This document shows positions 1 through 64,000 of a stretch of 64,000 nucleotides of DNA, one piece after another. The DNA is taken from positions 1 through 64,000 of the forward strand of contig WGNV01000010.1 of assembly GCA_016124375.1 (NCBI GenBank). Direction: 5' to 3'. Both the position numbers and the translations under genes were made by a program. This stretch comes from Tepidisphaera sp. GTDB taxonomy: Bacteria > Planctomycetota > Phycisphaerae > Phycisphaerales > UBA1924. How positions within the stretch are numbered: the stretch's first letter is position 1; every line of letters begins with the position of its first letter. The notes below the pieces were generated by a model, which was not told where the DNA came from, made no database searches, and worked only from the letters and a program-made list of their open reading frames with translations.

Positions 1-119
1 AACACTACTACTGATTGCACGGAAAAGCATGGTTTTCGCACGCACTTGCGAAACGCCCGGAAGTGGCGTATCTTCAAGCGCCCACGAGGCTTGGAGCATG
101 TCGGTCAGAGGACGACTGG

Positions 120-176
120 AAGTTTCGGGTCGAGAAGGTCGGAGGTTCGAATCCTCTCACCCCGATTGCTCATGAA
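120..176 (+). other. tRNA-like T-arm fragment (possible attachment-site or tRNA remnant)
   Basis: The sequence GGAGGTTCGAATCCTCT forms a perfect five-pair T stem around a TTCGAAT loop. It is followed by CACCCCGA, which looks like an acceptor 3' strand plus discriminator base. The expected 5' acceptor strand (CGGGGTG) and a convincing anticodon arm are absent from the preceding 100 bases, so this is not an intact tRNA gene. A short excisionase-like gene lies about 130 bases downstream. A remnant of an integration site in a tRNA gene is therefore possible, but a chance match cannot be excluded. Confidence 0.3.
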
Positions 177-179
177 ACT

Positions 180-200
180 GACCCCGATTCCATCGGGGTC
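180..200. terminator. perfect 9-bp hairpin with 3-base loop, terminator-like
   Basis: Arms GACCCCGAT and ATCGGGGTC flank the loop TCC. No T-run follows, so it may be a U-less terminator or simply a structured end of the upstream tRNA-like fragment. Confidence 0.4.
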
Positions 201-282
201 TACCTGGAACTTGCTGCTGCCCTTCAACGGGTTGTAGAGGTTCAGGCAAGGCTGATCCGGCGACTCTCTGCGGAGGTCGGCC

Positions 283-591
283 GTGGATCGCAACAAGCCC
301 ATAAATCCTGAAGTTCTGACGGTCGGCGAGGCGGCGCTCAAACTTGGCGTTTGCTCCAAAGTACTTCGGCAGCTCGCGAAGCAAGGTAAGTTCCCCAACG
401 CTTTTACTGTCAACGGCTTTGTCAGGATTCCGATCCGCGACGTAGACGCCTTCAAGTACGCGAATCGCGTGCAGACGACTGGCGGTGCCTGGAGCCTGCT
501 CGAACGCACGTCGAAGATGTGTCGAAGGCAAGGGCCCCGGACGCCGTCCGGGTGGTCAGTCGCCCGGACGGCAACTGGTGGATATGATTGA
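283..591 (+). CDS. small excisionase-like HTH DNA-binding protein, possibly with frameshifted C-terminus
   Basis: A GTG start is preceded by a good ribosome site (GGAGG, six bases before the start). Residues 10-62 resemble the helix-turn-helix of excisionase or MerR-like proteins: LTVGEAALKLGVCSKVLRQL, then a wing with FVRIPIRDVDAF. After about residue 75 the reading frame becomes low-complexity and Arg-rich. Another frame over the same bases would end in a more protein-like RPDGNWWI followed by TGA at 585-587. That suggests a one-base shift or sequencing error near 515-535, though this is only inferred. Such proteins usually control excision of integrated elements. No integrase is visible in the window, so the gene may be an orphan remnant. 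Confidence 0.55.
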   Translation: MDRNKPINPEVLTVGEAALKLGVCSKVLRQLAKQGKFPNAFTVNGFVRIPIRDVDAFKYANRVQTTGGAWSLLERTSKMCRRQGPRTPSGWSVARTATGGYD

Positions 592-713
592 CTTGCTGGC
601 CGTCTGCGTTCCGGGTATCGGCCCGGTTCATTCGGCAACGCGGCCAGCCTCCCGACGCTTCCACCGCCCAGGTTTGAGCACCGGTTTGAACCTCTGGGCA
701 CTGTGGAAGCATT

Positions 714-1040
714 ATGAAGCTTTACGTCGGCAATCTCTCCTTCAGCACCACCGAGCAGGAACTCCGCGAACTGTTCGAGCCCTACGGCGTGGTCTCCGCC
801 TCGCTGGTGATGGACCGCGAGACGGGCCGTCCGCGCGGTTTCGGATTCGTTGAAGTCTCCGACAGCCAGCAGGGCAACGCCGCGATCGCGGCGGTCAACG
901 GCAAGAACGTCGGCGGCCGCGACCTCACCGTCAACGAAGCCAAGCCCCGCGAGCCGCGAGCCGGCGGCGGTGGTGGTGGCGGGTTCGGCGGGCGCGGTGG
1001 TGGTGGCGGCCGCGATCGCGGCGGTCGCGGCGGCTGGTAA
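714..1040 (+). CDS. RRM-domain RNA-binding protein with Gly-rich RGG tail
   Basis: This 108-residue protein is a single RNA recognition motif (residues 1-78) with a clear RNP2 (LYVGNL, residues 3-8) and RNP1 (RGFGFVEV). A glycine/arginine-rich tail (residues 85-108) contains RGG-type repeats. This is the layout of bacterial cold-inducible RRM proteins (Rbp of cyanobacteria, also common in planctomycetes), which bind single-stranded RNA. It stands alone and ends in a strong terminator. The leader holds two direct GGTTTGA copies (671 and 683) 12 bases apart, which could matter for autoregulation, but this is speculative. Confidence 0.9.
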   Translation: MKLYVGNLSFSTTEQELRELFEPYGVVSASLVMDRETGRPRGFGFVEVSDSQQGNAAIAAVNGKNVGGRDLTVNEAKPREPRAGGGGGGGFGGRGGGGGRDRGGRGGW

Positions 1041-1085
1041 TTCGGCCGGCGTTTCGCCCATCATCTCAATCTCAAGTCGAATGAC

Positions 1086-1116
1086 AAAGGCCGGGCGCCA
1101 ACGCCCGGCCTTTTCT
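1086..1116. terminator. bidirectional intrinsic terminator
   Basis: The arms GGCCGGGCG (1089-1097) and CGCCCGGCC (1102-1110) enclose a 4-base loop. A-run and T-run flanks let it serve both the RRM gene (+) and the converging dockerin gene (-). Confidence 0.9.
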
Positions 1117-1176
1117 TCGTGACTTGTTCCGCCGCTCACCACCCCGACCTACGGCAGCGGCGTCCTCACGCCCGCA

Positions 1177-2433
1177 TCACGGGCACGAGCCTCCGGCGAC
1201 GACGTTGATCAGCGCATCGATGTCGCCCTGATCCGCCACGCCATCCTGGTTGAAGTCGGCGTCGATGCCGGTCGGGTTTTCGCCTCCCGCGATCACGTTG
1301 ATCAGGTAATCAACGTCTCCCTGATCCGCGACGCCGTCCTGATTCACGTCCGGGTTGCAGGCGTTGCCGCCGATCGTCCAGGCCACGGCGAACTGGATGC
1401 CGTTGGTGTCCAGCGCGTGCCCATACACGTTGCCCGCCGCGTCGATGCCCGTGGCGTTCGAATCGGTGAACTGCGGGAACTGCGCAACCAGCGCCTCGTG
1501 CAGATCAACTGTGCCGCTCGGCGTCCAGGCGAAGGCGTGCTCGTGGTTGTTGCCGTCCGCGTCACGGGGCGTGCTGGCGATGCCCACCTGGCTGTCGGCG
1601 TTGGTGGCGTAAATAAACGAACTGAAGTAGCCGGCGGGGTGGACATCCGTCGGGTCGCCGCCGGCCAGGCTCCACACCAGCGCGTGGTTGGGCAGCCCGT
1701 CGGGGTAGCCGTAGCCGACCACGATCGAGTCGTTCAGGTCGGTTGCGACGGATTCCAGAAACGTGCTGGGGTGCAGGCTGACGGCCACCGGCGGAAAGAC
1801 CGAGGTCCACACGACCGCGTTGTAGAACTCGTCGAAGGTCGCGGTGGTGCCCACGGCCACATTTCCCCGCACGCGATTGGCAAACGACTCGAGCGCGAAG
1901 TCCGGATGGATGTCCACGGCACTCTCGGGCGTGCCCTGCCAGGCGTACGCGTGCGTCACGACCCCGTTGGAGGGATCATTGACCCGCGCGCTGCCGACCT
2001 GGCTCACGCCGTCGGTGCCGTAGGCCACCGAGTTGAGCATGAGCGGGGTGGCGAGAAACGCCGCGCTCGCCGCCGTGCCGCTCCACACGGTCGCCACGTT
2101 CTGCACGCCGGCGATGACCAGGCCCACCTGCTGCCCGCCCCCGGCGCCATAGAGGAACGACCCGGAGAAGGGCACGCCGGTGGGCTCGTAGATCCCCTGC
2201 GGGTTGACGTCGATGGCGCTCTGCGGCGTGCCGTTCCAGATGAAGCCGTGGCTGTTGCCCCCGGTCGCCGACCCGGCGGCGAAGCCCACCTGCACCCCGC
2301 CCCCGGCCGCGGTAATGAACGACTCAGACGCGCCATCGGGGTTGAGCACCTCGGGCTGATACTGAGCCCGAGCGAAGCTGCCCGAGACCAGAACAAGCGC
2401 GCCGGCAAACGAGAGCGAGACTCCGATCGACAT
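1177..2433 (-). CDS. secreted HAF-like repeat protein with C-terminal dockerin-type domain
   Basis: Signal peptide at residues 1-23 (hydrophobic core, cleavage near ARAQ). The body consists of about seven imperfect repeats of roughly 50 residues with the pattern QVG-x-A, then HAF/HAY/HAL-x-W, a short acidic piece (VDVNP, VDIHP, TDVHP) and a Ser/Phe-rich end. This resembles the HAF or probable extracellular repeat family. The last 60 residues form a duplicated calcium loop (PDVNQDGVADQGD, ADFNQDGVADQGD) bounded by Cys at both ends. An upstream TTG in frame is possible, but AAGGAG sits exactly six bases before this ATG and overlaps that TTG, which decides the start. Function of the repeats is unknown. 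Confidence 0.85.
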   Translation of the reverse strand: MSIGVSLSFAGALVLVSGSFARAQYQPEVLNPDGASESFITAAGGGVQVGFAAGSATGGNSHGFIWNGTPQSAIDVNPQGIYEPTGVPFSGSFLYGAGGGQQVGLVIAGVQNVATVWSGTAASAAFLATPLMLNSVAYGTDGVSQVGSARVNDPSNGVVTHAYAWQGTPESAVDIHPDFALESFANRVRGNVAVGTTATFDEFYNAVVWTSVFPPVAVSLHPSTFLESVATDLNDSIVVGYGYPDGLPNHALVWSLAGGDPTDVHPAGYFSSFIYATNADSQVGIASTPRDADGNNHEHAFAWTPSGTVDLHEALVAQFPQFTDSNATGIDAAGNVYGHALDTNGIQFAVAWTIGGNACNPDVNQDGVADQGDVDYLINVIAGGENPTGIDADFNQDGVADQGDIDALINVVAGGSCP

Positions 2434-2539
2434 GTGTGGCTCCTTCAAGGGGTTGGATGGGGAAGGGCCGGGGGAGGTGGGGAGGGGATCGCCACCAGCC
2501 GCCCGGCCCGCGGCGGGTCGCCGCGCTTCGGCTTCTATC

Positions 2540-2564
2540 TTGGAAAATCAACTGCATTTTCCAA
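2540..2564. promoter_or_regulatory. perfect inverted repeat, candidate operator
   Basis: TTGGAAAAT and ATTTTCCAA are separated by 7 bases in the AT-rich centre of the divergent region between the HAF-like protein gene and the winged-helix regulator. A dimeric ArsR-type regulator would be expected to bind such a dyad. The assignment is inference from position and symmetry. Confidence 0.5.
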
Positions 2565-2670
2565 TGATCAGAATAGCCCGAGGTTGAACTCGCGCCAAGT
2601 GAATTTGCACGAATTCCAACGTCCGATAGGTGCATTTCGGGGCCTCAAGGACGGATAGACTGCCCGCGAT

Positions 2671-3312
2671 ATGCCCCGCACACCTGTTCGGCGCGTCACC
2701 GATCCCGCGACCTGGCGCGTGCTTCTTCCCCCGGCCCGAATGGAGATCGTGCAGTCGTTGCGATGTCTCGGTCCGTGCTCGGTTGCCGAGCTGGCCGCCA
2801 TGGTCGAGCGCCCCGCCGATCTGCTGTACCGCCAGCTCGAGCTTCTCGCCCGCGCCGGCTTCGTGCGTCAGACTGGCACCCGCAAGCGCGGGCGCCACAC
2901 CGAGCGTCTGTACGACGTCACCGCCGACGATTTTCGCCTTTCGTTCACCGATCTTCGGAAGGATCAACAGGCCGCCGGGCTCGCGCACACGGCCAAGGTC
3001 TTCAGCGGCGCGGCGTACAAGGAAGTGCTGGCGGCGATCCGCGCCGGAGAGGTCGTGCTGGGCGAGGGGCAGAATCTGGTTCTGAACTACGAGTTGTGCT
3101 GGCTCACGCCCCAGCAGTTTCAGGCCGCCCGCGAGCTGTTGTACCAGGTCAAGCAGTTGATCGACGAAGCCCGCCCGCTGCGCCAGGGTCGACCGTTTGT
3201 GTTCGTGACCATCGCGACCCCGCGCACCCGCAAGGTCCGCCGCTCGCGCGACAAGAAAGCACCCGGTCGCTCAAAGGGCAGCCCGGTTCAGAAGGCCGAT
3301 GAGGGCCGGTAG
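2671..3312 (+). CDS. ArsR-like winged-helix transcriptional regulator
   Basis: Residues 18-85 form a winged helix: an N-terminal helix (ARMEIVQSLRC), SVAELAAMVERPADLLYRQL as the helix-turn-helix, and a wing with RKRGRHTERLYDV. The middle (90-165) is a helical region with no metal-binding Cys cluster, so it is probably not a metal sensor. The last 30 residues are very basic (Lys/Arg-rich) and look disordered. It is transcribed divergently from the HAF-like dockerin gene and converges, eight bases apart, with the next dockerin gene. Local regulation of those secreted proteins is plausible. The ligand is unknown. Confidence 0.75.
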   Translation: MPRTPVRRVTDPATWRVLLPPARMEIVQSLRCLGPCSVAELAAMVERPADLLYRQLELLARAGFVRQTGTRKRGRHTERLYDVTADDFRLSFTDLRKDQQAAGLAHTAKVFSGAAYKEVLAAIRAGEVVLGEGQNLVLNYELCWLTPQQFQAARELLYQVKQLIDEARPLRQGRPFVFVTIATPRTRKVRRSRDKKAPGRSKGSPVQKADEGR

Positions 3313-3320
3313 CCTCGCGA

Positions 3321-4424
3321 TTACGGGCACTGGCCGCCGGCGATGACGTTGATGAGCGCGTCGATGTCGCCCTGGTCGGCGACGCCGTCGTGGTTGAAGT
3401 CGGGGTCGATTCCGGTGGGGTTGCCGCCGCCGGCGATGGCGTTGACGAGGTAATCGACGTCGCCCTGATCGGCAACGCCGTCCTGGTTCACATCCGGGTC
3501 GCAGGTTGGCCCGCCGCAGGCTGGGTCAGTGGGCGATAGCACCGTGAGCAGGGCGGGGTTGCTGGTGGCGTTGCCGCATGAGTTGGTGATCACGCAGTCG
3601 TAGCTCGCGCCATCGGCGCCGGTCACATTGGCGATCACCAGATTCTGCGTGGCGGCGGATGGATTCGCGACCGCGTCGATGGGCACGCTGCCCTTCCGCC
3701 AGTGATACGTGAACGGAGCCGAGCCCGCGGCGCCGACGCTGAACATCGCCGAACCGGTGCCGCCGCCACAAACCTGCACCGGGACGGGATTGATGTTCAC
3801 GCTGGGCTGCGTGCATGCGGGCGTGCCGATGAGGGTAAACGCGGGATCGCCCGGTCCAGTCAGAAACATCGCCAGACCGACGAAGAAGTTGATGTGTGAG
3901 CCGTTGCCGCCGGTGGCCCACGAGGCGCTCCAGCCCCCGATGCCCTCGATGTTGATCCAGTAGGTCGTTCCCGCGGCCAGTTGCAGCGGGGTGTTCAAGG
4001 TGTAGTGATAGTTGTACCGCTGCGAGCCGTTCACAACGCCCGCGGGCGTCTGACCCGCATTCCCCGGAACGTTGTAGTGCGCGAGAACTCCCGGCTGATC
4101 GGGCAGCGTGGGCGAGGTGTGGATCGTGATCGTGAATCCGGAACCGTTGCCGAAGCCGTCGCCCTGCCACTGGATCTCGGTGATGCTGGCCGCGACGGGA
4201 ATCGTGAAGTTGTCCCAGGCGTAGACATCGCCATCAAACCCATCGGGCGGCAGCCACGAGGAAGCGATCAGCCCTCCTGTCGGGCTCTGAGGGCGAGACA
4301 GAATCACATCGGCGCCGGAAGCACCCGCGAGCACGCACAAAGCCAGCGAAGCGAGGGCGACCGGGCGAGGCATGCCAAAGACCCGGCCGACAAAAGCGGA
4401 AACCGACGACGGAAGAGCAACCAT
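3321..4424 (-). CDS. secreted Ig-domain protein with C-terminal dockerin-type domain
   Basis: This start is favoured by AGAGGA nine bases upstream. An in-frame extension to 4496 lacks support. Residues 1-38 make a long signal peptide ending near GASGA. Residues 40-215 form an unassigned beta-rich domain (many WxG, TYWINIEG, NFTIPVAASI elements) of the kind often seen in proteins that describe lipid or sugar binding, but no catalytic motif is visible. Residues 225-305 form an Ig-like domain with conserved Cys and YHWRKG, and ending YDCVITNSCG. The dockerin-like tail has the loops PDVNQDGVADQGD and PDFNHDGVADQGD and ends GGQCP. Its tag-coding DNA is almost identical to that of the next gene upstream. 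Confidence 0.8.
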   Translation of the reverse strand: MVALPSSVSAFVGRVFGMPRPVALASLALCVLAGASGADVILSRPQSPTGGLIASSWLPPDGFDGDVYAWDNFTIPVAASITEIQWQGDGFGNGSGFTITIHTSPTLPDQPGVLAHYNVPGNAGQTPAGVVNGSQRYNYHYTLNTPLQLAAGTTYWINIEGIGGWSASWATGGNGSHINFFVGLAMFLTGPGDPAFTLIGTPACTQPSVNINPVPVQVCGGGTGSAMFSVGAAGSAPFTYHWRKGSVPIDAVANPSAATQNLVIANVTGADGASYDCVITNSCGNATSNPALLTVLSPTDPACGGPTCDPDVNQDGVADQGDVDYLVNAIAGGGNPTGIDPDFNHDGVADQGDIDALINVIAGGQCP

Positions 4425-4623
4425 GTGGACAGTTCCTCTGAAGGCGATCCGTGGGAAGTGAGCCCACCGATCGTGGACAACCAACGTGCTCCGCATAAAA
4501 GCGGACTATGTTGTCCATTTTAAGAGAGAGCTGCGTTTGTTCAAGGCGATTCGTGGTCGGGTAATCGAAAAATAACGCAATTGCCCATGATCCGTGGGCT
4601 TCCACATCGTGCGATCGAACGAA

Positions 4624-7026
4624 TCAGGGGCACTGGCCGCCGGCAATGACGTTGATGAGCGCATCGACGTCGCCCTGGTCGGCGACGCCGTCGTGGTTGA
4701 AGTCGGGGTCGATTCCGGTGGGGTTGCCGCCGCCGGCGATGGCGTTGACGAGGTAATCGACATCGCCCTGATCGGCGACGCCATCCTGGTTCACATCGGG
4801 CTCGCAGGCCGGGGCGATGGTGAACGAGATGGACCCGTTGCCGCCGGCCTGGCCGTCGCCGCTGGGCAGAGCGCCGGTGGTTTCGCCGTCGAGCGCCGCT
4901 CCACCCGTGACGCTGGTGATCTGCGAGCCGGTCCAGGCGAGCGTGTAGCTGCCGGCGGGCAGTGGGGCGGTGGGGGTCAGCGTCGCGGATTGTGAACCCG
5001 CGTTGTAGGCCAAGGTGAAGGGCACGCTGCCGCCGGGCCCGGAGAGCGTGAAGGCGCTGCCGGGGGCGTTGACGTTTTCACTGAACACCAGGCTGAGGCT
5101 GGCGGGGGCCGCGGTGAGTGCCGCGCCGGGTGCTGGGCTGGCGAGCGCCACCTTGGCGGGGCCGGCGGGATACGCGACAGCGGTCTTGCCGGTGGCGAGA
5201 ATCCAGTTGTTCGGGTCGAGCGAGGCGGTGCTGGCGCTCGCGGCCAGCGGCATCAGGAAGTACTGCGAGCGTGCGTTGTTCTGCACACTGATGGTCTGGC
5301 TGGAAGAGCCTTCGGTGACGACGACGTCGATGGGGAAGCGGAAGTAGCCGGCGGGGGCGCCCGCGCCGGGCCAGGTGGCGTCCTGGGTCTGCTCGATGTA
5401 TGCCTTGAGATAGGGCTGGCCCCCGATGGTGGCGGGCACAAAGGCGTAGTTGTACGCCGGAGCGCCGATGCCAAAGACGCACTGCTGGAAGAACCAGTTG
5501 AGGTCCTGTCCGCTGGTGGCGCTGCAGACGTTGGCGAAGTCCTGCGTGGTGGCGCCGCCTCCCTGGTAGAGCTGGCGATAGTCGTGCAGAATCTGGAAGA
5601 ATGTGCTGTCGCCCACGACGTGGCGGAGCTGATGCAGCGCCCAGCCGCCCTTGTCGTACGAGAAGTTGCCATCGAAGATGCGATTGACGTTGGTGACGTC
5701 GTAGCAGTAGACGCTGTCGTTGACGGCGCTGGGGCGTCGGGCGGCCATGGCCGCGAAGAGCGCCGGCAGCCCGCTCGACCCCGGCTTGCGTTCGGCCCAC
5801 AGCGCCTCGGTGTAGGTCGCGAAGCCCTCGTTAAGCCAGATGTCGTTCCAGTACTTGCAGGTGATGTTGTCGCCCCACCATTGGTGGCCCAGCTCGTGGG
5901 CGGTGACGGACTCCCAGAACCCGCCCTGGCCGGTGTAGGTCTGGTGTTCCTGGCCGCCTCCGAACTGGAACTCGTAGAGCCCGTACTTCTCGTTGACGAA
6001 CGGGTACTCGCCGTAGATCGGGCGGTAGGTGCTGAGCATGGTCAGGCACAGTTCCCAGGCGGCGCGATTGGCGGGGGTGTCGTCGGCGGGGTAGATGCTG
6101 AAGTGCACAGGCATGGTGCCGGTGCCGCCTCCCGCAAGCGGATAGGTGTACGTCTGCTGCCACTGGTTGTAGTTGGTGGCGGAGAACATGAACAGATACG
6201 GCGCGGTCTGGTAGTTGGTGCTCCAGGTGTACTTGGTCTTGCCCGGGGCGGGCGTGCTGGTGCCGGTGGGCAGACCGTTGGAGACGCCCTTGAGCGTGTC
6301 GGGCACGGTGATCGAGATCGTGCCCGTCGCCTTGTCGCCGTTGTCGCCGGGCAGGGCGAAATCGCCGTCCTTCACGGGCCACCACGTCGCGGCGTAGTAG
6401 GGCTCGCTCAGGCTCGCGGCGATCGGCGCCCCGTTCTGCGTGCCGATGTTGATCGATCCGAACCCGCGCGACACCGGCACGCCCGAGTAATCAATCTTGA
6501 CCGTGAACGTCTCGCCCATGTTGTACGGGCGGTCCAGCGTCACGGTGCGGCCGTAGCTGTTCGCCCCGGGCGTCGTCACGCTCGCGATGGTCCCGCCGTT
6601 GAGCGTTACTTTGTTCGTGTCCGCCGCCTGGCCCGAGAGGCCCCGCTGCACCAGGAAGTTGGAGCGGAGCATGAACGTGAACTGCGTGAGCCCGTTCACC
6701 AGCGACCGAACCTGCATGGTGTTGGAGCCGCTCAGCGAACCCGCGCCGAAGTCCACGTTCAGGTCGAGATTCACCGTCAGCAGGTCGGTGTCGCCCGGGG
6801 CCTCGCGGCTCTGGTAGCCCCCGCCGCCGCCGTTGGGCGATAGCCCTTCCTCGGCCAGCGTCCGCATCGCGTTGCACTTGCCGCAGCCGCAGATCGGTCG
6901 GGGCAGCGCCGCCTCATCCACGCCCGAGGCCGGGCGGAGCGAGAGCTGACCAAGGGCGGGCTGAACCAGAACCGAGCCGCTGGCCGCGATGATCGCGGCG
7001 ATCGAAACACTCAGGGACGAGCGCAT
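4624..7026 (-). CDS. secreted M1-family zinc metallopeptidase with Ig-like and dockerin-type domains
   Basis: Signal peptide at residues 1-26. An N-terminal CGCGKC cluster precedes a beta-sandwich (about 60-270) and the M1 catalytic domain. The zinc site is HELGH near residue 377, with the third ligand Glu in NEGFATY 18 residues on. The usual exopeptidase GAMEN motif is replaced by GGGQEHQT, typical of divergent M1 members. Residues about 640-735 form a bacterial Ig-like domain (LSLVFSENVNAPGSAFTLSG), followed by the dockerin-like tail ending GGQCP. It probably acts as an aminopeptidase on exported peptides at or outside the cell surface. GAGG precedes the ATG by 7 bases. Confidence 0.92.
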   Translation of the reverse strand: MRSSLSVSIAAIIAASGSVLVQPALGQLSLRPASGVDEAALPRPICGCGKCNAMRTLAEEGLSPNGGGGGYQSREAPGDTDLLTVNLDLNVDFGAGSLSGSNTMQVRSLVNGLTQFTFMLRSNFLVQRGLSGQAADTNKVTLNGGTIASVTTPGANSYGRTVTLDRPYNMGETFTVKIDYSGVPVSRGFGSINIGTQNGAPIAASLSEPYYAATWWPVKDGDFALPGDNGDKATGTISITVPDTLKGVSNGLPTGTSTPAPGKTKYTWSTNYQTAPYLFMFSATNYNQWQQTYTYPLAGGGTGTMPVHFSIYPADDTPANRAAWELCLTMLSTYRPIYGEYPFVNEKYGLYEFQFGGGQEHQTYTGQGGFWESVTAHELGHQWWGDNITCKYWNDIWLNEGFATYTEALWAERKPGSSGLPALFAAMAARRPSAVNDSVYCYDVTNVNRIFDGNFSYDKGGWALHQLRHVVGDSTFFQILHDYRQLYQGGGATTQDFANVCSATSGQDLNWFFQQCVFGIGAPAYNYAFVPATIGGQPYLKAYIEQTQDATWPGAGAPAGYFRFPIDVVVTEGSSSQTISVQNNARSQYFLMPLAASASTASLDPNNWILATGKTAVAYPAGPAKVALASPAPGAALTAAPASLSLVFSENVNAPGSAFTLSGPGGSVPFTLAYNAGSQSATLTPTAPLPAGSYTLAWTGSQITSVTGGAALDGETTGALPSGDGQAGGNGSISFTIAPACEPDVNQDGVADQGDVDYLVNAIAGGGNPTGIDPDFNHDGVADQGDVDALINVIAGGQCP

Positions 7027-7101
7027 GCATGTACCTCGCGATATTGCCGCGAAGCCGGCGCGGCCCCGGGGCGCTGAACGTGGAAACTGGCAAGAAGGAA
7101 T

Positions 7102-7132
7102 CGGCGGAGCCCGGCTTTCGCCCGGCCCGCCG
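7102..7132 (-). terminator. GC-rich imperfect hairpin after the M36 gene
   Basis: An outer stem CGGCGG/CCGCCG and an inner CCGG/CCGG pairing are followed on the minus strand by ATTCCTTCTT. It is placed 14 bases after the stop of the M36 peptidase gene. Confidence 0.55.
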
Positions 7133-7145
7133 CTGTCTCGAGTGC

Positions 7146-10100
7146 TTACGGGCAGGGCCCGCCGGCGACGACGTTGACGAGGGCGTCCACGTCGCCCTGA
7201 TCGGCCACGCCGTCTCCGTTGAAGTCCGCGTTGATGCCGGTCGGGTTGGCCCCGCCCGCCACCACGTTGATGAGGTAGTCCACGTCACCCTGATCGGCGA
7301 CGCCGTCCTGGTTCACGTCGGGGTCGCAGGTGGGCCCGGCGACGCACAGGCGGTCGGTGATCTTCAGGTCGTCGATGGCGGCCTCGACGATCGAGCCTCC
7401 CCCGATGTCCGCCGCGTTGAAGCGCAGACGCACCTGCGAGGTGGGCGTGAGACCCAGGTCGCGCAGCCGCCAGCTGCCCAGCGCCCAGGCGTTGGTGGCG
7501 GTGGCGATGTTCTCCGCCGTGTGCCAGGTGGCGCCGTTGTCGGTCGAGACCTGGATCAGGAACGTGTCGTCAATCACGGTGTTGCCGTTGTTGGCGTACC
7601 AGCGCCAGTATTCGACGATCGGATCGTTGGTCCCGGCCAGGTTGTACGCGGGGCTGGTGAGCACCGTGATGCCGTTGTCAACGTCGTTCTGACCGAGCAC
7701 GCCGGGGTTGCCGTCGGTCACCCAGCACTTGGTGCCGGGGTCTGGGGTGTGATCCGCGCCGGGCTGGATGGGCAGGCCGGCGCCGGTGTTGATGGCGGAG
7801 GGGGCCAGCCGGTTCCAGATACCGGTGGTGGCCGCGGGCGAGCCGGGCGTCACGGTCCAGCCCTGATCGGTCTCCATGTCGTCGCTGGCGGCGACGTTGG
7901 TTCCGGTGTAGATCTGGCCGGCGTAGGTGGCCGCCGGGGCCGTCGAGGGGCTGGTGAAGTTGCCCTGGTCGGTGCCGAACGAGACGTAGTAGCGGAAGGT
8001 CGAGAAGCACGGGGCCGCGGGGAGTGTGGCGTTGAAGTCGTTGGCGCCGGTCTGTGCCAGCGGCACGCTGGTGAATGCCCCGCCGTCGATGGAGTAGAAG
8101 AGCTGACCCGAGCCGGGCGTCACGTTGACGAAGACCGGGGCGATGTGCACCGGGAAGGTCGTGGCCTGCGTGGGCGAGAGCTGGGCGGGCGTGCCGTTCG
8201 GGAAGGTGTAATCGACGCGGAAGGGCAGGTCGAAGTTCTCGACGACGTCGGCGGTGCCGGTGCCGCTGCTGAAGGCGTTAGCGCCCATGCCCCGCTTGGC
8301 GAAGGCCCGCCACAGCGCCAACTGGTGGGCGCCCCCGTAGCGGTTCATGTCGGCCTGGAGGATCGCGTCGCGCTCCTGCAGGAAGTTGGGGCCGGCGGGT
8401 GCGAGCTTCATCCCGTCGATCACCAGCTGCAGCATGGTGTTGTTGCCCGAGAAGCCCTCGGTGAGGCTGATCTGGTATCGCCCTTCCAGCAGCGTGTTGC
8501 ACCAGATCTCGCCCACGTTGTGCACTTCGGTGGCGGAGTTGCCGATCACCGGGTTCCGCGGCGCCGAATAGGTCCGCACGGTGGTTGTATCGCCGTACAG
8601 CAGCGGGCTCTTGGTCAGGTCGATCGAGTACGGGTAGCGCCGGATCCCGTAGTAGGTGTTCAGGTTGCCTTCGCCACCCGGGTCACCCAGGTTGCGGGTC
8701 ACAAAGCTGCCGGTGCTGTAGACGGCACTGAAGTCGTCGGAAGGCTGGGCCAGCATGCTGATGCCCACGTAATCGCCCCAGCCCTCGCCCATGCCCCCGT
8801 TCTGCGTGCCGCTCTGAAGGCCCCCCTGCGGGCCGTGCAGGCGGATGGACGTCCCGTGGGTGAGCTCGTGGAAGACCACGTCGCCGTCCAGCGAGCCGTC
8901 GCGCTGCGGGGTCGGCGCGGTGAAGATGTACATCTGCACCCGGCCGGTGGAGCCGTCGGTGCCGGAGGTGCTGAAGTTGGCGTTGTTGGTGCCGCTGCCG
9001 TCCTGGCACTCGGCCCGCACATAGTCGCCCGCGAGGCCGCCCCGCCCGAGGTTGTCGAGCTGGAAGTTGCCCGCCGCCTCGTTGAAGCCCAGCGTCCAGA
9101 GGTGATCGTGGTAGAGGTTGCACAGGTAGAACAGTTGCGTGATCGACGCGTCGCGATAGGTCGAAGGGGCGGCGGTCGGCGCGTTGTCGGCGCCGGTGGG
9201 AAGGGCGAAGTCAAAGACGCGGGTGGCGCTGGTCGCCCGATCCGCGGGGCTGGCGGTGTTGTCGTTGGCCGCGTCCAGGTACGCATCGACGTTGTTGCCG
9301 ACCGTCTGCGTCCCGCCGTCGGGGATCCACCCGTTCGAATCGATCGCCGAGATGTCCGCCGGCTGCACCGTCACCAGATCGCGTGGCACAAACGGGAACT
9401 GCATGCCGCTGGGCGTGGGCGTGCCTGGCGAGGCGGGCGACGGGCTGTCGCTGGTGTACACCCGGTAGGTCACGGGCTGCGTGGTGTCCCACACCAGGTC
9501 GTCGAGCCGGTAGAGCATCTGGCCAGAGCCGGCGTCGACGATCACCTCGTAGTTGTGCCCGACGCCCCGCACGGGCACGAACACCCAGTACGCCGCCCGC
9601 ACATCACCGCGCGCCACGAAGTAGTACACCCGGCGCGTGCGCACGAGTTCGTCCGGTCGCAGCTCCAGGGGCGTCGTCCACTCCAGGTTGCCGTTGACGT
9701 CCTTGGTGCCTGCCGACTGCACTTCTCCCGCAAGGTCGATCCCGCAGGCCCGTGCCGCGGCTTTGATCGCCGCCTGCTCATTCAGTTCAAACTTGGTCGG
9801 GCTAAACCCCTCCGCCGGCTCGGGGAGGAAAGTGCCCCCGATGTTGATCAGGCGACCGTCGCTGTTCACGCTGGCGTTGAAGCGACCGTTCTCGACCGGC
9901 AGCCCGTTGATCTGCTGCTGCCAGGTCAGGTGCGTCATGTTGGCGCCGGGCGTCTCAAAGTTGCGGATCAGCACCGCTTTGTCCAGCCCCGCCGGCCCGA
10001 TCTCGAACAGCGCCGGGTTCCCCGCCAGGAACGCCTTCACGACGTCCGCCGGGGCGGCCTTGGATGGACCCGTCAGCCAGTCCGACGTCGCTCCCGCCCA

Positions 10101-10439
10101 GCTCACCGTTCCCAGCACCTGGTCGCGGTACGTCCGCATGCTCGGGATCGCGGCGTGCATCGCCGCCTCCGCCGCCGCCACGCCCCGTCCCCCGGCCGTC
10201 ATTTCCCACACCTGGCGTGCGTGCAGCACCGCGTCCGCCGGGGTTTCGTCGGCGTTCAGGCGAATGTCCACGTTCGCGAGGCCCGGCCCGTAATCAGCAA
10301 ACCGGTCAGCCGCCGGCATGGTGGCGTCGCCGTTCGCGCCCAGCGCCGCCGAGCCCAGCCCCAGCGCCCCGCCCGCCGCCAGCACAACCGCCAGCGCCCG
10401 CCAGCCGCCCGTCCGACCCTGCAAAGTATGCGATTTCAT
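7146..10439 (-). CDS. secreted M36 (fungalysin-like) metallopeptidase with dockerin-type domain
   Basis: A 1097-residue protein with a signal peptide ending near LGANG and a long propeptide-like region (about 40-320) of the FTP/PepSY type. The catalytic domain carries HELTHG near residue 525, and its third zinc ligand is the Glu of MGEGWGDYVG about 27 residues later, as in fungalysins. Residues about 720-800 and 840-1030 are beta-sandwich domains; the latter, with WTVTPGSPA and WHTAENIATATNAW, resembles a MAM or jelly-roll binding module. The tail has loops PDVNQDGVADQGD and ADFNGDGVADQGD and ends GGPCP. AAGGA lies just before the ATG. Expected to be an exported endopeptidase activated by propeptide removal. 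Confidence 0.92.
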   Translation of the reverse strand: MKSHTLQGRTGGWRALAVVLAAGGALGLGSAALGANGDATMPAADRFADYGPGLANVDIRLNADETPADAVLHARQVWEMTAGGRGVAAAEAAMHAAIPSMRTYRDQVLGTVSWAGATSDWLTGPSKAAPADVVKAFLAGNPALFEIGPAGLDKAVLIRNFETPGANMTHLTWQQQINGLPVENGRFNASVNSDGRLINIGGTFLPEPAEGFSPTKFELNEQAAIKAAARACGIDLAGEVQSAGTKDVNGNLEWTTPLELRPDELVRTRRVYYFVARGDVRAAYWVFVPVRGVGHNYEVIVDAGSGQMLYRLDDLVWDTTQPVTYRVYTSDSPSPASPGTPTPSGMQFPFVPRDLVTVQPADISAIDSNGWIPDGGTQTVGNNVDAYLDAANDNTASPADRATSATRVFDFALPTGADNAPTAAPSTYRDASITQLFYLCNLYHDHLWTLGFNEAAGNFQLDNLGRGGLAGDYVRAECQDGSGTNNANFSTSGTDGSTGRVQMYIFTAPTPQRDGSLDGDVVFHELTHGTSIRLHGPQGGLQSGTQNGGMGEGWGDYVGISMLAQPSDDFSAVYSTGSFVTRNLGDPGGEGNLNTYYGIRRYPYSIDLTKSPLLYGDTTTVRTYSAPRNPVIGNSATEVHNVGEIWCNTLLEGRYQISLTEGFSGNNTMLQLVIDGMKLAPAGPNFLQERDAILQADMNRYGGAHQLALWRAFAKRGMGANAFSSGTGTADVVENFDLPFRVDYTFPNGTPAQLSPTQATTFPVHIAPVFVNVTPGSGQLFYSIDGGAFTSVPLAQTGANDFNATLPAAPCFSTFRYYVSFGTDQGNFTSPSTAPAATYAGQIYTGTNVAASDDMETDQGWTVTPGSPAATTGIWNRLAPSAINTGAGLPIQPGADHTPDPGTKCWVTDGNPGVLGQNDVDNGITVLTSPAYNLAGTNDPIVEYWRWYANNGNTVIDDTFLIQVSTDNGATWHTAENIATATNAWALGSWRLRDLGLTPTSQVRLRFNAADIGGGSIVEAAIDDLKITDRLCVAGPTCDPDVNQDGVADQGDVDYLINVVAGGANPTGINADFNGDGVADQGDVDALVNVVAGGPCP

Positions 10440-10801
10440 GGTGGTTCCTTCGATAAACCCGGCCGCCCCGCAGGCCCAAGGCCCGCCCCGGCCCTCTTCG
10501 GTTCACTCCGTTCACATCCTGCCCGATGCCCGATAGTCTCCGCGTTCCGGACGCTCCCGTCCGAGGCGCCGGGTCAGCCACGGGTGCGACACAGCGCCCG
10601 CCCGCCCTTGCCAGCAAAAATCACAAGTCACGTATATCCGACGCCCGGCGTGATGCAAGAGATATTGCTCCAAATTCTCGGTTTCCGAGTCGCCCGGGCA
10701 TCCTCGGGCCCGGTCGCAGCGCCGTACAACGCCCGCGGCCTCGGGCAAGTGCCGAGGCCGCGGGGTATCGAGCAGGTTGTTCGCGCCCAGATCGGCGTCC
10801 G
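10440..10801. other. intergenic region upstream of the M36 gene
   Basis: About 360 bases without a supported gene. It contains the 3' hairpin of the neighbouring reprolysin-like gene (10732-10764) and an AT-richer stretch around 10617-10680 that is the likely minus-strand promoter region of the M36 gene. No recognisable sigma-70 boxes stand out. Confidence 0.6.
10732..10764 (-). terminator. strong 13-bp hairpin after the reprolysin-like gene
   Basis: CCCGCGGCCTCGG pairs perfectly with CCGAGGCCGCGGG across a 7-base loop, 38 bases beyond the stop. There is no proper T-run, so it may be an mRNA-stabilising 3' hairpin rather than a classical terminator. Confidence 0.6.
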
Positions 10802-13800
10802 TTACGGGCAGCCGCCGCCCGCGACCGCATTGACCAGCGCGTCGACGTCCGTCTGGTCAGCGACCCCGTCCTGGTTGAAGTCCGGATCGCGCCCCGAGGG
10901 GTTCGCCCCGCCGGCGATCACGTTGATCAGGTAGTCCACGTCGCCCTGGTCCACGGCTCCGTCCTGGTTGTAGTCCGGGTCGCAGGGCGAGCCGGCCGGC
11001 TGGCAGAAGCGGGCCTTCTGCGTCGTGATGATGAGCGAGAACGCCCGGACGTTGCCCGTGTCGCCGCCCGACAGGTCCTGCACCGACAGGGTCCACACCC
11101 CGTTCAGCAGGTTGCCCGAAAGGCTGCGGAAAGGCGAGAAGCTGGCGTTGGGCACGTAGTGATTGGAGAAAGGCGCATCTCCGGCCGTCACGTTCTGGAT
11201 CGAGAGGCCCGAAGCCGCATTGTCCTCCAGGTAGGTCGAACAGAAGTTGTTGCCCGAGTTATCGCCCCCCAGCGGGTTCTGGCTGGTGGGGGCGACATAG
11301 CCCGGACGATTCATGATGATCACGCTGCGTCCCTGCGTCAGGCCCGAAGTCGGGGAGGTCAGCGTCACCTGCAGATCGCTCACGTAGCTGTGCTCGATGC
11401 CCACCGTCGTCGCACCCTGCTGGGCGGTGCACAGGCTGCCATCGAAGCTCACCTTGACCGCCGTCACCGGGTCGGTCAGGCCCGAGACCGGGATATTGAT
11501 CGTCGCGGCCGGGCCGGGGAAGTCAGGGATCGGCACCGCCGGACCCCGGAAGCTGAAGACGTGATCGATGGGCAAAGGCAGCGTGCCGATCGGGAACGTG
11601 AAGGGCACGTTGGTCAGCGTTCCGCCCTGGTCAGAGGTCAGGGTCAGCCGCAGGTTGATCGTCCCGGTCGGGTTGCACGCAAAGTTGGGGCTGATCGAGA
11701 TGATGTAGGGCGTGAGGTTTACCTGGGGCGAGTTGGTCGCGAGATTGGGATAGAACGCCGTCGGGGTGGTGACGGTGACGCCCGACTGCACCGTGCTCAG
11801 CGTGCCCCGCACGTTGGTCCCGGTCAGCAGCCCGTTGTTGATCACCTGCACGTACACCGCGATGTTGTTCTCGCCCGGGTCGATGCCCCCGTTGCGGTTG
11901 CCGTTGGGCTCGTTGTCGCTGAAGGTATTGCTGCCGGTCAGGGCGAACGCCACGTTCTGCGGCGGGGCGACGATCCGGAAGTCCACGTCCGACTCGTCAA
12001 AGAAGATGTTGTTGATGCCCTCGATCTTGATGCGGGCATGGGTCGTCGGGGTCGTGTCCGCGGGGATCACCACGCTCGCGCTGCCCGTGTTGGGCACGCT
12101 GCTGGCCAGCACGATCGGGAACGTCGCCCCCGAGTCCAGCGAGAGCAGGATGCGAACGTTCAGGCAGCTCACCGGCGCGATGTCGGTGTTGGCCTTGTCC
12201 CAGGTGATGGTGTGCGTGCCGAACCACGAGACGTTCGTGTTGGGGGAGGTCACCCTGAACGGCCCGCTGGTGGGATCGACCACCAGGCGACGAGTCGCCC
12301 AGGCCGTCCCGCCGCCGCCCACGTGGTTGTCACGCACCACGCACCGGAAGTTGAGGCTGCGGCTCGACGCGGGCAGCACCTCGCCCACCGTCAGCATGTT
12401 GGTGCGGATGGCGTCGAGGTTGGGGATGGTTCGCGAAGGCGTGGTGGTGAAGGGGAAGACGCGGAACAGGGGCGAGGCGCCGTTGTCCGACAGGGGCAGG
12501 GGCACCGGCGCGCCGGTGTCGGTCTGCTCCCAGGAGAAGGTCAGGGCATCGCCATCCGAATCGCCGTAGGTGATCGGCGTGAGCGTGAAGGGGGTCTGCG
12601 AGGGGATGATGTACAGGCGCCCCGCGTCGGAGATGGTGGGGGCGTGGTTGCCGGTGAAGCTCTCGGTGTCGCACTGGGTGGTGGCGATGAAGGCGTTGAT
12701 GCGTTCGAGGGAGTTCTGGCCGAACATCACGTCGGAGTGGGGCTGCAGGTCGTCGGTGCCGCAAATCCCCGCGTAGCACATGATGGTGCTGCCCGAGCCG
12801 GGCTCGAAGGCCAGGGAGATATCGTCGCCGGGACCGCCGCCGCAGCTGTTGAAGTTGTGTCGTCCGTCGAACTGGTGGCCCATCTCGTGGGCGACGTAGT
12901 CGACCCAGAAGCTGTCGTTGATGGGCATGTCGATGCCGCTGAGCCCCTTGCCCTTGTTGTTGGTGGAGCACGGAGCGCGGAAGAAGGCGATGCCGCCCGG
13001 GCCGGTCTCAAAGACGTGCCCGACGTCGTAGGCCCCGTTGCCGACGCCCGAGTCGAGCTTGGACTGGTTGATGTCCCGGTCGCTCTGCGAGCCGTCGTTC
13101 GCGTACCCGTCGGTGACCGGGTTGGTGAAGATCACCAGGTTGTTGTTCGCGACCAGGATGAACCGCACGGCCACTTCGGTGTCGTACACCTCGTTGATGC
13201 GGTTCACCGCCGTCACCACCGCCGCCAGCCCGTCGGTCACGTTCACGCTGTGCCCGTTGAGCGTGCTGTGGAAGATGGTGTACTCGGCGGTCGTCGCCAC
13301 CGCGAGGCGATACTGGTGCCGCGTCACGAACTCGCCCGCCCGCTGCTCGTAGCCCCCCCCGCGGGTCTGGTTCTTGGGCGTCTCCGCCGGCACTTCGGGC
13401 TCGGGCTGCGGGTTCTCGTCCACCGCGTGGCAGACCCAGTTGGTCGTGCGGTGCAGGTCGCTCTTGAAATAGCTCACCACCGTGCTCAGGTCGCCCCCGT
13501 CGTAGGGATCAACGAACACATCCCCGTTGGCCGAGCGGATGAACGCGTGGAACCCCTGCGGGGTGTAATCGAACCGCACCGTCGCCGTCGGATCGTCGAT
13601 CCCCTGTCCCTGGTACGTCTTCATGTCCGGGAACTTGGCGGCCAGCCCCGGCTCCATCATGGGCGACTCCACCACGTTGAAGCGAGCCATCCACCCGTCG
13701 GGCATCGGCAGGCTCATCACGATCGGGGCCTGCGCCTGGGGCACCGCCTCCAAAGGGGCCGTCGCCAGAACGCCCTTGAGCACGTCCCAGTTGACCGTCG

Positions 13801-14011
13801 CCGCCTGAAATGCCACGGGCCGCACGTTGGGCCGCCCGGTCAGCGCCGACTTGGGCACGTCCTTCAGCAAGGTGAAGCAGCCGTCGTTCACCGGCTGGTT
13901 GCGGGGCGGGGCCTGCTGGGCATACGCCGGGACCGACACGCCAAACATTGCCAAACAGATCCCGCTCAGAAACGAACGGAAGGTACGAAGACCACGATTA
14001 CGGACCGCCAT
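10802..14011 (-). CDS. secreted reprolysin-like (M12B-type) zinc metallopeptidase with P-domain and dockerin-type domain
   Basis: AAGGA six bases before this ATG (MAVRNRG) sets the start; a longer in-frame ORF lacks support. Signal peptide at residues 1-31. Prodomain to about 210, then the metallopeptidase domain with HEMGHQFDGRH near residue 373. All three zinc His of the HExxHxxGxxH motif are there, but the middle Gly is Asp, with Gly one place later. Several Ig/fibronectin-like regions follow (about 480-800). A proprotein-convertase P-domain (about 835-1000; SYVSDLQVTLTSP, NGVWTLSVQDLSGGDTG) precedes the tail. The dockerin loops are PDYNQDGAVDQGD and PDFNQDGVADQTD. The role is probably extracellular protein degradation. 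Confidence 0.9.
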   Translation of the reverse strand: MAVRNRGLRTFRSFLSGICLAMFGVSVPAYAQQAPPRNQPVNDGCFTLLKDVPKSALTGRPNVRPVAFQAATVNWDVLKGVLATAPLEAVPQAQAPIVMSLPMPDGWMARFNVVESPMMEPGLAAKFPDMKTYQGQGIDDPTATVRFDYTPQGFHAFIRSANGDVFVDPYDGGDLSTVVSYFKSDLHRTTNWVCHAVDENPQPEPEVPAETPKNQTRGGGYEQRAGEFVTRHQYRLAVATTAEYTIFHSTLNGHSVNVTDGLAAVVTAVNRINEVYDTEVAVRFILVANNNLVIFTNPVTDGYANDGSQSDRDINQSKLDSGVGNGAYDVGHVFETGPGGIAFFRAPCSTNNKGKGLSGIDMPINDSFWVDYVAHEMGHQFDGRHNFNSCGGGPGDDISLAFEPGSGSTIMCYAGICGTDDLQPHSDVMFGQNSLERINAFIATTQCDTESFTGNHAPTISDAGRLYIIPSQTPFTLTPITYGDSDGDALTFSWEQTDTGAPVPLPLSDNGASPLFRVFPFTTTPSRTIPNLDAIRTNMLTVGEVLPASSRSLNFRCVVRDNHVGGGGTAWATRRLVVDPTSGPFRVTSPNTNVSWFGTHTITWDKANTDIAPVSCLNVRILLSLDSGATFPIVLASSVPNTGSASVVIPADTTPTTHARIKIEGINNIFFDESDVDFRIVAPPQNVAFALTGSNTFSDNEPNGNRNGGIDPGENNIAVYVQVINNGLLTGTNVRGTLSTVQSGVTVTTPTAFYPNLATNSPQVNLTPYIISISPNFACNPTGTINLRLTLTSDQGGTLTNVPFTFPIGTLPLPIDHVFSFRGPAVPIPDFPGPAATINIPVSGLTDPVTAVKVSFDGSLCTAQQGATTVGIEHSYVSDLQVTLTSPTSGLTQGRSVIIMNRPGYVAPTSQNPLGGDNSGNNFCSTYLEDNAASGLSIQNVTAGDAPFSNHYVPNASFSPFRSLSGNLLNGVWTLSVQDLSGGDTGNVRAFSLIITTQKARFCQPAGSPCDPDYNQDGAVDQGDVDYLINVIAGGANPSGRDPDFNQDGVADQTDVDALVNAVAGGGCP

Positions 14012-14136
14012 GTGTCGTCCTTTCCCTCGTGGGGAATGTGCCGCTGGGACATTGCTGGTGCTCGTTTCCGCCCCACCAGGCGGAAAAGCGATCACAACGT
14101 ACGCTGATTTTCGACGGCGTCAACCCTGAAAGTTGC

Positions 14137-14177
14137 AGGAAAATACGCGACCGCCCCCACGATTTGGAGCGGTCGCG
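14137..14177 (-). terminator. terminator-like hairpin for the PEP-CTERM-like gene
   Basis: CGCGACCGC (14146-14154) and GCGGTCGCG (14169-14177) form a perfect 9-bp stem. On the minus strand it is followed by TATTTTCC, consistent with termination of the gene ending at 14241. It also lies in the promoter region of the reprolysin-like gene. Confidence 0.6.
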
Positions 14178-14240
14178 TCGAGCATCGGCGTTTTCGCTGG
14201 GGTGGATTATCGCGCCCTGACGTTTTATGCACGCCCGGTT

Positions 14241-14852
14241 TCACACCGCACGGCGGCGGCGGACCATCACCAGCCCGGCGCCAGCCAGGGCCAGGGCGCC
14301 GGGAGCCGGCACCGGATGGGTCAGCACCCGCACCTGCTCGATGTCCAGCGCGCCGGTCGCGGCTCCGAACAGATTGAACGTCAGCGTGTTGCCCAGCACC
14401 GACACATTCGACTGCCCGTTCAGCCCGCGCCCGGCCTGGCCTGTGGGGTACACCGTGCCCAGGGCGCCCAGGCCGTCCGAAAGGTCCAACGTCACATCAC
14501 GGAACATCACCGCGACGATCGGGCCGTCGAAGGTGATCGTTCCGCTCGAGAAGCCCGGGGCGGGGATGTTCGAGAAGTGAAGGAAGTGGCTGTTGAAGGT
14601 GCCGACGACGAGCCCGGGCGTGGGCGTGAAGCTCGAGCCGGGGTTGGTGGTGATGTCGGCCAGCAGGCCCGCGCTGTTCACCACGTTCTGCTGCTCATCC
14701 CAGCACTGGGCCAGGGGGCCGACGAGCGTCGGGAAGTTGGCGATCGTGGGGGGAGAGATCTGGGTCACGCCGCCCGTGACGCTCACGATCGCCGCCTGCG
14801 TCGCACCGATCAGGGACAGAGAGACAGCCGCCACGAAAAGATTCGTCTTCAT
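14241..14852 (-). CDS. secreted protein with PEP-CTERM-like sorting tail
   Basis: This start (MKTNLFVAAVSLSL) has GAGG six bases upstream and begins a clean signal peptide cleaved near TQAA. The body (203 residues in total) is a beta-rich domain without catalytic motifs. It has the look of the short DUF-type ectodomains often carried by PEP-CTERM proteins (GTITFDGPIVAVMFRD, LDIEQVRVLTHP). The C-terminus is VPAPGALALAG, a hydrophobic stretch and RRRR: a recognition motif, membrane segment and basic stop typical of the exosortase substrates of this lineage. It is the only such tail in the window; its neighbours use the dockerin-type tag instead. Confidence 0.85.
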   Translation of the reverse strand: MKTNLFVAAVSLSLIGATQAAIVSVTGGVTQISPPTIANFPTLVGPLAQCWDEQQNVVNSAGLLADITTNPGSSFTPTPGLVVGTFNSHFLHFSNIPAPGFSSGTITFDGPIVAVMFRDVTLDLSDGLGALGTVYPTGQAGRGLNGQSNVSVLGNTLTFNLFGAATGALDIEQVRVLTHPVPAPGALALAGAGLVMVRRRRAV

Positions 14853-14994
14853 CACACACCTCTTTTTCTTGGAGTTTCCCGCGTATTTCGCCGCGTCGCA
14901 CACCGCAACGCCGTACGTACAGAGCGACGCGGCACATCGGTTGCTCACGCGTTGACCGTCGCGAATTCTTCGGGCGTGGACCGAGAACCGAGGC

Positions 14995-16917
14995 TTAACT
15001 GGGCGAGGCCACCTCGTCCTCGTCGCTGGGCGCCGGCGCTGGCGCCGGGGCGGGCTCGCCCCCGGCCGGAGGCTGCTGGGGCGGGGCTCCGCTGGCGCGG
15101 GTGATGAGCGAGATCCCCTCGGGCAGGTGCGTTGCGACCTGGGCGAGCACGTCGCCGCCCAGGGCGCGGGAGACCGCCGCCCGCTTGCTCTTGCCCATGA
15201 TCAGCGTGTCGCACCCGAAGGTGACGGTGTAGTCGAGGATCTCGTTGGCGATGTCGCTGGAGGTGACATAGATCGGGAAGAATGGCACGCCCGCCTGCTG
15301 GGCCAGCAGCGCGATGGTGCCCAGGGACTCCTGCGCCTCGGCGTCGTCATCCACCTTGGGGATGTTTTCCGGGGTCACGTCAACCACCTGCAGGCGGCGG
15401 ATGAACAAGCCAAAGAGCGCAGCTTTGCGGCGCCGGGCCAGATCGACCGCGAACTCGGCGTTGTCGCGTCCGCGGGCCGCGACCATGATGCGTGGGCCCG
15501 GCCCGGGCTTGTCGGTGAGCGAGCGGAGCATGCCCAGCCAGCCGGCGCTGGGCTCTTGCAGGGGCTCTCCCCCGCGCCGGGCGTAGCGGTGCAGCCCCCA
15601 GCGGATGGCGAGCACCGCCGCCACCATGCCCCCGGCGAAATAGGCGGCATGGTGCTTGGTCGCGATGATGGTCAGCTCCGTCGCCAGCATGACCAGCCCG
15701 ACGACCAGCAGCCCGGCCCGCTCCCACTTCTTGACGTGGATGTGCTTGTTGACAACGCAGCAGAAGACGTTGATGCAGATCGCCCCGACCACGCCCACCG
15801 CGTACAGGTCGGCCAGGAGTTGCACGTCGCTGACGAACAGCAGCACGACGCACGGCGCGGCCACCGCGAACACCAGCCCCCACCAGGGCACGCCCGCGTA
15901 GTTGAGTTTCGAGAAGCCGTGGGGGACTTCCTTGTCCCGCGACAGGGCGTAGAGCACCGAGATCATCCCGACGATCACGGTGTTGCTGGCCGACAGGAGC
16001 AGCAGCCCGAAGACGATCGACACCAGGTTGCCGAAGACCACCCCGTTGCCGACCCCGAACCAGTGCCGCCCCGCCTCGACGCCCAGCACCCGCAGGGCGG
16101 TGTCGCGATAGTCGTGCACGGCTCCCGGAACCGCCCCGTCGCCGTATTTCACGAAGTCCGGAGTATGGATGTCCTGCAACTGCGACAAGCCGGACAAGGC
16201 CAGGATGAACACCAGATTCAGCACCACCACCTCGGCCAGCACGGGCCAGATGGTCCGCTTGGCGGTCTTGGCGACTGGCTCCTTCATCATGCCCGTCATG
16301 TTCGAGACGGCCTCGACGCCCGACAACGCCAGCATGATCTGCACCAGGCTGGTCCAGCGCTCCCAGTGGGAGTTCTTGGCGACGTCGTGCCAACTGATGT
16401 TCTTCAGGCCGTTCAGCATGAACGGGATGCACATCAGCCCCAGGACGAGCGAGGCGCCCATGGCCGCGATGGCGATCCCGAACGCAAACCGGCCTGCGTT
16501 GTCCGATCCGTACCAGTTGATGATGCCCAGCACGAAGATCGCCACGATGGACAGCGGCATGGCCCAGTGCTCGTGCACTCCGAAGTAGTGAAACGCCTCG
16601 ACGGTCGACAGCGACGCCGTCACGATGTAGTCGCACAAGAGCAGCGTCGCGCCCATCACCGCCAGCAGGCGGCTGATCTTCTGGGCGCTGCTGTACACGC
16701 CCCCGCCATCCGGAAACTCGCGGCAGACGATCGTGTAGGCCCAGGCCACCCCGGCCATGATCACGCCCATCGCCATGATGTAGTAGAACGACGCGTGGGC
16801 GACAAAGAAGAACGCCAGCCCCAGCACGTACAGGCGGCTCGTCCCCCAGTCCCCGAACAAAAGGGGCCCGGTGTGGAACCAACTCAGGTTGCGGGGCCGG
16901 TTCTGACTAACGAGCAT
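14995..16917 (-). CDS. APC-superfamily amino acid permease with C-terminal universal-stress-protein domain
   Basis: Residues 1-455 contain about twelve hydrophobic segments. The N-terminal part carries the APC hallmarks (FPDGGGVYSSAQKISR near residue 70, ALSGVEAVSNMTGMMKEP near 200), indicating a proton- or solute-coupled amino acid or amine transporter. Residues about 475-605 form a cytosolic UspA-like alpha/beta domain with MGKSKRAAVSRALGGDV matching the nucleotide-binding loop. A Pro/Ala-rich acidic tail follows. Permease-USP fusions are known, and the USP part is thought to sense nucleotides or stress. No Shine-Dalgarno is evident at this ATG, so the exact start is uncertain. Substrate not predictable. 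Confidence 0.88.
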   Translation of the reverse strand: MLVSQNRPRNLSWFHTGPLLFGDWGTSRLYVLGLAFFFVAHASFYYIMAMGVIMAGVAWAYTIVCREFPDGGGVYSSAQKISRLLAVMGATLLLCDYIVTASLSTVEAFHYFGVHEHWAMPLSIVAIFVLGIINWYGSDNAGRFAFGIAIAAMGASLVLGLMCIPFMLNGLKNISWHDVAKNSHWERWTSLVQIMLALSGVEAVSNMTGMMKEPVAKTAKRTIWPVLAEVVVLNLVFILALSGLSQLQDIHTPDFVKYGDGAVPGAVHDYRDTALRVLGVEAGRHWFGVGNGVVFGNLVSIVFGLLLLSASNTVIVGMISVLYALSRDKEVPHGFSKLNYAGVPWWGLVFAVAAPCVVLLFVSDVQLLADLYAVGVVGAICINVFCCVVNKHIHVKKWERAGLLVVGLVMLATELTIIATKHHAAYFAGGMVAAVLAIRWGLHRYARRGGEPLQEPSAGWLGMLRSLTDKPGPGPRIMVAARGRDNAEFAVDLARRRKAALFGLFIRRLQVVDVTPENIPKVDDDAEAQESLGTIALLAQQAGVPFFPIYVTSSDIANEILDYTVTFGCDTLIMGKSKRAAVSRALGGDVLAQVATHLPEGISLITRASGAPPQQPPAGGEPAPAPAPAPSDEDEVASPS

Positions 16918-17000
16918 GGCGGGCGGACTGTATCAACCCCGGGCCCCGCGTCTGCGCCACCCGGCCCTATCACCAACAAAATGCGCGCAAAACCCGTACA

Positions 17001-17699
17001 TCACCATGTCTGCTTGTTCGCCAGGGCCGCCACGCCCTCCACCATCGCCCCGATTCCGGTGAATATCTCGTACGGGTTGGCGTCGTACATGTACGCCGGC
17101 GTCGTGACGACCCGCTCCCGGTCGTCCGTGAACGCCTCGGTCACTGCCTTGGCGACGTGCGTGGCGCCCATGGTCCGGACGGCGTCGGCGGCTTCACCCT
17201 CAGCGCCCAGCGTCACCCTCACGCCCGGGCCACCCTTGCGGGTGCCGAGCACCCGAGCCGCCAGCACCGGGGCGATGCAGCACAGGCCGATCGGCTTCTT
17301 GGCGGCGTGAAAGCCCTTGATGACTCGCTCGACGTCGGGCAGCACGTCGCAGTTGGGGCCGCCCTTCTCACCCGGCTGGGCGAAGGTGCAGAGGTTTTTA
17401 GCCGCCCCGAACCCGCCCGCGAAGAGCAAGGCCCCGTGCTGGGCGGGGTCGAGCTGGGAGAGGGGCGCGATGGCCCCCCGCGCGATGCGGGCGGCTTCCA
17501 CCAGCATGTTGCGCGTCTGTCCGCTGGGCGCCGGCTTGCCCGTCAGGTGATTGATGACCTCCGCCTGCGGGGCGTCGGGCGCGAACATCTTGACCGGGAT
17601 GCCGAGCCTGGCCAGGTGGATGAGGATGCTCACCGACTCGTGGATCTCCGATCCATCGGCGCGGCCTGAGCCGCAGAGGACAAGGGCGTAGGTAGACAT
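17001..17699 (-). CDS. elbB: ElbB-like DJ-1/PfpI family glyoxalase
   Basis: A 232-residue member of the DJ-1/PfpI superfamily. It has the glutamate-containing N-terminal motif (LCGSGRADGSEIHES) and the nucleophile-elbow cysteine in GLCCIAPVLAA, flanked by FAGGFGAAKNL. This matches ElbB (formerly sigma-cross-reacting protein 27A), linked in E. coli to isoprenoid metabolism and reported to have glyoxalase activity. AGGAGG lies six bases before the ATG. A palindromic repeat separates it from the minus-strand gene behind it. Confidence 0.9.
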   Translation of the reverse strand: MSTYALVLCGSGRADGSEIHESVSILIHLARLGIPVKMFAPDAPQAEVINHLTGKPAPSGQTRNMLVEAARIARGAIAPLSQLDPAQHGALLFAGGFGAAKNLCTFAQPGEKGGPNCDVLPDVERVIKGFHAAKKPIGLCCIAPVLAARVLGTRKGGPGVRVTLGAEGEAADAVRTMGATHVAKAVTEAFTDDRERVVTTPAYMYDANPYEIFTGIGAMVEGVAALANKQTW

Positions 17700-17757
17700 G
17701 AGGCACCTCCTGCGTCAGGTTAGCGCGGGTGCGTGGATGCCGGACCGGAACAGCGAT

Positions 17758-17849
17758 GACGCCGGACCTGAGCAAAGCGAAGGTCCGGGTGGATTCGGGT
17801 CGCTCGCGCACGCTTCACCCGGAGATTCGCTTCGCTCATCTCCGGCGTC
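17758..17849. repeat. REP family A, inverted pair (REPIN-like)
   Basis: Two hairpins face each other. The first is GACGCCGGACCTGAGC with its partner ending in AGGTCCGGG; the second starts CCCGGAGATTCGC and closes ATCTCCGGCGTC. The outer ends (GACGCCGG/CCGGCGTC) are mutually complementary. The same unit flanks the transposase gene at 20391-20936. The terminal TGA of this copy, read on the minus strand, is the stop codon of the neighbouring hypothetical gene. Confidence 0.85.
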
Positions 17850-18273
17850 AGTCTTTCCTGAGGTGCTCGATGTCGGGCCAGACCGAGCGCACGAACTCCT
17901 CGGCGCAGCCATCGGGAGAATCTTCAAAGAGCGCCGAGATGTCGTCGAAGACGTCCACGCGCTCGCCCTTGGGGCCGACGAGCACGGCGGCGGTGGCACC
18001 GTCGACCGTTGCCATGCGCCATTCGAGGCGGGCGGCATCGCGCAGCCACTCGCCGACAGCCGCGGCGACGGGCATGAGGATGTCGTAGGCGTTGGGCCGC
18101 TTGCGCGGGGGCAAGGCGTGCCACCAGCGGCTGACGGTGTCGGCTTTTTGGGGCGTGTCGTCATCGTCAGATACATCCACGCCCGCCTGCTGGCAGAGCT
18201 CGAGGAACCGGGCGAGAAGCTCGTTGATGGCGCCCTGTTCGTCGTGTGCGAGCGGGCGGGGGGCTGATTTCAT
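17848..18273 (-). CDS. hypothetical protein, 141 aa, acidic
   Basis: The chosen ATG (MKSAPRPLAHDEQG) has GGAG seven bases upstream. A longer in-frame ORF runs through a repeat and is not supported. The protein is cytosolic-looking, with a helical N-terminal half (INELLARFLELCQQAG), a WWHALPPRKRPNAYDIL segment, and a beta-strand pair (RLEWRMATVDGATAAVLVG) before an acidic C-terminal helix. I do not recognise the family. Its stop codon falls in the end of the adjacent REP element, so the natural C-terminus may have been altered by that insertion. Possibly co-transcribed with elbB, 150 bases downstream. Confidence 0.6.
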   Translation of the reverse strand: MKSAPRPLAHDEQGAINELLARFLELCQQAGVDVSDDDDTPQKADTVSRWWHALPPRKRPNAYDILMPVAAAVGEWLRDAARLEWRMATVDGATAAVLVGPKGERVDVFDDISALFEDSPDGCAEEFVRSVWPDIEHLRKD

Positions 18274-18295
18274 GAAATCGCTCCGAACGGCTGAC

Positions 18296-18450
18296 GGTGG
18301 GACAGGCGTCCCGCCTGTGCCTACTCGATCTCCTTGCTTCTTTCCCGGGCCGCCCCGACCTGCGCGATGATGGCTCGTCATACAGACCTTCCTCTCGAAG
18401 TTCACCAGGATTGAAGGAGGGGTAGAGCACAGGCGGGACGCCTGTGCCAC
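18296..18450. repeat. REP family B, inverted pair
   Basis: Copies with cores ACAGGCGTCCCGCCTGT (about 18302-18318) and ACAGGCGGGACGCCTGT lie in opposite orientation around about 100 bases that contain no gene. The unit is GTGGCACAGGC, a 3-base loop, then GCCTGTGCC. Similar pairs occur at 24821-24948 and a half copy at 54887-54904. Confidence 0.8.
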
Positions 18451-18507
18451 GAGATTGGGTAGTTTCGGCATCCCGGCCCGCGACTGTTGGCCTTACCCTT
18501 GCCCACC

Positions 18508-20292
18508 ATGAGCGAACCGACCCTGCGCGAGAAGACCCAGACCATGCTGGCCGCCGAAGCGAAGATCCGCGTGGGTGGCGGCCAGAGCGCCATCGACCGC
18601 CAGCACGAAAAGGGCCGCCTGACGGCTCGCGAACGCGTCGAGAAGCTCATCGACCCCGGGTCGTTCTTCCAGGAACTCGGCCTGTGGGCGGCCCACGAGA
18701 TGTACAAGGAATACGGCGGCGCCCCCGCGGCTGGGGTCGTCACGGGCATCGGCGTCGTGCAAGGCCGCCGGTGCATGATCATCGCCAACGACGCGACCGT
18801 GAAGGCCGGGGCGTTTTTTCCGATGACGTGCAAGAAGATCATCCGGGCGCAGAGCGTGGCGATGATGGCCCGCTTGCCCCTGATCTATCTGGTGGATTCG
18901 GCGGGCGTCTTCTTGCCCCTGCAAGAGGACGTGTTTCCCGACACCGACGACTTCGGGCGGATCTTCCGCAATAACTCGGTGATCAGCGCCATGGGCATCC
19001 CGCAGATCGCGGCCATCATGGGCTACTGCGTCGCCGGGGGGGGCTACCTGCCCGTGCTGTGCGACACGCTGCTGATGACCGAAGGGAGCGGGCTGTACCT
19101 TGCAGGCCCGGCGCTGGTGAAGGCGGCCATCGGGCAGGAAGTGACCGACGAGGAACTCGGCGGGGCCAGCATGCACGCCAGCATCAGCGGGACGATTGAT
19201 TTCAAGGAGAAGGATGACGAGGCGTGCATTGTCCGCCTTCGGCGGCTCGTGGGCACCTACGAGTTGCGACGGTCACAAAAGATTGAGATCGCGACACAAA
19301 CGGCTAAGAAGGAGATGCTCGAGCAGTTCGCGCCGAGGGTGAAGGCGGCTGCTTCTAACTTGGGCGTGGATACTTCTGGTGACTTTGGGGTGTCGCTCCC
19401 GCGTGCTGCTGCCGCGGCTGCTAACACCGTGTACGAGGTGTTCACTGATCGACCGGGCACGCAGTACGACGTTCGCGATGTCATTGGCGCTGTAGTTGAT
19501 TCCATGCCAGATCTCAAGAGCGGCTTCTTCGACGAGTACAAGTCCGACTACGGCCAATCGCTTGTGTGTGGCTACGCCACCATCGGTGGGCACGCCTGCG
19601 GCATCGTCGCCAACCAGAAAAAACTTGTGCAGCGCACCATGGCTTCGGTAGGTCGGCACTCCGTGCCGACAGACGGCTCGGAGAGCCGTCCTACCAAGCA
19701 GGTGCAGATGCCCGGAGTCATCTACGACGACAGCGCCGACAAAGCCGCCCGGTTCATCATGGATTGCAACCAGCGGAAGATTCCGATCGTGTTCCTGCAC
19801 GACACCACCGGCTTCATGGTCGGGCGCGACAGCGAGCAAGGCGGCATCATCCGCGCTGGGGCCAAGATGGTGAACGCCATGAGTAACTGCGTCGTGCCCA
19901 AGATCGTCGTCATCATGGGGGGCAGTTACGGCGCCGGCAACTACGCGATGTGCGGGCGGGCCTTCGACCAGTTCATGGCGTTCGCATGGCCCAGCGCCAA
20001 GTGCGCCGTGATGGGCGCCAATCAGGCGACGGGCGTGCTGACGACGATCGAAGAAGCGAGCCGCAAGAGGAAGGGCGAGACGATCGACGAGGCGTCGCAC
20101 GAGAAGATCTACTCGGCGATCCACGCGGCGTACACGCAGCAGGCGGCGATCACGCACGCGGCTTCGAGGGGATGGATCGATCGCATGATCGAGCCCCACA
20201 AGACCCGCGAGGAACTCATCGCGGCCCTCGACGCGGCCAACCAGGGTTGGGACTACTCGCAGGAGTTCAAGACGGGCGTGTTGCAGACCTGA
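18508..20292 (+). CDS. acyl-CoA carboxylase, carboxyltransferase (beta) subunit
   Basis: A 594-residue crotonase-fold carboxyltransferase of the propionyl-/methylcrotonyl-CoA carboxylase beta type. The N-half includes KGRLTARERVEKLIDPGSF and YCVAGGGYLPVLCD; the C-half has GFMVGRDSEQGGIIRAGAKM, GGSYGAGNYAMCGRAFDQF and MGANQATGVL. It moves a carboxyl group from carboxybiotin to an acyl-CoA. The biotin-carrying alpha subunit is not adjacent. Two oddities: residues about 250-330 are longer than usual and use a different codon mix, and a 49-base palindromic element is inserted in frame near residue 380-396 (GRHSVPTDGSESRPT). No Shine-Dalgarno precedes the ATG. An upstream TTG is less likely. Confidence 0.9.
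   Translation: MSEPTLREKTQTMLAAEAKIRVGGGQSAIDRQHEKGRLTARERVEKLIDPGSFFQELGLWAAHEMYKEYGGAPAAGVVTGIGVVQGRRCMIIANDATVKAGAFFPMTCKKIIRAQSVAMMARLPLIYLVDSAGVFLPLQEDVFPDTDDFGRIFRNNSVISAMGIPQIAAIMGYCVAGGGYLPVLCDTLLMTEGSGLYLAGPALVKAAIGQEVTDEELGGASMHASISGTIDFKEKDDEACIVRLRRLVGTYELRRSQKIEIATQTAKKEMLEQFAPRVKAAASNLGVDTSGDFGVSLPRAAAAAANTVYEVFTDRPGTQYDVRDVIGAVVDSMPDLKSGFFDEYKSDYGQSLVCGYATIGGHACGIVANQKKLVQRTMASVGRHSVPTDGSESRPTKQVQMPGVIYDDSADKAARFIMDCNQRKIPIVFLHDTTGFMVGRDSEQGGIIRAGAKMVNAMSNCVVPKIVVIMGGSYGAGNYAMCGRAFDQFMAFAWPSAKCAVMGANQATGVLTTIEEASRKRKGETIDEASHEKIYSAIHAAYTQQAAITHAASRGWIDRMIEPHKTREELIAALDAANQGWDYSQEFKTGVLQT
19647..19695. repeat. palindromic element inserted inside the carboxylase gene (family E)
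   Basis: Cloverleaf-like: an outer stem GGTAGG/CCTACC encloses two hairpins, TCGGCAC-TCC-GTGCCGA and ACGGCT-CGGAG-AGCCGT. It is read through in frame and adds about 16 residues. The second hairpin core recurs inside trmB at 31724-31740. Confidence 0.8.
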
Positions 20293-20303
20293 TGGATTCC
20301 GAT

Positions 20304-21010
20304 GACGCCGGAGGTGAGCGAAGCGAACCTCCGGGTTCGTTCGGTCAAACGCGCCTATGACCCGGAGGTTCGCCCTGCTCACCTCCGGCGTCAGGTGGGG
20401 TCGCCCGACTCTGCCCTGCGACACGTTGGATGTACCCAAACGAAGGCGCCTTCGTCCGCATGTTCCGCGATGTACCGGATGAGCGTGTGGTAGTGCTCAT
20501 CTGAAAACACTCGCACCAGATGACAGCCGTGGGCCCAGAGCCCACCTTGGAGCCATGAGCGAGCGTCCAGGGACGCTCGCTGCTTTGCCAACCCGATCAC
20601 GGGCTTGGCATCCCGTTGGCCGACCCGCACCATCAAATGAACGTGCGTCGCGTTCACCGCCAGAATGCGGACTGGGTGGCCCAACTCGTCAAGTTTGCTC
20701 ACGAGCGAGCCGGCAACCGCCTGCCTGTGCTCTGGCGGAAGCCCGATCTTGGATTTCACGGCTCGTCGCGACCGATCCAGCAACCCGGCGTGCTCGCCTG
20801 CGGGCGGGGGCGATTTGTAATCTCCCGAGGAGTGAACTCGATGTCCGTGGTCGCGAAAGCCGCGAGGATCGCCCGGAAGCCAGGTGCCGTAGGTGGTGAT
20901 GATCGCGTGAACCCAGTCGGCCCAAGTGTGGGGCATTCGAGGATCATCGCGGGCGCGTGTACTGGTTGCAAGTTCAATCCGGAGGTTCGCTTCGCTCACC
21001 TCCGGCGTCA
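20304..21010. mobile_element. RAYT transposase gene flanked by REP family A (REPtron-like unit)
   Basis: The left boundary is an inverted REP pair (20304-20393: GACGCCGGAGGTGAGC ... CACCTCCGGCGTC). The right boundary is a single REP (20979-21010: CCGGAGGTTCGC ... CACCTCCGGCGTC). Between them lies one single-domain HUH transposase on the minus strand. Non-autonomous copies of the same REP lie at 17758-17849, 30961-31064 and 54930-55009. This is the standard arrangement of REP-associated tyrosine transposases. Confidence 0.8.
20391..20936 (-). CDS. REP-associated tyrosine transposase (RAYT, Y1/HUH family)
   Basis: 181 residues from an ATG chosen because ITTYGTWLPGDPRGF, the usual N-terminal signature of this group, follows directly at residues 12-26. 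No Shine-Dalgarno is evident. HUH metal-binding motif HVH at residues 98-100 (in NATHVHLMV), and a candidate catalytic tyrosine Y155 in IRYIAEHADEG. Such enzymes nick REP hairpins as single strands and move or copy them. The stop codon TGA is supplied by the terminal TGACGCC of the flanking REP. The gene looks intact. It is not part of the adjacent carboxylase operon, from which it is convergent. Confidence 0.85.
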   Translation of the reverse strand: MPHTWADWVHAIITTYGTWLPGDPRGFRDHGHRVHSSGDYKSPPPAGEHAGLLDRSRRAVKSKIGLPPEHRQAVAGSLVSKLDELGHPVRILAVNATHVHLMVRVGQRDAKPVIGLAKQRASLDARSWLQGGLWAHGCHLVRVFSDEHYHTLIRYIAEHADEGAFVWVHPTCRRAESGDPT

Positions 21011-21040
21011 AATACAAACGCCCTCCCAAGTGGGAGGGCG
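21011..21040 (-). terminator. intrinsic terminator of the cyclophilin gene
   Basis: CGCCCTCCC and GGGAGGGCG pair across a 4-base loop. On the minus strand TTTGTATT follows. It directly abuts the REP at 20979-21010. Confidence 0.85.
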
Positions 21041-21070
21041 CATGAAGAGTTGGATCCGAGACCTGTGAGC

Positions 21071-21808
21071 CTACTTAGAAGGCTTCTCGGGCGCTTTCGC
21101 GTCCTTGAGCTTCGCCGCGTCTGCATCGCTCAGCTTGCTGACCTTCTCGATCGTCACGGTCTCGACGGGCACATCGCTGGGGAAGGGGCCCTTGGCGCTG
21201 GTCTTGACGCTCTTGATGGCGTCGACGACGTCGAACCCGGCGACGACCTTGCCGAAGACGGCGTACGCCGCGCCGTCGCGGGGCTGGTCGAGGAACGTGT
21301 TGTCCTGCACGTTGATGAAGAACTGGCTGGTGGCCGAGTCGGCGACGTTGGTGCGGGCCATTGCCAGGGTGTATTTCTGGTTCTTGAGCCCGTTCTTCCA
21401 TTCGTTCTTGATCGGGGCGTCGGTGTTCTTCTGCTTGAGGTCGGGCGTGAAGCCGCCCCCCTGGATCATGAAGTTGCCGATGACCCGGTGGAAGACGGTG
21501 CCGTCATAGAAGCCCTTCTCGACGTAGTGCATGAAGTTCTTCACGCTGATGGGGGCCTTTTCTTCGTCGAGTTGCAGAACGATGTCGCCCAGGGCCTTGT
21601 CGCCCTGTTTGATGTGCATGTTCACGTACACGTATTTCTCCTTGGCGGGGGCGTTGTGGTCGGCGGGCGCGTCTTTGGGGGTTTGGGCCTTGGGCTCGTC
21701 CTTCTTGGGTTCGGTCGTCGGCTGAGCGGCCAGCGAGACCGCCGCGCCCGCGACGAGAACCACGCCGCCCAGTAGCACGCCCAGTGTCCGCATGGTGGTG
21801 ATGCGCAT
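21071..21808 (-). CDS. exported peptidyl-prolyl cis-trans isomerase, cyclophilin type
   Basis: The start at this ATG is set by GGGAG five bases upstream. The signal peptide (residues 1-28) is followed by a charged Pro/Lys-rich linker and a cyclophilin domain (about 60-225). Active-site elements are seen: FHRVIGNFMIQGGG (Arg of FHR), MARTNVADSATSQFFINV and FGKVVAGFDVVDAI. It ends in a Lys/Ala-rich charged tail. It should speed proline isomerisation in proteins folding in the periplasm, fitting a genome that exports many large proteins. Divergent from the M16 peptidase gene. Confidence 0.93.
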   Translation of the reverse strand: MRITTMRTLGVLLGGVVLVAGAAVSLAAQPTTEPKKDEPKAQTPKDAPADHNAPAKEKYVYVNMHIKQGDKALGDIVLQLDEEKAPISVKNFMHYVEKGFYDGTVFHRVIGNFMIQGGGFTPDLKQKNTDAPIKNEWKNGLKNQKYTLAMARTNVADSATSQFFINVQDNTFLDQPRDGAAYAVFGKVVAGFDVVDAIKSVKTSAKGPFPSDVPVETVTIEKVSKLSDADAAKLKDAKAPEKPSK

Positions 21809-22046
21809 CGATGCTCCCTCGAATGAGGACCACGGGGCAAGGCCTTGGATACGGGGACGGCCAACGGTCCTCTGCGGCGGCCGGCCCAACCAGTAAGTTC
21901 TGATGATAGGACGCGGCAATCCTCGCGTGGTTCAAAGAACCACCACCCACGCTGTCTGGGCCGACATTCCCGGACTGCGGGTTCTATCCTTCTCCCTCGG
22001 CCGTCCGGTGCGCAGGGTGACGCACTCCGGCCCTTTGGAGCCGCTC

Positions 22047-24797
22047 ATGAACATGTTCGCGATGAAATCGCCGGCGTTGAAGTCTGGTCTGGTCCGCCGG
22101 GGCGCTGTGGCGATGGTGCTGACCCTTGTTGCCGGGCTCGCCGGGGCCCAGGACGTCAAGTTCGAGAAGTACACCCTGCCCAACGGCATGACGGTGATCC
22201 TGCACGAGGATCACACCCTGCCGATCGTCGGCATCAACACCTGGTTCCACGTGGGGGCCAAGGACGAGCCGGCGGGGCGGTCGGGCTTCGCCCACCTCTT
22301 TGAACACCTGATGTTCATGGGCACCGAGCGCGTGCCGGGCAATCAGTTCGACATCATCATGGAGACCGGGGGCGGGGCCAACAACGCCAGCACCAGTTTC
22401 GACCGCACCAACTACTTCTCCAACGGCCCCTCGTCGCTGCTGCCCACGCTCTTGTGGCTGGATGCGGACCGCCTCGAAGACCTGGGCCGCACGATGAACC
22501 AGGAAAAGCTGGACAAGCAGCGCGACGTGGTGCGGAACGAACGCCGCCAGAGCATCGAGAACGCTCCCTACGGCAAGGCGGAACTGGCCATCACCGAGAT
22601 CATGTTCCCGCTCGGCCACCCGTACCACTACGAGGTCATCGGGCGGCACGAAGACCTGGAAGCCGCGACCGTGCAGGACGTGAAGGACTTCTTCGGCACC
22701 TTCTACGTGCCCAACAACGCCAGCCTCGTCGTCAGCGGCGACTTCAAGACCGCCGAAATCAAGCCGCTCGTCGCCAAACTCTTCGGCACCATCGCCAAGG
22801 GCGCCGAACCGATGCACAAGACGGCGCCGGTGCAGAAGCTCGGGCGCGTCGTCCGGGCCGTCGCGCTCGACCAGGTGCAGTTGCCCAAGGTCGCGATGTG
22901 CTACCACAGCCCCAGCCAGTTTGCCGAGGGCGACGCCGAGATGGACCTGTTGGGCGCCGTGCTGAGCCAGGGCAAGAGCAGCCGCCTGTACAAGCGCCTG
23001 GTGCTGGAGGAAAAGCTCGCCAGCGACGTGAGCGCGTATCAGAACTCGAGCCTCTTGCAGAGCGTCTTCCGCATCGATGTGATCGCCGCGGATGGGGCGG
23101 ACCTGGACAAGATCGAGCAGATCACCGACGAGGAAGTCGGCAAGGTGCTCAAGGACGGCATCACCAGCGACGAACTGGAGCAGCGCAAGGCAACGATCGA
23201 ACTCGCGAAACTGAGCTCCCTGCAGAGCCCCGCGGCCGTCGCCGACAAGCTCAACGAATACGAGTACTTCTGGGGCGATCCGGGTGGCTTCAAGCGCGAC
23301 CTTGATCGCTATCGCAACGCGACCCCTGAGAGCGTGACCAACTGGGCCCGCAAGGTGATCACCCAGGACTCGCGCCTCATCATGCGCGTGCTGCCCGATC
23401 AGCCCGACCGGGGCGAGACCCCCCGCGATCAGCGACCCAAGGACTTTGCGCCGGCCGCCTTCGCGCCGCCCGCGCCCGAGACCTTCACGCTCGGCCAGGG
23501 CACGCCCGTGATGCTGTGGCACAAGCCCGAGCTGCCGCTGGTGAGCGTGCAGTTCGTGTTCACGCCGGGCGGGCCGCTGGATACGCCTGACAAAGCGGGC
23601 GAGCACACGCTGGCCGCGCAGATGATGGGCGAGGGCGCTGGGCCCTTCACCGCCTCGCAGTTTGCAGATGAAGTCCAGTCGCTGGGCGCGACCTTCAACG
23701 CCTACGCCGGCGCCGAGTCGGGCAGCGTTTCGATGACCGTTGTCAAGCGCAACTTCGACAAGGCCATGGACCTGGCACGCCTCGCACTGCGCGAGCCCAC
23801 CATGAAGCCCGAGGACTGGGAACGCGTGCAGCGGCTCCACATCGACGACCTCAAGCAGGCCGACGACAACCCCATGATCGTCGCGGGGCGCGTCGGCCAG
23901 CGCGTTCTCTTTGGCGACGCCAGCCCCTACGCCTGGCCCACCGACGGCACCAAAGAAACCGTCGCCAAGCTCAGCCTGGACGACATCAAGCACGCCCAGG
24001 CACACCTCTTCGCCCCCGGGCACCTCACGGTGGTCGTCGCGGGTGACGTGACCAAGGACGATGTCGCCAAGGCGATGTCCAAGCTCTTTGATGGCTGGAC
24101 CGGGGGCGACGCACGCCACCCGACCCAGGCCATCGCGCCCGCCCCGGCCAACGGCATGCGGGTGGTGCTGGTCGACAAGCCTGGCGCCGTGCAGACCGTC
24201 ATCCGCTACGTGACCCCGGGCCCGCGAGCCGCCGATGACAAGCGAGTGTCGTACGACCTGCTCAACACCATCCTGGGCGGCAGTTTCACCAGCCGCCTGA
24301 ACGCGAACCTGCGCGAAGCCCACGGCTACACCTACGGCGCCGGCTCTCGCTTCATCATGACCCCGAGCACGGGCTACTTCATCGCGCGGTCTTCGGTCAA
24401 GGCCGACGTCACCGGCAAGTCGCTCGAAGAGTTCACCAAGGAGTTTGATCGCATCCGCAAGGGCGACATCTCCGAGAGCGAAGTGACCAAGGCCCGCGAG
24501 ACCATCCGCACCGAGACGATCCAGAGTTTCGAGGGCGTGGGGGGCACGGTGGGCACCGCCGCCGGGCTGGTCGTCAACGGCATGCCCTTCGACACCCTGG
24601 GCGCCGACGTCGAAGCGATGCAGCACATCGGCGCGGGGGATCTCAACGCCATGGCCCACGCGGCTCTGCCGCTCGAGCAGGGCGTGCTGGTGCTGATGGG
24701 CGACAAGGGGCTCATCAAGAAGCAGCTCCAAGGGCTGGGACTGCCCGAGCCTGCGGAGTACGACGTCGAGGGCAACCCGGTGAAGGCCGGGTCGTAA
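22047..24797 (+). CDS. exported M16-family zinc metallopeptidase (pitrilysin/insulinase type)
   Basis: ATG with TGGAG six bases upstream; a longer ORF from 21903 lacks support. Signal peptide at residues 1-34. 916 residues contain two M16 units. The first (about 38-470) is catalytic, with the inverted zinc motif H83-L-F-E86-H87 and downstream acidic ligand region AELAITEIMFP. The second (about 495-900) keeps the fold, with R/Y residues at the HGYTYGAGSRF site, but its HTLAAQMMGEG lacks the metal motif. This is the usual one-active, one-inactive arrangement. Likely degrades peptides in the periplasm. Confidence 0.92.
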   Translation: MNMFAMKSPALKSGLVRRGAVAMVLTLVAGLAGAQDVKFEKYTLPNGMTVILHEDHTLPIVGINTWFHVGAKDEPAGRSGFAHLFEHLMFMGTERVPGNQFDIIMETGGGANNASTSFDRTNYFSNGPSSLLPTLLWLDADRLEDLGRTMNQEKLDKQRDVVRNERRQSIENAPYGKAELAITEIMFPLGHPYHYEVIGRHEDLEAATVQDVKDFFGTFYVPNNASLVVSGDFKTAEIKPLVAKLFGTIAKGAEPMHKTAPVQKLGRVVRAVALDQVQLPKVAMCYHSPSQFAEGDAEMDLLGAVLSQGKSSRLYKRLVLEEKLASDVSAYQNSSLLQSVFRIDVIAADGADLDKIEQITDEEVGKVLKDGITSDELEQRKATIELAKLSSLQSPAAVADKLNEYEYFWGDPGGFKRDLDRYRNATPESVTNWARKVITQDSRLIMRVLPDQPDRGETPRDQRPKDFAPAAFAPPAPETFTLGQGTPVMLWHKPELPLVSVQFVFTPGGPLDTPDKAGEHTLAAQMMGEGAGPFTASQFADEVQSLGATFNAYAGAESGSVSMTVVKRNFDKAMDLARLALREPTMKPEDWERVQRLHIDDLKQADDNPMIVAGRVGQRVLFGDASPYAWPTDGTKETVAKLSLDDIKHAQAHLFAPGHLTVVVAGDVTKDDVAKAMSKLFDGWTGGDARHPTQAIAPAPANGMRVVLVDKPGAVQTVIRYVTPGPRAADDKRVSYDLLNTILGGSFTSRLNANLREAHGYTYGAGSRFIMTPSTGYFIARSSVKADVTGKSLEEFTKEFDRIRKGDISESEVTKARETIRTETIQSFEGVGGTVGTAAGLVVNGMPFDTLGADVEAMQHIGAGDLNAMAHAALPLEQGVLVLMGDKGLIKKQLQGLGLPEPAEYDVEGNPVKAGS

Positions 24798-24820
24798 GCC
24801 GAGATTCTCTACACCAACTT

Positions 24821-24948
24821 GTGGCACAGGCCTCCGGCCTGTGCCTTCTTTTTCTACCTGCCTTTCACAACCCACTCACCTGACGAGCGGCAATCGACGC
24901 CCATCAGGAAGTAGATCGGGTAGGACACAGGCCAGAGGCCTGTGCCAC
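24821..24948. repeat. REP family B, inverted pair; first copy doubles as terminator
   Basis: GGCACAGGCC-TCC-GGCCTGTGCC is followed by TTCTTTTT, so this repeat is placed to terminate the M16 gene. An opposite copy (ACACAGGCC-AGA-GGCCTGTG) lies 80 bases on, just before the epimerase gene. Confidence 0.8.
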
Positions 24949-24992
24949 CAGACTTGGAAGGGCGCCTCGCCCATTCCCGAAGGACTGACTCC

Positions 24993-26141
24993 ATGACCGA
25001 GGTTTCTTCCAAGCCCCTTCGAATCGCCGTCGTCACCGGCACCCGCGCCGAGTATGGCCTGTTGCGTCCCGTGATGCGGGCGATCGGCGCTCGCCCCGAG
25101 TTGGCGCTGCTCGTCGTCGCCGCGGGCTCGCACCTGGTCTTGCCTGGCGAGACCTTCCGTGAAGTGAAGGCCGACTTCCCCATCGCGGGCATCGTCCCGA
25201 TGCAGTTTGCCGGTCGCACGGGGCGGGCGGAGGACGTGCAATCCGTCGGGCGGGGCATCGGGCGGTTCGGGCGCGTGTTCGAGGAGATCGCCCCCGACGT
25301 GGTCGTGGTGCTGGGCGATCGCATCGAAGCCTTCGCCGCGGCCAGCGCCGCCAGCATCGGGGGCAGGGGCCTGGCCCATATCCACGGCGGCGACCGTGCC
25401 GAGGGGATCGCCGACGAAGCCATGCGTCACGCGATCACCAGACTGGCGCACATCCACTTCCCCGCGACGCGCGAGAGCGCCGAGCGGATCGTTCGCATGG
25501 GCGAGGACGCCGCCCGCGTGCACATGGTGGGCTCGCCCGCGCTGGACGAACTGCCCGACATGCCCATGGCCACCGACGAGACCTGGTCCGAGATGGGCAA
25601 ACCCGAGGTCGTGTTTCTCATGCATCCCTCGCGGGGCATCGCGGCTCAGGAACGCGAACTCGCCCAAAGCGTCCTCGAAGGTCTCGCGGGCCGGCGCGTG
25701 CTGGGCTTGCACCCAAACCTGGACTCGGGGCGCGAGGGGATCATGGAGGCCATCGCCGCGCGGCAGGCGGCACATCCGGCGGGGCTGGTGGTCAAGGGAC
25801 ACCTGAGCCGCGCCATGTTCGTGGGCGTCCTCAAGCGGCTCTGCGCTGAGGGGGGTGTGCTGGTCGGAAACAGTTCGGCCGGGCTCATCGAGGCCGCGGC
25901 GCTGGGGCTTCCCGTGGTAGATATCGGACCACGCCAGGCGGGTCGTGAGCGTTTCGGCAATGTCATCAGCATCAGCGGGGCCTTCGAGCTGGCCGAGGCG
26001 TTGGCGCGGGCGACGGCCCTTGATCGGGGTGCGATCGTCCACGGGTATGGCGACGGCCGATCGGGGGAGCGGATCGCGGCGGTGCTGGCGAAAGTGGATG
26101 TGCACGCGACGGGCTTCAGCCGCAAGCGCTGCGCCTATTGA
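24993..26141 (+). CDS. UDP-N-acetylglucosamine 2-epimerase, hydrolysing (NeuC-like)
   Basis: AAGGA lies 8 bases before this ATG. 382 residues with the two-Rossmann GT-B fold. N-terminal VVTGTRAEYGLLRPVM, VVVVLGDRIEAFAAA and AHIHGGDRAEGIADEAMRHAI match hydrolysing epimerases that release ManNAc or a related sugar plus UDP. C-terminal VLVGNSSAGLIEAAALGLPVVDIGPRQ is the nucleotide-binding half. The product usually feeds nonulosonic (sialic-type) acid synthesis, but no NeuB/NeuA partners lie next to it. It could also serve another surface glycan. Confidence 0.88.
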   Translation: MTEVSSKPLRIAVVTGTRAEYGLLRPVMRAIGARPELALLVVAAGSHLVLPGETFREVKADFPIAGIVPMQFAGRTGRAEDVQSVGRGIGRFGRVFEEIAPDVVVVLGDRIEAFAAASAASIGGRGLAHIHGGDRAEGIADEAMRHAITRLAHIHFPATRESAERIVRMGEDAARVHMVGSPALDELPDMPMATDETWSEMGKPEVVFLMHPSRGIAAQERELAQSVLEGLAGRRVLGLHPNLDSGREGIMEAIAARQAAHPAGLVVKGHLSRAMFVGVLKRLCAEGGVLVGNSSAGLIEAAALGLPVVDIGPRQAGRERFGNVISISGAFELAEALARATALDRGAIVHGYGDGRSGERIAAVLAKVDVHATGFSRKRCAY

Positions 26142-26245
26142 TGCTCGCCCGGTATTAGCGCTCCTGCGAGAAACTGGACCAAAGTCGCGTTATGCGAGTG
26201 TCGATGGTGGAGGAGCCGGGGACGGACCCCCGGAGGGAGCCCACC

Positions 26246-27133
26246 ATGACCGTTGTTGCCCAAGAGCGTGAGCAGGTCGTCGCCGGCGCGATTCGTGAGA
26301 TCAGCCACATCGCGACCCTGCCGGAAATTACCGTCAAGATCGTCGAACTGGTCGAAGACCCCAAGAGCACGGCCCAGGACCTTGACAAGGTCATCTCGGC
26401 CGACCCGGCGCTGTGCAGCCGCATCTTGAAAGTCGTCAACAGTTCGTTTTACGGGCTCCCCGGCCAGATCGCGTCGATCAACCGCGCGATCGTGATGCTG
26501 GGGCTGAACGCGGTGAAGAACATCGCGATCGCCGCCAGCCTGGCCAAGCTCTTCCGGGGTGGCGACCTGACGCCCAACTTCTCGGCCAAGGACCTGTGGA
26601 CGCACAGCAACATCACCGCCGGCGCGAGCAAGATGATCGCCAACTCGCTGAAGCTCGGCTTGGCCGACGAGGCCTTCCTCGCCGGGCTCATCCACGACAT
26701 CGGCATCATGGTCGAGATGCAGTTCGACCGTCCCAAGCTGCTCGACGTCCTCCGCCGCACCGGCGCCGACGCCAAGGGCATCCCCGCCAGCGACATGCTG
26801 AACAATGAGGCGGCGGTCTACCAGGCGACGCACCAGGATTTCGGCGCCGGGCTGTGCGAAAAGTGGAAGTTCCCCAAGAACTTCGCGCTCGTCACCGGCT
26901 TCCACCACGACCCCATGAAGCTGGCCGCGGAGACGCGGACGCTGACCGCGATCGTGCACGTGGCGGATCGTCTGGCCGCGGAAACCGGCATGGGCTTCCG
27001 CCAGGACATCATGAACACCTCGGTCGACCCTGCGATCCTGGACCACCTGAAGATGTCGGCCGAGAAGTTGGCCGAGCTCAAGGGCCTGGTGCAGCAGCAG
27101 TCCGCCGACCTCGCCGGCCTGCTGGCGGCGTGA
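26246..27133 (+). CDS. HDOD domain protein
   Basis: GGAGGGAG lies six bases before the ATG, an unusually strong ribosome site. The HDOD domain fills residues about 18-215: LPEITVKIVELVEDPKSTAQDL, DPALCSRILKVVNSSFYGLP, INRAIVMLGLNAVKNIAIA and AGLIHDIGIMVE are all characteristic. No GGDEF, EAL or receiver domain is attached. HDOD proteins act as non-enzymatic signalling scaffolds in stress, motility and cyclic-di-GMP-related circuits. The gene ends in a terminator. Function here is not predictable beyond the domain. Confidence 0.92.
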   Translation: MTVVAQEREQVVAGAIREISHIATLPEITVKIVELVEDPKSTAQDLDKVISADPALCSRILKVVNSSFYGLPGQIASINRAIVMLGLNAVKNIAIAASLAKLFRGGDLTPNFSAKDLWTHSNITAGASKMIANSLKLGLADEAFLAGLIHDIGIMVEMQFDRPKLLDVLRRTGADAKGIPASDMLNNEAAVYQATHQDFGAGLCEKWKFPKNFALVTGFHHDPMKLAAETRTLTAIVHVADRLAAETGMGFRQDIMNTSVDPAILDHLKMSAEKLAELKGLVQQQSADLAGLLAA

Positions 27134-27173
27134 GGCACCCAGCGAATACGCAGAACTCTCTTTCTCCCTCCGG

Positions 27174-27207
27174 GCGGACGATTGGACACAATCGGCCGCT
27201 CTTTTTT
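27174..27207 (+). terminator. intrinsic terminator of the HDOD gene
   Basis: The paired segments GCGG/CCGC and GATTG/CAATC around a GACA loop are followed by a run of six T. Confidence 0.85.
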
Positions 27208-27231
27208 CACTCTTTGCCGGGGAGTGGTATC

Positions 27232-27282
27232 ATGGGCGCAGACAGTGAGTCGGGAGGAATGAACGGGAGCGACGAGGCATGA
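27232..27282 (+). CDS. possible 16-codon leader peptide upstream of the acyltransferase
   Basis: ATG with GGGAG seven bases upstream encodes [16 protein letters not shown]. Its TGA overlaps the ATG of the next gene as ATGA. The own ribosome site and stop/start overlap suggest translational coupling, but a chance ORF of this length is possible. Confidence 0.35.
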
Positions 27283-27944
27283 CAGATCAGGGCACCCCGC
27301 CGACCGGAACGCCGGCCCCCGCCAGCAAAGGCGGCCCATCGTCGCGTCTGCGTTTCAAGAATCCCAACCAGAGTGAACGATTTCGGTCGCCTTGGCCTTT
27401 GCGTGAAAAGTTCGGAATGCTGGGCTGGTTGATCGTGGAGCGCTGCCTGTGCCGCCCCACGCCGAAGTTTTTGAACGGTTGGCGTCTGTTCTGGTTGCGG
27501 CTCTTCGGTTGCAAAATTTCGGGCACGCCCTTCGTCCACCCGGCGTCCATCATCAAGATCCCCTGGCAGCTGACTCTCGAAGATCAGTGCGCCATCGGCG
27601 CCTACACCGAGATCTACAATCTCGGGCACGTCACGCTCAAGCGGGGCTGCACCGTCGCCCAATACACCTACGTCTGCGGCGGCACGCACGACCTCTCCGA
27701 CCCCGTGCTGCCCCTGCAGGTCGCCGACATCGTGATCGGCGAAGAAGTCTTCATCGGCGCCAAGGCGATCATCCTGCCCGGTGTGATCATCGGCGATGGC
27801 GCAGTCCTTGGCGCCGGCTCTGTCACCTCGAAAGACCTCGAGCCCTGGACCATCTACGCCGGCAACCCGGCTCGCCCGATCAAGAAGCGCAAGATGGACC
27901 ACGTGACCCCGGGCTCGCGCCGCGTCGCGGCGGTTCAGCCCTGA
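27279..27944 (+). CDS. left-handed beta-helix acyltransferase, WcaF-like
   Basis: 221 residues. After a disordered Pro/Ser-rich start (1-35), a helix ([18 protein letters not shown]) and a region that often contacts membranes ([12 protein letters not shown]) lead into hexapeptide repeats from about residue 85 ([70 protein letters not shown]). This is the architecture of colanic-acid-type O-acetyltransferases. The likely role is acetylating a sugar or glycolipid during surface polysaccharide synthesis. The upstream mini-ORF overlaps its start codon. Confidence 0.85.
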
Positions 27945-28048
27945 GCCGGTCCGCCCGGCCTGCTCCGCGAACTCCGATGTCCCCGCATGCCGCCTGCGTC
28001 GGCGATTCGTCTCGCGCCTCTCCCCAGACTCGTACGTACCCTCGCACC

Positions 28049-28945
28049 ATGCGAGTCCTGCTCACCAACGACGACGGCATCCACGCCCCAGGCATCCTCG
28101 CGCTCCGGCACGCACTGCTCGATCTTCCAGTCGGCGGCCGCCCGCGCCACGCCGGCCCGCTCGCCGGCCCGCATAGCGAATCCGTCACCCGCGCTCCGCG
28201 ACACGCCCTCCTCACGGTCGCACCGCTCACCGTCCAGAGCGCCACCAGCCACGGCGTCACGTTCCATGAACCCCTCATGATCCGCGACGAACGCTTCGAT
28301 CGCGCCCCGGAACATCCGGGCATCGCCGTCGACGGCCGCCCCGCCGACTGCGTCAAGCTCGCCCTCACCAACCTCTGGCCCGAACGCTTCGGCGAGGGCC
28401 AACTGCCCGACCTGGTCATCAGCGGCATGAACGCCGGCGCCAATTGCGGGATCAACGTGATCTACTCCGGCACCGTCGCCGCCGCCATCGAGGCGGCGTT
28501 CCTGGGCGTCCCTTCCATCGCCGTCAGCCTCATGCTCGGCAAGGGCACGCCCAACTTCGAGCTCGGCGCCTTGTGGGCCCGAACGACCATCGACCGGCTG
28601 CTGGCTGCCGGCCTGCCCAGCGCCCACGAGTGCCTCAACATCAACCTTCCGCCCACCGAAGGGCTCTCGCTCGACGCCCCGATGCCTCCGATCCACGTCT
28701 GCCCGATGAACACCCACGGGCTCGTGGACAAGTACGAGCGCCGCACCAGCCCGGGGGGCGAGGTGTACTACTGGGCCGCGGGCTACGGGCTCGACTTCCG
28801 CGATACCGAACCGGGCACCGACGTCGATCATCTCTTGAAGGGCTCGATCACCGTCACACCCCTGAAGTTCGACCTCACCCGCCACGATGCCCTGCCCCGC
28901 TGGGCCTCACGCCTTGCGAACACGCCTGCCGCCCGGGGCGAATAA
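28049..28945 (+). CDS. surE: 5'/3'-nucleotidase SurE
   Basis: Begins MRVLLTNDDGIHAPGI, the DD metal site of SurE. Further signatures are QSATSHGVTFHEPL, the Asn-containing LVISGMNAGANCG and YSGTVAAAIEAAFLGVPSIAVS. 298 residues is longer than most. There is an extra stretch of about 20-25 residues (GRPRHAGPLAGPHSESVTRAP) between the first helix and the VAP strand, where most SurE proteins have a short turn. SurE removes phosphate from nucleoside monophosphates and short polyphosphates. There is no evident ribosome site before the ATG. Confidence 0.92.
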   Translation: MRVLLTNDDGIHAPGILALRHALLDLPVGGRPRHAGPLAGPHSESVTRAPRHALLTVAPLTVQSATSHGVTFHEPLMIRDERFDRAPEHPGIAVDGRPADCVKLALTNLWPERFGEGQLPDLVISGMNAGANCGINVIYSGTVAAAIEAAFLGVPSIAVSLMLGKGTPNFELGALWARTTIDRLLAAGLPSAHECLNINLPPTEGLSLDAPMPPIHVCPMNTHGLVDKYERRTSPGGEVYYWAAGYGLDFRDTEPGTDVDHLLKGSITVTPLKFDLTRHDALPRWASRLANTPAARGE

Positions 28946-29011
28946 ACTCCATCCGATTTGCTGGCCACACCGTGAACGCCGCGGTACGCTGACGCCCGAA
29001 GGAGCCTCGCC

Positions 29012-29662
29012 ATGGGAAACATGATCCATTTCACGAACAACTATCAGGACTGCTCGACCGATAGCGGCTTCCAGTTCGAGTTTTACTGCGACACCTGCGG
29101 CACGGGCTGCATGTCTCAGTTCAAGCACTCCAAGATGGGCGCGGCGGGCACCATCTTCAAGGCCGCCAGCAACTTCTTTGGTGGCCTCGGCGGCGCCCAG
29201 GGTGCGACCGACGACGCCCGCGAACTGATGCGAGGCAAGGAACGCGACGAAGCCCTGCGCGAAGCTGTCGAAGAAGCCAAGAAAATCTTCAAACTCTGCG
29301 GACGCTGCGGCAAGTGGGTCTGCGAGCAGGCATGCTGGAACGAAAAACGCAACCTCTGTGAGACATGCGCCCCGGACCTCGACGAAGAACTGGCGGCCGC
29401 CCAGAACACCGCCAAGATGGAGCAGATCTGGCGAAAGGCCCGCCAGACCGACCTCATCGATGGCGAGATCGATGTTCGACAGGCTGACGGCAAGCCCAAG
29501 GAGGCCCCGCTCAAGTGCACCAGTTGCGGCGCCGCCGTCAACGGCAAGTTCTGCGGCGAGTGCGGCGCCGCCGCCCCCGCTGCCAAGAAACACTGCACCA
29601 GTTGCGGCACCGAGGCGAGCGCCACCGCCAAGTTCTGCGGCACCTGCGGGCAGAAGCTCTAG
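29012..29662 (+). CDS. zinc-ribbon domain protein
   Basis: AAGGAG seven bases before the ATG. 216 residues with four CxxC-type clusters: YCDTCGTGC at residues 29-37, CGRCGKWVCEQACW/CETC around 95-120, and two tandem C-terminal zinc ribbons (CTSCGAAVNGKFCGECG, CTSCGTEASATAKFCGTCG). A glycine-rich amphipathic stretch lies at 45-65. The ribbons probably mediate protein interactions rather than catalysis. Family function unknown. It is convergent with the aminotransferase gene, three bases apart. Confidence 0.8.
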   Translation: MGNMIHFTNNYQDCSTDSGFQFEFYCDTCGTGCMSQFKHSKMGAAGTIFKAASNFFGGLGGAQGATDDARELMRGKERDEALREAVEEAKKIFKLCGRCGKWVCEQACWNEKRNLCETCAPDLDEELAAAQNTAKMEQIWRKARQTDLIDGEIDVRQADGKPKEAPLKCTSCGAAVNGKFCGECGAAAPAAKKHCTSCGTEASATAKFCGTCGQKL

Positions 29663-29665
29663 CCG

Positions 29666-30925
29666 CTACATACCCCGCTCGATCTCCAACTCCGCCGCCA
29701 GCGCCTCGGCCAAATACTCATACTGCCCGATGTCGTTGTACACCTGCGCGCTGATCCGCACGAACCGGGCGCTGCTGCCCGCCAGCCCCCACACCGGCAC
29801 CTGAATCCTGTGCCGCTCCAGCAGCGCGTCCTGCAGCGCGTCGTGATACTTGCTCGGTCGGGCCGCGAGCCGCGCCTGCCGCCCCGCGTCGTGCGAGGGA
29901 AGCACCATCGTGCAGATCGACCCGATCATGGCGTCCGGCGCCGCCGGCTCGATCCCCAGCTTCCGACAGATCACATCGCGCCCGCGCAGGCACAGCTCAT
30001 GGTTGTGCCGCATGATCGCCCGCCAGCCTTCGTGCCCAACGCCCCCGGCCCCGAGTGCCGAACCGATCTCTCGCCCCATGAACTCGATCGCCTTGGGGAT
30101 GCTGTACGCCGAGGTGTAATCGCTCGTGCCCTGGTAGTCAAACTCGGTCAAGAACTGCGAGCGCCCGTGCTTGGGCTTCTCGGCGTTGTTCGACAGCACG
30201 AGGGGCCGGAAGCCCGTCTGCTTGTCGGGCCGAACCCACAAAAACGCCGAGCCCTTGGGTGAGCAGATCCACTTGTGGCAGTTCGCCGTGTAATACGCCG
30301 CGCCCAGGTCGCGCAGGTTCACCGGCACCATGCCCGGCGCGTGGGCCCCATCCACCAGCGTCTCGACGCCCCGGGCCGCCAGCTCGCGCACCAGTCGCTC
30401 CACCGGCAACACCAGCCCCGTGGGGCTCGTCACATGGCTCACCAGCGCTAGCCGCGTGCGCGACGTGACGGCGTCCATGTACGCCCGCACTACCTCGTCC
30501 GGCCCGGCGATGGGGAACGGAATCGTCGCGTATGTCACGCTCGCGCCCGCACGCCCCGCCACCTTCCGCAGCGAGTTCTGGCACGCCGGATACTCGTGGG
30601 CCGAGATCAGAATCTCGTCGCCAGGCTGCAGCGCCAGGTTCGCCGCGACCGTCGCCACGCCCGTCGAAGCATTGGGGATCAGCGCCAGGTCCTTCGCGTC
30701 GCACTGCACAAACCCCGCCAGCGCCCGCCGAACCTCGTCCATCACCCCCTCGTGCTTCTCAACGAAAAACGCCACGGGCTCGGCCTCGAGCAACCCCCGC
30801 CAGCGGCTCTGCTCGTCAAGCACCACGCGGGGCGTGGCCCCAAACGACCCGTGATTGAGAAACACCCGCGAAGGGTCCAGCGTCCAGTGCGAGGCCAGGG
30901 GCGAGGGTCGGGGCAGTGAGGGCAT
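29666..30925 (-). CDS. PLP-dependent aminotransferase class V (isopenicillin-N-epimerase-like)
   Basis: 419 residues. It shows LNHGSFGATPRVVLDEQ at the start, the cofactor region NASTGVATVAANLAL, DGAHAPGM with the PLP-binding Asp, and the Schiff-base lysine in NCHKWICSPKGSAFLW. This is the CefD/isopenicillin N epimerase-like branch of class V, whose members also include hercynylcysteine lyases and cysteine desulfurase relatives. No penicillin or ergothioneine genes are nearby, so the reaction is unknown. No clear ribosome site. Confidence 0.85.
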   Translation of the reverse strand: MPSLPRPSPLASHWTLDPSRVFLNHGSFGATPRVVLDEQSRWRGLLEAEPVAFFVEKHEGVMDEVRRALAGFVQCDAKDLALIPNASTGVATVAANLALQPGDEILISAHEYPACQNSLRKVAGRAGASVTYATIPFPIAGPDEVVRAYMDAVTSRTRLALVSHVTSPTGLVLPVERLVRELAARGVETLVDGAHAPGMVPVNLRDLGAAYYTANCHKWICSPKGSAFLWVRPDKQTGFRPLVLSNNAEKPKHGRSQFLTEFDYQGTSDYTSAYSIPKAIEFMGREIGSALGAGGVGHEGWRAIMRHNHELCLRGRDVICRKLGIEPAAPDAMIGSICTMVLPSHDAGRQARLAARPSKYHDALQDALLERHRIQVPVWGLAGSSARFVRISAQVYNDIGQYEYLAEALAAELEIERGM

Positions 30926-30960
30926 GGAGTAAGTTTACGAGCGAGATCGAGCCCACGACC

Positions 30961-31064
30961 GACGCCGGACCTGAGCAGAGCGAAGGTCCGGGTGCGTGCC
31001 GCAGGGTCGCGCACGAGACGCCCGCGCCGAGATCCGGAGGTCCATGTCGCTCACCTCCCGCGTC
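30961..31064. repeat. REP family A, inverted pair, second arm decayed
   Basis: The first hairpin is intact (GACGCCGGACCTGAGC ... AGGTCCGGG). The second (CCGGAGGTCCATG ... CACCTCCCGCGTC) has mismatches, indicating an older copy. It lies between the divergent aminotransferase and trmB genes. Confidence 0.75.
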
Positions 31065-31117
31065 CGGCCCCCGGGAACACGCACGCCCGCCCGCGATCCG
31101 CGTCTACCCTCCCGCCG

Positions 31118-31882
31118 ATGTCATTTGGACTCGGACATGGCCGCACGCTCGACGACGCCCCGGGAGTGGTGGGGGTGAGCCCCGCCGAACTGCCCGCGCT
31201 GCCCGACGAGGCGATGACCAACCCGTCGCTCGGGCACATCGATCCGCGTGGGTGGTTCAAAGAGCCCAGCGCGCCCTTCGAACTCGAAATCGGTTGCGGC
31301 AAAGGTTCGTTCATGCTGCAAGAAGCCGCGGCCAACCCGAGCACCAACTACCTGGGCATCGAGTGGGCCCGCGAGTTTTATCTCTACGCCGCCGATCGAG
31401 TCCGCCGCCGTGCCCTGCCCAACGTGCGCATGCTGCACACCGATGCCACCGAATTTTTGAAGTGGCGCTGCCCGGGCGAGATCATCCGCGTGATCCATCT
31501 GTACTACAGCGACCCCTGGCCCAAGGCCCGCCATCACAAAAACCGCGTCGTGCAGGACGCGTTCCTGGCCCAGGTCTATCGCGTGCTCGCGCCCGGCGGC
31601 GAACTTCGCGTCGTCACCGACCACGTCGAACTCTGGGCCTGGTGCGAGGAACATTTCGCGAGGTGGACCGACGGGGCCCGCGCCGCCGAGGTCTTGCCGC
31701 ACTTGGAGAAGGCGCTCGGGGGCTCGGCTCGGAGAGCCGACCTGCCCAGGCCTCCGTTCGAACGCCGCGGGTTCGAGGCTCCGACCTGGGCCGACGACGA
31801 CGAACTCATCGGCACCAACTACGAAAAGAAAACCCGCGCCGCAGGCCGCCCGCCCAACGCCTGCGTGCTGGTCAAGCGCTGA
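31118..31882 (+). CDS. trmB: tRNA (guanine-N7-)-methyltransferase TrmB
   Basis: 254 residues. SAM site ELEIGCGKGSFMLQ near residue 53, and the TrmB signature YYSDPWPKARHHKNRVVQ near 128 with Asp-Pro-Trp-Pro. The C-terminal TNYEKKTRAAGRP is the conserved final motif. The enzyme makes m7G46 in tRNAs. Residues about 203-211 (SARRADLPR) are encoded by a TCGGCT/AGCCGA hairpin that matches the second hairpin of the element inserted in the carboxylase gene, so this is probably another in-frame palindrome. No ribosome site is evident. Confidence 0.92.
   Translation: MSFGLGHGRTLDDAPGVVGVSPAELPALPDEAMTNPSLGHIDPRGWFKEPSAPFELEIGCGKGSFMLQEAAANPSTNYLGIEWAREFYLYAADRVRRRALPNVRMLHTDATEFLKWRCPGEIIRVIHLYYSDPWPKARHHKNRVVQDAFLAQVYRVLAPGGELRVVTDHVELWAWCEEHFARWTDGARAAEVLPHLEKALGGSARRADLPRPPFERRGFEAPTWADDDELIGTNYEKKTRAAGRPPNACVLVKR
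31724..31740. repeat. hairpin repeat inside trmB (family E fragment)
   Basis: TCGGCT-CGGAG-AGCCGA shares the 15-base core CGGCTCGGAGAGCCG with the element at 19673-19689. Confidence 0.6.
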
Positions 31883-31923
31883 GGCATGCCCGCGCCCCTC
31901 GTCGCAGGCCGCTTTTGCACCGC

Positions 31924-31956
31924 CAAAAAAAAGACCCCCCGAAATGTCGAGGGGCC
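31924..31956 (-). terminator. intrinsic terminator of the propeller-like dockerin gene
   Basis: Read on the minus strand, CCCCTCGA pairs with TCGGGGGG (one wobble) and is followed by TCTTTTTTTTT. Confidence 0.85.
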
Positions 31957-31999
31957 GTCATTCCCTAGTGCCCAGTGCCTGATGCCTAGTGCCTCTTCC

Positions 32000-34609
32000 T
32001 TACGGACACGCCCCGCCCGCGATCACGTTGATCAGCGCGTCCACGTCCCCCTGATCCGCTACGCCGTCGTTGTTGAAATCGGCGTTGGCGTTATTCGGGT
32101 TCTCGCCGCCGGCGATCACGTTGATCAGGTAATCCACATCGCCCTGGTCCGCCACGCCGTCCTGGTTCACATCCGGGTCGCACGCGGGCGCGCACGCCGG
32201 GTCGCCCGCCGCCCGCACACTGAGCGTGGCCGGCTCGCTCGTGGCGATGCCGCAGGCGTTGGTCACCACACAGTGATACATCGCGGCATCGGTCTCCTGC
32301 ACATCGTTCAACACCAGCGTGGCGGTCGCCGCCGACGGGTTCACACTCGTGTCGATGTCGCTGCCGTCTTTTCGCCATTGATATGTGCAGGCGCTCGTGC
32401 TGATGACTCCCACAGCGATGGTGGCGCCTGCGGGGCCCGGACACGCGGCCACATTCATCGGTTGCGCCAATATCTCCGGCGGCCCGGGCATCCGCCTCGC
32501 AAAGTTGTGACTGCTGAGCCCCGCAAAGGTCGTGAAGGCCCCGCCAACATACAAGTTTGCATCCTGAGTGGACAGAACGGCATACGTGAGGTTATAAGGG
32601 TCGGGTGCCACCAACTGAGACCAGGTGTCTGTGACCGTCGAGTAGTAGCTGATTGTGCCCGACGCGTAAGTTCCGGTGATGATGTCTCCACTCGGCAGCA
32701 ACGTCAGAGTTTGTGCATTCGGAGATGTTGCACCGAGCTTGCGCCATGTACCAGTCCCAAACGAGTAGCAGGACATTCCAGCGAGGCTTGGCAAAGTACT
32801 CGACACCGCGAGATCGCCGTTTGCCAGTTGGCCCATGGCAAGTACGGTCGACGGCCGCCCCGCTCCGAGCGCTTCCCATTCCGCCGTCTGCGGCGAATAC
32901 ACCGCGATGTGGTTGACGATCAGGGTGTCCACCCGGGTGAAGCTGCCGCCAACCACCAAGCGCCCATCCCGCAAAACACAAATCGAAGTCACCTGCCCGT
33001 CGATTGCGCCAAGCGACGTCCACGTCTGCGAATCAAGGTCATATGCGGCCAGGTTTGTCGCCGAGGTACCGCCCGCATGTGCAAACGAACCCCCGGCGTA
33101 TACCACTCGCGAAGGGCTCACGCCGAGCGCCATTACCGTGCCATCAACGCCCGCCCCAAGCGGTATCCAGACTTGGGCATCGTGGAGATACATTGCGATC
33201 CGAGAAGCCGGCGCGCCCCCTGCACTTTGAAACGCGCCGCCGGCAACCACATCGCCATTCTGGGTCACGGCTGCTGCGTACACGCCTCCATCCATGCCCG
33301 CGCCCATGGTCCTCCAGATATTGAACTCAGGATCAAAGCGAGCGACACGGTTCGCGCCCATCCCGCCGACCGAATTGAAATCTCCCCCTGCAAAAATCTC
33401 GCCGCTCGGTAGTTCGGCGAGGCATCGCACGGCCAGCGTTACCCCACACGTGGGCCCCATCCAAGTATTGGTGAGGTGCGAGAATCTGCCGACATTCTGA
33501 GCAAACCCATAGTTGATGACAGTAAAATTGCCACCTGCGACAATGTCGCCGTTCGGTTGCGTGTCAAAGCCGTAGATCGTTGGGGCCGATCCTGAAGGGG
33601 AGGTCAATGCTGACCAAGTCTGGTTAGCAACCGAAAATCTCGCCATGCCGCGAATTGACACCGGTCCTGCGCTGCCAAGAAGGCCGCCAACCACATAATC
33701 GTTGTGAATGTCGAGCGAAACATGGTAAATCGAGCCCGACAAGCCGCCCCCCACAATCGCCCAGCTATCGCTCTCGGGCGACCACAGGGCAACGCCAAAT
33801 ATGGTCCCAGCCGAAACGTTGAAGTACCCTTGCAGTCCCACAAGGATCTTCCCATCTGGCGTCTCAGCAAGGCTGAGCAGGTCATGTGCGCCCGCTGAAG
33901 TTGGGATCCACGTTCCAGAGGCTGGGACGAACCTAGCGACTCCACGCCCGACCATGCCGTTCACGTGGTCAAAGTTCCCGCCCACGACGAGATCCCCGTT
34001 GGAACGTACCAGTACCGCGTTGACTACGCCATTCACGCCCCCGGCCAGCGCCCTCCATGTGTCGGTGGAGGGCGAGTACACCGCCACATGCGCCGCGGGT
34101 ACGCCGCCCACCGTCACAAACGATCCCCCCACCAGGACATCTCCGTCGGGGAGACTGGCAACGGAGTACACGGTTCCATTCACTGCCCCGCCTACTGCCG
34201 CCCACGCATCGCTCGCCGGGTCATACATCCACAGCGAGTTCACGGCGCCCGCGACCAGTCTGCCGTTTGACAGCCGCGCCAGCGAATACACGTTTGCCGC
34301 GACACCCGCGCCCATGCTCGACCACGTGTTGGTCGCCGAATGAAACCGGAGAACGTGTGGCGCGGCGGGAATCATGCCCGAACTGGTAAAAAACCCACCA
34401 ACGACGAAGTCCCCATCGGGCAGGGCGAGGACCGCGCGGACGTCATAGTTGAGGCTCGGCAATGCGGAAATGTTTTCCCACGCGCCCCCGCACTGCGCCC
34501 CGGCTCTCAACGGCATGCACATGCCGAACAACAATGTACTCAGCGCCGCCACCAGCCTCAGATAGCCCACGCCACCCGCACCCTCACCACCATCGCATCG
34601 ACGAATCAT
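32000..34609 (-). CDS. large secreted propeller-like repeat protein with Ig and dockerin-type domains
   Basis: The second of two close ATGs is chosen because GGGGAG stands six bases before it and directly abuts the first. 869 residues with a signal peptide ending near LRAGAQ. About 14 repeats of 45-50 residues follow, patterned TVYSVASLPDGDVLVGGSF then VAVYSPSTDTWRALGAG. They are kelch/delta-60-like and should build one or two beta-propellers. Residues about 700-790 form an Ig-like domain (CTYQWRKDGSDI, MYHCVVTNACG). The tail loops are PDVNQDGVADQGD and ADFNNDGVADQGD. The repeat region is clearly less GC-rich than the Ig/dockerin end. Likely an adhesion or binding protein. Confidence 0.88.
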   Translation of the reverse strand: MIRRCDGGEGAGGVGYLRLVAALSTLLFGMCMPLRAGAQCGGAWENISALPSLNYDVRAVLALPDGDFVVGGFFTSSGMIPAAPHVLRFHSATNTWSSMGAGVAANVYSLARLSNGRLVAGAVNSLWMYDPASDAWAAVGGAVNGTVYSVASLPDGDVLVGGSFVTVGGVPAAHVAVYSPSTDTWRALAGGVNGVVNAVLVRSNGDLVVGGNFDHVNGMVGRGVARFVPASGTWIPTSAGAHDLLSLAETPDGKILVGLQGYFNVSAGTIFGVALWSPESDSWAIVGGGLSGSIYHVSLDIHNDYVVGGLLGSAGPVSIRGMARFSVANQTWSALTSPSGSAPTIYGFDTQPNGDIVAGGNFTVINYGFAQNVGRFSHLTNTWMGPTCGVTLAVRCLAELPSGEIFAGGDFNSVGGMGANRVARFDPEFNIWRTMGAGMDGGVYAAAVTQNGDVVAGGAFQSAGGAPASRIAMYLHDAQVWIPLGAGVDGTVMALGVSPSRVVYAGGSFAHAGGTSATNLAAYDLDSQTWTSLGAIDGQVTSICVLRDGRLVVGGSFTRVDTLIVNHIAVYSPQTAEWEALGAGRPSTVLAMGQLANGDLAVSSTLPSLAGMSCYSFGTGTWRKLGATSPNAQTLTLLPSGDIITGTYASGTISYYSTVTDTWSQLVAPDPYNLTYAVLSTQDANLYVGGAFTTFAGLSSHNFARRMPGPPEILAQPMNVAACPGPAGATIAVGVISTSACTYQWRKDGSDIDTSVNPSAATATLVLNDVQETDAAMYHCVVTNACGIATSEPATLSVRAAGDPACAPACDPDVNQDGVADQGDVDYLINVIAGGENPNNANADFNNDGVADQGDVDALINVIAGGACP

Positions 34610-34727
34610 CGTCATCTCCCCGCGGCCACCGCCTCGTCAGCCAGGGTGTCGCCGCGCCGCTCGCATTGTGAATCTGTCGCCGCCAAGTTGAATGCAAGCG
34701 TATTGAACCATGCCCTTGTCGGCAATC

Positions 34728-34745
34728 GAATATATTATAAATTCC
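34728..34745 (-). promoter_or_regulatory. AT-rich candidate promoter element
   Basis: Minus strand reads GGAATTTATAATATATTC, containing a TATAAT-like box about 120 bases before the propeller-like gene. No convincing -35 at ideal spacing. Confidence 0.35.
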
Positions 34746-34987
34746 AGGTGCGCAAGGAAATCTGCAAGGTCGCGAAGATCAAAGCGTGCTCACCAAATGC
34801 AAACCCTCGCCGCGGCAATCACGCGAGGCGTCCGAAAAAACCCAGGGCAATCGCTCGCCATCGTCCGCGTCCGTTCTTCTCATCGCGCCCGACTCGCCGC
34901 CCCGCGAAATCCCTGCTCGCCCCCGCCAGCTTCCTCGCGGCCCCGCAAATCCCGCAATCCGTCCTACCAACGTCACCCTGGCCGCGC

Positions 34988-35020
34988 AAAGAAAAGGCCC
35001 CCCGGAATCTCCGAGAGGCC
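34988..35020 (-). terminator. intrinsic terminator
   Basis: On the minus strand GGCCTCTCGGAG and CCGGGGGGCC form an imperfect hairpin followed by TTTTCTTT, about 100 bases past the stop of the dockerin gene ending at 35114. Confidence 0.75.
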
Positions 35021-35113
35021 GAGTCTGCTGGTCGCTGAGCGAGCTCACTGCACGCACGCCCGCACCGTGAACTTTTCACCAGTGCCCGGTGCACGGTCTC
35101 CCGCGCCACTGCC

Positions 35114-36184
35114 TTACGGACACGCCCCGCCCGCGATCACGTTGATCAGCGCGTCCACGTCCCCCTGATCCGCTACGCCGTCGTTGTTGAAGTCGGCGTT
35201 GGCGTTATTCGGGTTCTCGCCGCCGGCGATCACGTTGATCAGGTAATCCACATCGCCCTGGTCCGCCACGCCGTCCTGGTTCACATCCGGGTCGCACGTC
35301 GGGCCGGTCACCGTCACATCCATGTTCAGCTTCGCGGCATATCCCAGCACCGGCGCCAGCGCATTCTCCTTGCTGTAAAACGCCGGATACATCGGATTCG
35401 GCCCGCCCTGCCCGCTGGCCGGCGAAAAGCTCGTGATGATCACCCGGATCCGCCCCTCGCTCAGCCCCCGCGCCAGATACGCCTGCGTGGCCGGATCGCT
35501 CACGTTCACATCGAAGTACAGAGGCGTGCCGTCGGGCACGGCTTGGCCCGCCGTCAGCGCCGGGTTCTGCCCCGTCGCCATCGGAGTCGTGTCAAACCGG
35601 TCACGCACCTGGTCCGAAACATCCGTCGCGTTGCCCGCCGTGTCATACACCGCCGCAAACACGCTCCGCACCCGGTTCACAGGCGGGATCGGCGGCACCG
35701 TGCTGTACGCGCTGGTCTCGGTGAAGGTCGCGGCACTCTGGCCATTGCGATACCCCGCCGCGTACAGCTCCACCGGGTTGTTCACATCCGCGTCGGGCGT
35801 GTAGTCCGGGTCGGTGGTGGGGTACAGCGTCGAGACCGCGTCATACGAAGGGTCATACTGCCACTGGTTGTTCGCGCTGATGTACGCCGTCACCCGCATC
35901 GAGTTGATCACGTAGCGAGAAGCGTCCAGCCCGGTGGGCACCTGCCCGGGCGTGTCAAAGCCCAGCAGAAACTGACCGTCGCGGTCGTCAAAGCCGTCCA
36001 CCAGGATCGCCCCGAACGTGGGGATCGTCGTCTCGATCCCGGGGGTCGAGTTGAACGGATACATCCACCGATCCAGGGTGGGGGTGTCGAACGAAACCGT
36101 GTACTGCTGAGCCCGCGCGAGCCCCGAGAGGCCACAGAGCGACAGCACCGACGCCAGACCGACGAAGCCGCAGAACTTGCGCAT
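35114..36184 (-). CDS. secreted dockerin-type protein of unknown fold
   Basis: GGAG six bases before the ATG (MRKFCGFVG) sets the start. Signal peptide ends near LARAQ. Residues 27-295 form a beta-rich domain with no catalytic motif that I recognise (TVSFDTPTLDRWMYPFN, VTAYISANNQWQYDPSYDAV, ELYAAGYRNGQSAATFTE). The DRWMYPF and PLYFDVNVSD segments look like part of a jelly-roll. It ends with tail loops PDVNQDGVADQGD and ADFNNDGVADQGD. 187 bases of tag DNA differ by one base from the neighbouring propeller-like gene. Divergent from a pseudopilin gene. Confidence 0.8.
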   Translation of the reverse strand: MRKFCGFVGLASVLSLCGLSGLARAQQYTVSFDTPTLDRWMYPFNSTPGIETTIPTFGAILVDGFDDRDGQFLLGFDTPGQVPTGLDASRYVINSMRVTAYISANNQWQYDPSYDAVSTLYPTTDPDYTPDADVNNPVELYAAGYRNGQSAATFTETSAYSTVPPIPPVNRVRSVFAAVYDTAGNATDVSDQVRDRFDTTPMATGQNPALTAGQAVPDGTPLYFDVNVSDPATQAYLARGLSEGRIRVIITSFSPASGQGGPNPMYPAFYSKENALAPVLGYAAKLNMDVTVTGPTCDPDVNQDGVADQGDVDYLINVIAGGENPNNANADFNNDGVADQGDVDALINVIAGGACP

Positions 36185-36357
36185 TGGAATCTCCGATTTT
36201 CTAAGTGGGAAGTTTGGCGACAGGGAGGTCCGCTTCACTTTTACCGTCAAACGGGATAGATTACGGTCTGACAGGATACTAGGCTTTTTCGACTGGTCAA
36301 GGTCCGAAGAACGAATAAACTCGACCCGCCGCACGTTGTTCGCGGGTGGAGACACCG

Positions 36358-37314
36358 ATGGCAAACGCGTGCCCCTATCACAGAATGCGTGCGTGGATCA
36401 GTTCTTTGGGCTTTTCGAGCCCGCAGGTCCGCACCACCGGCCGCGTGCGGCGTTGCCCGCTTCGCGGCGCCTTCACGCTCATCGAGGTCCTGGTGGTCAT
36501 CGCGATCATCGGCATCCTGGTCGCCATCCTGGTTCCTTCGCTGGGCAAGGCCAGGTCCGCCGCCAAAATGACCCGTGAACTGGCGGGCGCCAAGAGCCTC
36601 ATGACCGCATTCGCGGCCTACACGAACGACTTCCGGGGCCAGATTCTCCCCGGTTACGCCAGCCGCGCCTGGGTCGATGGCGACATGATCGTCAACGACG
36701 AATCGGGCGAGCGCCTCTACGCCGAAAAAGCCCAGCGCTACCCGTGGCGGATCGCCCCGTACCTCAACTACGACTTCCGTGGCCTCTATCAGGACGACAA
36801 GGTCCTGGCCGACCTTCGCGCCGACGAAGCCCAGTACGAAACCTCCGGCCAGGGCTTCGAATACGTCGTCAGCCTCTACCCCTCCTTCGGCATGAACATC
36901 GCCTTCGTGGGCGGCAGCGACCTCAAAAGCGAGTTTTCGCCGGCGTTTCTGGGCGCCATCGGCAAGGTCTACGTCGATCACATCGACGACGTCAACCGCC
37001 CTTCTCAGGTCATTGCCTTCGCCTCTGCCCGGGCCGACGCCCAGCCCACGCTGCCCTTTGTCGGTCTGCCGCAGGGTTTCTTCAGGCTTGAGCCCCCTCG
37101 CTTTGCCGGCCCGCTGCAGTGGCAGAGCACCTACGACGACAAGGCGCCCTCACCGGGGCTCAACTCCGGCTTCGTGTCACTCAGGTGGGGTGGCAAGGCG
37201 GTAGCCGCGGCGATCGACTCCCACGCCTCGCTGCTGGGCTGGCCCGAGTTCAACGACATGCGCACCTGGTCCGATAAAGCAACCAACGCTGATTGGAACG
37301 TGACCCAGCGCTAG
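36358..37314 (+). CDS. type II secretion/pseudopilin-like protein with prepilin N-terminus
   Basis: GTGGAG six bases before this ATG; an in-frame GTG 12 bases earlier overlaps that site. The leader of about 37 basic residues ends GA, then FTLIEVLVVIAIIGILVAIL, the class III prepilin signal. The residue before the cleavage-site Phe is Ala rather than Gly. A single membrane helix is followed by a globular domain to residue 318 with no recognised fold beyond the planctomycete pseudopilin type. These proteins are processed by a prepilin peptidase and assembled into pseudopili or displayed on the membrane; the specific role is unknown. Confidence 0.85.
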   Translation: MANACPYHRMRAWISSLGFSSPQVRTTGRVRRCPLRGAFTLIEVLVVIAIIGILVAILVPSLGKARSAAKMTRELAGAKSLMTAFAAYTNDFRGQILPGYASRAWVDGDMIVNDESGERLYAEKAQRYPWRIAPYLNYDFRGLYQDDKVLADLRADEAQYETSGQGFEYVVSLYPSFGMNIAFVGGSDLKSEFSPAFLGAIGKVYVDHIDDVNRPSQVIAFASARADAQPTLPFVGLPQGFFRLEPPRFAGPLQWQSTYDDKAPSPGLNSGFVSLRWGGKAVAAAIDSHASLLGWPEFNDMRTWSDKATNADWNVTQR

Positions 37315-37815
37315 GCTGCGGCCTCGAAGCGCGAGCCCCGGCCCCGACGGACCCAAGAGCCCTTCGCTTCGGTTCATACATACATATTCCCAGACGCCAC
37401 GCGGGCCGACGCAAATTTGAGGCTTATCGGGCTCTATCGGCCGTGGAAATTTATGGCCCGAAACCCCAAAAACTTCCGACCTGCCGGTTGCGGCTTTCGA
37501 TTGTTGGGGGTAGATTGTGAGAGATCGCCTCTGTTGGAGCTTCGACTCCAGCGGGGGCGAGACCTTGGTTCTCGGGCGGAAACATCGGGGGGCGGCATCT
37601 TGATGGAGGATCGGACGGGGACTCTCTAACGCGTTCGCGTGTTCGTGTGCCCTGAAAGTTGGATCCGTCGGTGGCGCTCCCGGGTGCGTCGCGGGTGTGA
37701 GCGTGAGCGTGTCGCAGCGTGAGGCGACACGGCATCTTCTCACTCGCGGCCTCCTCCCGAGTGCGAGTTGCAAAGCCCGGCGATTGCTTCGTCGCGGCTT
37801 GAGAAAGGATTCGAA
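37315..37815. other. intergenic region or long leader before the second pseudopilin gene
   Basis: 500 bases without a supported gene. The last 110 bases look structured: CGTGTCGC/GCGACACG hairpin (37708-37731), then CTCACTCG pairing with CGAGTGCGAG, and a GCAAAGCCCGG segment. It could be a regulatory leader, but it does not match a riboswitch I can name. Confidence 0.5.
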
Positions 37816-38925
37816 ATGACGATGGAAAAGCGTTCGACGCGTGCGGCCTTCACGCTGATCGAGTTGCTGGTGGTCATCGCGATCATCGCGCTGCTCATCA
37901 GCATCCTCCTGCCCGCGCTGGGCAAGGCGCGTCTCACCGCCAAGTCGCTCCAGGAGCAGGCGTCGGCCCACAACCAGGTCACCGCCTACGCCGCCTACTA
38001 CACCGACAGCCGCGACAAGCTACTTTCCTCCAACTGCCACTGGGCGTGGAACCACGCGCCGGCCAACTCTTACAGCATCTTCCCCGCCGACCCCTTCAAC
38101 CCCGGCAAGCTGATGGAAGGCACGATCACCAAGACCTGGCCCTGGGACCTTCTCTCCAACAACTACTTCCCCCACCAGTCGATCATGATCGACAAGCTCA
38201 CCTACCAGGATTTCGCGAAGCGCAGCACCGCGTCGCAGCCCGGCCCCCAGCCCCAATACACCACGTACGGCGTCGATAGCTACGTCGCCGCGCTCGGCTG
38301 GCACCCCTCGCTGGGCATGAACGGCGTATACCTCGGTGGCGCGTTCCAGTTTGGTGCGTATCGCGGCCAGCCCGCGGGCGGCTACAACTACGGGCTCGAC
38401 CCCGGGCCAGCCGGCAACCCCAAGAACGCGGGCGGCCAGTTCTACGTCCGCTTCGCCACCGACGTCCGCTCTCCCGACCAGATCATCGTCTTCGCGTCCG
38501 CTCGCGGCGCCGACGTCGCTCAGGGCTTCTGGTGGGGCTACGGCGGATCTCGCCCGGACCCCATGACCCCGAGCCACAAGGTCCTCCCCGGCTACTTCCT
38601 CGTGATGCCGCCCAAGCCGCACCCCACGGGGATGTCCCTGAGCCCGGCCATGCAGGGCCACGCGGGGCAGGGGCTCCAGCTCGGCTGGGGCTGGAACACC
38701 ACTGGTGCACTGCCCGCCAACAGCAACACGTTCGACCCCCGTCGCGTGCCCAGCGAGTGGGGCAATCTTGACGCCCGCAACCTGGGCAAGGTCGTGACCG
38801 CGCAGTTCGACGGCAGCGTGAAGCTGCAGTCGCTCGAGCAGATGCGGGACATGCGCAAGTGGGCCAACATGGCCGCGAGCGCCGACTGGGCCTTCCCGAG
38901 CAACCCCGCGCAGATCTGGTGGTAA
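37816..38925 (+). CDS. type II secretion/pseudopilin-like protein with prepilin N-terminus
   Basis: AAAGGA six bases before the ATG (MTMEKRSTRA). Short leader ending AA, then FTLIELLVVIAIIALLISIL as prepilin helix. 369 residues in total. The globular part has many aromatic and proline residues (WPWDLLSNNYFPHQS, GFWWGYGGSRPDP) and a C-terminal segment VTAQFDGSVKLQSLEQMRDMRKW related to the previous pseudopilin (AAIDSHASLLGWPEFNDMRTW). The two genes are paralogues. Followed by a strong terminator. Confidence 0.87.
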   Translation: MTMEKRSTRAAFTLIELLVVIAIIALLISILLPALGKARLTAKSLQEQASAHNQVTAYAAYYTDSRDKLLSSNCHWAWNHAPANSYSIFPADPFNPGKLMEGTITKTWPWDLLSNNYFPHQSIMIDKLTYQDFAKRSTASQPGPQPQYTTYGVDSYVAALGWHPSLGMNGVYLGGAFQFGAYRGQPAGGYNYGLDPGPAGNPKNAGGQFYVRFATDVRSPDQIIVFASARGADVAQGFWWGYGGSRPDPMTPSHKVLPGYFLVMPPKPHPTGMSLSPAMQGHAGQGLQLGWGWNTTGALPANSNTFDPRRVPSEWGNLDARNLGKVVTAQFDGSVKLQSLEQMRDMRKWANMAASADWAFPSNPAQIWW

Positions 38926-38955
38926 GGTCGGTCTGACACGCCGCACGCTCTGAAT

Positions 38956-39010
38956 GCCGCGTCGGGCGGGTGCTCGCATCAGCGAGTGCCGCACCCGACG
39001 CGGCTTTTTT
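38956..39010 (+). terminator. intrinsic terminator of the second pseudopilin gene
   Basis: GCCGCGTCGGG pairs with CCCGACGCGGC around a second internal hairpin, followed by six T. Confidence 0.92.
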
Positions 39011-39110
39011 CTGCGCAACTCCAAACGGAACTGCGCCTGGGCGACGGTGAGACCCTCGCTGGCGCTTCGGGCTCGTAGGTCCGATGTGCCTCGTGGCGGC
39101 GACGTTCGGC

Positions 39111-40463
<1,353 letters not shown>

Positions 40464-40590
40464 TCGGGCTCCTGTGCTCTCCGCCGTGGCGCGGCGGCTG
40501 CCGCCGCCGGGAAGGGAGACGGTACGTCCGTCGCCGCGGGTTTTCCGGTGTTGAGGCTTTGCACGACGGAAAGTGCAAAGCTGAGCGGCG

Positions 40591-43500
40591 TTACTTGGGT
40601 GCGTGATCGCGGGGCAACGTGACTTCGGGCGATCCCGCCGGGATCCGCACCATGCCGTTGACCGCGTCCGGCGATGAGCAGCCGGGCGGCAGCGGCACCA
40701 GCACGCCCGCGGGCGCACCCTGCCCTCCCAGCACGCGGATGGTGACAGCGTCGGGCTTGGGGTCGAGCTCGCCGCTGACGGGCCCGTAGGGGGTGATGAT
40801 GTTCTGGAACGAAACGGGCTCAGTGCCCAGCGTCCACCCGCGCGTCGCCCCGCCAAAGACGACCAGCGCCCCGTCGTGCTCGTAGACGAACATGGCGAGG
40901 ACGGAGTTAAGGAAATCGGAGCCGACCCAGGTGTGGGGCATGTCGCCGATGAACTTGGGCGTGGTCTCGTCTCGATAGACGACCTCGGCCCACTGGCGCC
41001 ACCCCTGCGGACGCTGGTATTGGTGGAACCAGCGCAGGGCCTGCATCGCGCGATCGGGCCAGCCCAGGCGGATGTACGCCCCGACGTGCCGGAGTTCGTA
41101 CGGGGTGTAGGTGTCCCAGGTGTTGCTCTTGGCTCGCTCCTCAAAGTTGGTCCAGGCACGCTCGAAGGTTCCGTGCAGCAGATCCTGCGGCATGTGATCC
41201 TGCTCGTCGCAGGGCCAGAGCGCGATGGTGGTGGAGGTGCTGTCGAAGTCGCCCAGGTCGGCGCAGCCCGGCATGTAGTCGATGCCGTGCGCCTTGGTGC
41301 TCGCCCGGGCCGAGTCGTAAAAGGTCTTGCGGAAGTCGGTCGCCAGTTCGGAGTAGTCCTTGGCGAGGGCGTCGTCGTGCATCTCGCCCGCGATGTACGC
41401 GGCTTCCTTGAGCCCCAGCAGCACGAAGAAATCGTCCCAGTAGCTGTGCATGGGCTTGGCCGAGTACCCCTCGTGGCTGATTGATTCGGGCACGAGGCCG
41501 TAGAACATGTGCCTGGGCGAGGCGGGGTCGGCGAACTCGGGGGTCATGCGTTCGGCCCGCAAGGTCTTGATGTACTCGACCGCCTTGCGCACGCGCGGCC
41601 ACTGCTGACCGAGGAAGCCCCGGTCATGCGTGTAGCGGTAGTAGTCCGCGACGGCCCAGATGTACTCGCCATGGCTGTCGTGCTCGGGCACGGGGTCGGG
41701 CCCGCGAGAGTCGACGACGCAGGGGATCTTTCCCGAATCAAACTGATGCGAGCCGAACCAGTTGATCCAGTCGCGCACGATCTCGGGGTGGCCGCACGCC
41801 AGCAGGGCCGCCGAGGTCATGGAGCCGTCGCGGGCCCACGAACGCTTGTACGAGCGCGAGCCGGGCTGAATCGCCGGCCCGTCGCGATTGATCATGATGT
41901 ACCCGAGCTGGGCGGCGAACGTGTCGGCGATCCACTGATCGTCCTTGGGCAGGCGCAGCGTCACCTTGCCAGTGAGCGTCCGCCAGCGACGCGTCGCCTC
42001 GGAAAGCTGCCCCTCCCAGGTCTGCAGTTCCGTCTCGTTGAGGTTCGGACGCACCTCGGGGTGGGCCGGGCAGCACACGGGCACCGCCAGCTCCTGACCG
42101 GGCGCCAACGCGAAGTCGTAGCGCAGCACGCCCGACGCCAGGCCCTGCGGATCGACGATCGTCTGGTCGCCCGGTGCCTCGCCCCCGTTCTGGCTCAGCA
42201 GCGTCACGATGTCCCCCGCGTCGAACGCGGTCACGCCCGCCCGCGTGGGTGAGGCGGCGATCACGCGAGGCCGATTGTCCGCGCTCAGCGTCACCATCCC
42301 CACGCCCCCCTCCACCGAAAGCTGATGGATCGGCGCGACGCCTCCTTCGAAGTTAAGACGCTGCCAGGGCGGGTTCACCTGGAACGGCCTCAGGCACAGA
42401 AACATCGAGCCTCGCCGGAACGAGTCGCCCGTGTTCTTCAGGCGATATACCGCCCGGATGTACGACGAAGGGTCGGTTCCCTGGTCAAACGCCGTCACCG
42501 TCAGTTGCAGCCCGTTCTCCCAGCGGCTCACCGCGCTGGGGATCGGCAGCCGCCCCTCGGCCAGCGACTGCGTGTGCGTCGCGTCCGCCCAGGTGTGCAG
42601 GTGATCGCCTTCCTGCACCAACGCTTCGATGCTCGGGCCACGGCGGCTCAGTTCCAGTTGGCCATCAACACTCAGCAGCGCTTCGACGGTGTCGCCCGGG
42701 GCGCCGACGACGGTCCATTCGTTCTGCACGTTATTGAAGTAGCGGGGGAAGAGGCCCTGCGGGCTGGCCTTGGCCAGAGCGGCCATCATGGCGTTGGGCG
42801 AGGCGGAGAAGTCTGGCCCCAGGCTGCGGACATTCGCGAGCAAGAACGGGGCGGCGGGCTTGATGGTGAGCCGCAGATAGCGGGTTTCGAGATCGGGCGT
42901 GGGCAGGGCGCTGGTGCGCTGCGTCGGGGTGCGCTTGAGCACGGGCGTCCAGGTGGCGTTGTCGTCAGAGGCTTCGAGCGAGAGAGATGAAGGGGGCGTC
43001 GAGCCCTTGCCCCAATCAAGCATCAGGCCCCCGACCTCGGCGACGCGCCCGTAGTCGAGCGTGATCGTCGTCGTCGCGCCGCTGGCGATCGGCAGCGTCG
43101 CGGGCTTCTCGTCGACGTTGATGGTGGGCGCGAGCGGCGCGTCGCTGGGTGGCGGCAACTCGCGGAACTCGAGGTCGCTCAACCACACCGAGCCCTTGCC
43201 GCCGGCGTTGCTGGCGATGGCAAACTCGATGGCGCCGAGGTGGGCGAGGGGCGCGCCAGCCGCGGGCCCCCAGGCGAACTCGATGGCGCGTTTCTTGTTG
43301 ACCATGCGGGTCCACGCGCGGGGCCACTCGACCGCGCGGCGATTGATCCACCACACGCTGTCGCCGCTGTCGTCGAGGAGTTTGAACTCGAGGTTGTTGG
43401 TGGGGCCGTCGCCGCAGAGTTGGAAGGTGAACTCGTAGTTGGCGGGCATGTCCAGCGGCAGGGCCCGATGAATCAGGCAATAGCCCCCGCCCGTGACGAA

Positions 43501-43713
43501 CTCGTAGTCGAGCCGCAGCGACTTGCGGCCCAAGTGCTCGTCCGCCGCGACGTTGAGCTTGACGCCGTCGGAGGTGACGACCTTCCACGCCGCGGGGTCG
43601 TCGAGCGAATCCAGCACGCGCGGCTGCGCCAGCGCCGGACACGCGACGAGCAGCGGGAGAAAAACCGCCAGAAGGCGACGACGCAGAGACCAAGAGCCTG
43701 CAAACGCTTTCAT
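40591..43713 (-). CDS. secreted six-hairpin glycosidase-like protein with discoidin-type domain
   Basis: MKAFAGSWSLRRR begins a signal peptide ending near ALAQ; the upstream extension is not supported. Residues 30-190 form a jelly-roll, then an F5/8 type C-like (discoidin) domain at about 200-310 (TITLDYGRVAEVGGLMLDWG, LETRYLRLTIKP). The C-terminal half (about 590-1000) is an (alpha/alpha)6 barrel as in GH15/GH63-type enzymes, with SYKRSWARDGSMTSAALL, DSHGEYIWAVADYYRYT and PMHSYWDDFFVLLGLKEA. Acid residues are present in WARDG and WDDFF. The substrate is unknown, probably an alpha-glucan or other oligosaccharide. No dockerin tag. Confidence 0.82.
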   Translation of the reverse strand: MKAFAGSWSLRRRLLAVFLPLLVACPALAQPRVLDSLDDPAAWKVVTSDGVKLNVAADEHLGRKSLRLDYEFVTGGGYCLIHRALPLDMPANYEFTFQLCGDGPTNNLEFKLLDDSGDSVWWINRRAVEWPRAWTRMVNKKRAIEFAWGPAAGAPLAHLGAIEFAIASNAGGKGSVWLSDLEFRELPPPSDAPLAPTINVDEKPATLPIASGATTTITLDYGRVAEVGGLMLDWGKGSTPPSSLSLEASDDNATWTPVLKRTPTQRTSALPTPDLETRYLRLTIKPAAPFLLANVRSLGPDFSASPNAMMAALAKASPQGLFPRYFNNVQNEWTVVGAPGDTVEALLSVDGQLELSRRGPSIEALVQEGDHLHTWADATHTQSLAEGRLPIPSAVSRWENGLQLTVTAFDQGTDPSSYIRAVYRLKNTGDSFRRGSMFLCLRPFQVNPPWQRLNFEGGVAPIHQLSVEGGVGMVTLSADNRPRVIAASPTRAGVTAFDAGDIVTLLSQNGGEAPGDQTIVDPQGLASGVLRYDFALAPGQELAVPVCCPAHPEVRPNLNETELQTWEGQLSEATRRWRTLTGKVTLRLPKDDQWIADTFAAQLGYIMINRDGPAIQPGSRSYKRSWARDGSMTSAALLACGHPEIVRDWINWFGSHQFDSGKIPCVVDSRGPDPVPEHDSHGEYIWAVADYYRYTHDRGFLGQQWPRVRKAVEYIKTLRAERMTPEFADPASPRHMFYGLVPESISHEGYSAKPMHSYWDDFFVLLGLKEAAYIAGEMHDDALAKDYSELATDFRKTFYDSARASTKAHGIDYMPGCADLGDFDSTSTTIALWPCDEQDHMPQDLLHGTFERAWTNFEERAKSNTWDTYTPYELRHVGAYIRLGWPDRAMQALRWFHQYQRPQGWRQWAEVVYRDETTPKFIGDMPHTWVGSDFLNSVLAMFVYEHDGALVVFGGATRGWTLGTEPVSFQNIITPYGPVSGELDPKPDAVTIRVLGGQGAPAGVLVPLPPGCSSPDAVNGMVRIPAGSPEVTLPRDHAPK

Positions 43714-43801
43714 GCCTGAAATATAGCAAAGCTTGAGGTTCGCGGGTGATGAGGATCTGGGCTGCGCGGGTTCTTCGCGTGTCGAACGTACGATCGCTCG
43801 C

Positions 43802-45406
43802 ATGCCCACCCCCTCTCGCGCCGAGTTCCTGCAGCAGGTCGAGCGTCTGCGAGCCGCCCATCCGGGTGATGCCGTCATCGTCCCCGTGTGCACGCGGCTG
43901 CTCGCCGATCAACTGACGCCGGTCGTCGCGTATCGCCGCCTGGTCGCCCCCGACGAGCGGGCGGCACCGTCGTTCCTCCTCGAATCCGTCGAAGGGGGCG
44001 AGCGCCAGGGGCGGTACTCGCTCGTCGGCGCTCAGCCCGCGATCGAAGTCATCGCGCGGGGGGACACGAGCGAAGTCGTGCTGCACGTGCCGCGTTGCCA
44101 GTGGCTGGCGCTCAAGGCCCGCCAGGAGCGCGACCCGCTCGCGGCTCTCCGCGCCTTCACACAGCGACTGCACGTGGGCGAGGCCCCGGGCCTGCCGGGG
44201 TGCTTCCTGGGCGGGCTGGTGGGGTATGCCGCGTATGACAGCGTGCGCTATGCCGAGCCGGGCAAGCTGTCGTTCGCCGCGGCCCCGCCGGACGACCGCG
44301 CCCTGCCCGACCTGCATTTCGGCTTCTACGACAACGTGGTCGTGTTCGACCACGCCGCCAAGCTCGTGGTGCTGGTGCATCTGGCCGCGGTGCCGCCCGG
44401 CGCCGACCCCGCGCCGGCGTACGACGCCGCGTTGCAGGTCCTCCGCGAGCGAGCCGCGGCTCTCGAAAAGCACACCGAGCCCCTCCGCAGCGGCGAAGTC
44501 CCGACAGAGATCGACCCCGTCACGCCCACCAGCAACATGACCCGCGACGAGCACGCGAACATGCTCGCCAAGGCCAAGGAATACATCCGCGCGGGCGACA
44601 TCTTCCAGGTGGTCCTGGGCCAACGCTTCGAACGCGTAAGCCCCGCCGACCCGTTCGACGTCTATCGCGCCCTGCGAACCGTCAATCCAAGTCCCTACAT
44701 GGCATATATCCAGGCCAGCGGGTGCATCCTCATCGCCAGCAGCCCGGAGATCCTCTGCCGCGTGCGGCGAGACGCAAGCAGTGGGGGAGCCGCCCACATG
44801 GTCGTCACCAATCGCCCCCTCGCTGGCACGCGCCGTCGCGGCAAGACGCGAGAAGAAGACCTCGCCCTCGAACGCGAACTGCTCGCCGACGCCAAGGAAC
44901 GCGCCGAACACGTGATGCTCGTCGATCTCGGGCGCAATGACGTCGGACGCGTGGCCAGCCCCGGCTCCATCGCGCTCCCGGGCGTCATGGAAATCGAACG
45001 CTACAGCCACGTGATGCACATCAGTTCCACGGTCACGGGCCGCCTGCGCGAAGGGCTGGACTGCTGGGACGCGTTGCGGGCCGCGCTGCCCGTGGGCACG
45101 ATTTCAGGTGCTCCGAAAATCCGCGCGATGCAGATCATCGACGAGCTCGAGCCCGTGCGGCGCGGGCCTTATGGCGGCGGCCTGGGCTATGTGGGCGTCG
45201 ATGGCCAGATGGATATCGCGCTCGCCCTGCGCACCATCGTGGTGCCGCTGGACGCCCGGCGCGACGGGCGCTGGACGTATCACATGCAGGCGTCGGGGGG
45301 CATCGTGGCCGACAGCGTCACGCAGGACGAGTATCAGGAGACGGTGAACAAGGCGGCCGCGATGAACCGGGCCGTGGGCGTGGCCGAGCGCGCGTTCGGA
45401 GCATGA
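43802..45406 (+). CDS. trpE: anthranilate synthase component I
   Basis: 534 residues, the usual length. N-terminal tryptophan-feedback motif LLESVEGGERQGRYS, and chorismate-binding signatures GDIFQVVLGQRF, PLAGTRRRG, DLGRNDVGRV, PVGTISGAPKIRAMQIIDELEP and GGIVADS. PLAGT instead of the PIKGT motif argues for TrpE rather than PabB. It makes anthranilate from chorismate with the glutamine amidotransferase TrpG, which is not adjacent. Divergent from the secreted glycosidase-like gene with 88 bases between. No ribosome site visible. Confidence 0.95.
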   Translation: MPTPSRAEFLQQVERLRAAHPGDAVIVPVCTRLLADQLTPVVAYRRLVAPDERAAPSFLLESVEGGERQGRYSLVGAQPAIEVIARGDTSEVVLHVPRCQWLALKARQERDPLAALRAFTQRLHVGEAPGLPGCFLGGLVGYAAYDSVRYAEPGKLSFAAAPPDDRALPDLHFGFYDNVVVFDHAAKLVVLVHLAAVPPGADPAPAYDAALQVLRERAAALEKHTEPLRSGEVPTEIDPVTPTSNMTRDEHANMLAKAKEYIRAGDIFQVVLGQRFERVSPADPFDVYRALRTVNPSPYMAYIQASGCILIASSPEILCRVRRDASSGGAAHMVVTNRPLAGTRRRGKTREEDLALERELLADAKERAEHVMLVDLGRNDVGRVASPGSIALPGVMEIERYSHVMHISSTVTGRLREGLDCWDALRAALPVGTISGAPKIRAMQIIDELEPVRRGPYGGGLGYVGVDGQMDIALALRTIVVPLDARRDGRWTYHMQASGGIVADSVTQDEYQETVNKAAAMNRAVGVAERAFGA

Positions 45407-45544
45407 AGCGACGAAGCGACGAAGTGGCAAAGTGGCAAAGTGGCAGAGTGGCACTTAGGAAGCCGCGACGCTAGAGCGTCGCGGGACTCTTGATTTCCGA
45501 AAGTCCGGAACTCCGGAACTCCGGAACTCCGGAACTCCGGAACT
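45405..45544. repeat. two arrays of 8-base tandem repeats around a hairpin
   Basis: The first array, from the trpE stop codon (45405-45453), has units GAAGCGAC twice then AAGTGGCA-type units four times. The second (45505-45544) is exactly five copies of CCGGAACT. Between them is a perfect hairpin CCGCGACGCT/AGCGTCGCGG (45463-45484). Confidence 0.9.
45463..45484. terminator. 10-bp perfect hairpin after trpE
   Basis: CCGCGACGCT-AG-AGCGTCGCGG without a T-run. It may terminate trpE or be another dispersed palindrome. Confidence 0.5.
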
Positions 45545-45625
45545 TCTTCTTCCCGAACTCCGTCTCTTCGTCTCTCCGGAACTTCGTCTCTTCTTCCCCC
45601 GCTTCCTCCCCTACCCTCCCTTCCT

Positions 45626-46744
45626 ATGCCATTAGATGAACGGCCGGACAAGGCCGAAACGATTGTCGATGCCCAGGCCGAAGCCGCGGGCGGGCCGGTC
45701 AGCCCCGTCGCCCGCCGTGCCGACGACCCCGAGGTGGTCGCTCGCCTTGACGCACTCATCTCCGAGTTTGGCGGCCGCCCCGGCTCGTACGAATCGCGCC
45801 TCGTGCGCGAAATCCTCCAGACCGGCCTGAAACTCATCCCCGATGGCCGCGACACGGGCGAAATGAAGCTCATGGCCAACAGCCTGAAGGAGCTCCGCTA
45901 CGCCTACCGCGTCTTCGGCAAGTTCCGCGACCCCCACAAGGTCACCATCTTCGGCTCCGCCCGCACGCCCGAAACCCATCCCGACTACAAAGCCTGCGTC
46001 GAGTTCGGTTCGCTCATGGCCCAGGCGGGCTGGATGAGCATCACCGGCGCGGGGCTGGGCATCATGCAGGCCGGGCACGTCGGCCCGGGGCGCGACGCCA
46101 GCTTTGGCGTGGCCATCCGCCTTCCTTTCGAAACCAACGCCAACGCCGTCATCGCGGGCGATGAGAAGCTCATTCTGTTCAGGTACTTCTTCACCCGCAA
46201 ACTCATGTTCGTCAGCCAGGCCGAAGCCGTCGCCCTCTTCCCGGGCGGGTTCGGCACGCTCGACGAAGCCTACGAGACGCTCACGCTGGTGCAGACCGGC
46301 AAGAGCACGCCCATGCCCATCGTGATGATCGAAGGCGCCGGGGGCGATTACTGGAAAAGCTGGGACGCGTGGGTCAAGGGCCAACTCCTCGCCCGCGGCT
46401 GGATCAGCCCCGAAGATCCGAGCATCTATTACATCGCGAAGGACCCCGCCGACGCCGCGCAGCACATCACCCGCTTCTATCGCAACTATCACTCGTCGCG
46501 CTACGTCCGCGATGACTTTGTCATCCGCCTGAAGGGCCCGCTCAAGCCCGCCGACGTCGCCGCCCTCGAACAAGACTTCCGCGTCCTCATCAAGGGCGGC
46601 GGGCTCACGCAGTTCTCCGGCCCGGTCGAGGGCGAACGCGACGAGCACCCCAAGCTGCCGCGCCTGGTCTTCCGCCACACCAAGCACCACTACGGGCTCA
46701 TCCGCTCCCTCATCGATCGCATCAACAGCCTCGAACTCGCCTAG
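45626..46744 (+). CDS. LOG-family (TIGR00730-like) Rossmann protein
   Basis: 372 residues with a helical N-terminal extension of about 110 residues. The LOG fold follows: VTIFGSARTPETHPDYK, GWMSITGAGLGIMQAGH, and the family signature FPGGFGTLDEAYETL with its PGGxGTxxE. Family members are cytokinin-riboside phosphoribohydrolases (releasing a base from a nucleotide) or nucleotide 5'-monophosphate nucleosidases (PpnN). The longer form with a C-terminal tail resembles the latter in size but not clearly in sequence. No ribosome site is evident. 8-base tandem repeats end about 80 bases upstream. Confidence 0.85.
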   Translation: MPLDERPDKAETIVDAQAEAAGGPVSPVARRADDPEVVARLDALISEFGGRPGSYESRLVREILQTGLKLIPDGRDTGEMKLMANSLKELRYAYRVFGKFRDPHKVTIFGSARTPETHPDYKACVEFGSLMAQAGWMSITGAGLGIMQAGHVGPGRDASFGVAIRLPFETNANAVIAGDEKLILFRYFFTRKLMFVSQAEAVALFPGGFGTLDEAYETLTLVQTGKSTPMPIVMIEGAGGDYWKSWDAWVKGQLLARGWISPEDPSIYYIAKDPADAAQHITRFYRNYHSSRYVRDDFVIRLKGPLKPADVAALEQDFRVLIKGGGLTQFSGPVEGERDEHPKLPRLVFRHTKHHYGLIRSLIDRINSLELA

Positions 46745-46758
46745 GCGGCATTGGGTAT

Positions 46759-46783
46759 CGGGTGGCCCGGCGGTCCCCGCCGG
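46759..46783. repeat. dispersed hairpin repeat, family C
   Basis: GGGTGGCCCGGCGG followed by TCCCCGCCGG; stem CCGGCGG/CCGCCGG. A second copy is at 55083-55106. Confidence 0.65.
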
Positions 46784-46807
46784 TCTTCTTGAACGGCAGA
46801 GTGCAAG

Positions 46808-47887
46808 ATGAACACCCGTTTCGACCACGCTCTCAAAAGTCTCGCCCGCCCTCAACGGGCCCGAATCGCCAGCGAGGGTCTCCCCGGTGCCCGTTCGTCA
46901 ACACGACCCTCGCCCTCCGTTCGCGCGCGTTCTTCATTTCGCCTAGCCCTCGCCGCGCTTGCCATGCTCCTCCCCGCCTGCCAATCCGAGGGGCCAGCAA
47001 AGACCGTTTTTGGCCAGTTCGGTGCCGGCCAAAACGCCGCGGCTTCCGGCGTCCGCATCGTCGTGCTCTCTGTCGATGATCTCCCCTCCGTCGCCACGGC
47101 CGGCGCCGATGATGGCCCTCAGCCCGCCCTCGCCACCCTCCTCGCCCGCTACGCCGCCGACGCCCCGCCGATCGATCGCGGCACCCTGGCCGCATGGCGC
47201 GGGTGTGGCCTTCGAGTCCTCGCCATCCCTCGCTCGGATGTCGATTCCCTCCGGCGTGCCCTCAATGTCGTCGGCCCGGTCGAAGACCGCTGGCTGGGTC
47301 AGGTGACCCAGTGGTCCGAGGCCGCCCACAGCCCCGAGATCGCCCTGCCCCTCACCCTGCGGATGGACAACGGCCCGATGACCGTGAGCGCCGGTACGCT
47401 CCGTCTGCTGCTGCGCGACTGGGCGGCCCCCGTCCTCGGCGACAAAGCCGAGCGGGGCGTCATCCAGTTCGAGATGGTGCCGGACTTCAAGCCCCCGCCG
47501 CCCATCGCCGGCGCCCTGCGAGACCCGCGCGAGCCCGCGCCCGACGCCTCACCTATCCCCTTCTGGCGCCTCCATCTCCGTGCTGCCCTTGACGGCGGCA
47601 CCGCGCTGCTCATCGTCCCCGAAGACCCCGACGTGCGATGGGAAGACGCCCCGGGCGATGGCCCCGACTCCGACGCCACGCCCCCAGAACGCCCGAACAC
47701 GCACGCCAAGTCCGACCCCTCCGCCCAGTCCGCCCCGGCCCCCAAGTCACCCCTCGGCCCCACGCCCCCGCCCGCTCCCACCCTGGGCGAACTGCTCCTG
47801 AATCGCGCCACTACCGGCGGCCGGCGCACCCGCACCATTCTCCTCCTCACCGCCGAAGCCCCCGCCGAGTATCGCTTGCTCCAATAG
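46808..47887 (+). CDS. predicted lipoprotein of unknown function
   Basis: A long basic N-terminus (1-42) precedes a hydrophobic stretch ending in a lipobox-like LLPAC near residue 58, so the mature protein is probably lipid-anchored. An internal start nearer the hydrophobic segment is possible. The mature part has an alpha/beta domain (IRIVVLSVDDLPSV..., HLRAALDGGTALLIVPED) and a proline-rich, probably disordered segment at about 285-330. The C-terminus RTILLLTAEAPAEYRLLQ looks like a final strand. I do not recognise the family. 22 bases upstream of plsY in the same direction, so possibly co-transcribed. Confidence 0.7.
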   Translation: MNTRFDHALKSLARPQRARIASEGLPGARSSTRPSPSVRARSSFRLALAALAMLLPACQSEGPAKTVFGQFGAGQNAAASGVRIVVLSVDDLPSVATAGADDGPQPALATLLARYAADAPPIDRGTLAAWRGCGLRVLAIPRSDVDSLRRALNVVGPVEDRWLGQVTQWSEAAHSPEIALPLTLRMDNGPMTVSAGTLRLLLRDWAAPVLGDKAERGVIQFEMVPDFKPPPPIAGALRDPREPAPDASPIPFWRLHLRAALDGGTALLIVPEDPDVRWEDAPGDGPDSDATPPERPNTHAKSDPSAQSAPAPKSPLGPTPPPAPTLGELLLNRATTGGRRTRTILLLTAEAPAEYRLLQ

Positions 47888-47909
47888 CGCGCCGCGATAC
47901 CCTCCGGGC

Positions 47910-48599
47910 TTGATCCCTGCGCTCCTCATCCTCGCTGCGTTCCTTGCCGGCTCCATCCCCTTCGGGCTCCTCATCGGTAAGGCAAAGGGTGTGGACATTC
48001 GCACCCAGGGCTCGGGGAACATCGGCGCCACCAACCTGGGGCGCGTGCTCGGCCGCCGCTACTTCTTCCTCTGCTTCGCGCTCGATGCGCTCAAGGGCTT
48101 CATCCCCACCCTCGCCGGGGGTCTGGTGCTGGGCGCCGCCGGCCGCCTCGATCTGCCCATCCAGCAATCCGCCGCGTGGCTGGCCATCATGTTCGCCAGC
48201 GTGCTCGGGCACATCTTCTGCCCCTGGCTCCACTTCAAGGGCGGCAAGGGCGTCGCCACCTCCCTCGGTGCGCTGCTCGGCGTCTGGCCCGCCCTCACCC
48301 TGCCCGGGCTGCTGGGTTTGGCCACCTTCGCTCTGGTGCTCCTCGTCTGGCGTTACGTGAGCCTCGCCTCCATCGCCGCGGCTGTCGCCATCCCCTTTGG
48401 CGTCGCCGCCTGGTTTCATCTCGCTTCCATCGGCATCGGCCCCCACCCGGCCGGGGCGGTCAAAGTCACCCACATGCTCCCCTACTTGGGGCTCACCCTG
48501 CTGCTGGGCGCCCTGGTCATCTGGCGCCATCGCACCAACATTCGCCGCCTGCGTGACGGCACCGAACCCAAGGTCGGCGCCAAGTCCGCCCGCGCCTAG
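47910..48599 (+). CDS. plsY: glycerol-3-phosphate acyltransferase PlsY
   Basis: TTG start. 229 residues with about six hydrophobic helices. All three PlsY signature loops are present: GSIPFGLLIGKAKGVDIRTQ followed by GSGNIGATNLGRVLG, the GHIFCPWLHFKGGKGVAT segment with GKG, and a cytosolic loop after the last helix ending WRHRTNIRRL. It transfers an acyl group from acyl-phosphate to glycerol-3-phosphate, the first step in phospholipid synthesis. PlsX is not adjacent. The start lacks a ribosome site and is probably translated by coupling to the lipoprotein gene. Confidence 0.93.
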   Translation: MIPALLILAAFLAGSIPFGLLIGKAKGVDIRTQGSGNIGATNLGRVLGRRYFFLCFALDALKGFIPTLAGGLVLGAAGRLDLPIQQSAAWLAIMFASVLGHIFCPWLHFKGGKGVATSLGALLGVWPALTLPGLLGLATFALVLLVWRYVSLASIAAAVAIPFGVAAWFHLASIGIGPHPAGAVKVTHMLPYLGLTLLLGALVIWRHRTNIRRLRDGTEPKVGAKSARA

Positions 48600-48851
48600 C
48601 CCGCCGGCCCACCCCAGCAATTGCCAGGGAATCGCAAAGAATCGCCTGTCTTTGCGCGGCCGATCCCCTACGCCGGGTACAACCCCTATCGGACTTCAAC
48701 ATCTGGATACGCCGATTCGGGCCCGCCCGCCTCTCCAACCGATAAAACAACCTCGACGCGGGGCCGCAAGGTTCTCGCCCGTAGCCGGCGGCCGCCAATG
48801 ACGGCGGCGCCGCCTCTGCGGCCTTTCTTCCCCGCGTCAGGGTGGTCAACC

Positions 48852-49181
48852 ATGTCGACTCGCCGAATCCGGTTCGCCCGTCGCCCGATCGATCTGCGTT
48901 GCGGAGTCGCTCCGCGACCGGGAGATCGCCCCTTGGCCAACCTGAAACTGCATCGCGACGAGCCGGATCAATCGCCCCAGGAAACCCCTGAAGTTCCCTC
49001 ATTCAGGGGGGCAGGCCGCGAGTGGAAGCCCAAGCTCAGAGGTGAGGCCGAGCGGGACGCCGCCGACCACGTGATCCGCGGCGCCGAAAGCGCCCTGGAC
49101 CGCATCGACCGCGCCATGGCCAACCTGCGCGAACTGATGGGCGAGAGTTTCGAAGGCCCCGACGGCCCGCGGGCGGCCTGA
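48852..49181 (+). CDS. small hypothetical protein, 109 aa
   Basis: The start is uncertain; this ATG (MSTRRIRFARR) has a weak GGTGG six bases upstream. An in-frame extension to 48621 is low-complexity and unlikely. The N-terminus is Arg-rich and basic. The C-terminal 50 residues (GEAERDAADHVIRGAESALDRIDRAMANLREL) are predicted helical, possibly a coiled coil. Followed by a terminator. Family not recognised. Confidence 0.45.
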   Translation: MSTRRIRFARRPIDLRCGVAPRPGDRPLANLKLHRDEPDQSPQETPEVPSFRGAGREWKPKLRGEAERDAADHVIRGAESALDRIDRAMANLRELMGESFEGPDGPRAA

Positions 49182-49203
49182 ACACCACCATGCGTTCAAG
49201 ACC

Positions 49204-49233
49204 AACGCCGCCCGCACTCGCGGGCGGCGTTTT
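49204..49233 (+). terminator. intrinsic terminator
   Basis: ACGCCGCCCGC and GCGGGCGGCGT form an 11-bp stem with loop ACTC and a short T-run. It separates the convergent small hypothetical gene and the phosphatase gene. Confidence 0.88.
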
Positions 49234-49249
49234 CATTGTTCGGGAGCGA

Positions 49250-51040
49250 CTACCCCTTCCCCTTCACCCGCACCACCACCAGCGTCATGTCATCGGGCCT
49301 GGCCGCCAGGCCTGCGAACTGCCGCAGATCCCACTGGATCCGCTCCACGATCTCGTTGGCGCTCGCCTCGGGCTTTTCGCCCAGGTACCGCGTGATCGAG
49401 TCGCGCACCCTTCGCTTCCCGTAGCGCTCGCCCGCAAAGTTCGTGGCGTCGCAGAGCCCGTCGGTGTATCCGACGAACACGTCGTTGGGCTTGATGTCAA
49501 AGACCGCCCGCTGGTACCGCTGGCTCGGATCGATCCCGACCACCATCCCGCCGACCGTCAGCTCGATCACCTCGTAGACGCCGCTGTCGGCGTTGCGCCG
49601 CACGATCATCGGAGGCTCGTGCCCCGCCGAGCAATACGTGAGCCGCCACTTCGCCGGGTCGATCACCCCGTACCAAAGGCTCGCGAACTCGTAATCCCTC
49701 GTATCGCGGCACAGCGCCTGGTTCACCCGCCGAACGACCTCGTCCAGGTCGTATACCTCCTGCGCATGGGCCCGCAAGGACGACCTGACCGACGCCATCA
49801 AGAGTGCCGCGGCGATCCCCTTGCCCACCACATCGCCAACGACGACGCCCAGGTGCCCCGAAAGCTCGATGAAGTCGTAAAAGTCCCCGCCCAGTTCAAA
49901 ACTTGGCACATAGCGTGCCGCCACATCCAGTTGCGGCACGTTGGGCACGCCCCGGGGCAGCATCCGCCGCTGCACGTCTGCCGCGAGCTCCAACTGGCGT
50001 TGCACCCGCTGCTCTTCCTGCTCAAACCGCAGCAGGCGCGTCTGCTCCAGCGCCGCCGCCGCCTGATGCGCGAGGGACGCCAGCAGGCGTTTCTCATGGT
50101 CTTCGAAAGTGCGCACATGGCGTGAGTAGAGACGCATCACGCCCAGCGTGCGGGCGTTGAACGTGAGCCCGCAATGGATCGCCGCGGCCAGGCCCTCGGC
50201 CTGGGCCTCGGCTTTCAGCGCCACCCGCGTATCGGCCTGCAAGTCGGGAATCACCACCATGTGCCCCGCGATCACCAGGCGATCAAAGATCCGATCGACG
50301 CCCAGGGGCCTGGGGTTGTTGAGCCACGTGGGGGACAGCCCGCGGTGGGCCGCGTGCCTCACGTCTTCTTCCAGTGCCGCGATTCCGCCGTCGGGATTCT
50401 CCTGGAACAGCACGATCGACCCCGCGTCCAGCCCGAGCACATCAAGCGCCGAATCCAGCGCCACCTGGACGACGCGCTCGGGCCCGGCCGCCCGCACCAG
50501 CAGCGAGCTCATCTTGATGAGCGCCGCGATCTCGCGCAGGCGGTGCCGCAGCTCAAGTTCGTGCTGGCAAAGTTCCTCCACGGTTCCCGCCAGCAACCCC
50601 AGCACCGCCTGCAGGCGCTGCCGGGCCGCTGCGTCTAGAGGCTGGTCGCCCGCGCCGATGGCAAACGCGCCGATCCGCGCCGGCCCGATCGTGAGCGGGA
50701 CGACTTCCTGTGCCGGCGTGCCCGGCTGCGCCACTTCCCACTGGCCTTTGCCCCGCGACACGATCACCCGCCCGAAGGCGTCGATCAGATCCACCCGCAC
50801 GCCTAGCAAGTCCGACAGCGAGGCGCACAGCGCCGCCAGCGAGCCGTCGGTCAGAAACTCGGTGATCGTGGTCGGGTGGTGAATCCCCGTCGCCTCGACG
50901 CCCGCCGGCGCCCGCCAGGGCGGCCCGCCCGCGGGGGCCGTTTCCCCCGCTGGCTGCTCGCGGGCGCCGCTCCCGCCGCCGGACGGCAGGATCTCGGCTG
51001 GCCGATTTCCCGGCTGCGACACCCCAGGCCCCGAACTCAT
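49250..51040 (-). CDS. GAF-domain SpoIIE/PP2C-type serine phosphatase
   Basis: This ATG (MSSGPGV) has GAGG seven bases upstream; earlier in-frame starts at 51079 (ATG) and 51112 (TTG) lack ribosome sites. A disordered Gly/Pro-rich N-terminus is followed by a sensor-like region (about 65-155; LSDLLGVRVDLIDAFGRVIVSRGK) and a GAF domain (about 165-315). A helical linker (QEEQRVQRQLELAADVQRRMLP) leads to the PP2C_SIG catalytic domain with GGDFYDFIEL, VVGDVVGKGIAAALLMA, SAGHEPPMIV and GYTDGLCDA carrying the metal-binding Asp residues. Likely dephosphorylates an anti-sigma-factor antagonist in a partner-switching pathway. Confidence 0.9.
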   Translation of the reverse strand: MSSGPGVSQPGNRPAEILPSGGGSGAREQPAGETAPAGGPPWRAPAGVEATGIHHPTTITEFLTDGSLAALCASLSDLLGVRVDLIDAFGRVIVSRGKGQWEVAQPGTPAQEVVPLTIGPARIGAFAIGAGDQPLDAAARQRLQAVLGLLAGTVEELCQHELELRHRLREIAALIKMSSLLVRAAGPERVVQVALDSALDVLGLDAGSIVLFQENPDGGIAALEEDVRHAAHRGLSPTWLNNPRPLGVDRIFDRLVIAGHMVVIPDLQADTRVALKAEAQAEGLAAAIHCGLTFNARTLGVMRLYSRHVRTFEDHEKRLLASLAHQAAAALEQTRLLRFEQEEQRVQRQLELAADVQRRMLPRGVPNVPQLDVAARYVPSFELGGDFYDFIELSGHLGVVVGDVVGKGIAAALLMASVRSSLRAHAQEVYDLDEVVRRVNQALCRDTRDYEFASLWYGVIDPAKWRLTYCSAGHEPPMIVRRNADSGVYEVIELTVGGMVVGIDPSQRYQRAVFDIKPNDVFVGYTDGLCDATNFAGERYGKRRVRDSITRYLGEKPEASANEIVERIQWDLRQFAGLAARPDDMTLVVVRVKGKG

Positions 51041-51128
51041 GGCGCCACCTCGCCCCGGTTCCTGGGGCGGCTGCGCCATAGTGAGGTTGTCGGCTCGGCG
51101 TGTGTCACTCAAGATGGTTGTACGCCGC

Positions 51129-53042
51129 CTACTTGCCCGGCGGCGTCGGCGCCGCCGGAATCGCCCGCAGATCCCGCCGCAGCCACACCGCCTCCAGCAC
51201 GTTCTGCAAGGGCTCGACCTGCCCGCCGCCGGCGGTCTGGAGCGCCCGCGATTCGGCCAGCCCGTCGCGCAGGGCGTCGGTATTTTCCAACTGATAGCCG
51301 ACGTACGCCAGCAGCAGCGTCACCTCGGGCCGCGCCGGCTGCGAGGCCGCCTTCGAGTTCTGGATCTGCTGGCGCAGGTCCACCATGATCAGCTTCATGC
51401 GATCGATCCTGGGCACGGCGTCACCCGTGAATCGCACCCCGATCACCTCCGGGTGGCTCGAGTACAGCGACCTGAGATTCACCGCCGCCGACAGGTAGAG
51501 CCCGGCGCCGAGCTCGGCGTTGATCCGCCCGACCAGCGAGGTCACGTCCCCGGGTCGCATGGCGGCCGCCGCGGCGAACCGCTCCTCGGAGTCAAAGTAC
51601 TTCCCCTCGCGCAGATACTTCTGCCCCTCGTACAGAAGCTGCCCATACAGGTCGCCCGGCTTGGGCTCGCCCGACAGATACTCGCTGAACGAAGGCGTCG
51701 CGGATTGCAGAATCGAGATCGTCTCGGGGTCGAGCCCTGAGCGTGCGGCCAGCAACTTCTCGGGTGTGTCCAGCCCCAGCGCCCGCTCCTGGGGCGTCGG
51801 CTCAATATCCTGCCCCGGGGCCGCCTTCGACACCGCCAGGGGCGGGCTTTCGAGCACCTTGCGCAGCTCCTGCACCCGGCGCTCCCATGGGGGCAGCTTC
51901 GCCAGCGCCGCCTGTTCCGCCGCGTCCGCCGCCGCGGCTTCCGGTGTCGTGTTGCCAAACCCGACCGGCGCCCCGCCCGGCGGCGAAACCGGGCTTGTGC
52001 CCGGCGCCTGATTTGGCGAGTTCGGGGAGTTCAGCGGGTTGGGATTTGCGGGCGTGGTCGCCGGCGAAGTCTGCGGCGTCGTCAGCGGCGCGCTCCCCGC
52101 GCCCGGCCCGCTTGCGTCACCAGCCTTGGGCGCTCCGCCTTTGTCCGGGGCGTTCTCGCCCGGTCGGGTCGGTGTGCCCTGATTGGGCGTTGTTGCCTTC
52201 GTGCCCGCCTCGCCCGCGCCTTTGGGCGGCGCGTTCACGCTCGTGTCGATGGGCGTCGAGTTGAGCTGGTCGCGCAAGCGGTCATACGCCGTGCGATACG
52301 CGCTGTCCGGCTTCGCCTGCGCCGAGGTGTCAATCGCGTTGGACGCGGCGCTGTTCGACGGATTCAGCCCCGCCCCTTCGCTGAACTGCTCGTCCGCGGT
52401 CTTGGCGAGGTTTGATCGCACCCCCAGCAGCGTCGAGGCCGTCAGTCTTTCCAGCCCCTGATCCGTCTGCTGATAGCCGATCAGGCTCGGGTTCAGCCCG
52501 CGCGTGCTCACGTACTCAGAGGTCGATCTCAGCGACCCCGGCGGCAGCGCATCCGAGGGCGACGACGGGCTCCGATTGCTGAACAACGGATTCGCCTGCC
52601 CCGACAGCACGCTCCCCGCCGACGCCGGCGGCGCACCCGCATCGCCGAAGCGGTTCACAAACGCGCTCGCCCGCGGCTGGTTGTTCCCGAGCGCATAGAT
52701 CGTCTGGAACGACAACGCGTCCGAGTTCCGAAACGTGTTGGTGTTCGAATAGCCGAACGAATCTCGCCGGAACGCGAACAGGCTGTCCGTCCCCAGCGTT
52801 CCGTGGAAGTCTCCCAGGCCTGAATACGGCGCTGTGATCTGAAGCGACTTGCCGCCCCCCACGTTGCCCGTCACCAGGGCGTTGCGCAGCCTCACTTCCT
52901 GTGCGAAGTCGGGCCTCGTGTACCCCGCTGAGCCGTTCGTCCGCAGGTCCTGCTGCAGGGGCCGGTCCAGCGCATTTTGCCCGAACGCTGGCGCCGCGCC
53001 CGCGGCCACAACAAGAGCCAAACACGTCATTCTCGTGCGCAT
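51129..53042 (-). CDS. secreted protein with disordered centre and TPR-like C-terminus
   Basis: AAGGAGG six bases before the ATG gives a confident start. 637 residues: signal peptide ends near PAFGQ. N-terminal region (30-230) rich in Asn/Ser/Gly. A proline/glycine/threonine-rich low-complexity linker follows (about 240-350; PNPLNSPNSPNQAPG). The C-terminal part (about 440-620) is helical, of the TPR type (LYGQLLYEGQKYLREGKYFDSEERFAAAAAM, LLLAYVGYQLENTDALRDGL). It is probably a periplasmic protein-interaction factor. Divergent from metG. Confidence 0.8.
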   Translation of the reverse strand: MRTRMTCLALVVAAGAAPAFGQNALDRPLQQDLRTNGSAGYTRPDFAQEVRLRNALVTGNVGGGKSLQITAPYSGLGDFHGTLGTDSLFAFRRDSFGYSNTNTFRNSDALSFQTIYALGNNQPRASAFVNRFGDAGAPPASAGSVLSGQANPLFSNRSPSSPSDALPPGSLRSTSEYVSTRGLNPSLIGYQQTDQGLERLTASTLLGVRSNLAKTADEQFSEGAGLNPSNSAASNAIDTSAQAKPDSAYRTAYDRLRDQLNSTPIDTSVNAPPKGAGEAGTKATTPNQGTPTRPGENAPDKGGAPKAGDASGPGAGSAPLTTPQTSPATTPANPNPLNSPNSPNQAPGTSPVSPPGGAPVGFGNTTPEAAAADAAEQAALAKLPPWERRVQELRKVLESPPLAVSKAAPGQDIEPTPQERALGLDTPEKLLAARSGLDPETISILQSATPSFSEYLSGEPKPGDLYGQLLYEGQKYLREGKYFDSEERFAAAAAMRPGDVTSLVGRINAELGAGLYLSAAVNLRSLYSSHPEVIGVRFTGDAVPRIDRMKLIMVDLRQQIQNSKAASQPARPEVTLLLAYVGYQLENTDALRDGLAESRALQTAGGGQVEPLQNVLEAVWLRRDLRAIPAAPTPPGK

Positions 53043-53186
53043 ACTCAGCCTCCTTGCGTAGCCGCCCTCAATAGTACGTTCGACGCCCCCGTCGCGGATC
53101 GGTGCCCTGCCCCCATTTTCCGCCATCCACGGCCCAGAATCGGGGTTTGGGCGGGTTTCGCCAAAGCCGCGGCGATAGACTTGCCC

Positions 53187-54854
53187 ATGACCACCCAGCC
53201 GTATTACCTGACCACGCCCATCTACTACGTGAACGATCGCCCGCACATCGGGCACTGCTACACCACGCTGGTCGCCGACGTCATGGCCCGATTCCAGCGC
53301 CTCTGGCGGGGCCAGACCCAGCCCGCCCCGACCGACCAGGCCAGCGTCTTCTTCCTGACCGGCACCGACGAGCACGCCGACAAGGTCGTGAAGAGTGCCG
53401 CCGAGCACGGCAAGGGCCCGCAGGAATGGGCCGACATCAACGCCGCCGAGTTCGTCAAGGCCTTCGCGTCGCTGGGCATCGCCAACGACGACTTCATCCG
53501 CACCTCCGAGCCCCGCCACAAGGACAAGGTGCCGGGGTACATCTCCCGCCTCATGGCCAGCGGCGACATCTACAAGGGCGAATACACCGGCTGGTACGAC
53601 GAAGGCCAGGAAGCCTACGTCCCCGAAAACGAAGCCCGTGAAAACGATTATAAGAGCAAAATAAGCAAGAAGCCGCTCGTGAAGCGCACCGAGGCATGTT
53701 ATTTCTTTCGCCTCGGCAAATACCAACAGCGCCTCCACCAGCACATCGAGCAGAACCCCGGCTTCGTCCAGCCCGATGCCCGCCGTCAAGAAGTCCTGGG
53801 CCGCCTGCGCCCGCCCGCCGAACTCTTCGATATCCCCGTCTCCCGCCCCGTCACCAATGACCCCGCCACCCAGTGGGGCGTCCGCGTGCCGGGCGACGAG
53901 GCCAACCGTGTCTACGTCTGGATCGACGCGCTCTTCAACTACCTGACCGTGGTGGATACGCCCGAGCGCCGCCGCCTGTGGCCCGCCGCCGTCCACCTCA
54001 TCGGCAAAGACATTCTCTGGTTCCACGCCGTCATCTGGCCCGCGTTGCTGATGGCCCTCAATGAACCCCTCCCAGGCACCATCTTCGGTCACGGCTGGTG
54101 GATCAGCGAAGGCGAGAAGATGTCCAAGAGCATGGGCAACTTCATCGACCTTGAGAAGCTGCACGAGTACGCCGCCAAGTTCGGGCTTGACGGCCTGCGC
54201 TGGTTCCTCGCGACGCAAGGCCCGCTCAGCGGCTCAGACGCCGACTTCAGCCACGCCCGCTTCGTCGAGGTCTACAACACCGACCTCGCCAACGCCGTGG
54301 GCAACTGCGTCAGCCGCGTCGGCAACATGGTGGAGAAGTATTTCGGGGGCTCGCTCCCCGCCAACGAGACGGTCGAACTCGTTGCCGATCCCGCCGCCGG
54401 CGCCACCATCATGCAGCCCCTCGCCACGCTCTACGACTGGAAACGCCTGAGCCAGGAAGCAGTGGGGGAGGTCGCCAAGAACATCGGCGCCGATGGCCAG
54501 CAAGGCTTCGACCCCGGGGCGGCTCTCCTCGCCGGCGCCAAACTCGTCCGCCACGTCGACGCCTTCATTGGCCTGACTCGCCCCTTCACCGTCGCCAAAC
54601 GCACCGACGACCAAAGTAAGCGAGCCCTCGCCGCCATCCTCTACCAGTGCGCCGAAACCCTGCGCGTGGCGAGCGTCATCTTGTCCCCCGCGCTCACGAC
54701 CAAAATCCCGCAACTCTGGCAAGCCTGGGGCTGCCAGCCGCCAGCGGGCACCACCCTCGCGAACCTCTGCGAGTGGGGCGGCCACCACGCCCTCAAGCCG
54801 GGCCAAAAGGTCGGCAAAGGCGAGATCCTGTACATGCGGGCCGATGGGGCCTGA
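53187..54854 (+). CDS. metG: methionyl-tRNA synthetase
   Basis: 555 residues. Class I motifs PHIGHCYTT (HIGH) near residue 20 and EKMSKSMGN (KMSKS) near 308, with TGTDEHADKV. The connective region GWYDEGQEAYVPENEA lacks the Cys knuckles of zinc-type MetRS, placing it in the zinc-free subgroup. The C-terminus carries the anticodon-binding helices (DADFSHARFVEVYNTDLANAVGN) and no EMAP-II tRNA-binding domain. Charges tRNA-Met for initiation and elongation. No clear ribosome site before this ATG, which is chosen because YYLTTPIYYVND follows directly. Confidence 0.95.
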   Translation: MTTQPYYLTTPIYYVNDRPHIGHCYTTLVADVMARFQRLWRGQTQPAPTDQASVFFLTGTDEHADKVVKSAAEHGKGPQEWADINAAEFVKAFASLGIANDDFIRTSEPRHKDKVPGYISRLMASGDIYKGEYTGWYDEGQEAYVPENEARENDYKSKISKKPLVKRTEACYFFRLGKYQQRLHQHIEQNPGFVQPDARRQEVLGRLRPPAELFDIPVSRPVTNDPATQWGVRVPGDEANRVYVWIDALFNYLTVVDTPERRRLWPAAVHLIGKDILWFHAVIWPALLMALNEPLPGTIFGHGWWISEGEKMSKSMGNFIDLEKLHEYAAKFGLDGLRWFLATQGPLSGSDADFSHARFVEVYNTDLANAVGNCVSRVGNMVEKYFGGSLPANETVELVADPAAGATIMQPLATLYDWKRLSQEAVGEVAKNIGADGQQGFDPGAALLAGAKLVRHVDAFIGLTRPFTVAKRTDDQSKRALAAILYQCAETLRVASVILSPALTTKIPQLWQAWGCQPPAGTTLANLCEWGGHHALKPGQKVGKGEILYMRADGA

Positions 54855-54929
54855 GCAGCCATCCGCCGTATTAACTTGCTTGCCTCGTGGCACAGGCGTC
54901 CCGCAGCGCTGTCTTGAACTTCTGGTTGG

Positions 54930-55009
54930 GACGCCGGACCTGAGTCTGCGAAGGTCCGGGTTTAACACCCACATCACCCGGAACTTCGCAAAGCCTCAGT
55001 TCCGGCGTC
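54930..55009. repeat. REP family A, inverted pair
   Basis: GACGCCGGACCTGAG ... AGGTCCGGG and CCCGGAACTTCGC ... AGTTCCGGCGTC. A diverged core marks it as a separate lineage from the RAYT-flanking copies. Confidence 0.8.
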
Positions 55010-55082
55010 AATATGAGGCGAATCTACATACATGGGTCTCGCCTGTAACTTTTCCACCCTTCACTCCGTCACTACAGCCTCT

Positions 55083-55106
55083 TGGGTGGCCCGGCGGCCC
55101 CGCCGG
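55083..55106. repeat. dispersed hairpin repeat, family C
   Basis: GGGTGGCCCGGCGGCCCCGC; stem CCGGCGG/CCGCCGG, matching 46759-46783. Confidence 0.6.
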
Positions 55107-55326
55107 CCATCCACCTCTTCCCGCCCTTCGCGAGCCGCGACAACCAGCCAAAGCCCGCACACCCTGTGATCCCAAGCAAATCACGAACGCCGCGCCTCCC
55201 CATGACCATTTCTCCTCCCGGCGAGAAATTCCTGAACCCTGCCGCACACTCGCCCGGTATCTCTCCCCGTCCGGGTAGCTGAGCCAAGGGTTCGTATTCA
55301 TTCCATTTTTTTCCCGGAGGCACATC

Positions 55327-57894
55327 ATGGTGTTCGCATCGGCACGAGAGTTCGTGCGGGTAACCGTCGCGCTCGCGGCTGCGATGGCCCTGCTCGCCGC
55401 CACGCCGAAGTCGTGCGGCCAAGCCTGTGGCGTTCAGCCGGGATTCGAGCCGGGTCTTACATATTCAACCACAAGCTATTCTCCCTCTTCGATTACGAGC
55501 ATGGACGTTCACGATGATGGCACAGGCCCGGCGCTCTATGTTGCGGAAGATAACTACGGACCGCTGGCCGGGTTCGGATCACGCACCGCAAATCTACCGG
55601 CAACGGGTCTGGCCCGACTCCGAAACGGCCGCTGGGAGCGGGTGCCGGGATATGCAGGACTCGCGCGACTCGTAAGAAGTCTGGATCTCGGCGCGAACCT
55701 GCCCGGCGGGCCTCAGTTGTATGTCTGGGGCGGAGACCAGCCAGGACAAGGTGGAGTGTCCACCATTGGCCTCCTCCGGTGGGATGGTTCCGCGTGGCAC
55801 ACGGTGCAATCTGTGAGCATCACCGGGGTCTCGATCGCAGCATTCGATGACGGTCTGGGCGGAGGACGCCAGCTTTATGTTGCGACCGATCGTGGGTCCG
55901 GCAACGACGTGCAGCGATGGAACGGTCATCAGTGGCAGACACTCCCGATGATGGGGCACTACGACAGTCAAGGAGTGTTTTCGATTGTCGATGACGGGTC
56001 GGGTCCCCGGTTGTATCTAGGTGGAATCGACTCGAACGATCAGCAGGTGGTCTCCAAGCTGCGCCGGTGGAACGGAGCACAGATGGAGGTGGTCGAGGTG
56101 CCGCCAGGGATCGAACCGATCGAGTCTGTAGAGGGGATTCTGGGGCCCGATGGACCCGAGCTGGTCGCGTGCGGCAGCTTCACCATCAACGGCCAGGCAA
56201 CCAGCTTGGCGACCCGCAAGCCCGACGGTACCTGGGTGAACCTGCATGTACCGCCGCAACCGCAGGGAACATACCGGTTTCCCATCCACATGCGCAAAGT
56301 GCACGAGCTAGATCAGGACCTGGTCTATGTCCTGGGGGCGCTCTCGCACCCGGGGAGTCAGGCGGTCAACGGGTACTACCGCTACGACGGCGTTTCAGTC
56401 ACGGAGCCCATGAGCACCTATGTCGGGCTTGCGGCTCAGACCGGCTATGCCTACTCACGCGATGTAACCGTGTTTGATGACGGTCGTGGCCCGGCACTCT
56501 GGGTTGGCGGGTGGCTTGGAGGGGCCGCGCAGCCATCAGCCACGCCCACCATCATTCCAGCCAACGGCGTATTCAGAGTGCCCTTGACCGGCAACGACGC
56601 GGGCCGGCCTCACGCGATCGGTAAGGGCATAGAGAGCTGGGCGGGCTCCACCGGCGCCTCAAATCCGCGGCTGCTGGTACAGAACATCCACTACCAAGGG
56701 AGAGATCAACTCGCGATCAGTGGCCCGGTTTTCGCTGTGGATGGGCGTCCGGCACAACAACTGGTGCTGTTTGACGGCCAGCATTGGACGGTGCAGCCCG
56801 CGCCATCGGCATGGGCATACTCATATCTACCGCTGGGTGTGGGGGTCCAAATCGCAAATGGCGCCGAGCGACTTGTATTTGGTCAATCTGGATTTGGCGG
56901 CGTGTCATACCTCTCGAATGATGGTGCGGTCCTCGTATCCGTGGGTCAACCTGGATTACCGGCGTTTGTCAGCGCTCTGGTGAACTTCGACGACGGGACT
57001 TCAGGCGGACCAACTCTTTACGCACTCGGCGCCGGCGTATGGCGGCTGGTTGAAGGTGGCTGGCAACGGATTTCGAGTGCGTACACCCCATCTTTTGTTG
57101 TGGGTGACCTCGGGCAGGGATCCCGACTGTTCGCGTCGATGAGCTTTGCGGATGGACCAGGCGTTGGAGTTTGGAATGGCACGTCATGGACTCGTCTTGG
57201 GCCGGCGGGTGGCTTTGCGAGCGTGCCGACTTCCCTTGTGGTACACGACGATGGCGCAGGCCCGCACCTGTACGCCGGGTTTGAGAGCACCGGAACGTTC
57301 GGTGGCGTCGCCGCGGCTCGCATCGCAAAGTTCGATGGATCAGGGTGGCAGCCCCTGGGCGCCGGCCTGACCGGCGGCCGCAACGCGGTACCTCTGGCGC
57401 TGGCAAGCTTTGATGACGGTACCGGACCTGCCCTGTATGCCGCAGGAGACTTCGCGACTGCGGGCGGTGTGGCCTGTCGAGGCTTTGCCCGCTGGCGCAG
57501 CGGAAGGTGGGAGCCGTACCTCGATATCAACCAAAGATCCGTAGATGGCTATTCCCTGTCAACGTTGAATCTGAATGTACTGGGAGACACGCTCTATCTC
57601 ACGGGTTTTTTCGCCGACACCGGCCTGCGCCCCGCGGGCGCGCCCACCAACACCGAGTCCAACGTCATCCAGGCCGCGAACATCCTGGCCATCCGCGCTT
57701 GCCCCCCCGCCTGCTTCCCCGACCTCAATAACGACGGCGTCACAGACCAGACCGATGTCGACTACCTCATCAACGCCGCGGCCGGCGGCGACAACCCCAC
57801 CCACGCCAACCTCGACCTCAACAACGACGGCGTCATCGATCAGGGCGACGTCGACGTCCTCATCAACGTCATTGCGGGCGCACCCTGCCAATAG
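55327..57894 (+). CDS. large secreted repeat protein with dockerin-type domain (tandem array member 1)
   Basis: GGAGG six bases before the ATG. 855 residues; signal peptide ends near KSCGQ, then CGVQPGFEPGL, a start shared by the whole array. About 11 repeats of 45-75 residues carry the core VHDDGTGPALYVAED and ARLRNGRWERV and are probably propeller-forming. The tail loops PDLNNDGVTDQTD and LDLNNDGVIDQGD end GAPCQ, differing from the GGxCP endings upstream. Codon choice shifts at about 57605: the repeat region is moderately GC-rich, the tail strongly C-ending. Most divergent of the array. Function unknown, probably surface-located binding. Confidence 0.85.
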   Translation: MVFASAREFVRVTVALAAAMALLAATPKSCGQACGVQPGFEPGLTYSTTSYSPSSITSMDVHDDGTGPALYVAEDNYGPLAGFGSRTANLPATGLARLRNGRWERVPGYAGLARLVRSLDLGANLPGGPQLYVWGGDQPGQGGVSTIGLLRWDGSAWHTVQSVSITGVSIAAFDDGLGGGRQLYVATDRGSGNDVQRWNGHQWQTLPMMGHYDSQGVFSIVDDGSGPRLYLGGIDSNDQQVVSKLRRWNGAQMEVVEVPPGIEPIESVEGILGPDGPELVACGSFTINGQATSLATRKPDGTWVNLHVPPQPQGTYRFPIHMRKVHELDQDLVYVLGALSHPGSQAVNGYYRYDGVSVTEPMSTYVGLAAQTGYAYSRDVTVFDDGRGPALWVGGWLGGAAQPSATPTIIPANGVFRVPLTGNDAGRPHAIGKGIESWAGSTGASNPRLLVQNIHYQGRDQLAISGPVFAVDGRPAQQLVLFDGQHWTVQPAPSAWAYSYLPLGVGVQIANGAERLVFGQSGFGGVSYLSNDGAVLVSVGQPGLPAFVSALVNFDDGTSGGPTLYALGAGVWRLVEGGWQRISSAYTPSFVVGDLGQGSRLFASMSFADGPGVGVWNGTSWTRLGPAGGFASVPTSLVVHDDGAGPHLYAGFESTGTFGGVAAARIAKFDGSGWQPLGAGLTGGRNAVPLALASFDDGTGPALYAAGDFATAGGVACRGFARWRSGRWEPYLDINQRSVDGYSLSTLNLNVLGDTLYLTGFFADTGLRPAGAPTNTESNVIQAANILAIRACPPACFPDLNNDGVTDQTDVDYLINAAAGGDNPTHANLDLNNDGVIDQGDVDVLINVIAGAPCQ

Positions 57895-57971
57895 ATCACG
57901 CTCGTCAGCCCTCTGACCAGCCACCAAACCCGGTCCTTCTTTTTCGCTAAGGTTGGGTCGTATCGCTGGCT

Positions 57972-58040
57972 TTGCGCGCGCTTTTCGCGCGATGCGCCAA
58001 ATTCACGCACACCTTCCTTGCCGCTCTGGTATATTACCAG
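57972..58040 (+). promoter_or_regulatory. conserved upstream element of the tandem array (copy 1)
   Basis: A 69-base block with TTGCGCGCGC, TTTCGCGCGATGCG, ACGCACAC and GGTATATT recurs at 60749-60816 at similar distance from the next gene. It ends in a palindrome CTGGTATATTACCAG (58026-58040). Conservation outside coding sequence suggests a promoter/operator. Confidence 0.6.
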
Positions 58041-58098
58041 GTGGTTATGGTCGGTTTCTTAGTCTTATTCAGCTGCTATTGCATGAAGGAGGCGTCAC

Positions 58099-60675
58099 GT
58101 GCTGTATGTGCGTCTAGGTCACACCGCTCGCGTCGCTGCCACGCTGTTAGCCGCGATCGTCCTCACCGCCTCTCACGCTCCAGCCCAGCCCTGCGGCCTT
58201 TCGCCAGACTTCGCGCCCGGCCTCACGCTGCCAAGCCTTTCCGCCTCGTCCCTCCCCATCAAGTCCCTGGTCGTTCACGATGACGGCCGCGGCCCCGCGA
58301 TGTACATCGCTGGCACGCCGGGCTTTTCGTACGGCTACTTCGCGTCCCCCGACGTTCAGTCCTGCGTCGGCCGCCTCCGAGCCGGCCGCTTCGAACGCGT
58401 GGGCTACTCCACGCTTGGCCAGGCCCAGGCCGCCATCAGCGCCGATCTGGGCGCCAATCTTCCCGGTGGCCCACGTCTCTTCGTCGGCGGCAACTCGTTC
58501 CGAGCCATCAACGCCGACGGCACCTCCGCTGCCCCCATCGCCATGTGGGATGGTGCCAAGTGGCAACCGCTGCCCTTCGCCCCCGCCCAAATGCTCGTTC
58601 AAAGCCTCATCGCCTTTGACGACGGACAGGGCGGCGGCACCCAACTCTACATCGCCGGTAACACCAACATCTCGGGCACCCCCGCCCTCGTCGTTCGCTG
58701 GAACGGCTCCGTTTGGCAGCCCCTTCCTCTGCCCGCCCCGGGCGGCTCCAACTCGCTCGGCTCCGATTTCGCCATCTTCGACGATGGCTCCGGCCCCGCG
58801 CTCTACCTCGCGGGTTCCTTCTCGCCTAGCCAGACCGCCGCGGGCGGCCTCGCTAAGTGGACCGGCCAAGCCTGGACCCTCATCCCCGGCCCCGCCGCTG
58901 GCGCTTCCCTTACCAGCGTCAAGGGTTTCTCCGGCCCCCAAGGTCCCGCCCTCTACGTGGGCGGCTCCTTCTCCCTTCCGGGCGGCGCCAGCCAGGGCGT
59001 CGCCCGGCTCAACCCCGATGGCTCCTGGAGCGGCTTGGGCGTGCCCACCACCCACGGCGATTCCCAGACCGTCCGTTTGTCCGTCCTTCAGGAGCCCGCC
59101 GGCCCCGCACTCTACATCGGGGGCGTCTACCTCTCCGGCAGCGCCACCTCGGGCGGCTACATCCGTTACGACGGCGCCACCGCCTCCACTCCCACACGCA
59201 CCTACGCCAGTTTCAACGGCTCCATGGGCGTCGGACTTGGCGCCACAGGCCCCGCCGCCCTCTTCGACTCGGGTTCCGGACCTGAAGTCTGGATCGGCGG
59301 CAACTTCGCCGCGTTCTCCCAGGCCAACACCCCAACTCCCCTCGCCTCGCCCTCCAGATCCCTCCTTCGCGTCCCCCTGGCCGCCAACCCCGCGTTCATC
59401 GCGCTCGAAGCCGGGCGAGGCGTCAACCTCTACAACGCCGGCACCGCCGTTCGGACCTCCATGCTCCCCCTGCGTGTGGCCGGACGCGATCAACTCGGGT
59501 TCTTCGGCCCCGTCTTTGGCGCGGGCGGCTCCGCCGGTCGGGCCTACGCCCTCTTCGACGGCTCCGCCTGGTCCACCTCAAGCCTTCAGCCATTCTTCCG
59601 TTTCACCGCCGGCATCGAATCCCGCGACGCCGGCCTCCCGGGAGTCCTGCTCCTGGCCGCCACCAACGGCCCGGTCGGCTACTACCCCGCCGGCAGTTCT
59701 CAGTTCACAAGCTACGGCGCCGGCATCAACAACTTCGTCGACGCCCGCAACATGCTCTACTTCGACGACGGCAACACCGGCGGCCCAATCCTGTTCGTTC
59801 AAGACGCCAACTCCGTCAAGCGACTCTTCAACGGCCAATGGCAATCCGTCTACTCGGGACTGATTACCTCCATGATCGCCGCAGATTTCGGCCAGGGCCC
59901 CCGCCTGCTCATCTCCGGCAACGTCAACTCCGGCACCCCGGGCGTGGCGATGTGGAACGGCGCGAGCTTTCAGCCCGTCGGTTCCGCGGCCAGCTTCCCC
60001 GGCCCCATCACGGCCATCGCTGTCCACGACGATGGCCAGGGCCCCGAGCTCTACGTCGGCTTCGAGGGCACCGCCAGCCTGGGCACCATGGGCCCGGCCA
60101 GTCGTATCGCGCGACTGCGAAACAACACCTGGCAGCCCCTGGGCCTTGGTCTCATCGGCTCGACCAACGTGCGGCTCACCATGGCCTCCTTCGACGACGG
60201 TTCCGGCCCAGCGCTCTACGTCGCGGGCGACTTTTCCCGCGCCGGCCCTTCGCCCTCCAAAGGCTTCGCCCGCTGGCGAGCCGGCGCGTGGGAGCCGGTG
60301 CTTGACATCAACCCTCGCACCCTCACCGGCACGCCCCTGCTGGAACTTTCCCTCGCCGTGCTGGGCGACAGCCTCTATCTGCACGGCTTCCTGGCCGACT
60401 CAGGCTTGAGCCTGCCCGGCACGCAAATCATCAACGACGCAAACGTGGTTGTCGGCGAAAACCTCATCGCCATCCGCCGCTGCCCGCCCGCGTGCTTCCC
60501 GGATCTCAACCGCGACGGCGCGGTGGATCAGGGTGATGTGGACTACCTGATCAACGCCGTCTCCGGCGGCGACAACCCTGCCGGCGCCAACCTTGATCTC
60601 AACAGCGACGACGTTGTCGATCAAGCCGACGTCGATGTCCTTGTCAACGTCGTCGCCGGTGCCCCGTGCCAGTAG
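58099..60675 (+). CDS. large secreted repeat protein with dockerin-type domain (tandem array member 2)
   Basis: GTG start with AGGAGG six bases upstream. 858 residues; signal peptide ends near HAPAQ, then PCGLSPDFAPGL. Around 11 repeats centred on FDDGSGPALYLAG / ARWRAGAWEPV. The second dockerin loop is LDLNSDDVVDQAD, with Asp in place of the usual loop Gly. Both tail DNA and an internal block (58738-58893) are nearly identical to the next gene. Very regular C-ending codon use. The neighbouring copies have the same direction, each with its own ribosome site. Confidence 0.87.
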   Translation: MLYVRLGHTARVAATLLAAIVLTASHAPAQPCGLSPDFAPGLTLPSLSASSLPIKSLVVHDDGRGPAMYIAGTPGFSYGYFASPDVQSCVGRLRAGRFERVGYSTLGQAQAAISADLGANLPGGPRLFVGGNSFRAINADGTSAAPIAMWDGAKWQPLPFAPAQMLVQSLIAFDDGQGGGTQLYIAGNTNISGTPALVVRWNGSVWQPLPLPAPGGSNSLGSDFAIFDDGSGPALYLAGSFSPSQTAAGGLAKWTGQAWTLIPGPAAGASLTSVKGFSGPQGPALYVGGSFSLPGGASQGVARLNPDGSWSGLGVPTTHGDSQTVRLSVLQEPAGPALYIGGVYLSGSATSGGYIRYDGATASTPTRTYASFNGSMGVGLGATGPAALFDSGSGPEVWIGGNFAAFSQANTPTPLASPSRSLLRVPLAANPAFIALEAGRGVNLYNAGTAVRTSMLPLRVAGRDQLGFFGPVFGAGGSAGRAYALFDGSAWSTSSLQPFFRFTAGIESRDAGLPGVLLLAATNGPVGYYPAGSSQFTSYGAGINNFVDARNMLYFDDGNTGGPILFVQDANSVKRLFNGQWQSVYSGLITSMIAADFGQGPRLLISGNVNSGTPGVAMWNGASFQPVGSAASFPGPITAIAVHDDGQGPELYVGFEGTASLGTMGPASRIARLRNNTWQPLGLGLIGSTNVRLTMASFDDGSGPALYVAGDFSRAGPSPSKGFARWRAGAWEPVLDINPRTLTGTPLLELSLAVLGDSLYLHGFLADSGLSLPGTQIINDANVVVGENLIAIRRCPPACFPDLNRDGAVDQGDVDYLINAVSGGDNPAGANLDLNSDDVVDQADVDVLVNVVAGAPCQ

Positions 60676-60748
60676 AGCGTGCCGGTCGTCACCTTGACAA
60701 AGCACCGAGCCGGACCCTCTTCGTGAAATTCCCCTTCAATGACCGTCC

Positions 60749-60816
60749 TTGCGCGCGCATTTCGCGCGATGCGAGAGATTAACGCACACTTTCCTCACCG
60801 CACCGGTATATTCCAG
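60749..60816 (+). promoter_or_regulatory. conserved upstream element of the tandem array (copy 2)
   Basis: Aligns over its whole length with 57972-58040, keeping the GCGCGC/TTTCGCGCGATGCG dyad, ACGCACAC and GGTATATT; the palindromic 3' end is degraded to CCGGTATATTCCAG. Confidence 0.6.
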
Positions 60817-60875
60817 AAGCAGCTTCTTTGTTTGCGGGGTTCCGTCCAGTTCCTGTTGCATTGCGGAGGCGTCTC

Positions 60876-63434
60876 ATGCTCCAAGCGCGGCCATATCACA
60901 CCCTTCGCGGCCTAGTCTCGCTCCTGGCCACCCTCGCGATCGGGCTCACCGCCTCTCGCACCCCTGCCCAGCCCTGCGGCCTGTCCTCAGACTTCGCTCC
61001 GGGCTTCAGCCGCTTCATTAACCCTACTCAAACCACCGTCAATGCCTTCGCCGTTCACGACGACGGATCCGGCCCCGCCCTTTACGCCGGAGGCCGAGTG
61101 CTTCTCGGCGCGCACCTCCCAGAGATCGGCGGAGAGTCCCTCATGCGTCTTCATGAGCGTCGTTGGCAGACCGTTGGCTACGCCACCGGGGGCGCGGCCA
61201 ACGCCCTGCTCTCGGCCGACCTGGGTCCAAACCTTCCCGGCGGGCCGCGCCTCTTCGCCTCCGGCCCGGGCTTCTTCGCCCGCAACTCCGCAGGGACCGC
61301 GATCAACGGCCTCGCCATGTGGAACGGCACCGCCTGGCAATCCGTCGGCGGCCTCTCCTATGTCGCCAACGCCCTCGCCGTCTTTGACGATGGCCAGGGC
61401 GCCGGCCCGCAGCTCTACATCGCGGGCAATTACTTCTTGAACGGAACCGCGGCCCTGGTCCTCCGCTGGAACGGCTCCACCTGGCAGGCTCTGCCCCAGC
61501 CCGCGCCGGGCGGCTCCAACTCGCTCGGCTCCGATTTCGCCATCTTCGATGACGGCTCCGGACCAGCCCTCTACCTCGCTGGCACCTTCTCGCCCAGCCA
61601 GACCGCCGCCGGCGGCCTTGCCAAGTGGACCGGCCAAGCCTGGTCCCTCATCCCCGGCCCGCAGATCGGCGCCTCCCTCACGTCCGTCGTCGGCTTCAAT
61701 GGCCAACTCTGCGTCGGCGGCACCTTCTCACTTTCGACCGGCATCGAAAAAGGCGTTGCCATCCGCAACCCCGATGGCTCCTGGCGGGGACTGGGCGTCC
61801 GCACCCTCAACTATGGCTATCCCGTCACGCTCAGCACGGTTCAGGAGCCCTCGGGCCAAGCCCTCTACATCGGTGGGCTCTTTCTCCCCACCGACTCCGG
61901 CCCGTCGTACTCCGATGGTGGCTTCATCCGCTACGACGGCGCGAGCTTGTCCACACCTATCCGCACTTACAGCGGCTTCTCCAGTCAGGGTTCAATTACC
62001 AGCCCGGGCGTCACCACCCAAGCCGTGCTCTTCGATGCCGGCCGCGGACCGGAGGTCTTCGTCGGAGGCCGAATTTCCGCATTCAGCGTCGCCTCTACGA
62101 CGCAGCCGGTCCTCTCCGTTCCGACACAAGGCTACGTGCGCATCCCCCAAGCCGGCCCCAACGCGGGCCGCGTGCTGGAGGGGGGCGAAGGCCTCGGCTT
62201 CTCACCGGCGTATTTCTCCGGACCCCCACGCCTCGGCATGCGGAAAGTCTTCTTTGCTGGCCGCGAGCAACTGGCGTTCACTGGCAACGTCTTCTCGGGT
62301 GGCGGCATCCCCAGTGGTTCCTATGCCCTCTTCGATGGACAGACCTGGACCGTGAATCCGCAGTACCAGTACTCTTCGTTCCTGGACATCCTCCCAGTCA
62401 ACGACGCTGGCAACGAGCGACTGCTCGTCGCCACCTTCTCCGAACACCTCGGCTTTGTCGTCCCCGGCTCGCCACATGTCGCGCCGTACTCCACCAACGC
62501 CCCGGGCTTTACCGGGGCTGTCACGATGCTCTTCTTCGACGACGGCAACACCAACGGGCCGGTGCTGTACATTCTTGATCAAAGCCGTCTCATCCGCCGG
62601 GTGAATGGCCAATGGCAGACCCTGCTCTCCACGGGGCAGCCCGGCGCTCTGCTGGTTGCCGATCTTGGCGCCGGCCCGCAACTGTTTCTTGCAGGCCTGG
62701 TCAACGGCATTCCCGGCGTCGGCGTCTGGAACGGCTCCAGCTTCGAACTTCTCGACTCTCAAACGTTCCCCAGTGCGCCCACATCACTCGCCCTGCACGA
62801 CGACGGCTCCGGCCCCGCCATCTATGCCGGGTTCAACGGCATCCTGCGCCTTAGCTCCGGGGCCGCGACCGGACGCGTCGCCAAGTTCGATGGCACGCAC
62901 TGGTCCGCGCTTGGCCACGGGCTTACGAACGGGTCGGTTCGCCTCGCCATGCAGTCTTTCGACGACGGCTCCGGCCCCGCCCTCTACGTTGCGGGCGACT
63001 TCCTCACCGCGGGCGACCGCCCCTCGCGCGGGTTTGCCCGCTGGCACGCCAATCAATGGGAGCCCGTGCTCGACATAAACCCCCAGTCCACCGCCCTCGA
63101 GCTTTCCCTCGCCACGCTGGGCGACTCGCTCTACCTCGCGGGCTACCTCGCCGATAGCGGTCTCCGCCTACCCGGGGCATCCATGGACACCGCCAGCAAC
63201 ATCATTACCGCGGGCAATCTTCTCGCCATCCGCCGCTGCCCGCCCGCGTGCTTCCCGGATCTCAACCGCGACGGCGCGGTGGATCAGGGTGATGTGGACT
63301 ACCTGATCAACGCCGTCTCCGGCGGCGACAACCCCACCGGCGCCAACCTTGATCTCAACAGCGACGACGTTGTCGATCAAGCCGACGTCGATGTCCTTGT
63401 CAACGTCGTCGCTGGGGCGCCGTGCGGCAACTAA
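60876..63434 (+). CDS. large secreted repeat protein with dockerin-type domain (tandem array member 3)
   Basis: GGAGG six bases before this ATG (MLQARPYHTLRG); an upstream in-frame start is not supported. 852 residues, signal peptide ending near RTPAQ, then PCGLSSDFAPGF. Repeats as in member 2 (VHDDGSGPALYAGG, FDDGQGAGPQLYIAG, LHDDGSGPAIYAG, FDDGSGPALYVAGDF). The tail ends GAPCGN. Alternates with member 2 between high and low DNA similarity, a mosaic pattern. Probable surface or extracellular role. Confidence 0.87.
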   Translation: MLQARPYHTLRGLVSLLATLAIGLTASRTPAQPCGLSSDFAPGFSRFINPTQTTVNAFAVHDDGSGPALYAGGRVLLGAHLPEIGGESLMRLHERRWQTVGYATGGAANALLSADLGPNLPGGPRLFASGPGFFARNSAGTAINGLAMWNGTAWQSVGGLSYVANALAVFDDGQGAGPQLYIAGNYFLNGTAALVLRWNGSTWQALPQPAPGGSNSLGSDFAIFDDGSGPALYLAGTFSPSQTAAGGLAKWTGQAWSLIPGPQIGASLTSVVGFNGQLCVGGTFSLSTGIEKGVAIRNPDGSWRGLGVRTLNYGYPVTLSTVQEPSGQALYIGGLFLPTDSGPSYSDGGFIRYDGASLSTPIRTYSGFSSQGSITSPGVTTQAVLFDAGRGPEVFVGGRISAFSVASTTQPVLSVPTQGYVRIPQAGPNAGRVLEGGEGLGFSPAYFSGPPRLGMRKVFFAGREQLAFTGNVFSGGGIPSGSYALFDGQTWTVNPQYQYSSFLDILPVNDAGNERLLVATFSEHLGFVVPGSPHVAPYSTNAPGFTGAVTMLFFDDGNTNGPVLYILDQSRLIRRVNGQWQTLLSTGQPGALLVADLGAGPQLFLAGLVNGIPGVGVWNGSSFELLDSQTFPSAPTSLALHDDGSGPAIYAGFNGILRLSSGAATGRVAKFDGTHWSALGHGLTNGSVRLAMQSFDDGSGPALYVAGDFLTAGDRPSRGFARWHANQWEPVLDINPQSTALELSLATLGDSLYLAGYLADSGLRLPGASMDTASNIITAGNLLAIRRCPPACFPDLNRDGAVDQGDVDYLINAVSGGDNPTGANLDLNSDDVVDQADVDVLVNVVAGAPCGN

Positions 63435-63682
63435 TTCCGCAACCTTTCAGCGCGCCAATCGGTACACCCATCATTCGATCGTGCGTTTTCCGGCTCCTGA
63501 ACGTGCAACTCCGGTTACCCCCGCGCTGCAGGAATGCCCTGTGCTCGCTACGAGTCGCGCAGACAAGCGATCGCTTTTCCGCAGTCACCCACTCCAGTCC
63601 AGCCGAGGACGAACGGGGCGAGCAAGGTCAGGTCTTGGGATGTCGCCCCTCGGAACACCGCGAAAGCTCTAGGAATCAGCGT

Positions 63683-64000
63683 ATGAGCAATCAGTTCCGA
63701 GGTGTGTCAACTTGCGTGTTCATCGCCATATCGGCGGCCATCAGTCCGCTCGCACCGGCGCAGCCCTGCGGGCTTCGAGCCGACTTCGGCCCCGGGGTGA
63801 CCGGGCTCCCCCCCAACTACGTACCTTCTCCTCCGACGATCAATAGCCTTGCCGTTCACGACGACGGCAGCGGTCCGGCCTTGTATCTCTGCGGCTACGC
63901 GTTTTCCTTCGGCCAGGCCGACCCCGCGGGCGTTTCTCATTCGGTCGGACGAATTCGCGGCATGACGGCCGAAAGCGTCGGGTACCGAACCGATGGCGTC
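63683..64000 (+). CDS. tandem array member 4, N-terminal part (cut by window end)
   Basis: AGGA eight bases before the ATG. The frame stays open to the window edge (106 codons). Signal peptide (MSNQFRGVSTCVFIAISAAI, ending near LAPAQ) is followed by PCGLRADFGPGVTGL and the first repeat INSLAVHDDGSGPALYLCG, so it belongs to the same family. The conserved upstream element of members 2 and 3 is not seen before it. A dockerin tail is expected beyond the window but not observed. Confidence 0.85.
   Translation, partial: MSNQFRGVSTCVFIAISAAISPLAPAQPCGLRADFGPGVTGLPPNYVPSPPTINSLAVHDDGSGPALYLCGYAFSFGQADPAGVSHSVGRIRGMTAESVGYRTDGV

Follow-up and report, generated by a model that had tools for sequence, protein, structure and literature searches.

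Within a stretch of 64,000 nucleotides from Tepidisphaera sp. (contig WGNV01000010.1; hereafter the window), a gene for an HUH/tyrosine transposase of 181 amino acids is bracketed on both sides by exact copies of a short palindromic REP. The locus raises the question of whether the gene and these repeats belong together as a REPtron or are neighbors of separate origin. On the evidence assembled here, it is very probable that they form a REPtron, composed of a TnpA_REP/RAYT transposase from a divergent and mainly planctomycete family together with a REP family of its own. A preliminary description of this DNA had proposed a RAYT flanked by its own REPs and accompanied by dispersed REPINs. The flanking copies are borne out exactly, and the wider proposal is supported by the fold, profile and catalytic residues of the protein, by repeat counts and by the comparison of insertion sites.

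Along the RAYT gene, the order of elements is REP, RAYT, REP and inverted REP, with the feet of the outer copies directed outward (Table 1). The two outermost REPs are identical across all 31 nt and sit within an inverted repeat of 35 nt that is 97% complementary, and the copy directly downstream of the gene has the sequence of the upstream copy with three changes in the loop. The TGA stop codon of the RAYT overlaps the foot of this downstream REP (T+GACG). A longer frame with a TTG start runs through the upstream REP and is unneeded, as the listed ATG is the likely start. Judged from sequence, the neighboring ORFs are probably carboxyltransferase-like on the left and peptidyl-prolyl isomerase-like on the right. 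The C-terminal part of the former has a match in 23 of 30 relatives searched (E 1e-40). Inside this gene, a different palindromic repeat lies in frame at 19647-19695, where the gene is 10 codons longer than in five relatives. A RAYT of the same family also occurs in another genus (L241, on contig C3 of G014), where it follows the same carboxyltransferase-like gene at a distance of approximately 370 bases and in the opposite orientation, a position that reflects either a shared hot spot or chance. Repeats of other kinds are present elsewhere in the window, namely 8-nt units (TCCGGAAC) repeated in a short tandem array at 45504-45550, and a 239-nt segment found seven times within 1138-11001 and 31961-35313, the six others being 66-91% alike to the reference copy.

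Table 1. Positions of the RAYT locus, its neighbors and the REPINs in the window (A, b and c denote REP loop types).
Feature	Position	Strand	Remarks
REPIN A-A	17758..17849		pair 17758/17819, spacer 30
Left neighbor, presumed carboxyltransferase-like ORF	18487..20292	+	
Candidate REPtron unit, REP-RAYT-REP-iREP	20304..21009		G003 (nearest relative) lacks the whole block
Inverted REP type A, outer end of RAYT unit	20304..20334	+	REPIN with 20362-20392
REP type A, directly downstream of RAYT	20362..20392	-	gene's own orientation
RAYT gene	20391..20936	-	181 aa; ATG at 20936; stop TGA at 20391-20393
REP type A, upstream of RAYT	20979..21009	-	tail AT in place of GT
Terminator-like hairpin	21019..21040		G003 counterpart on right side of insertion site
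Right neighbor, presumed peptidyl-prolyl isomerase-like ORF	21071..21919	-	syntenic in G003
REPIN A-A, right arm (31034) decayed	30961..31064		pair 30961/31034
REPIN b-c	54930..55009		pair 54930/54978, spacer 18 nt; other REPIN subfamily

The transposase itself carries the residues expected of its class, with H98 and H100 in an HVH stretch (98-100) and Y155 within the motif Y155-I-A-E-H. Searched alone, the protein has no significant match in Pfam and reaches only E 0.022 against the NCBIfam model REP_Tyr_transpos (14.7 bits, cut-off 80). The family is more readily recognized. An alignment of 71 proteins was built from the window protein and 70 of 80 relatives, eight being excluded because of internal stops or their length, and L098 and L158 being omitted as well. 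At E 0.01, 48 of these proteins match REP_Tyr_transpos, 39 match Y1_Tnp and 14 match transpos_IS200. Among solved structures, the family profile finds E. coli TnpA_REP (4er8) first (E 1.1e-4), with the HxH and Y residues in register. An AF2 model of the window protein (pLDDT 91.2) likewise has 4er8 as its top Foldseek match (E 2.2e-4, TM 0.48/0.52), and VIA-align scores 4er8 at Z 11.4 over 128 residues with the C-terminal part included; fifteen IS200-type entries are near-ties (Z 11.5-12.6 over approximately 100 residues). H98, H100, W134 and Y155 are present in all 71 proteins. Taken together, the predicted fold, the profile and the catalytic residues place the window protein with TnpA_REP/RAYT in the broad sense.

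Two further positions of the protein depart from the E. coli enzyme. The residue four places after the tyrosine (position 159) is histidine in 60 and glutamine in 8 of the 71 proteins, giving the family motif YIxxH, and in the profile alignment it faces an asparagine of TnpA_REP in 4er8. N119 of TnpA_REP and Q131 of IS608 are named essential for transposition in vivo by Quentin et al. (2018, PMC6006769), from which we infer that this histidine may act as a metal ligand. The residue after W134 is alanine in 40 proteins, including the window protein (A135), glycine in 23 and glutamine in 5; in E. coli TnpA_REP, the corresponding Q95 contacts the GTAG foot, according to the same paper.

The REPs of the window follow the plan GACG-stem-[GAG...CGA]-stem-GT, and their hairpin carries a tandem G.A mismatch. 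The upstream copy at 20979-21009 reads GACG-CCGGAGGT-GAGCGAAGCGA-ACCTCCGG, and the classical GTAG foot is absent. A genome-wide count of this family had been suggested as a check in the preliminary description. The genome to which the window belongs (G000; 3,107,992 bases in 16 contigs, 76% complete) contains 80 exact copies of an extended pattern with free loop length, and the 31-mer itself matches 32 times when up to 3 mismatches are allowed; the reversed-pattern control gave 0 in both cases. Three main loop types occur between TGAG and CGAA, with 5 nt in type A (e.g. CGAAG), 4 nt in type b (e.g. TCTT) and 6 nt in type c (e.g. GCTCTG), and two copies have a loop of 7 nt. Of the 80 copies, 77 are complementary at both free stem pairs, with several pair types, as are 40 of the 43 distinct sequences; counted singly, 157 of 160 pairs are complementary, as against a shuffle mean of 65 and maximum of 89. 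Complementary changes of this kind are the signature of a structure maintained through paired substitution, albeit among copies related by descent. Folded as DNA, the type A REP of the window adopts a stem of 8 bp, followed by a two-by-two internal loop (G.A, A.G) and topped by a short hairpin at the apex. The stem is unchanged in the examples of types b and c, whose heads are looser. Very few shuffled versions fold as well as the single REPs.

The dinucleotide GT follows the hairpin in 86 of 96 REPs. The notion that this GT is read by the foot was dropped, as relatives with other feet also carry GT or AT tails. REPs were also considered as suppliers of stop codons, through a T preceding GACG; a T stands at -1 in 51 of the 96, and a gene-like frame is closed in only 3. 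As a general rule the idea was therefore rejected; it is true of the RAYT itself, though the frame rule missed that gene.

Pairs of REPs were scored in the window and 54 further loci of the same genome, allowing up to 5 mismatches. All 35 pairs found have their feet directed outward; they comprise 21 b-c, 10 A-A and 4 A-c pairs and no b-b or c-c. The b-c spacer is exactly 18 nt in 12 of 21 pairs, and A-A spacers range from 25 to 56 nt (n = 10). A-A and b-c pairs make up two REPIN subfamilies. Fixed partners fit the copying of each pair as a unit, with movement as the implied step; shared descent of the REPINs also explains them. The preliminary description had placed the same REP unit in inverted pairs at 17758, 30961 and 54930, and spoke of intact and decayed copies. 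All three pairs were found, and the right arm at 31034 is indeed decayed, but the pair at 54930 consists of loop types b and c and not type A. Neither the departure from a GTAG foot nor the existence of two REPIN subfamilies figures in that description. No b or c REP adjoins the one RAYT of the genome, though b-c REPINs are the commonest.

The two arms of a REPIN tend to differ from each other. Only 2 of the 35 pairs have the same stem in both arms, against 7.8 expected by random re-pairing (P 0.0024), and 199 of 200 random re-pairings give a stronger arm-arm duplex than the real pairs do. Complementarity between arms is below random re-pairing within the A-A pairs alone as well (P 0.03-0.05); a test of head length across all pairs was not significant (P 0.38). 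It was considered that heterodimeric arms might favor two separate hairpins. Since one long hairpin is the minimum-energy fold in 31 of the 35 REPINs, this claim is not made, and only a weakening of arm pairing is supported. A heterodimer preference is noted for other REP families, with protection from clearance offered as a possible reason, by Di Nocera et al. (PMC3733652).

A relative of the same genus allows occupied and empty sites to be compared. G003 (71% complete) is the nearest relative at the left neighbor gene (93% identity), and its interval between the carboxyltransferase-like and isomerase-like genes is approximately 100 bp, compared with approximately 780 bp in the window. When the window flanks are joined, they align with G003 across a terminator-like hairpin of similar plan, leaving approximately 700 bp missing at a joint that is inexact to the base. 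At the site matching 17758, G003 carries no REP, and a different palindrome occupies the place of the REPIN; at the site matching 30961 its interval is approximately 100 nt shorter, again with no REP; both gaps are without base-by-base alignment. In G003, b-c pairs similar to that at 54930 are embedded in a longer repeat bounded by terminal inverted repeats (GGCACAGGCG...). This repeat is seen at L269 and L270 of G003 and at approximately 54889-55050 of the window, where its left end is kept; it is a nested element. In two other genomes of the genus, G002 and G004, the 1.5 kb that follow the carboxyltransferase-like gene hold neither the RAYT nor the isomerase-like gene, so that these genomes do not decide between gain and loss. 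Gain of the RAYT unit in the window lineage, rather than loss in G003, is the simpler reading. That G003 lacks the unit and two of the REPINs at the corresponding positions marks changes since divergence, and the RAYT-REP system shows signs of spread since the split from this relative. The preliminary description had spoken of continuing activity; the changes since divergence, seen against one same-genus relative, agree with it in part, but present mobility is not supported.

Across 81 genomes (that of the window and 80 near it), matches to the RAYT occur in 40 at E 1e-3 and in 31 at 1e-12, the latter being termed strong. The 9 further genomes with matches up to 1e-3 include four with class 3-like genes (G004, G021, G022, G032), G003 with a fragment, and four left unclassed (G009, G074, G078, G079). 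At least five REPs, a threshold of our choosing, are found in 13 of the 81 genomes with the ACG pattern and in 3 others with the AAG pattern; reversed-pattern controls across the 81 gave 4 and 3 single matches, respectively. Twelve of the 31 strong-RAYT genomes reach this threshold, as against 4 of the 50 others (Fisher P 0.0012, kinship ignored). Within the genus, REP number differs, with 85 in G000, 8 in G003, 1 each in G002, G005 and G006, and 0 in G001 and G004. G003 itself has only an N-terminal RAYT fragment of another branch, along with a class 3-like gene.

The preliminary description had held that REPs in relatives without a RAYT would speak against it, and to a degree such relatives exist: in G013 (83 REPs), G017 (61) and G036 (39), not even a profile search found a RAYT of this family. 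G013 has a class 3-like gene without a GAG..CGA hairpin beside it, and G017 has other Y1 genes. Later loss of the RAYT or gaps in these MAGs would explain its absence, and E. coli likewise offers RAYT-less genomes that carry REPs (PMC8049555). Many REPs among those listed for G013 and G036 have the same stem, with a T.G pair in it.

In the genome contigs scanned, 279 relatives of the window protein were detected, and 80 of them were kept. The records of 76 name planctomycetes and that of L111 names only a "bacterium"; the remaining three, L083 (Cyanobacteria), L116 (Vicinamibacteraceae) and L140 (Nealsonbacteria), may be misplaced MAGs. No earlier description of this protein family was seen in a search of open-access papers on RAYTs and planctomycetes. 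Under a strict rule, a hairpin with a GAG..CGA head lies within 400 nt of 19 of the 81 family genes (39 hairpins in 63 kb of near sequence and 6 in 279 kb of far sequence). A relaxed rule raises this to 26 (58 near, 10 far) and does not find the head at 55 of the 81 loci. Many other family loci have plain perfect hairpins, and at some none was found. By an independent rule, a hairpin common to both flanks occurs at 40 of the 81 loci, compared with a mean of 0.69 and a maximum of 3 for mismatched flanks; no such hairpin was found at the other 41 under the thresholds used. Feet under the strict rule are GACG, CACG, TACG, AACG, CAAG, GAAG, TAAG and AAAG, with ACGC or CGCT at two loci, and GTAG at none. 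On the family tree, the GAG..CGA label is scattered yet clustered, requiring 15 changes against a shuffled mean of 22.5 (0 of 500 shuffles as low). This is a quick tree with SH-aLRT support only, from which L084 and L149 were left out; rows longer than 230 aa were cut to 190, and five rows carry X at inner stops. At L088, L087, L094 and L101, the GAG..CGA motif is nested or extended within one loop of the REP hairpins.

Several other explanations bear on these observations. REPs might be retained as transcription terminators or RNA hairpins beside which the RAYT is an unrelated neighbor, as their superior folding relative to shuffles and their occurrence in genomes lacking a family RAYT would allow. 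This is highly improbable, given that exact REP copies flank the RAYT on either side and that family loci with a hairpin common to both flanks are in excess (40 of 81 against a mean of 0.69). The unpaired GACG foot and GT tail are also kept, the asymmetric GAG..CGA loop is unneeded in a terminator, and REP number varies within the genus from 85 to 0-8. A better case can be made for reading the RAYT unit as an ordinary insertion sequence of the IS200/IS605 type and the REPINs as its deleted derivatives (MITEs). The unit is missing as one block in G003, its outer REPs are identical, its outward ends are those of the REPINs, and its fold is common to the IS200 enzymes that head the VIA list. Nevertheless, there is one full-length gene copy (in a genome 76% complete) to 80 exact REP copies, TnpA_REP is the best match by both profile and Foldseek, and the ends are inverted REPs rather than distinct left and right ends, all of which make this explanation unlikely.

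The class 3 TnpA_Y1 group is described by Quentin et al. (2018, PMC6006769) as residing mainly in Planctomycetes, with a Y----Q motif and atypical hairpins with a CnGA foot. The window protein resembles this planctomycete-rich group in phylum, in length and in an N-terminal TxGTWLxGDxRG stretch, and has atypical flanking hairpins of its own. That it is simply a member is nonetheless quite improbable, for its motif is YIxxH and its foot GACG. Class 3-like proteins, identified by motif, occur in the same genomes as the family, and eight of them group together in the quick tree (one clade, SH-aLRT 100), with 79 family rows outside it, a separation that rests on look-alike proteins from nearby genomes rather than published class 3 sequences. 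Around class 3-like and other Y1 genes, no GAG..CGA hairpin was found at any of 17 loci; among 12 further scanned loci, one of which is shared with the 17, the only exception is L193 of G000, where it stands approximately 750 nt from the gene. Judged by these sequences, class 3-like TnpA_Y1 would be the nearest described group, separate from the family. One class 3-like gene of the window's genome (L186; G000, contig C8, 2301-2762) has Cys at the expected catalytic Tyr and is probably inactive.

Under the favored reading as a REPtron, the enzyme would bind a REP on single-stranded DNA through its GACG foot and tandem G.A mismatch. Y155 would then cut next to the hairpin, with H98, H100 and probably H159 holding a metal, and rejoining of the ends could allow REPINs, and possibly the RAYT unit itself, to be copied or moved to new sites. 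A bolder proposal, which we hold to be possible though doubtful, is that this is a large and distinct Planctomycetota RAYT family with a different code (an xAMG foot, a tandem G.A mismatch and a third-histidine ligand) whose REP-RAYT-REP unit transposes autonomously. RAYTs are described as single-copy, vertically inherited genes that copy REPINs and not themselves (PMC8049555); if true, autonomous transposition would set this family apart from such domesticated RAYTs. An occupied and an empty site, a foot unlike the classical one, and REPs of bulged as well as perfect form make the family suited to asking in what way REP recognition changes and whether a RAYT can still move itself.

Among known repeat systems, one point of contact is with the CGTC-tagged REPs, whose tag reportedly stands 5' of the hairpin. 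The REPs of the window are not filed with them; GACG is 5' here, so that the orientation looks mirrored, and a RAYT is flanked. The same four letters do occur on the complementary strand, and no transposase was found adjoining CGTC-tagged REPs according to Di Nocera et al. (2013, PMC3733652), in contrast to the RAYT flanked by GACG REPs here. The REPINs or BIMEs of Pseudomonas and E. coli share two inverted REPs, a variable spacer and common heterodimers with those of the window (PMC3733652, PMC8049555); those described here differ in foot and loop code and in their two subfamilies, with spacers of 25-56 nt (A-A) and mostly 18 nt (b-c).

The closest parallel is E. coli TnpA_REP/RAYT (group 2, subclass 2.2; PDB 4er8), with which the system shares the HUH-Tyr fold, a gene beside its own REPs, hairpins with a conserved in-stem mismatch, and inverted REP pairs. 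The differences lie in recognition. The foot is GACG, and mostly xACG or xAAG in relatives, instead of GTAG; the stem mismatch is a tandem G.A instead of AA-GC; alanine, glycine or glutamine (40, 23 and 5 of 71) follows the conserved tryptophan instead of glutamine; and Y+4 is histidine or glutamine (60 and 8 of 71) instead of asparagine. Similarly, in place of the GT[AG]G foot of class 2 TnpA_REP and the W-Q pair by which that foot is read, GACG and W134-A135 are found. E. coli and other REPtrons cut REPs strand-specifically with a GTAG foot, and the stem mismatch is required in the E. coli REPtron (PMC8266576). As foot and mismatch differ, the residue after the tryptophan is mostly not glutamine and the plan is otherwise the same, we infer by analogy that the same chemistry as in E. 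coli REPtrons may operate here with a changed recognition code.
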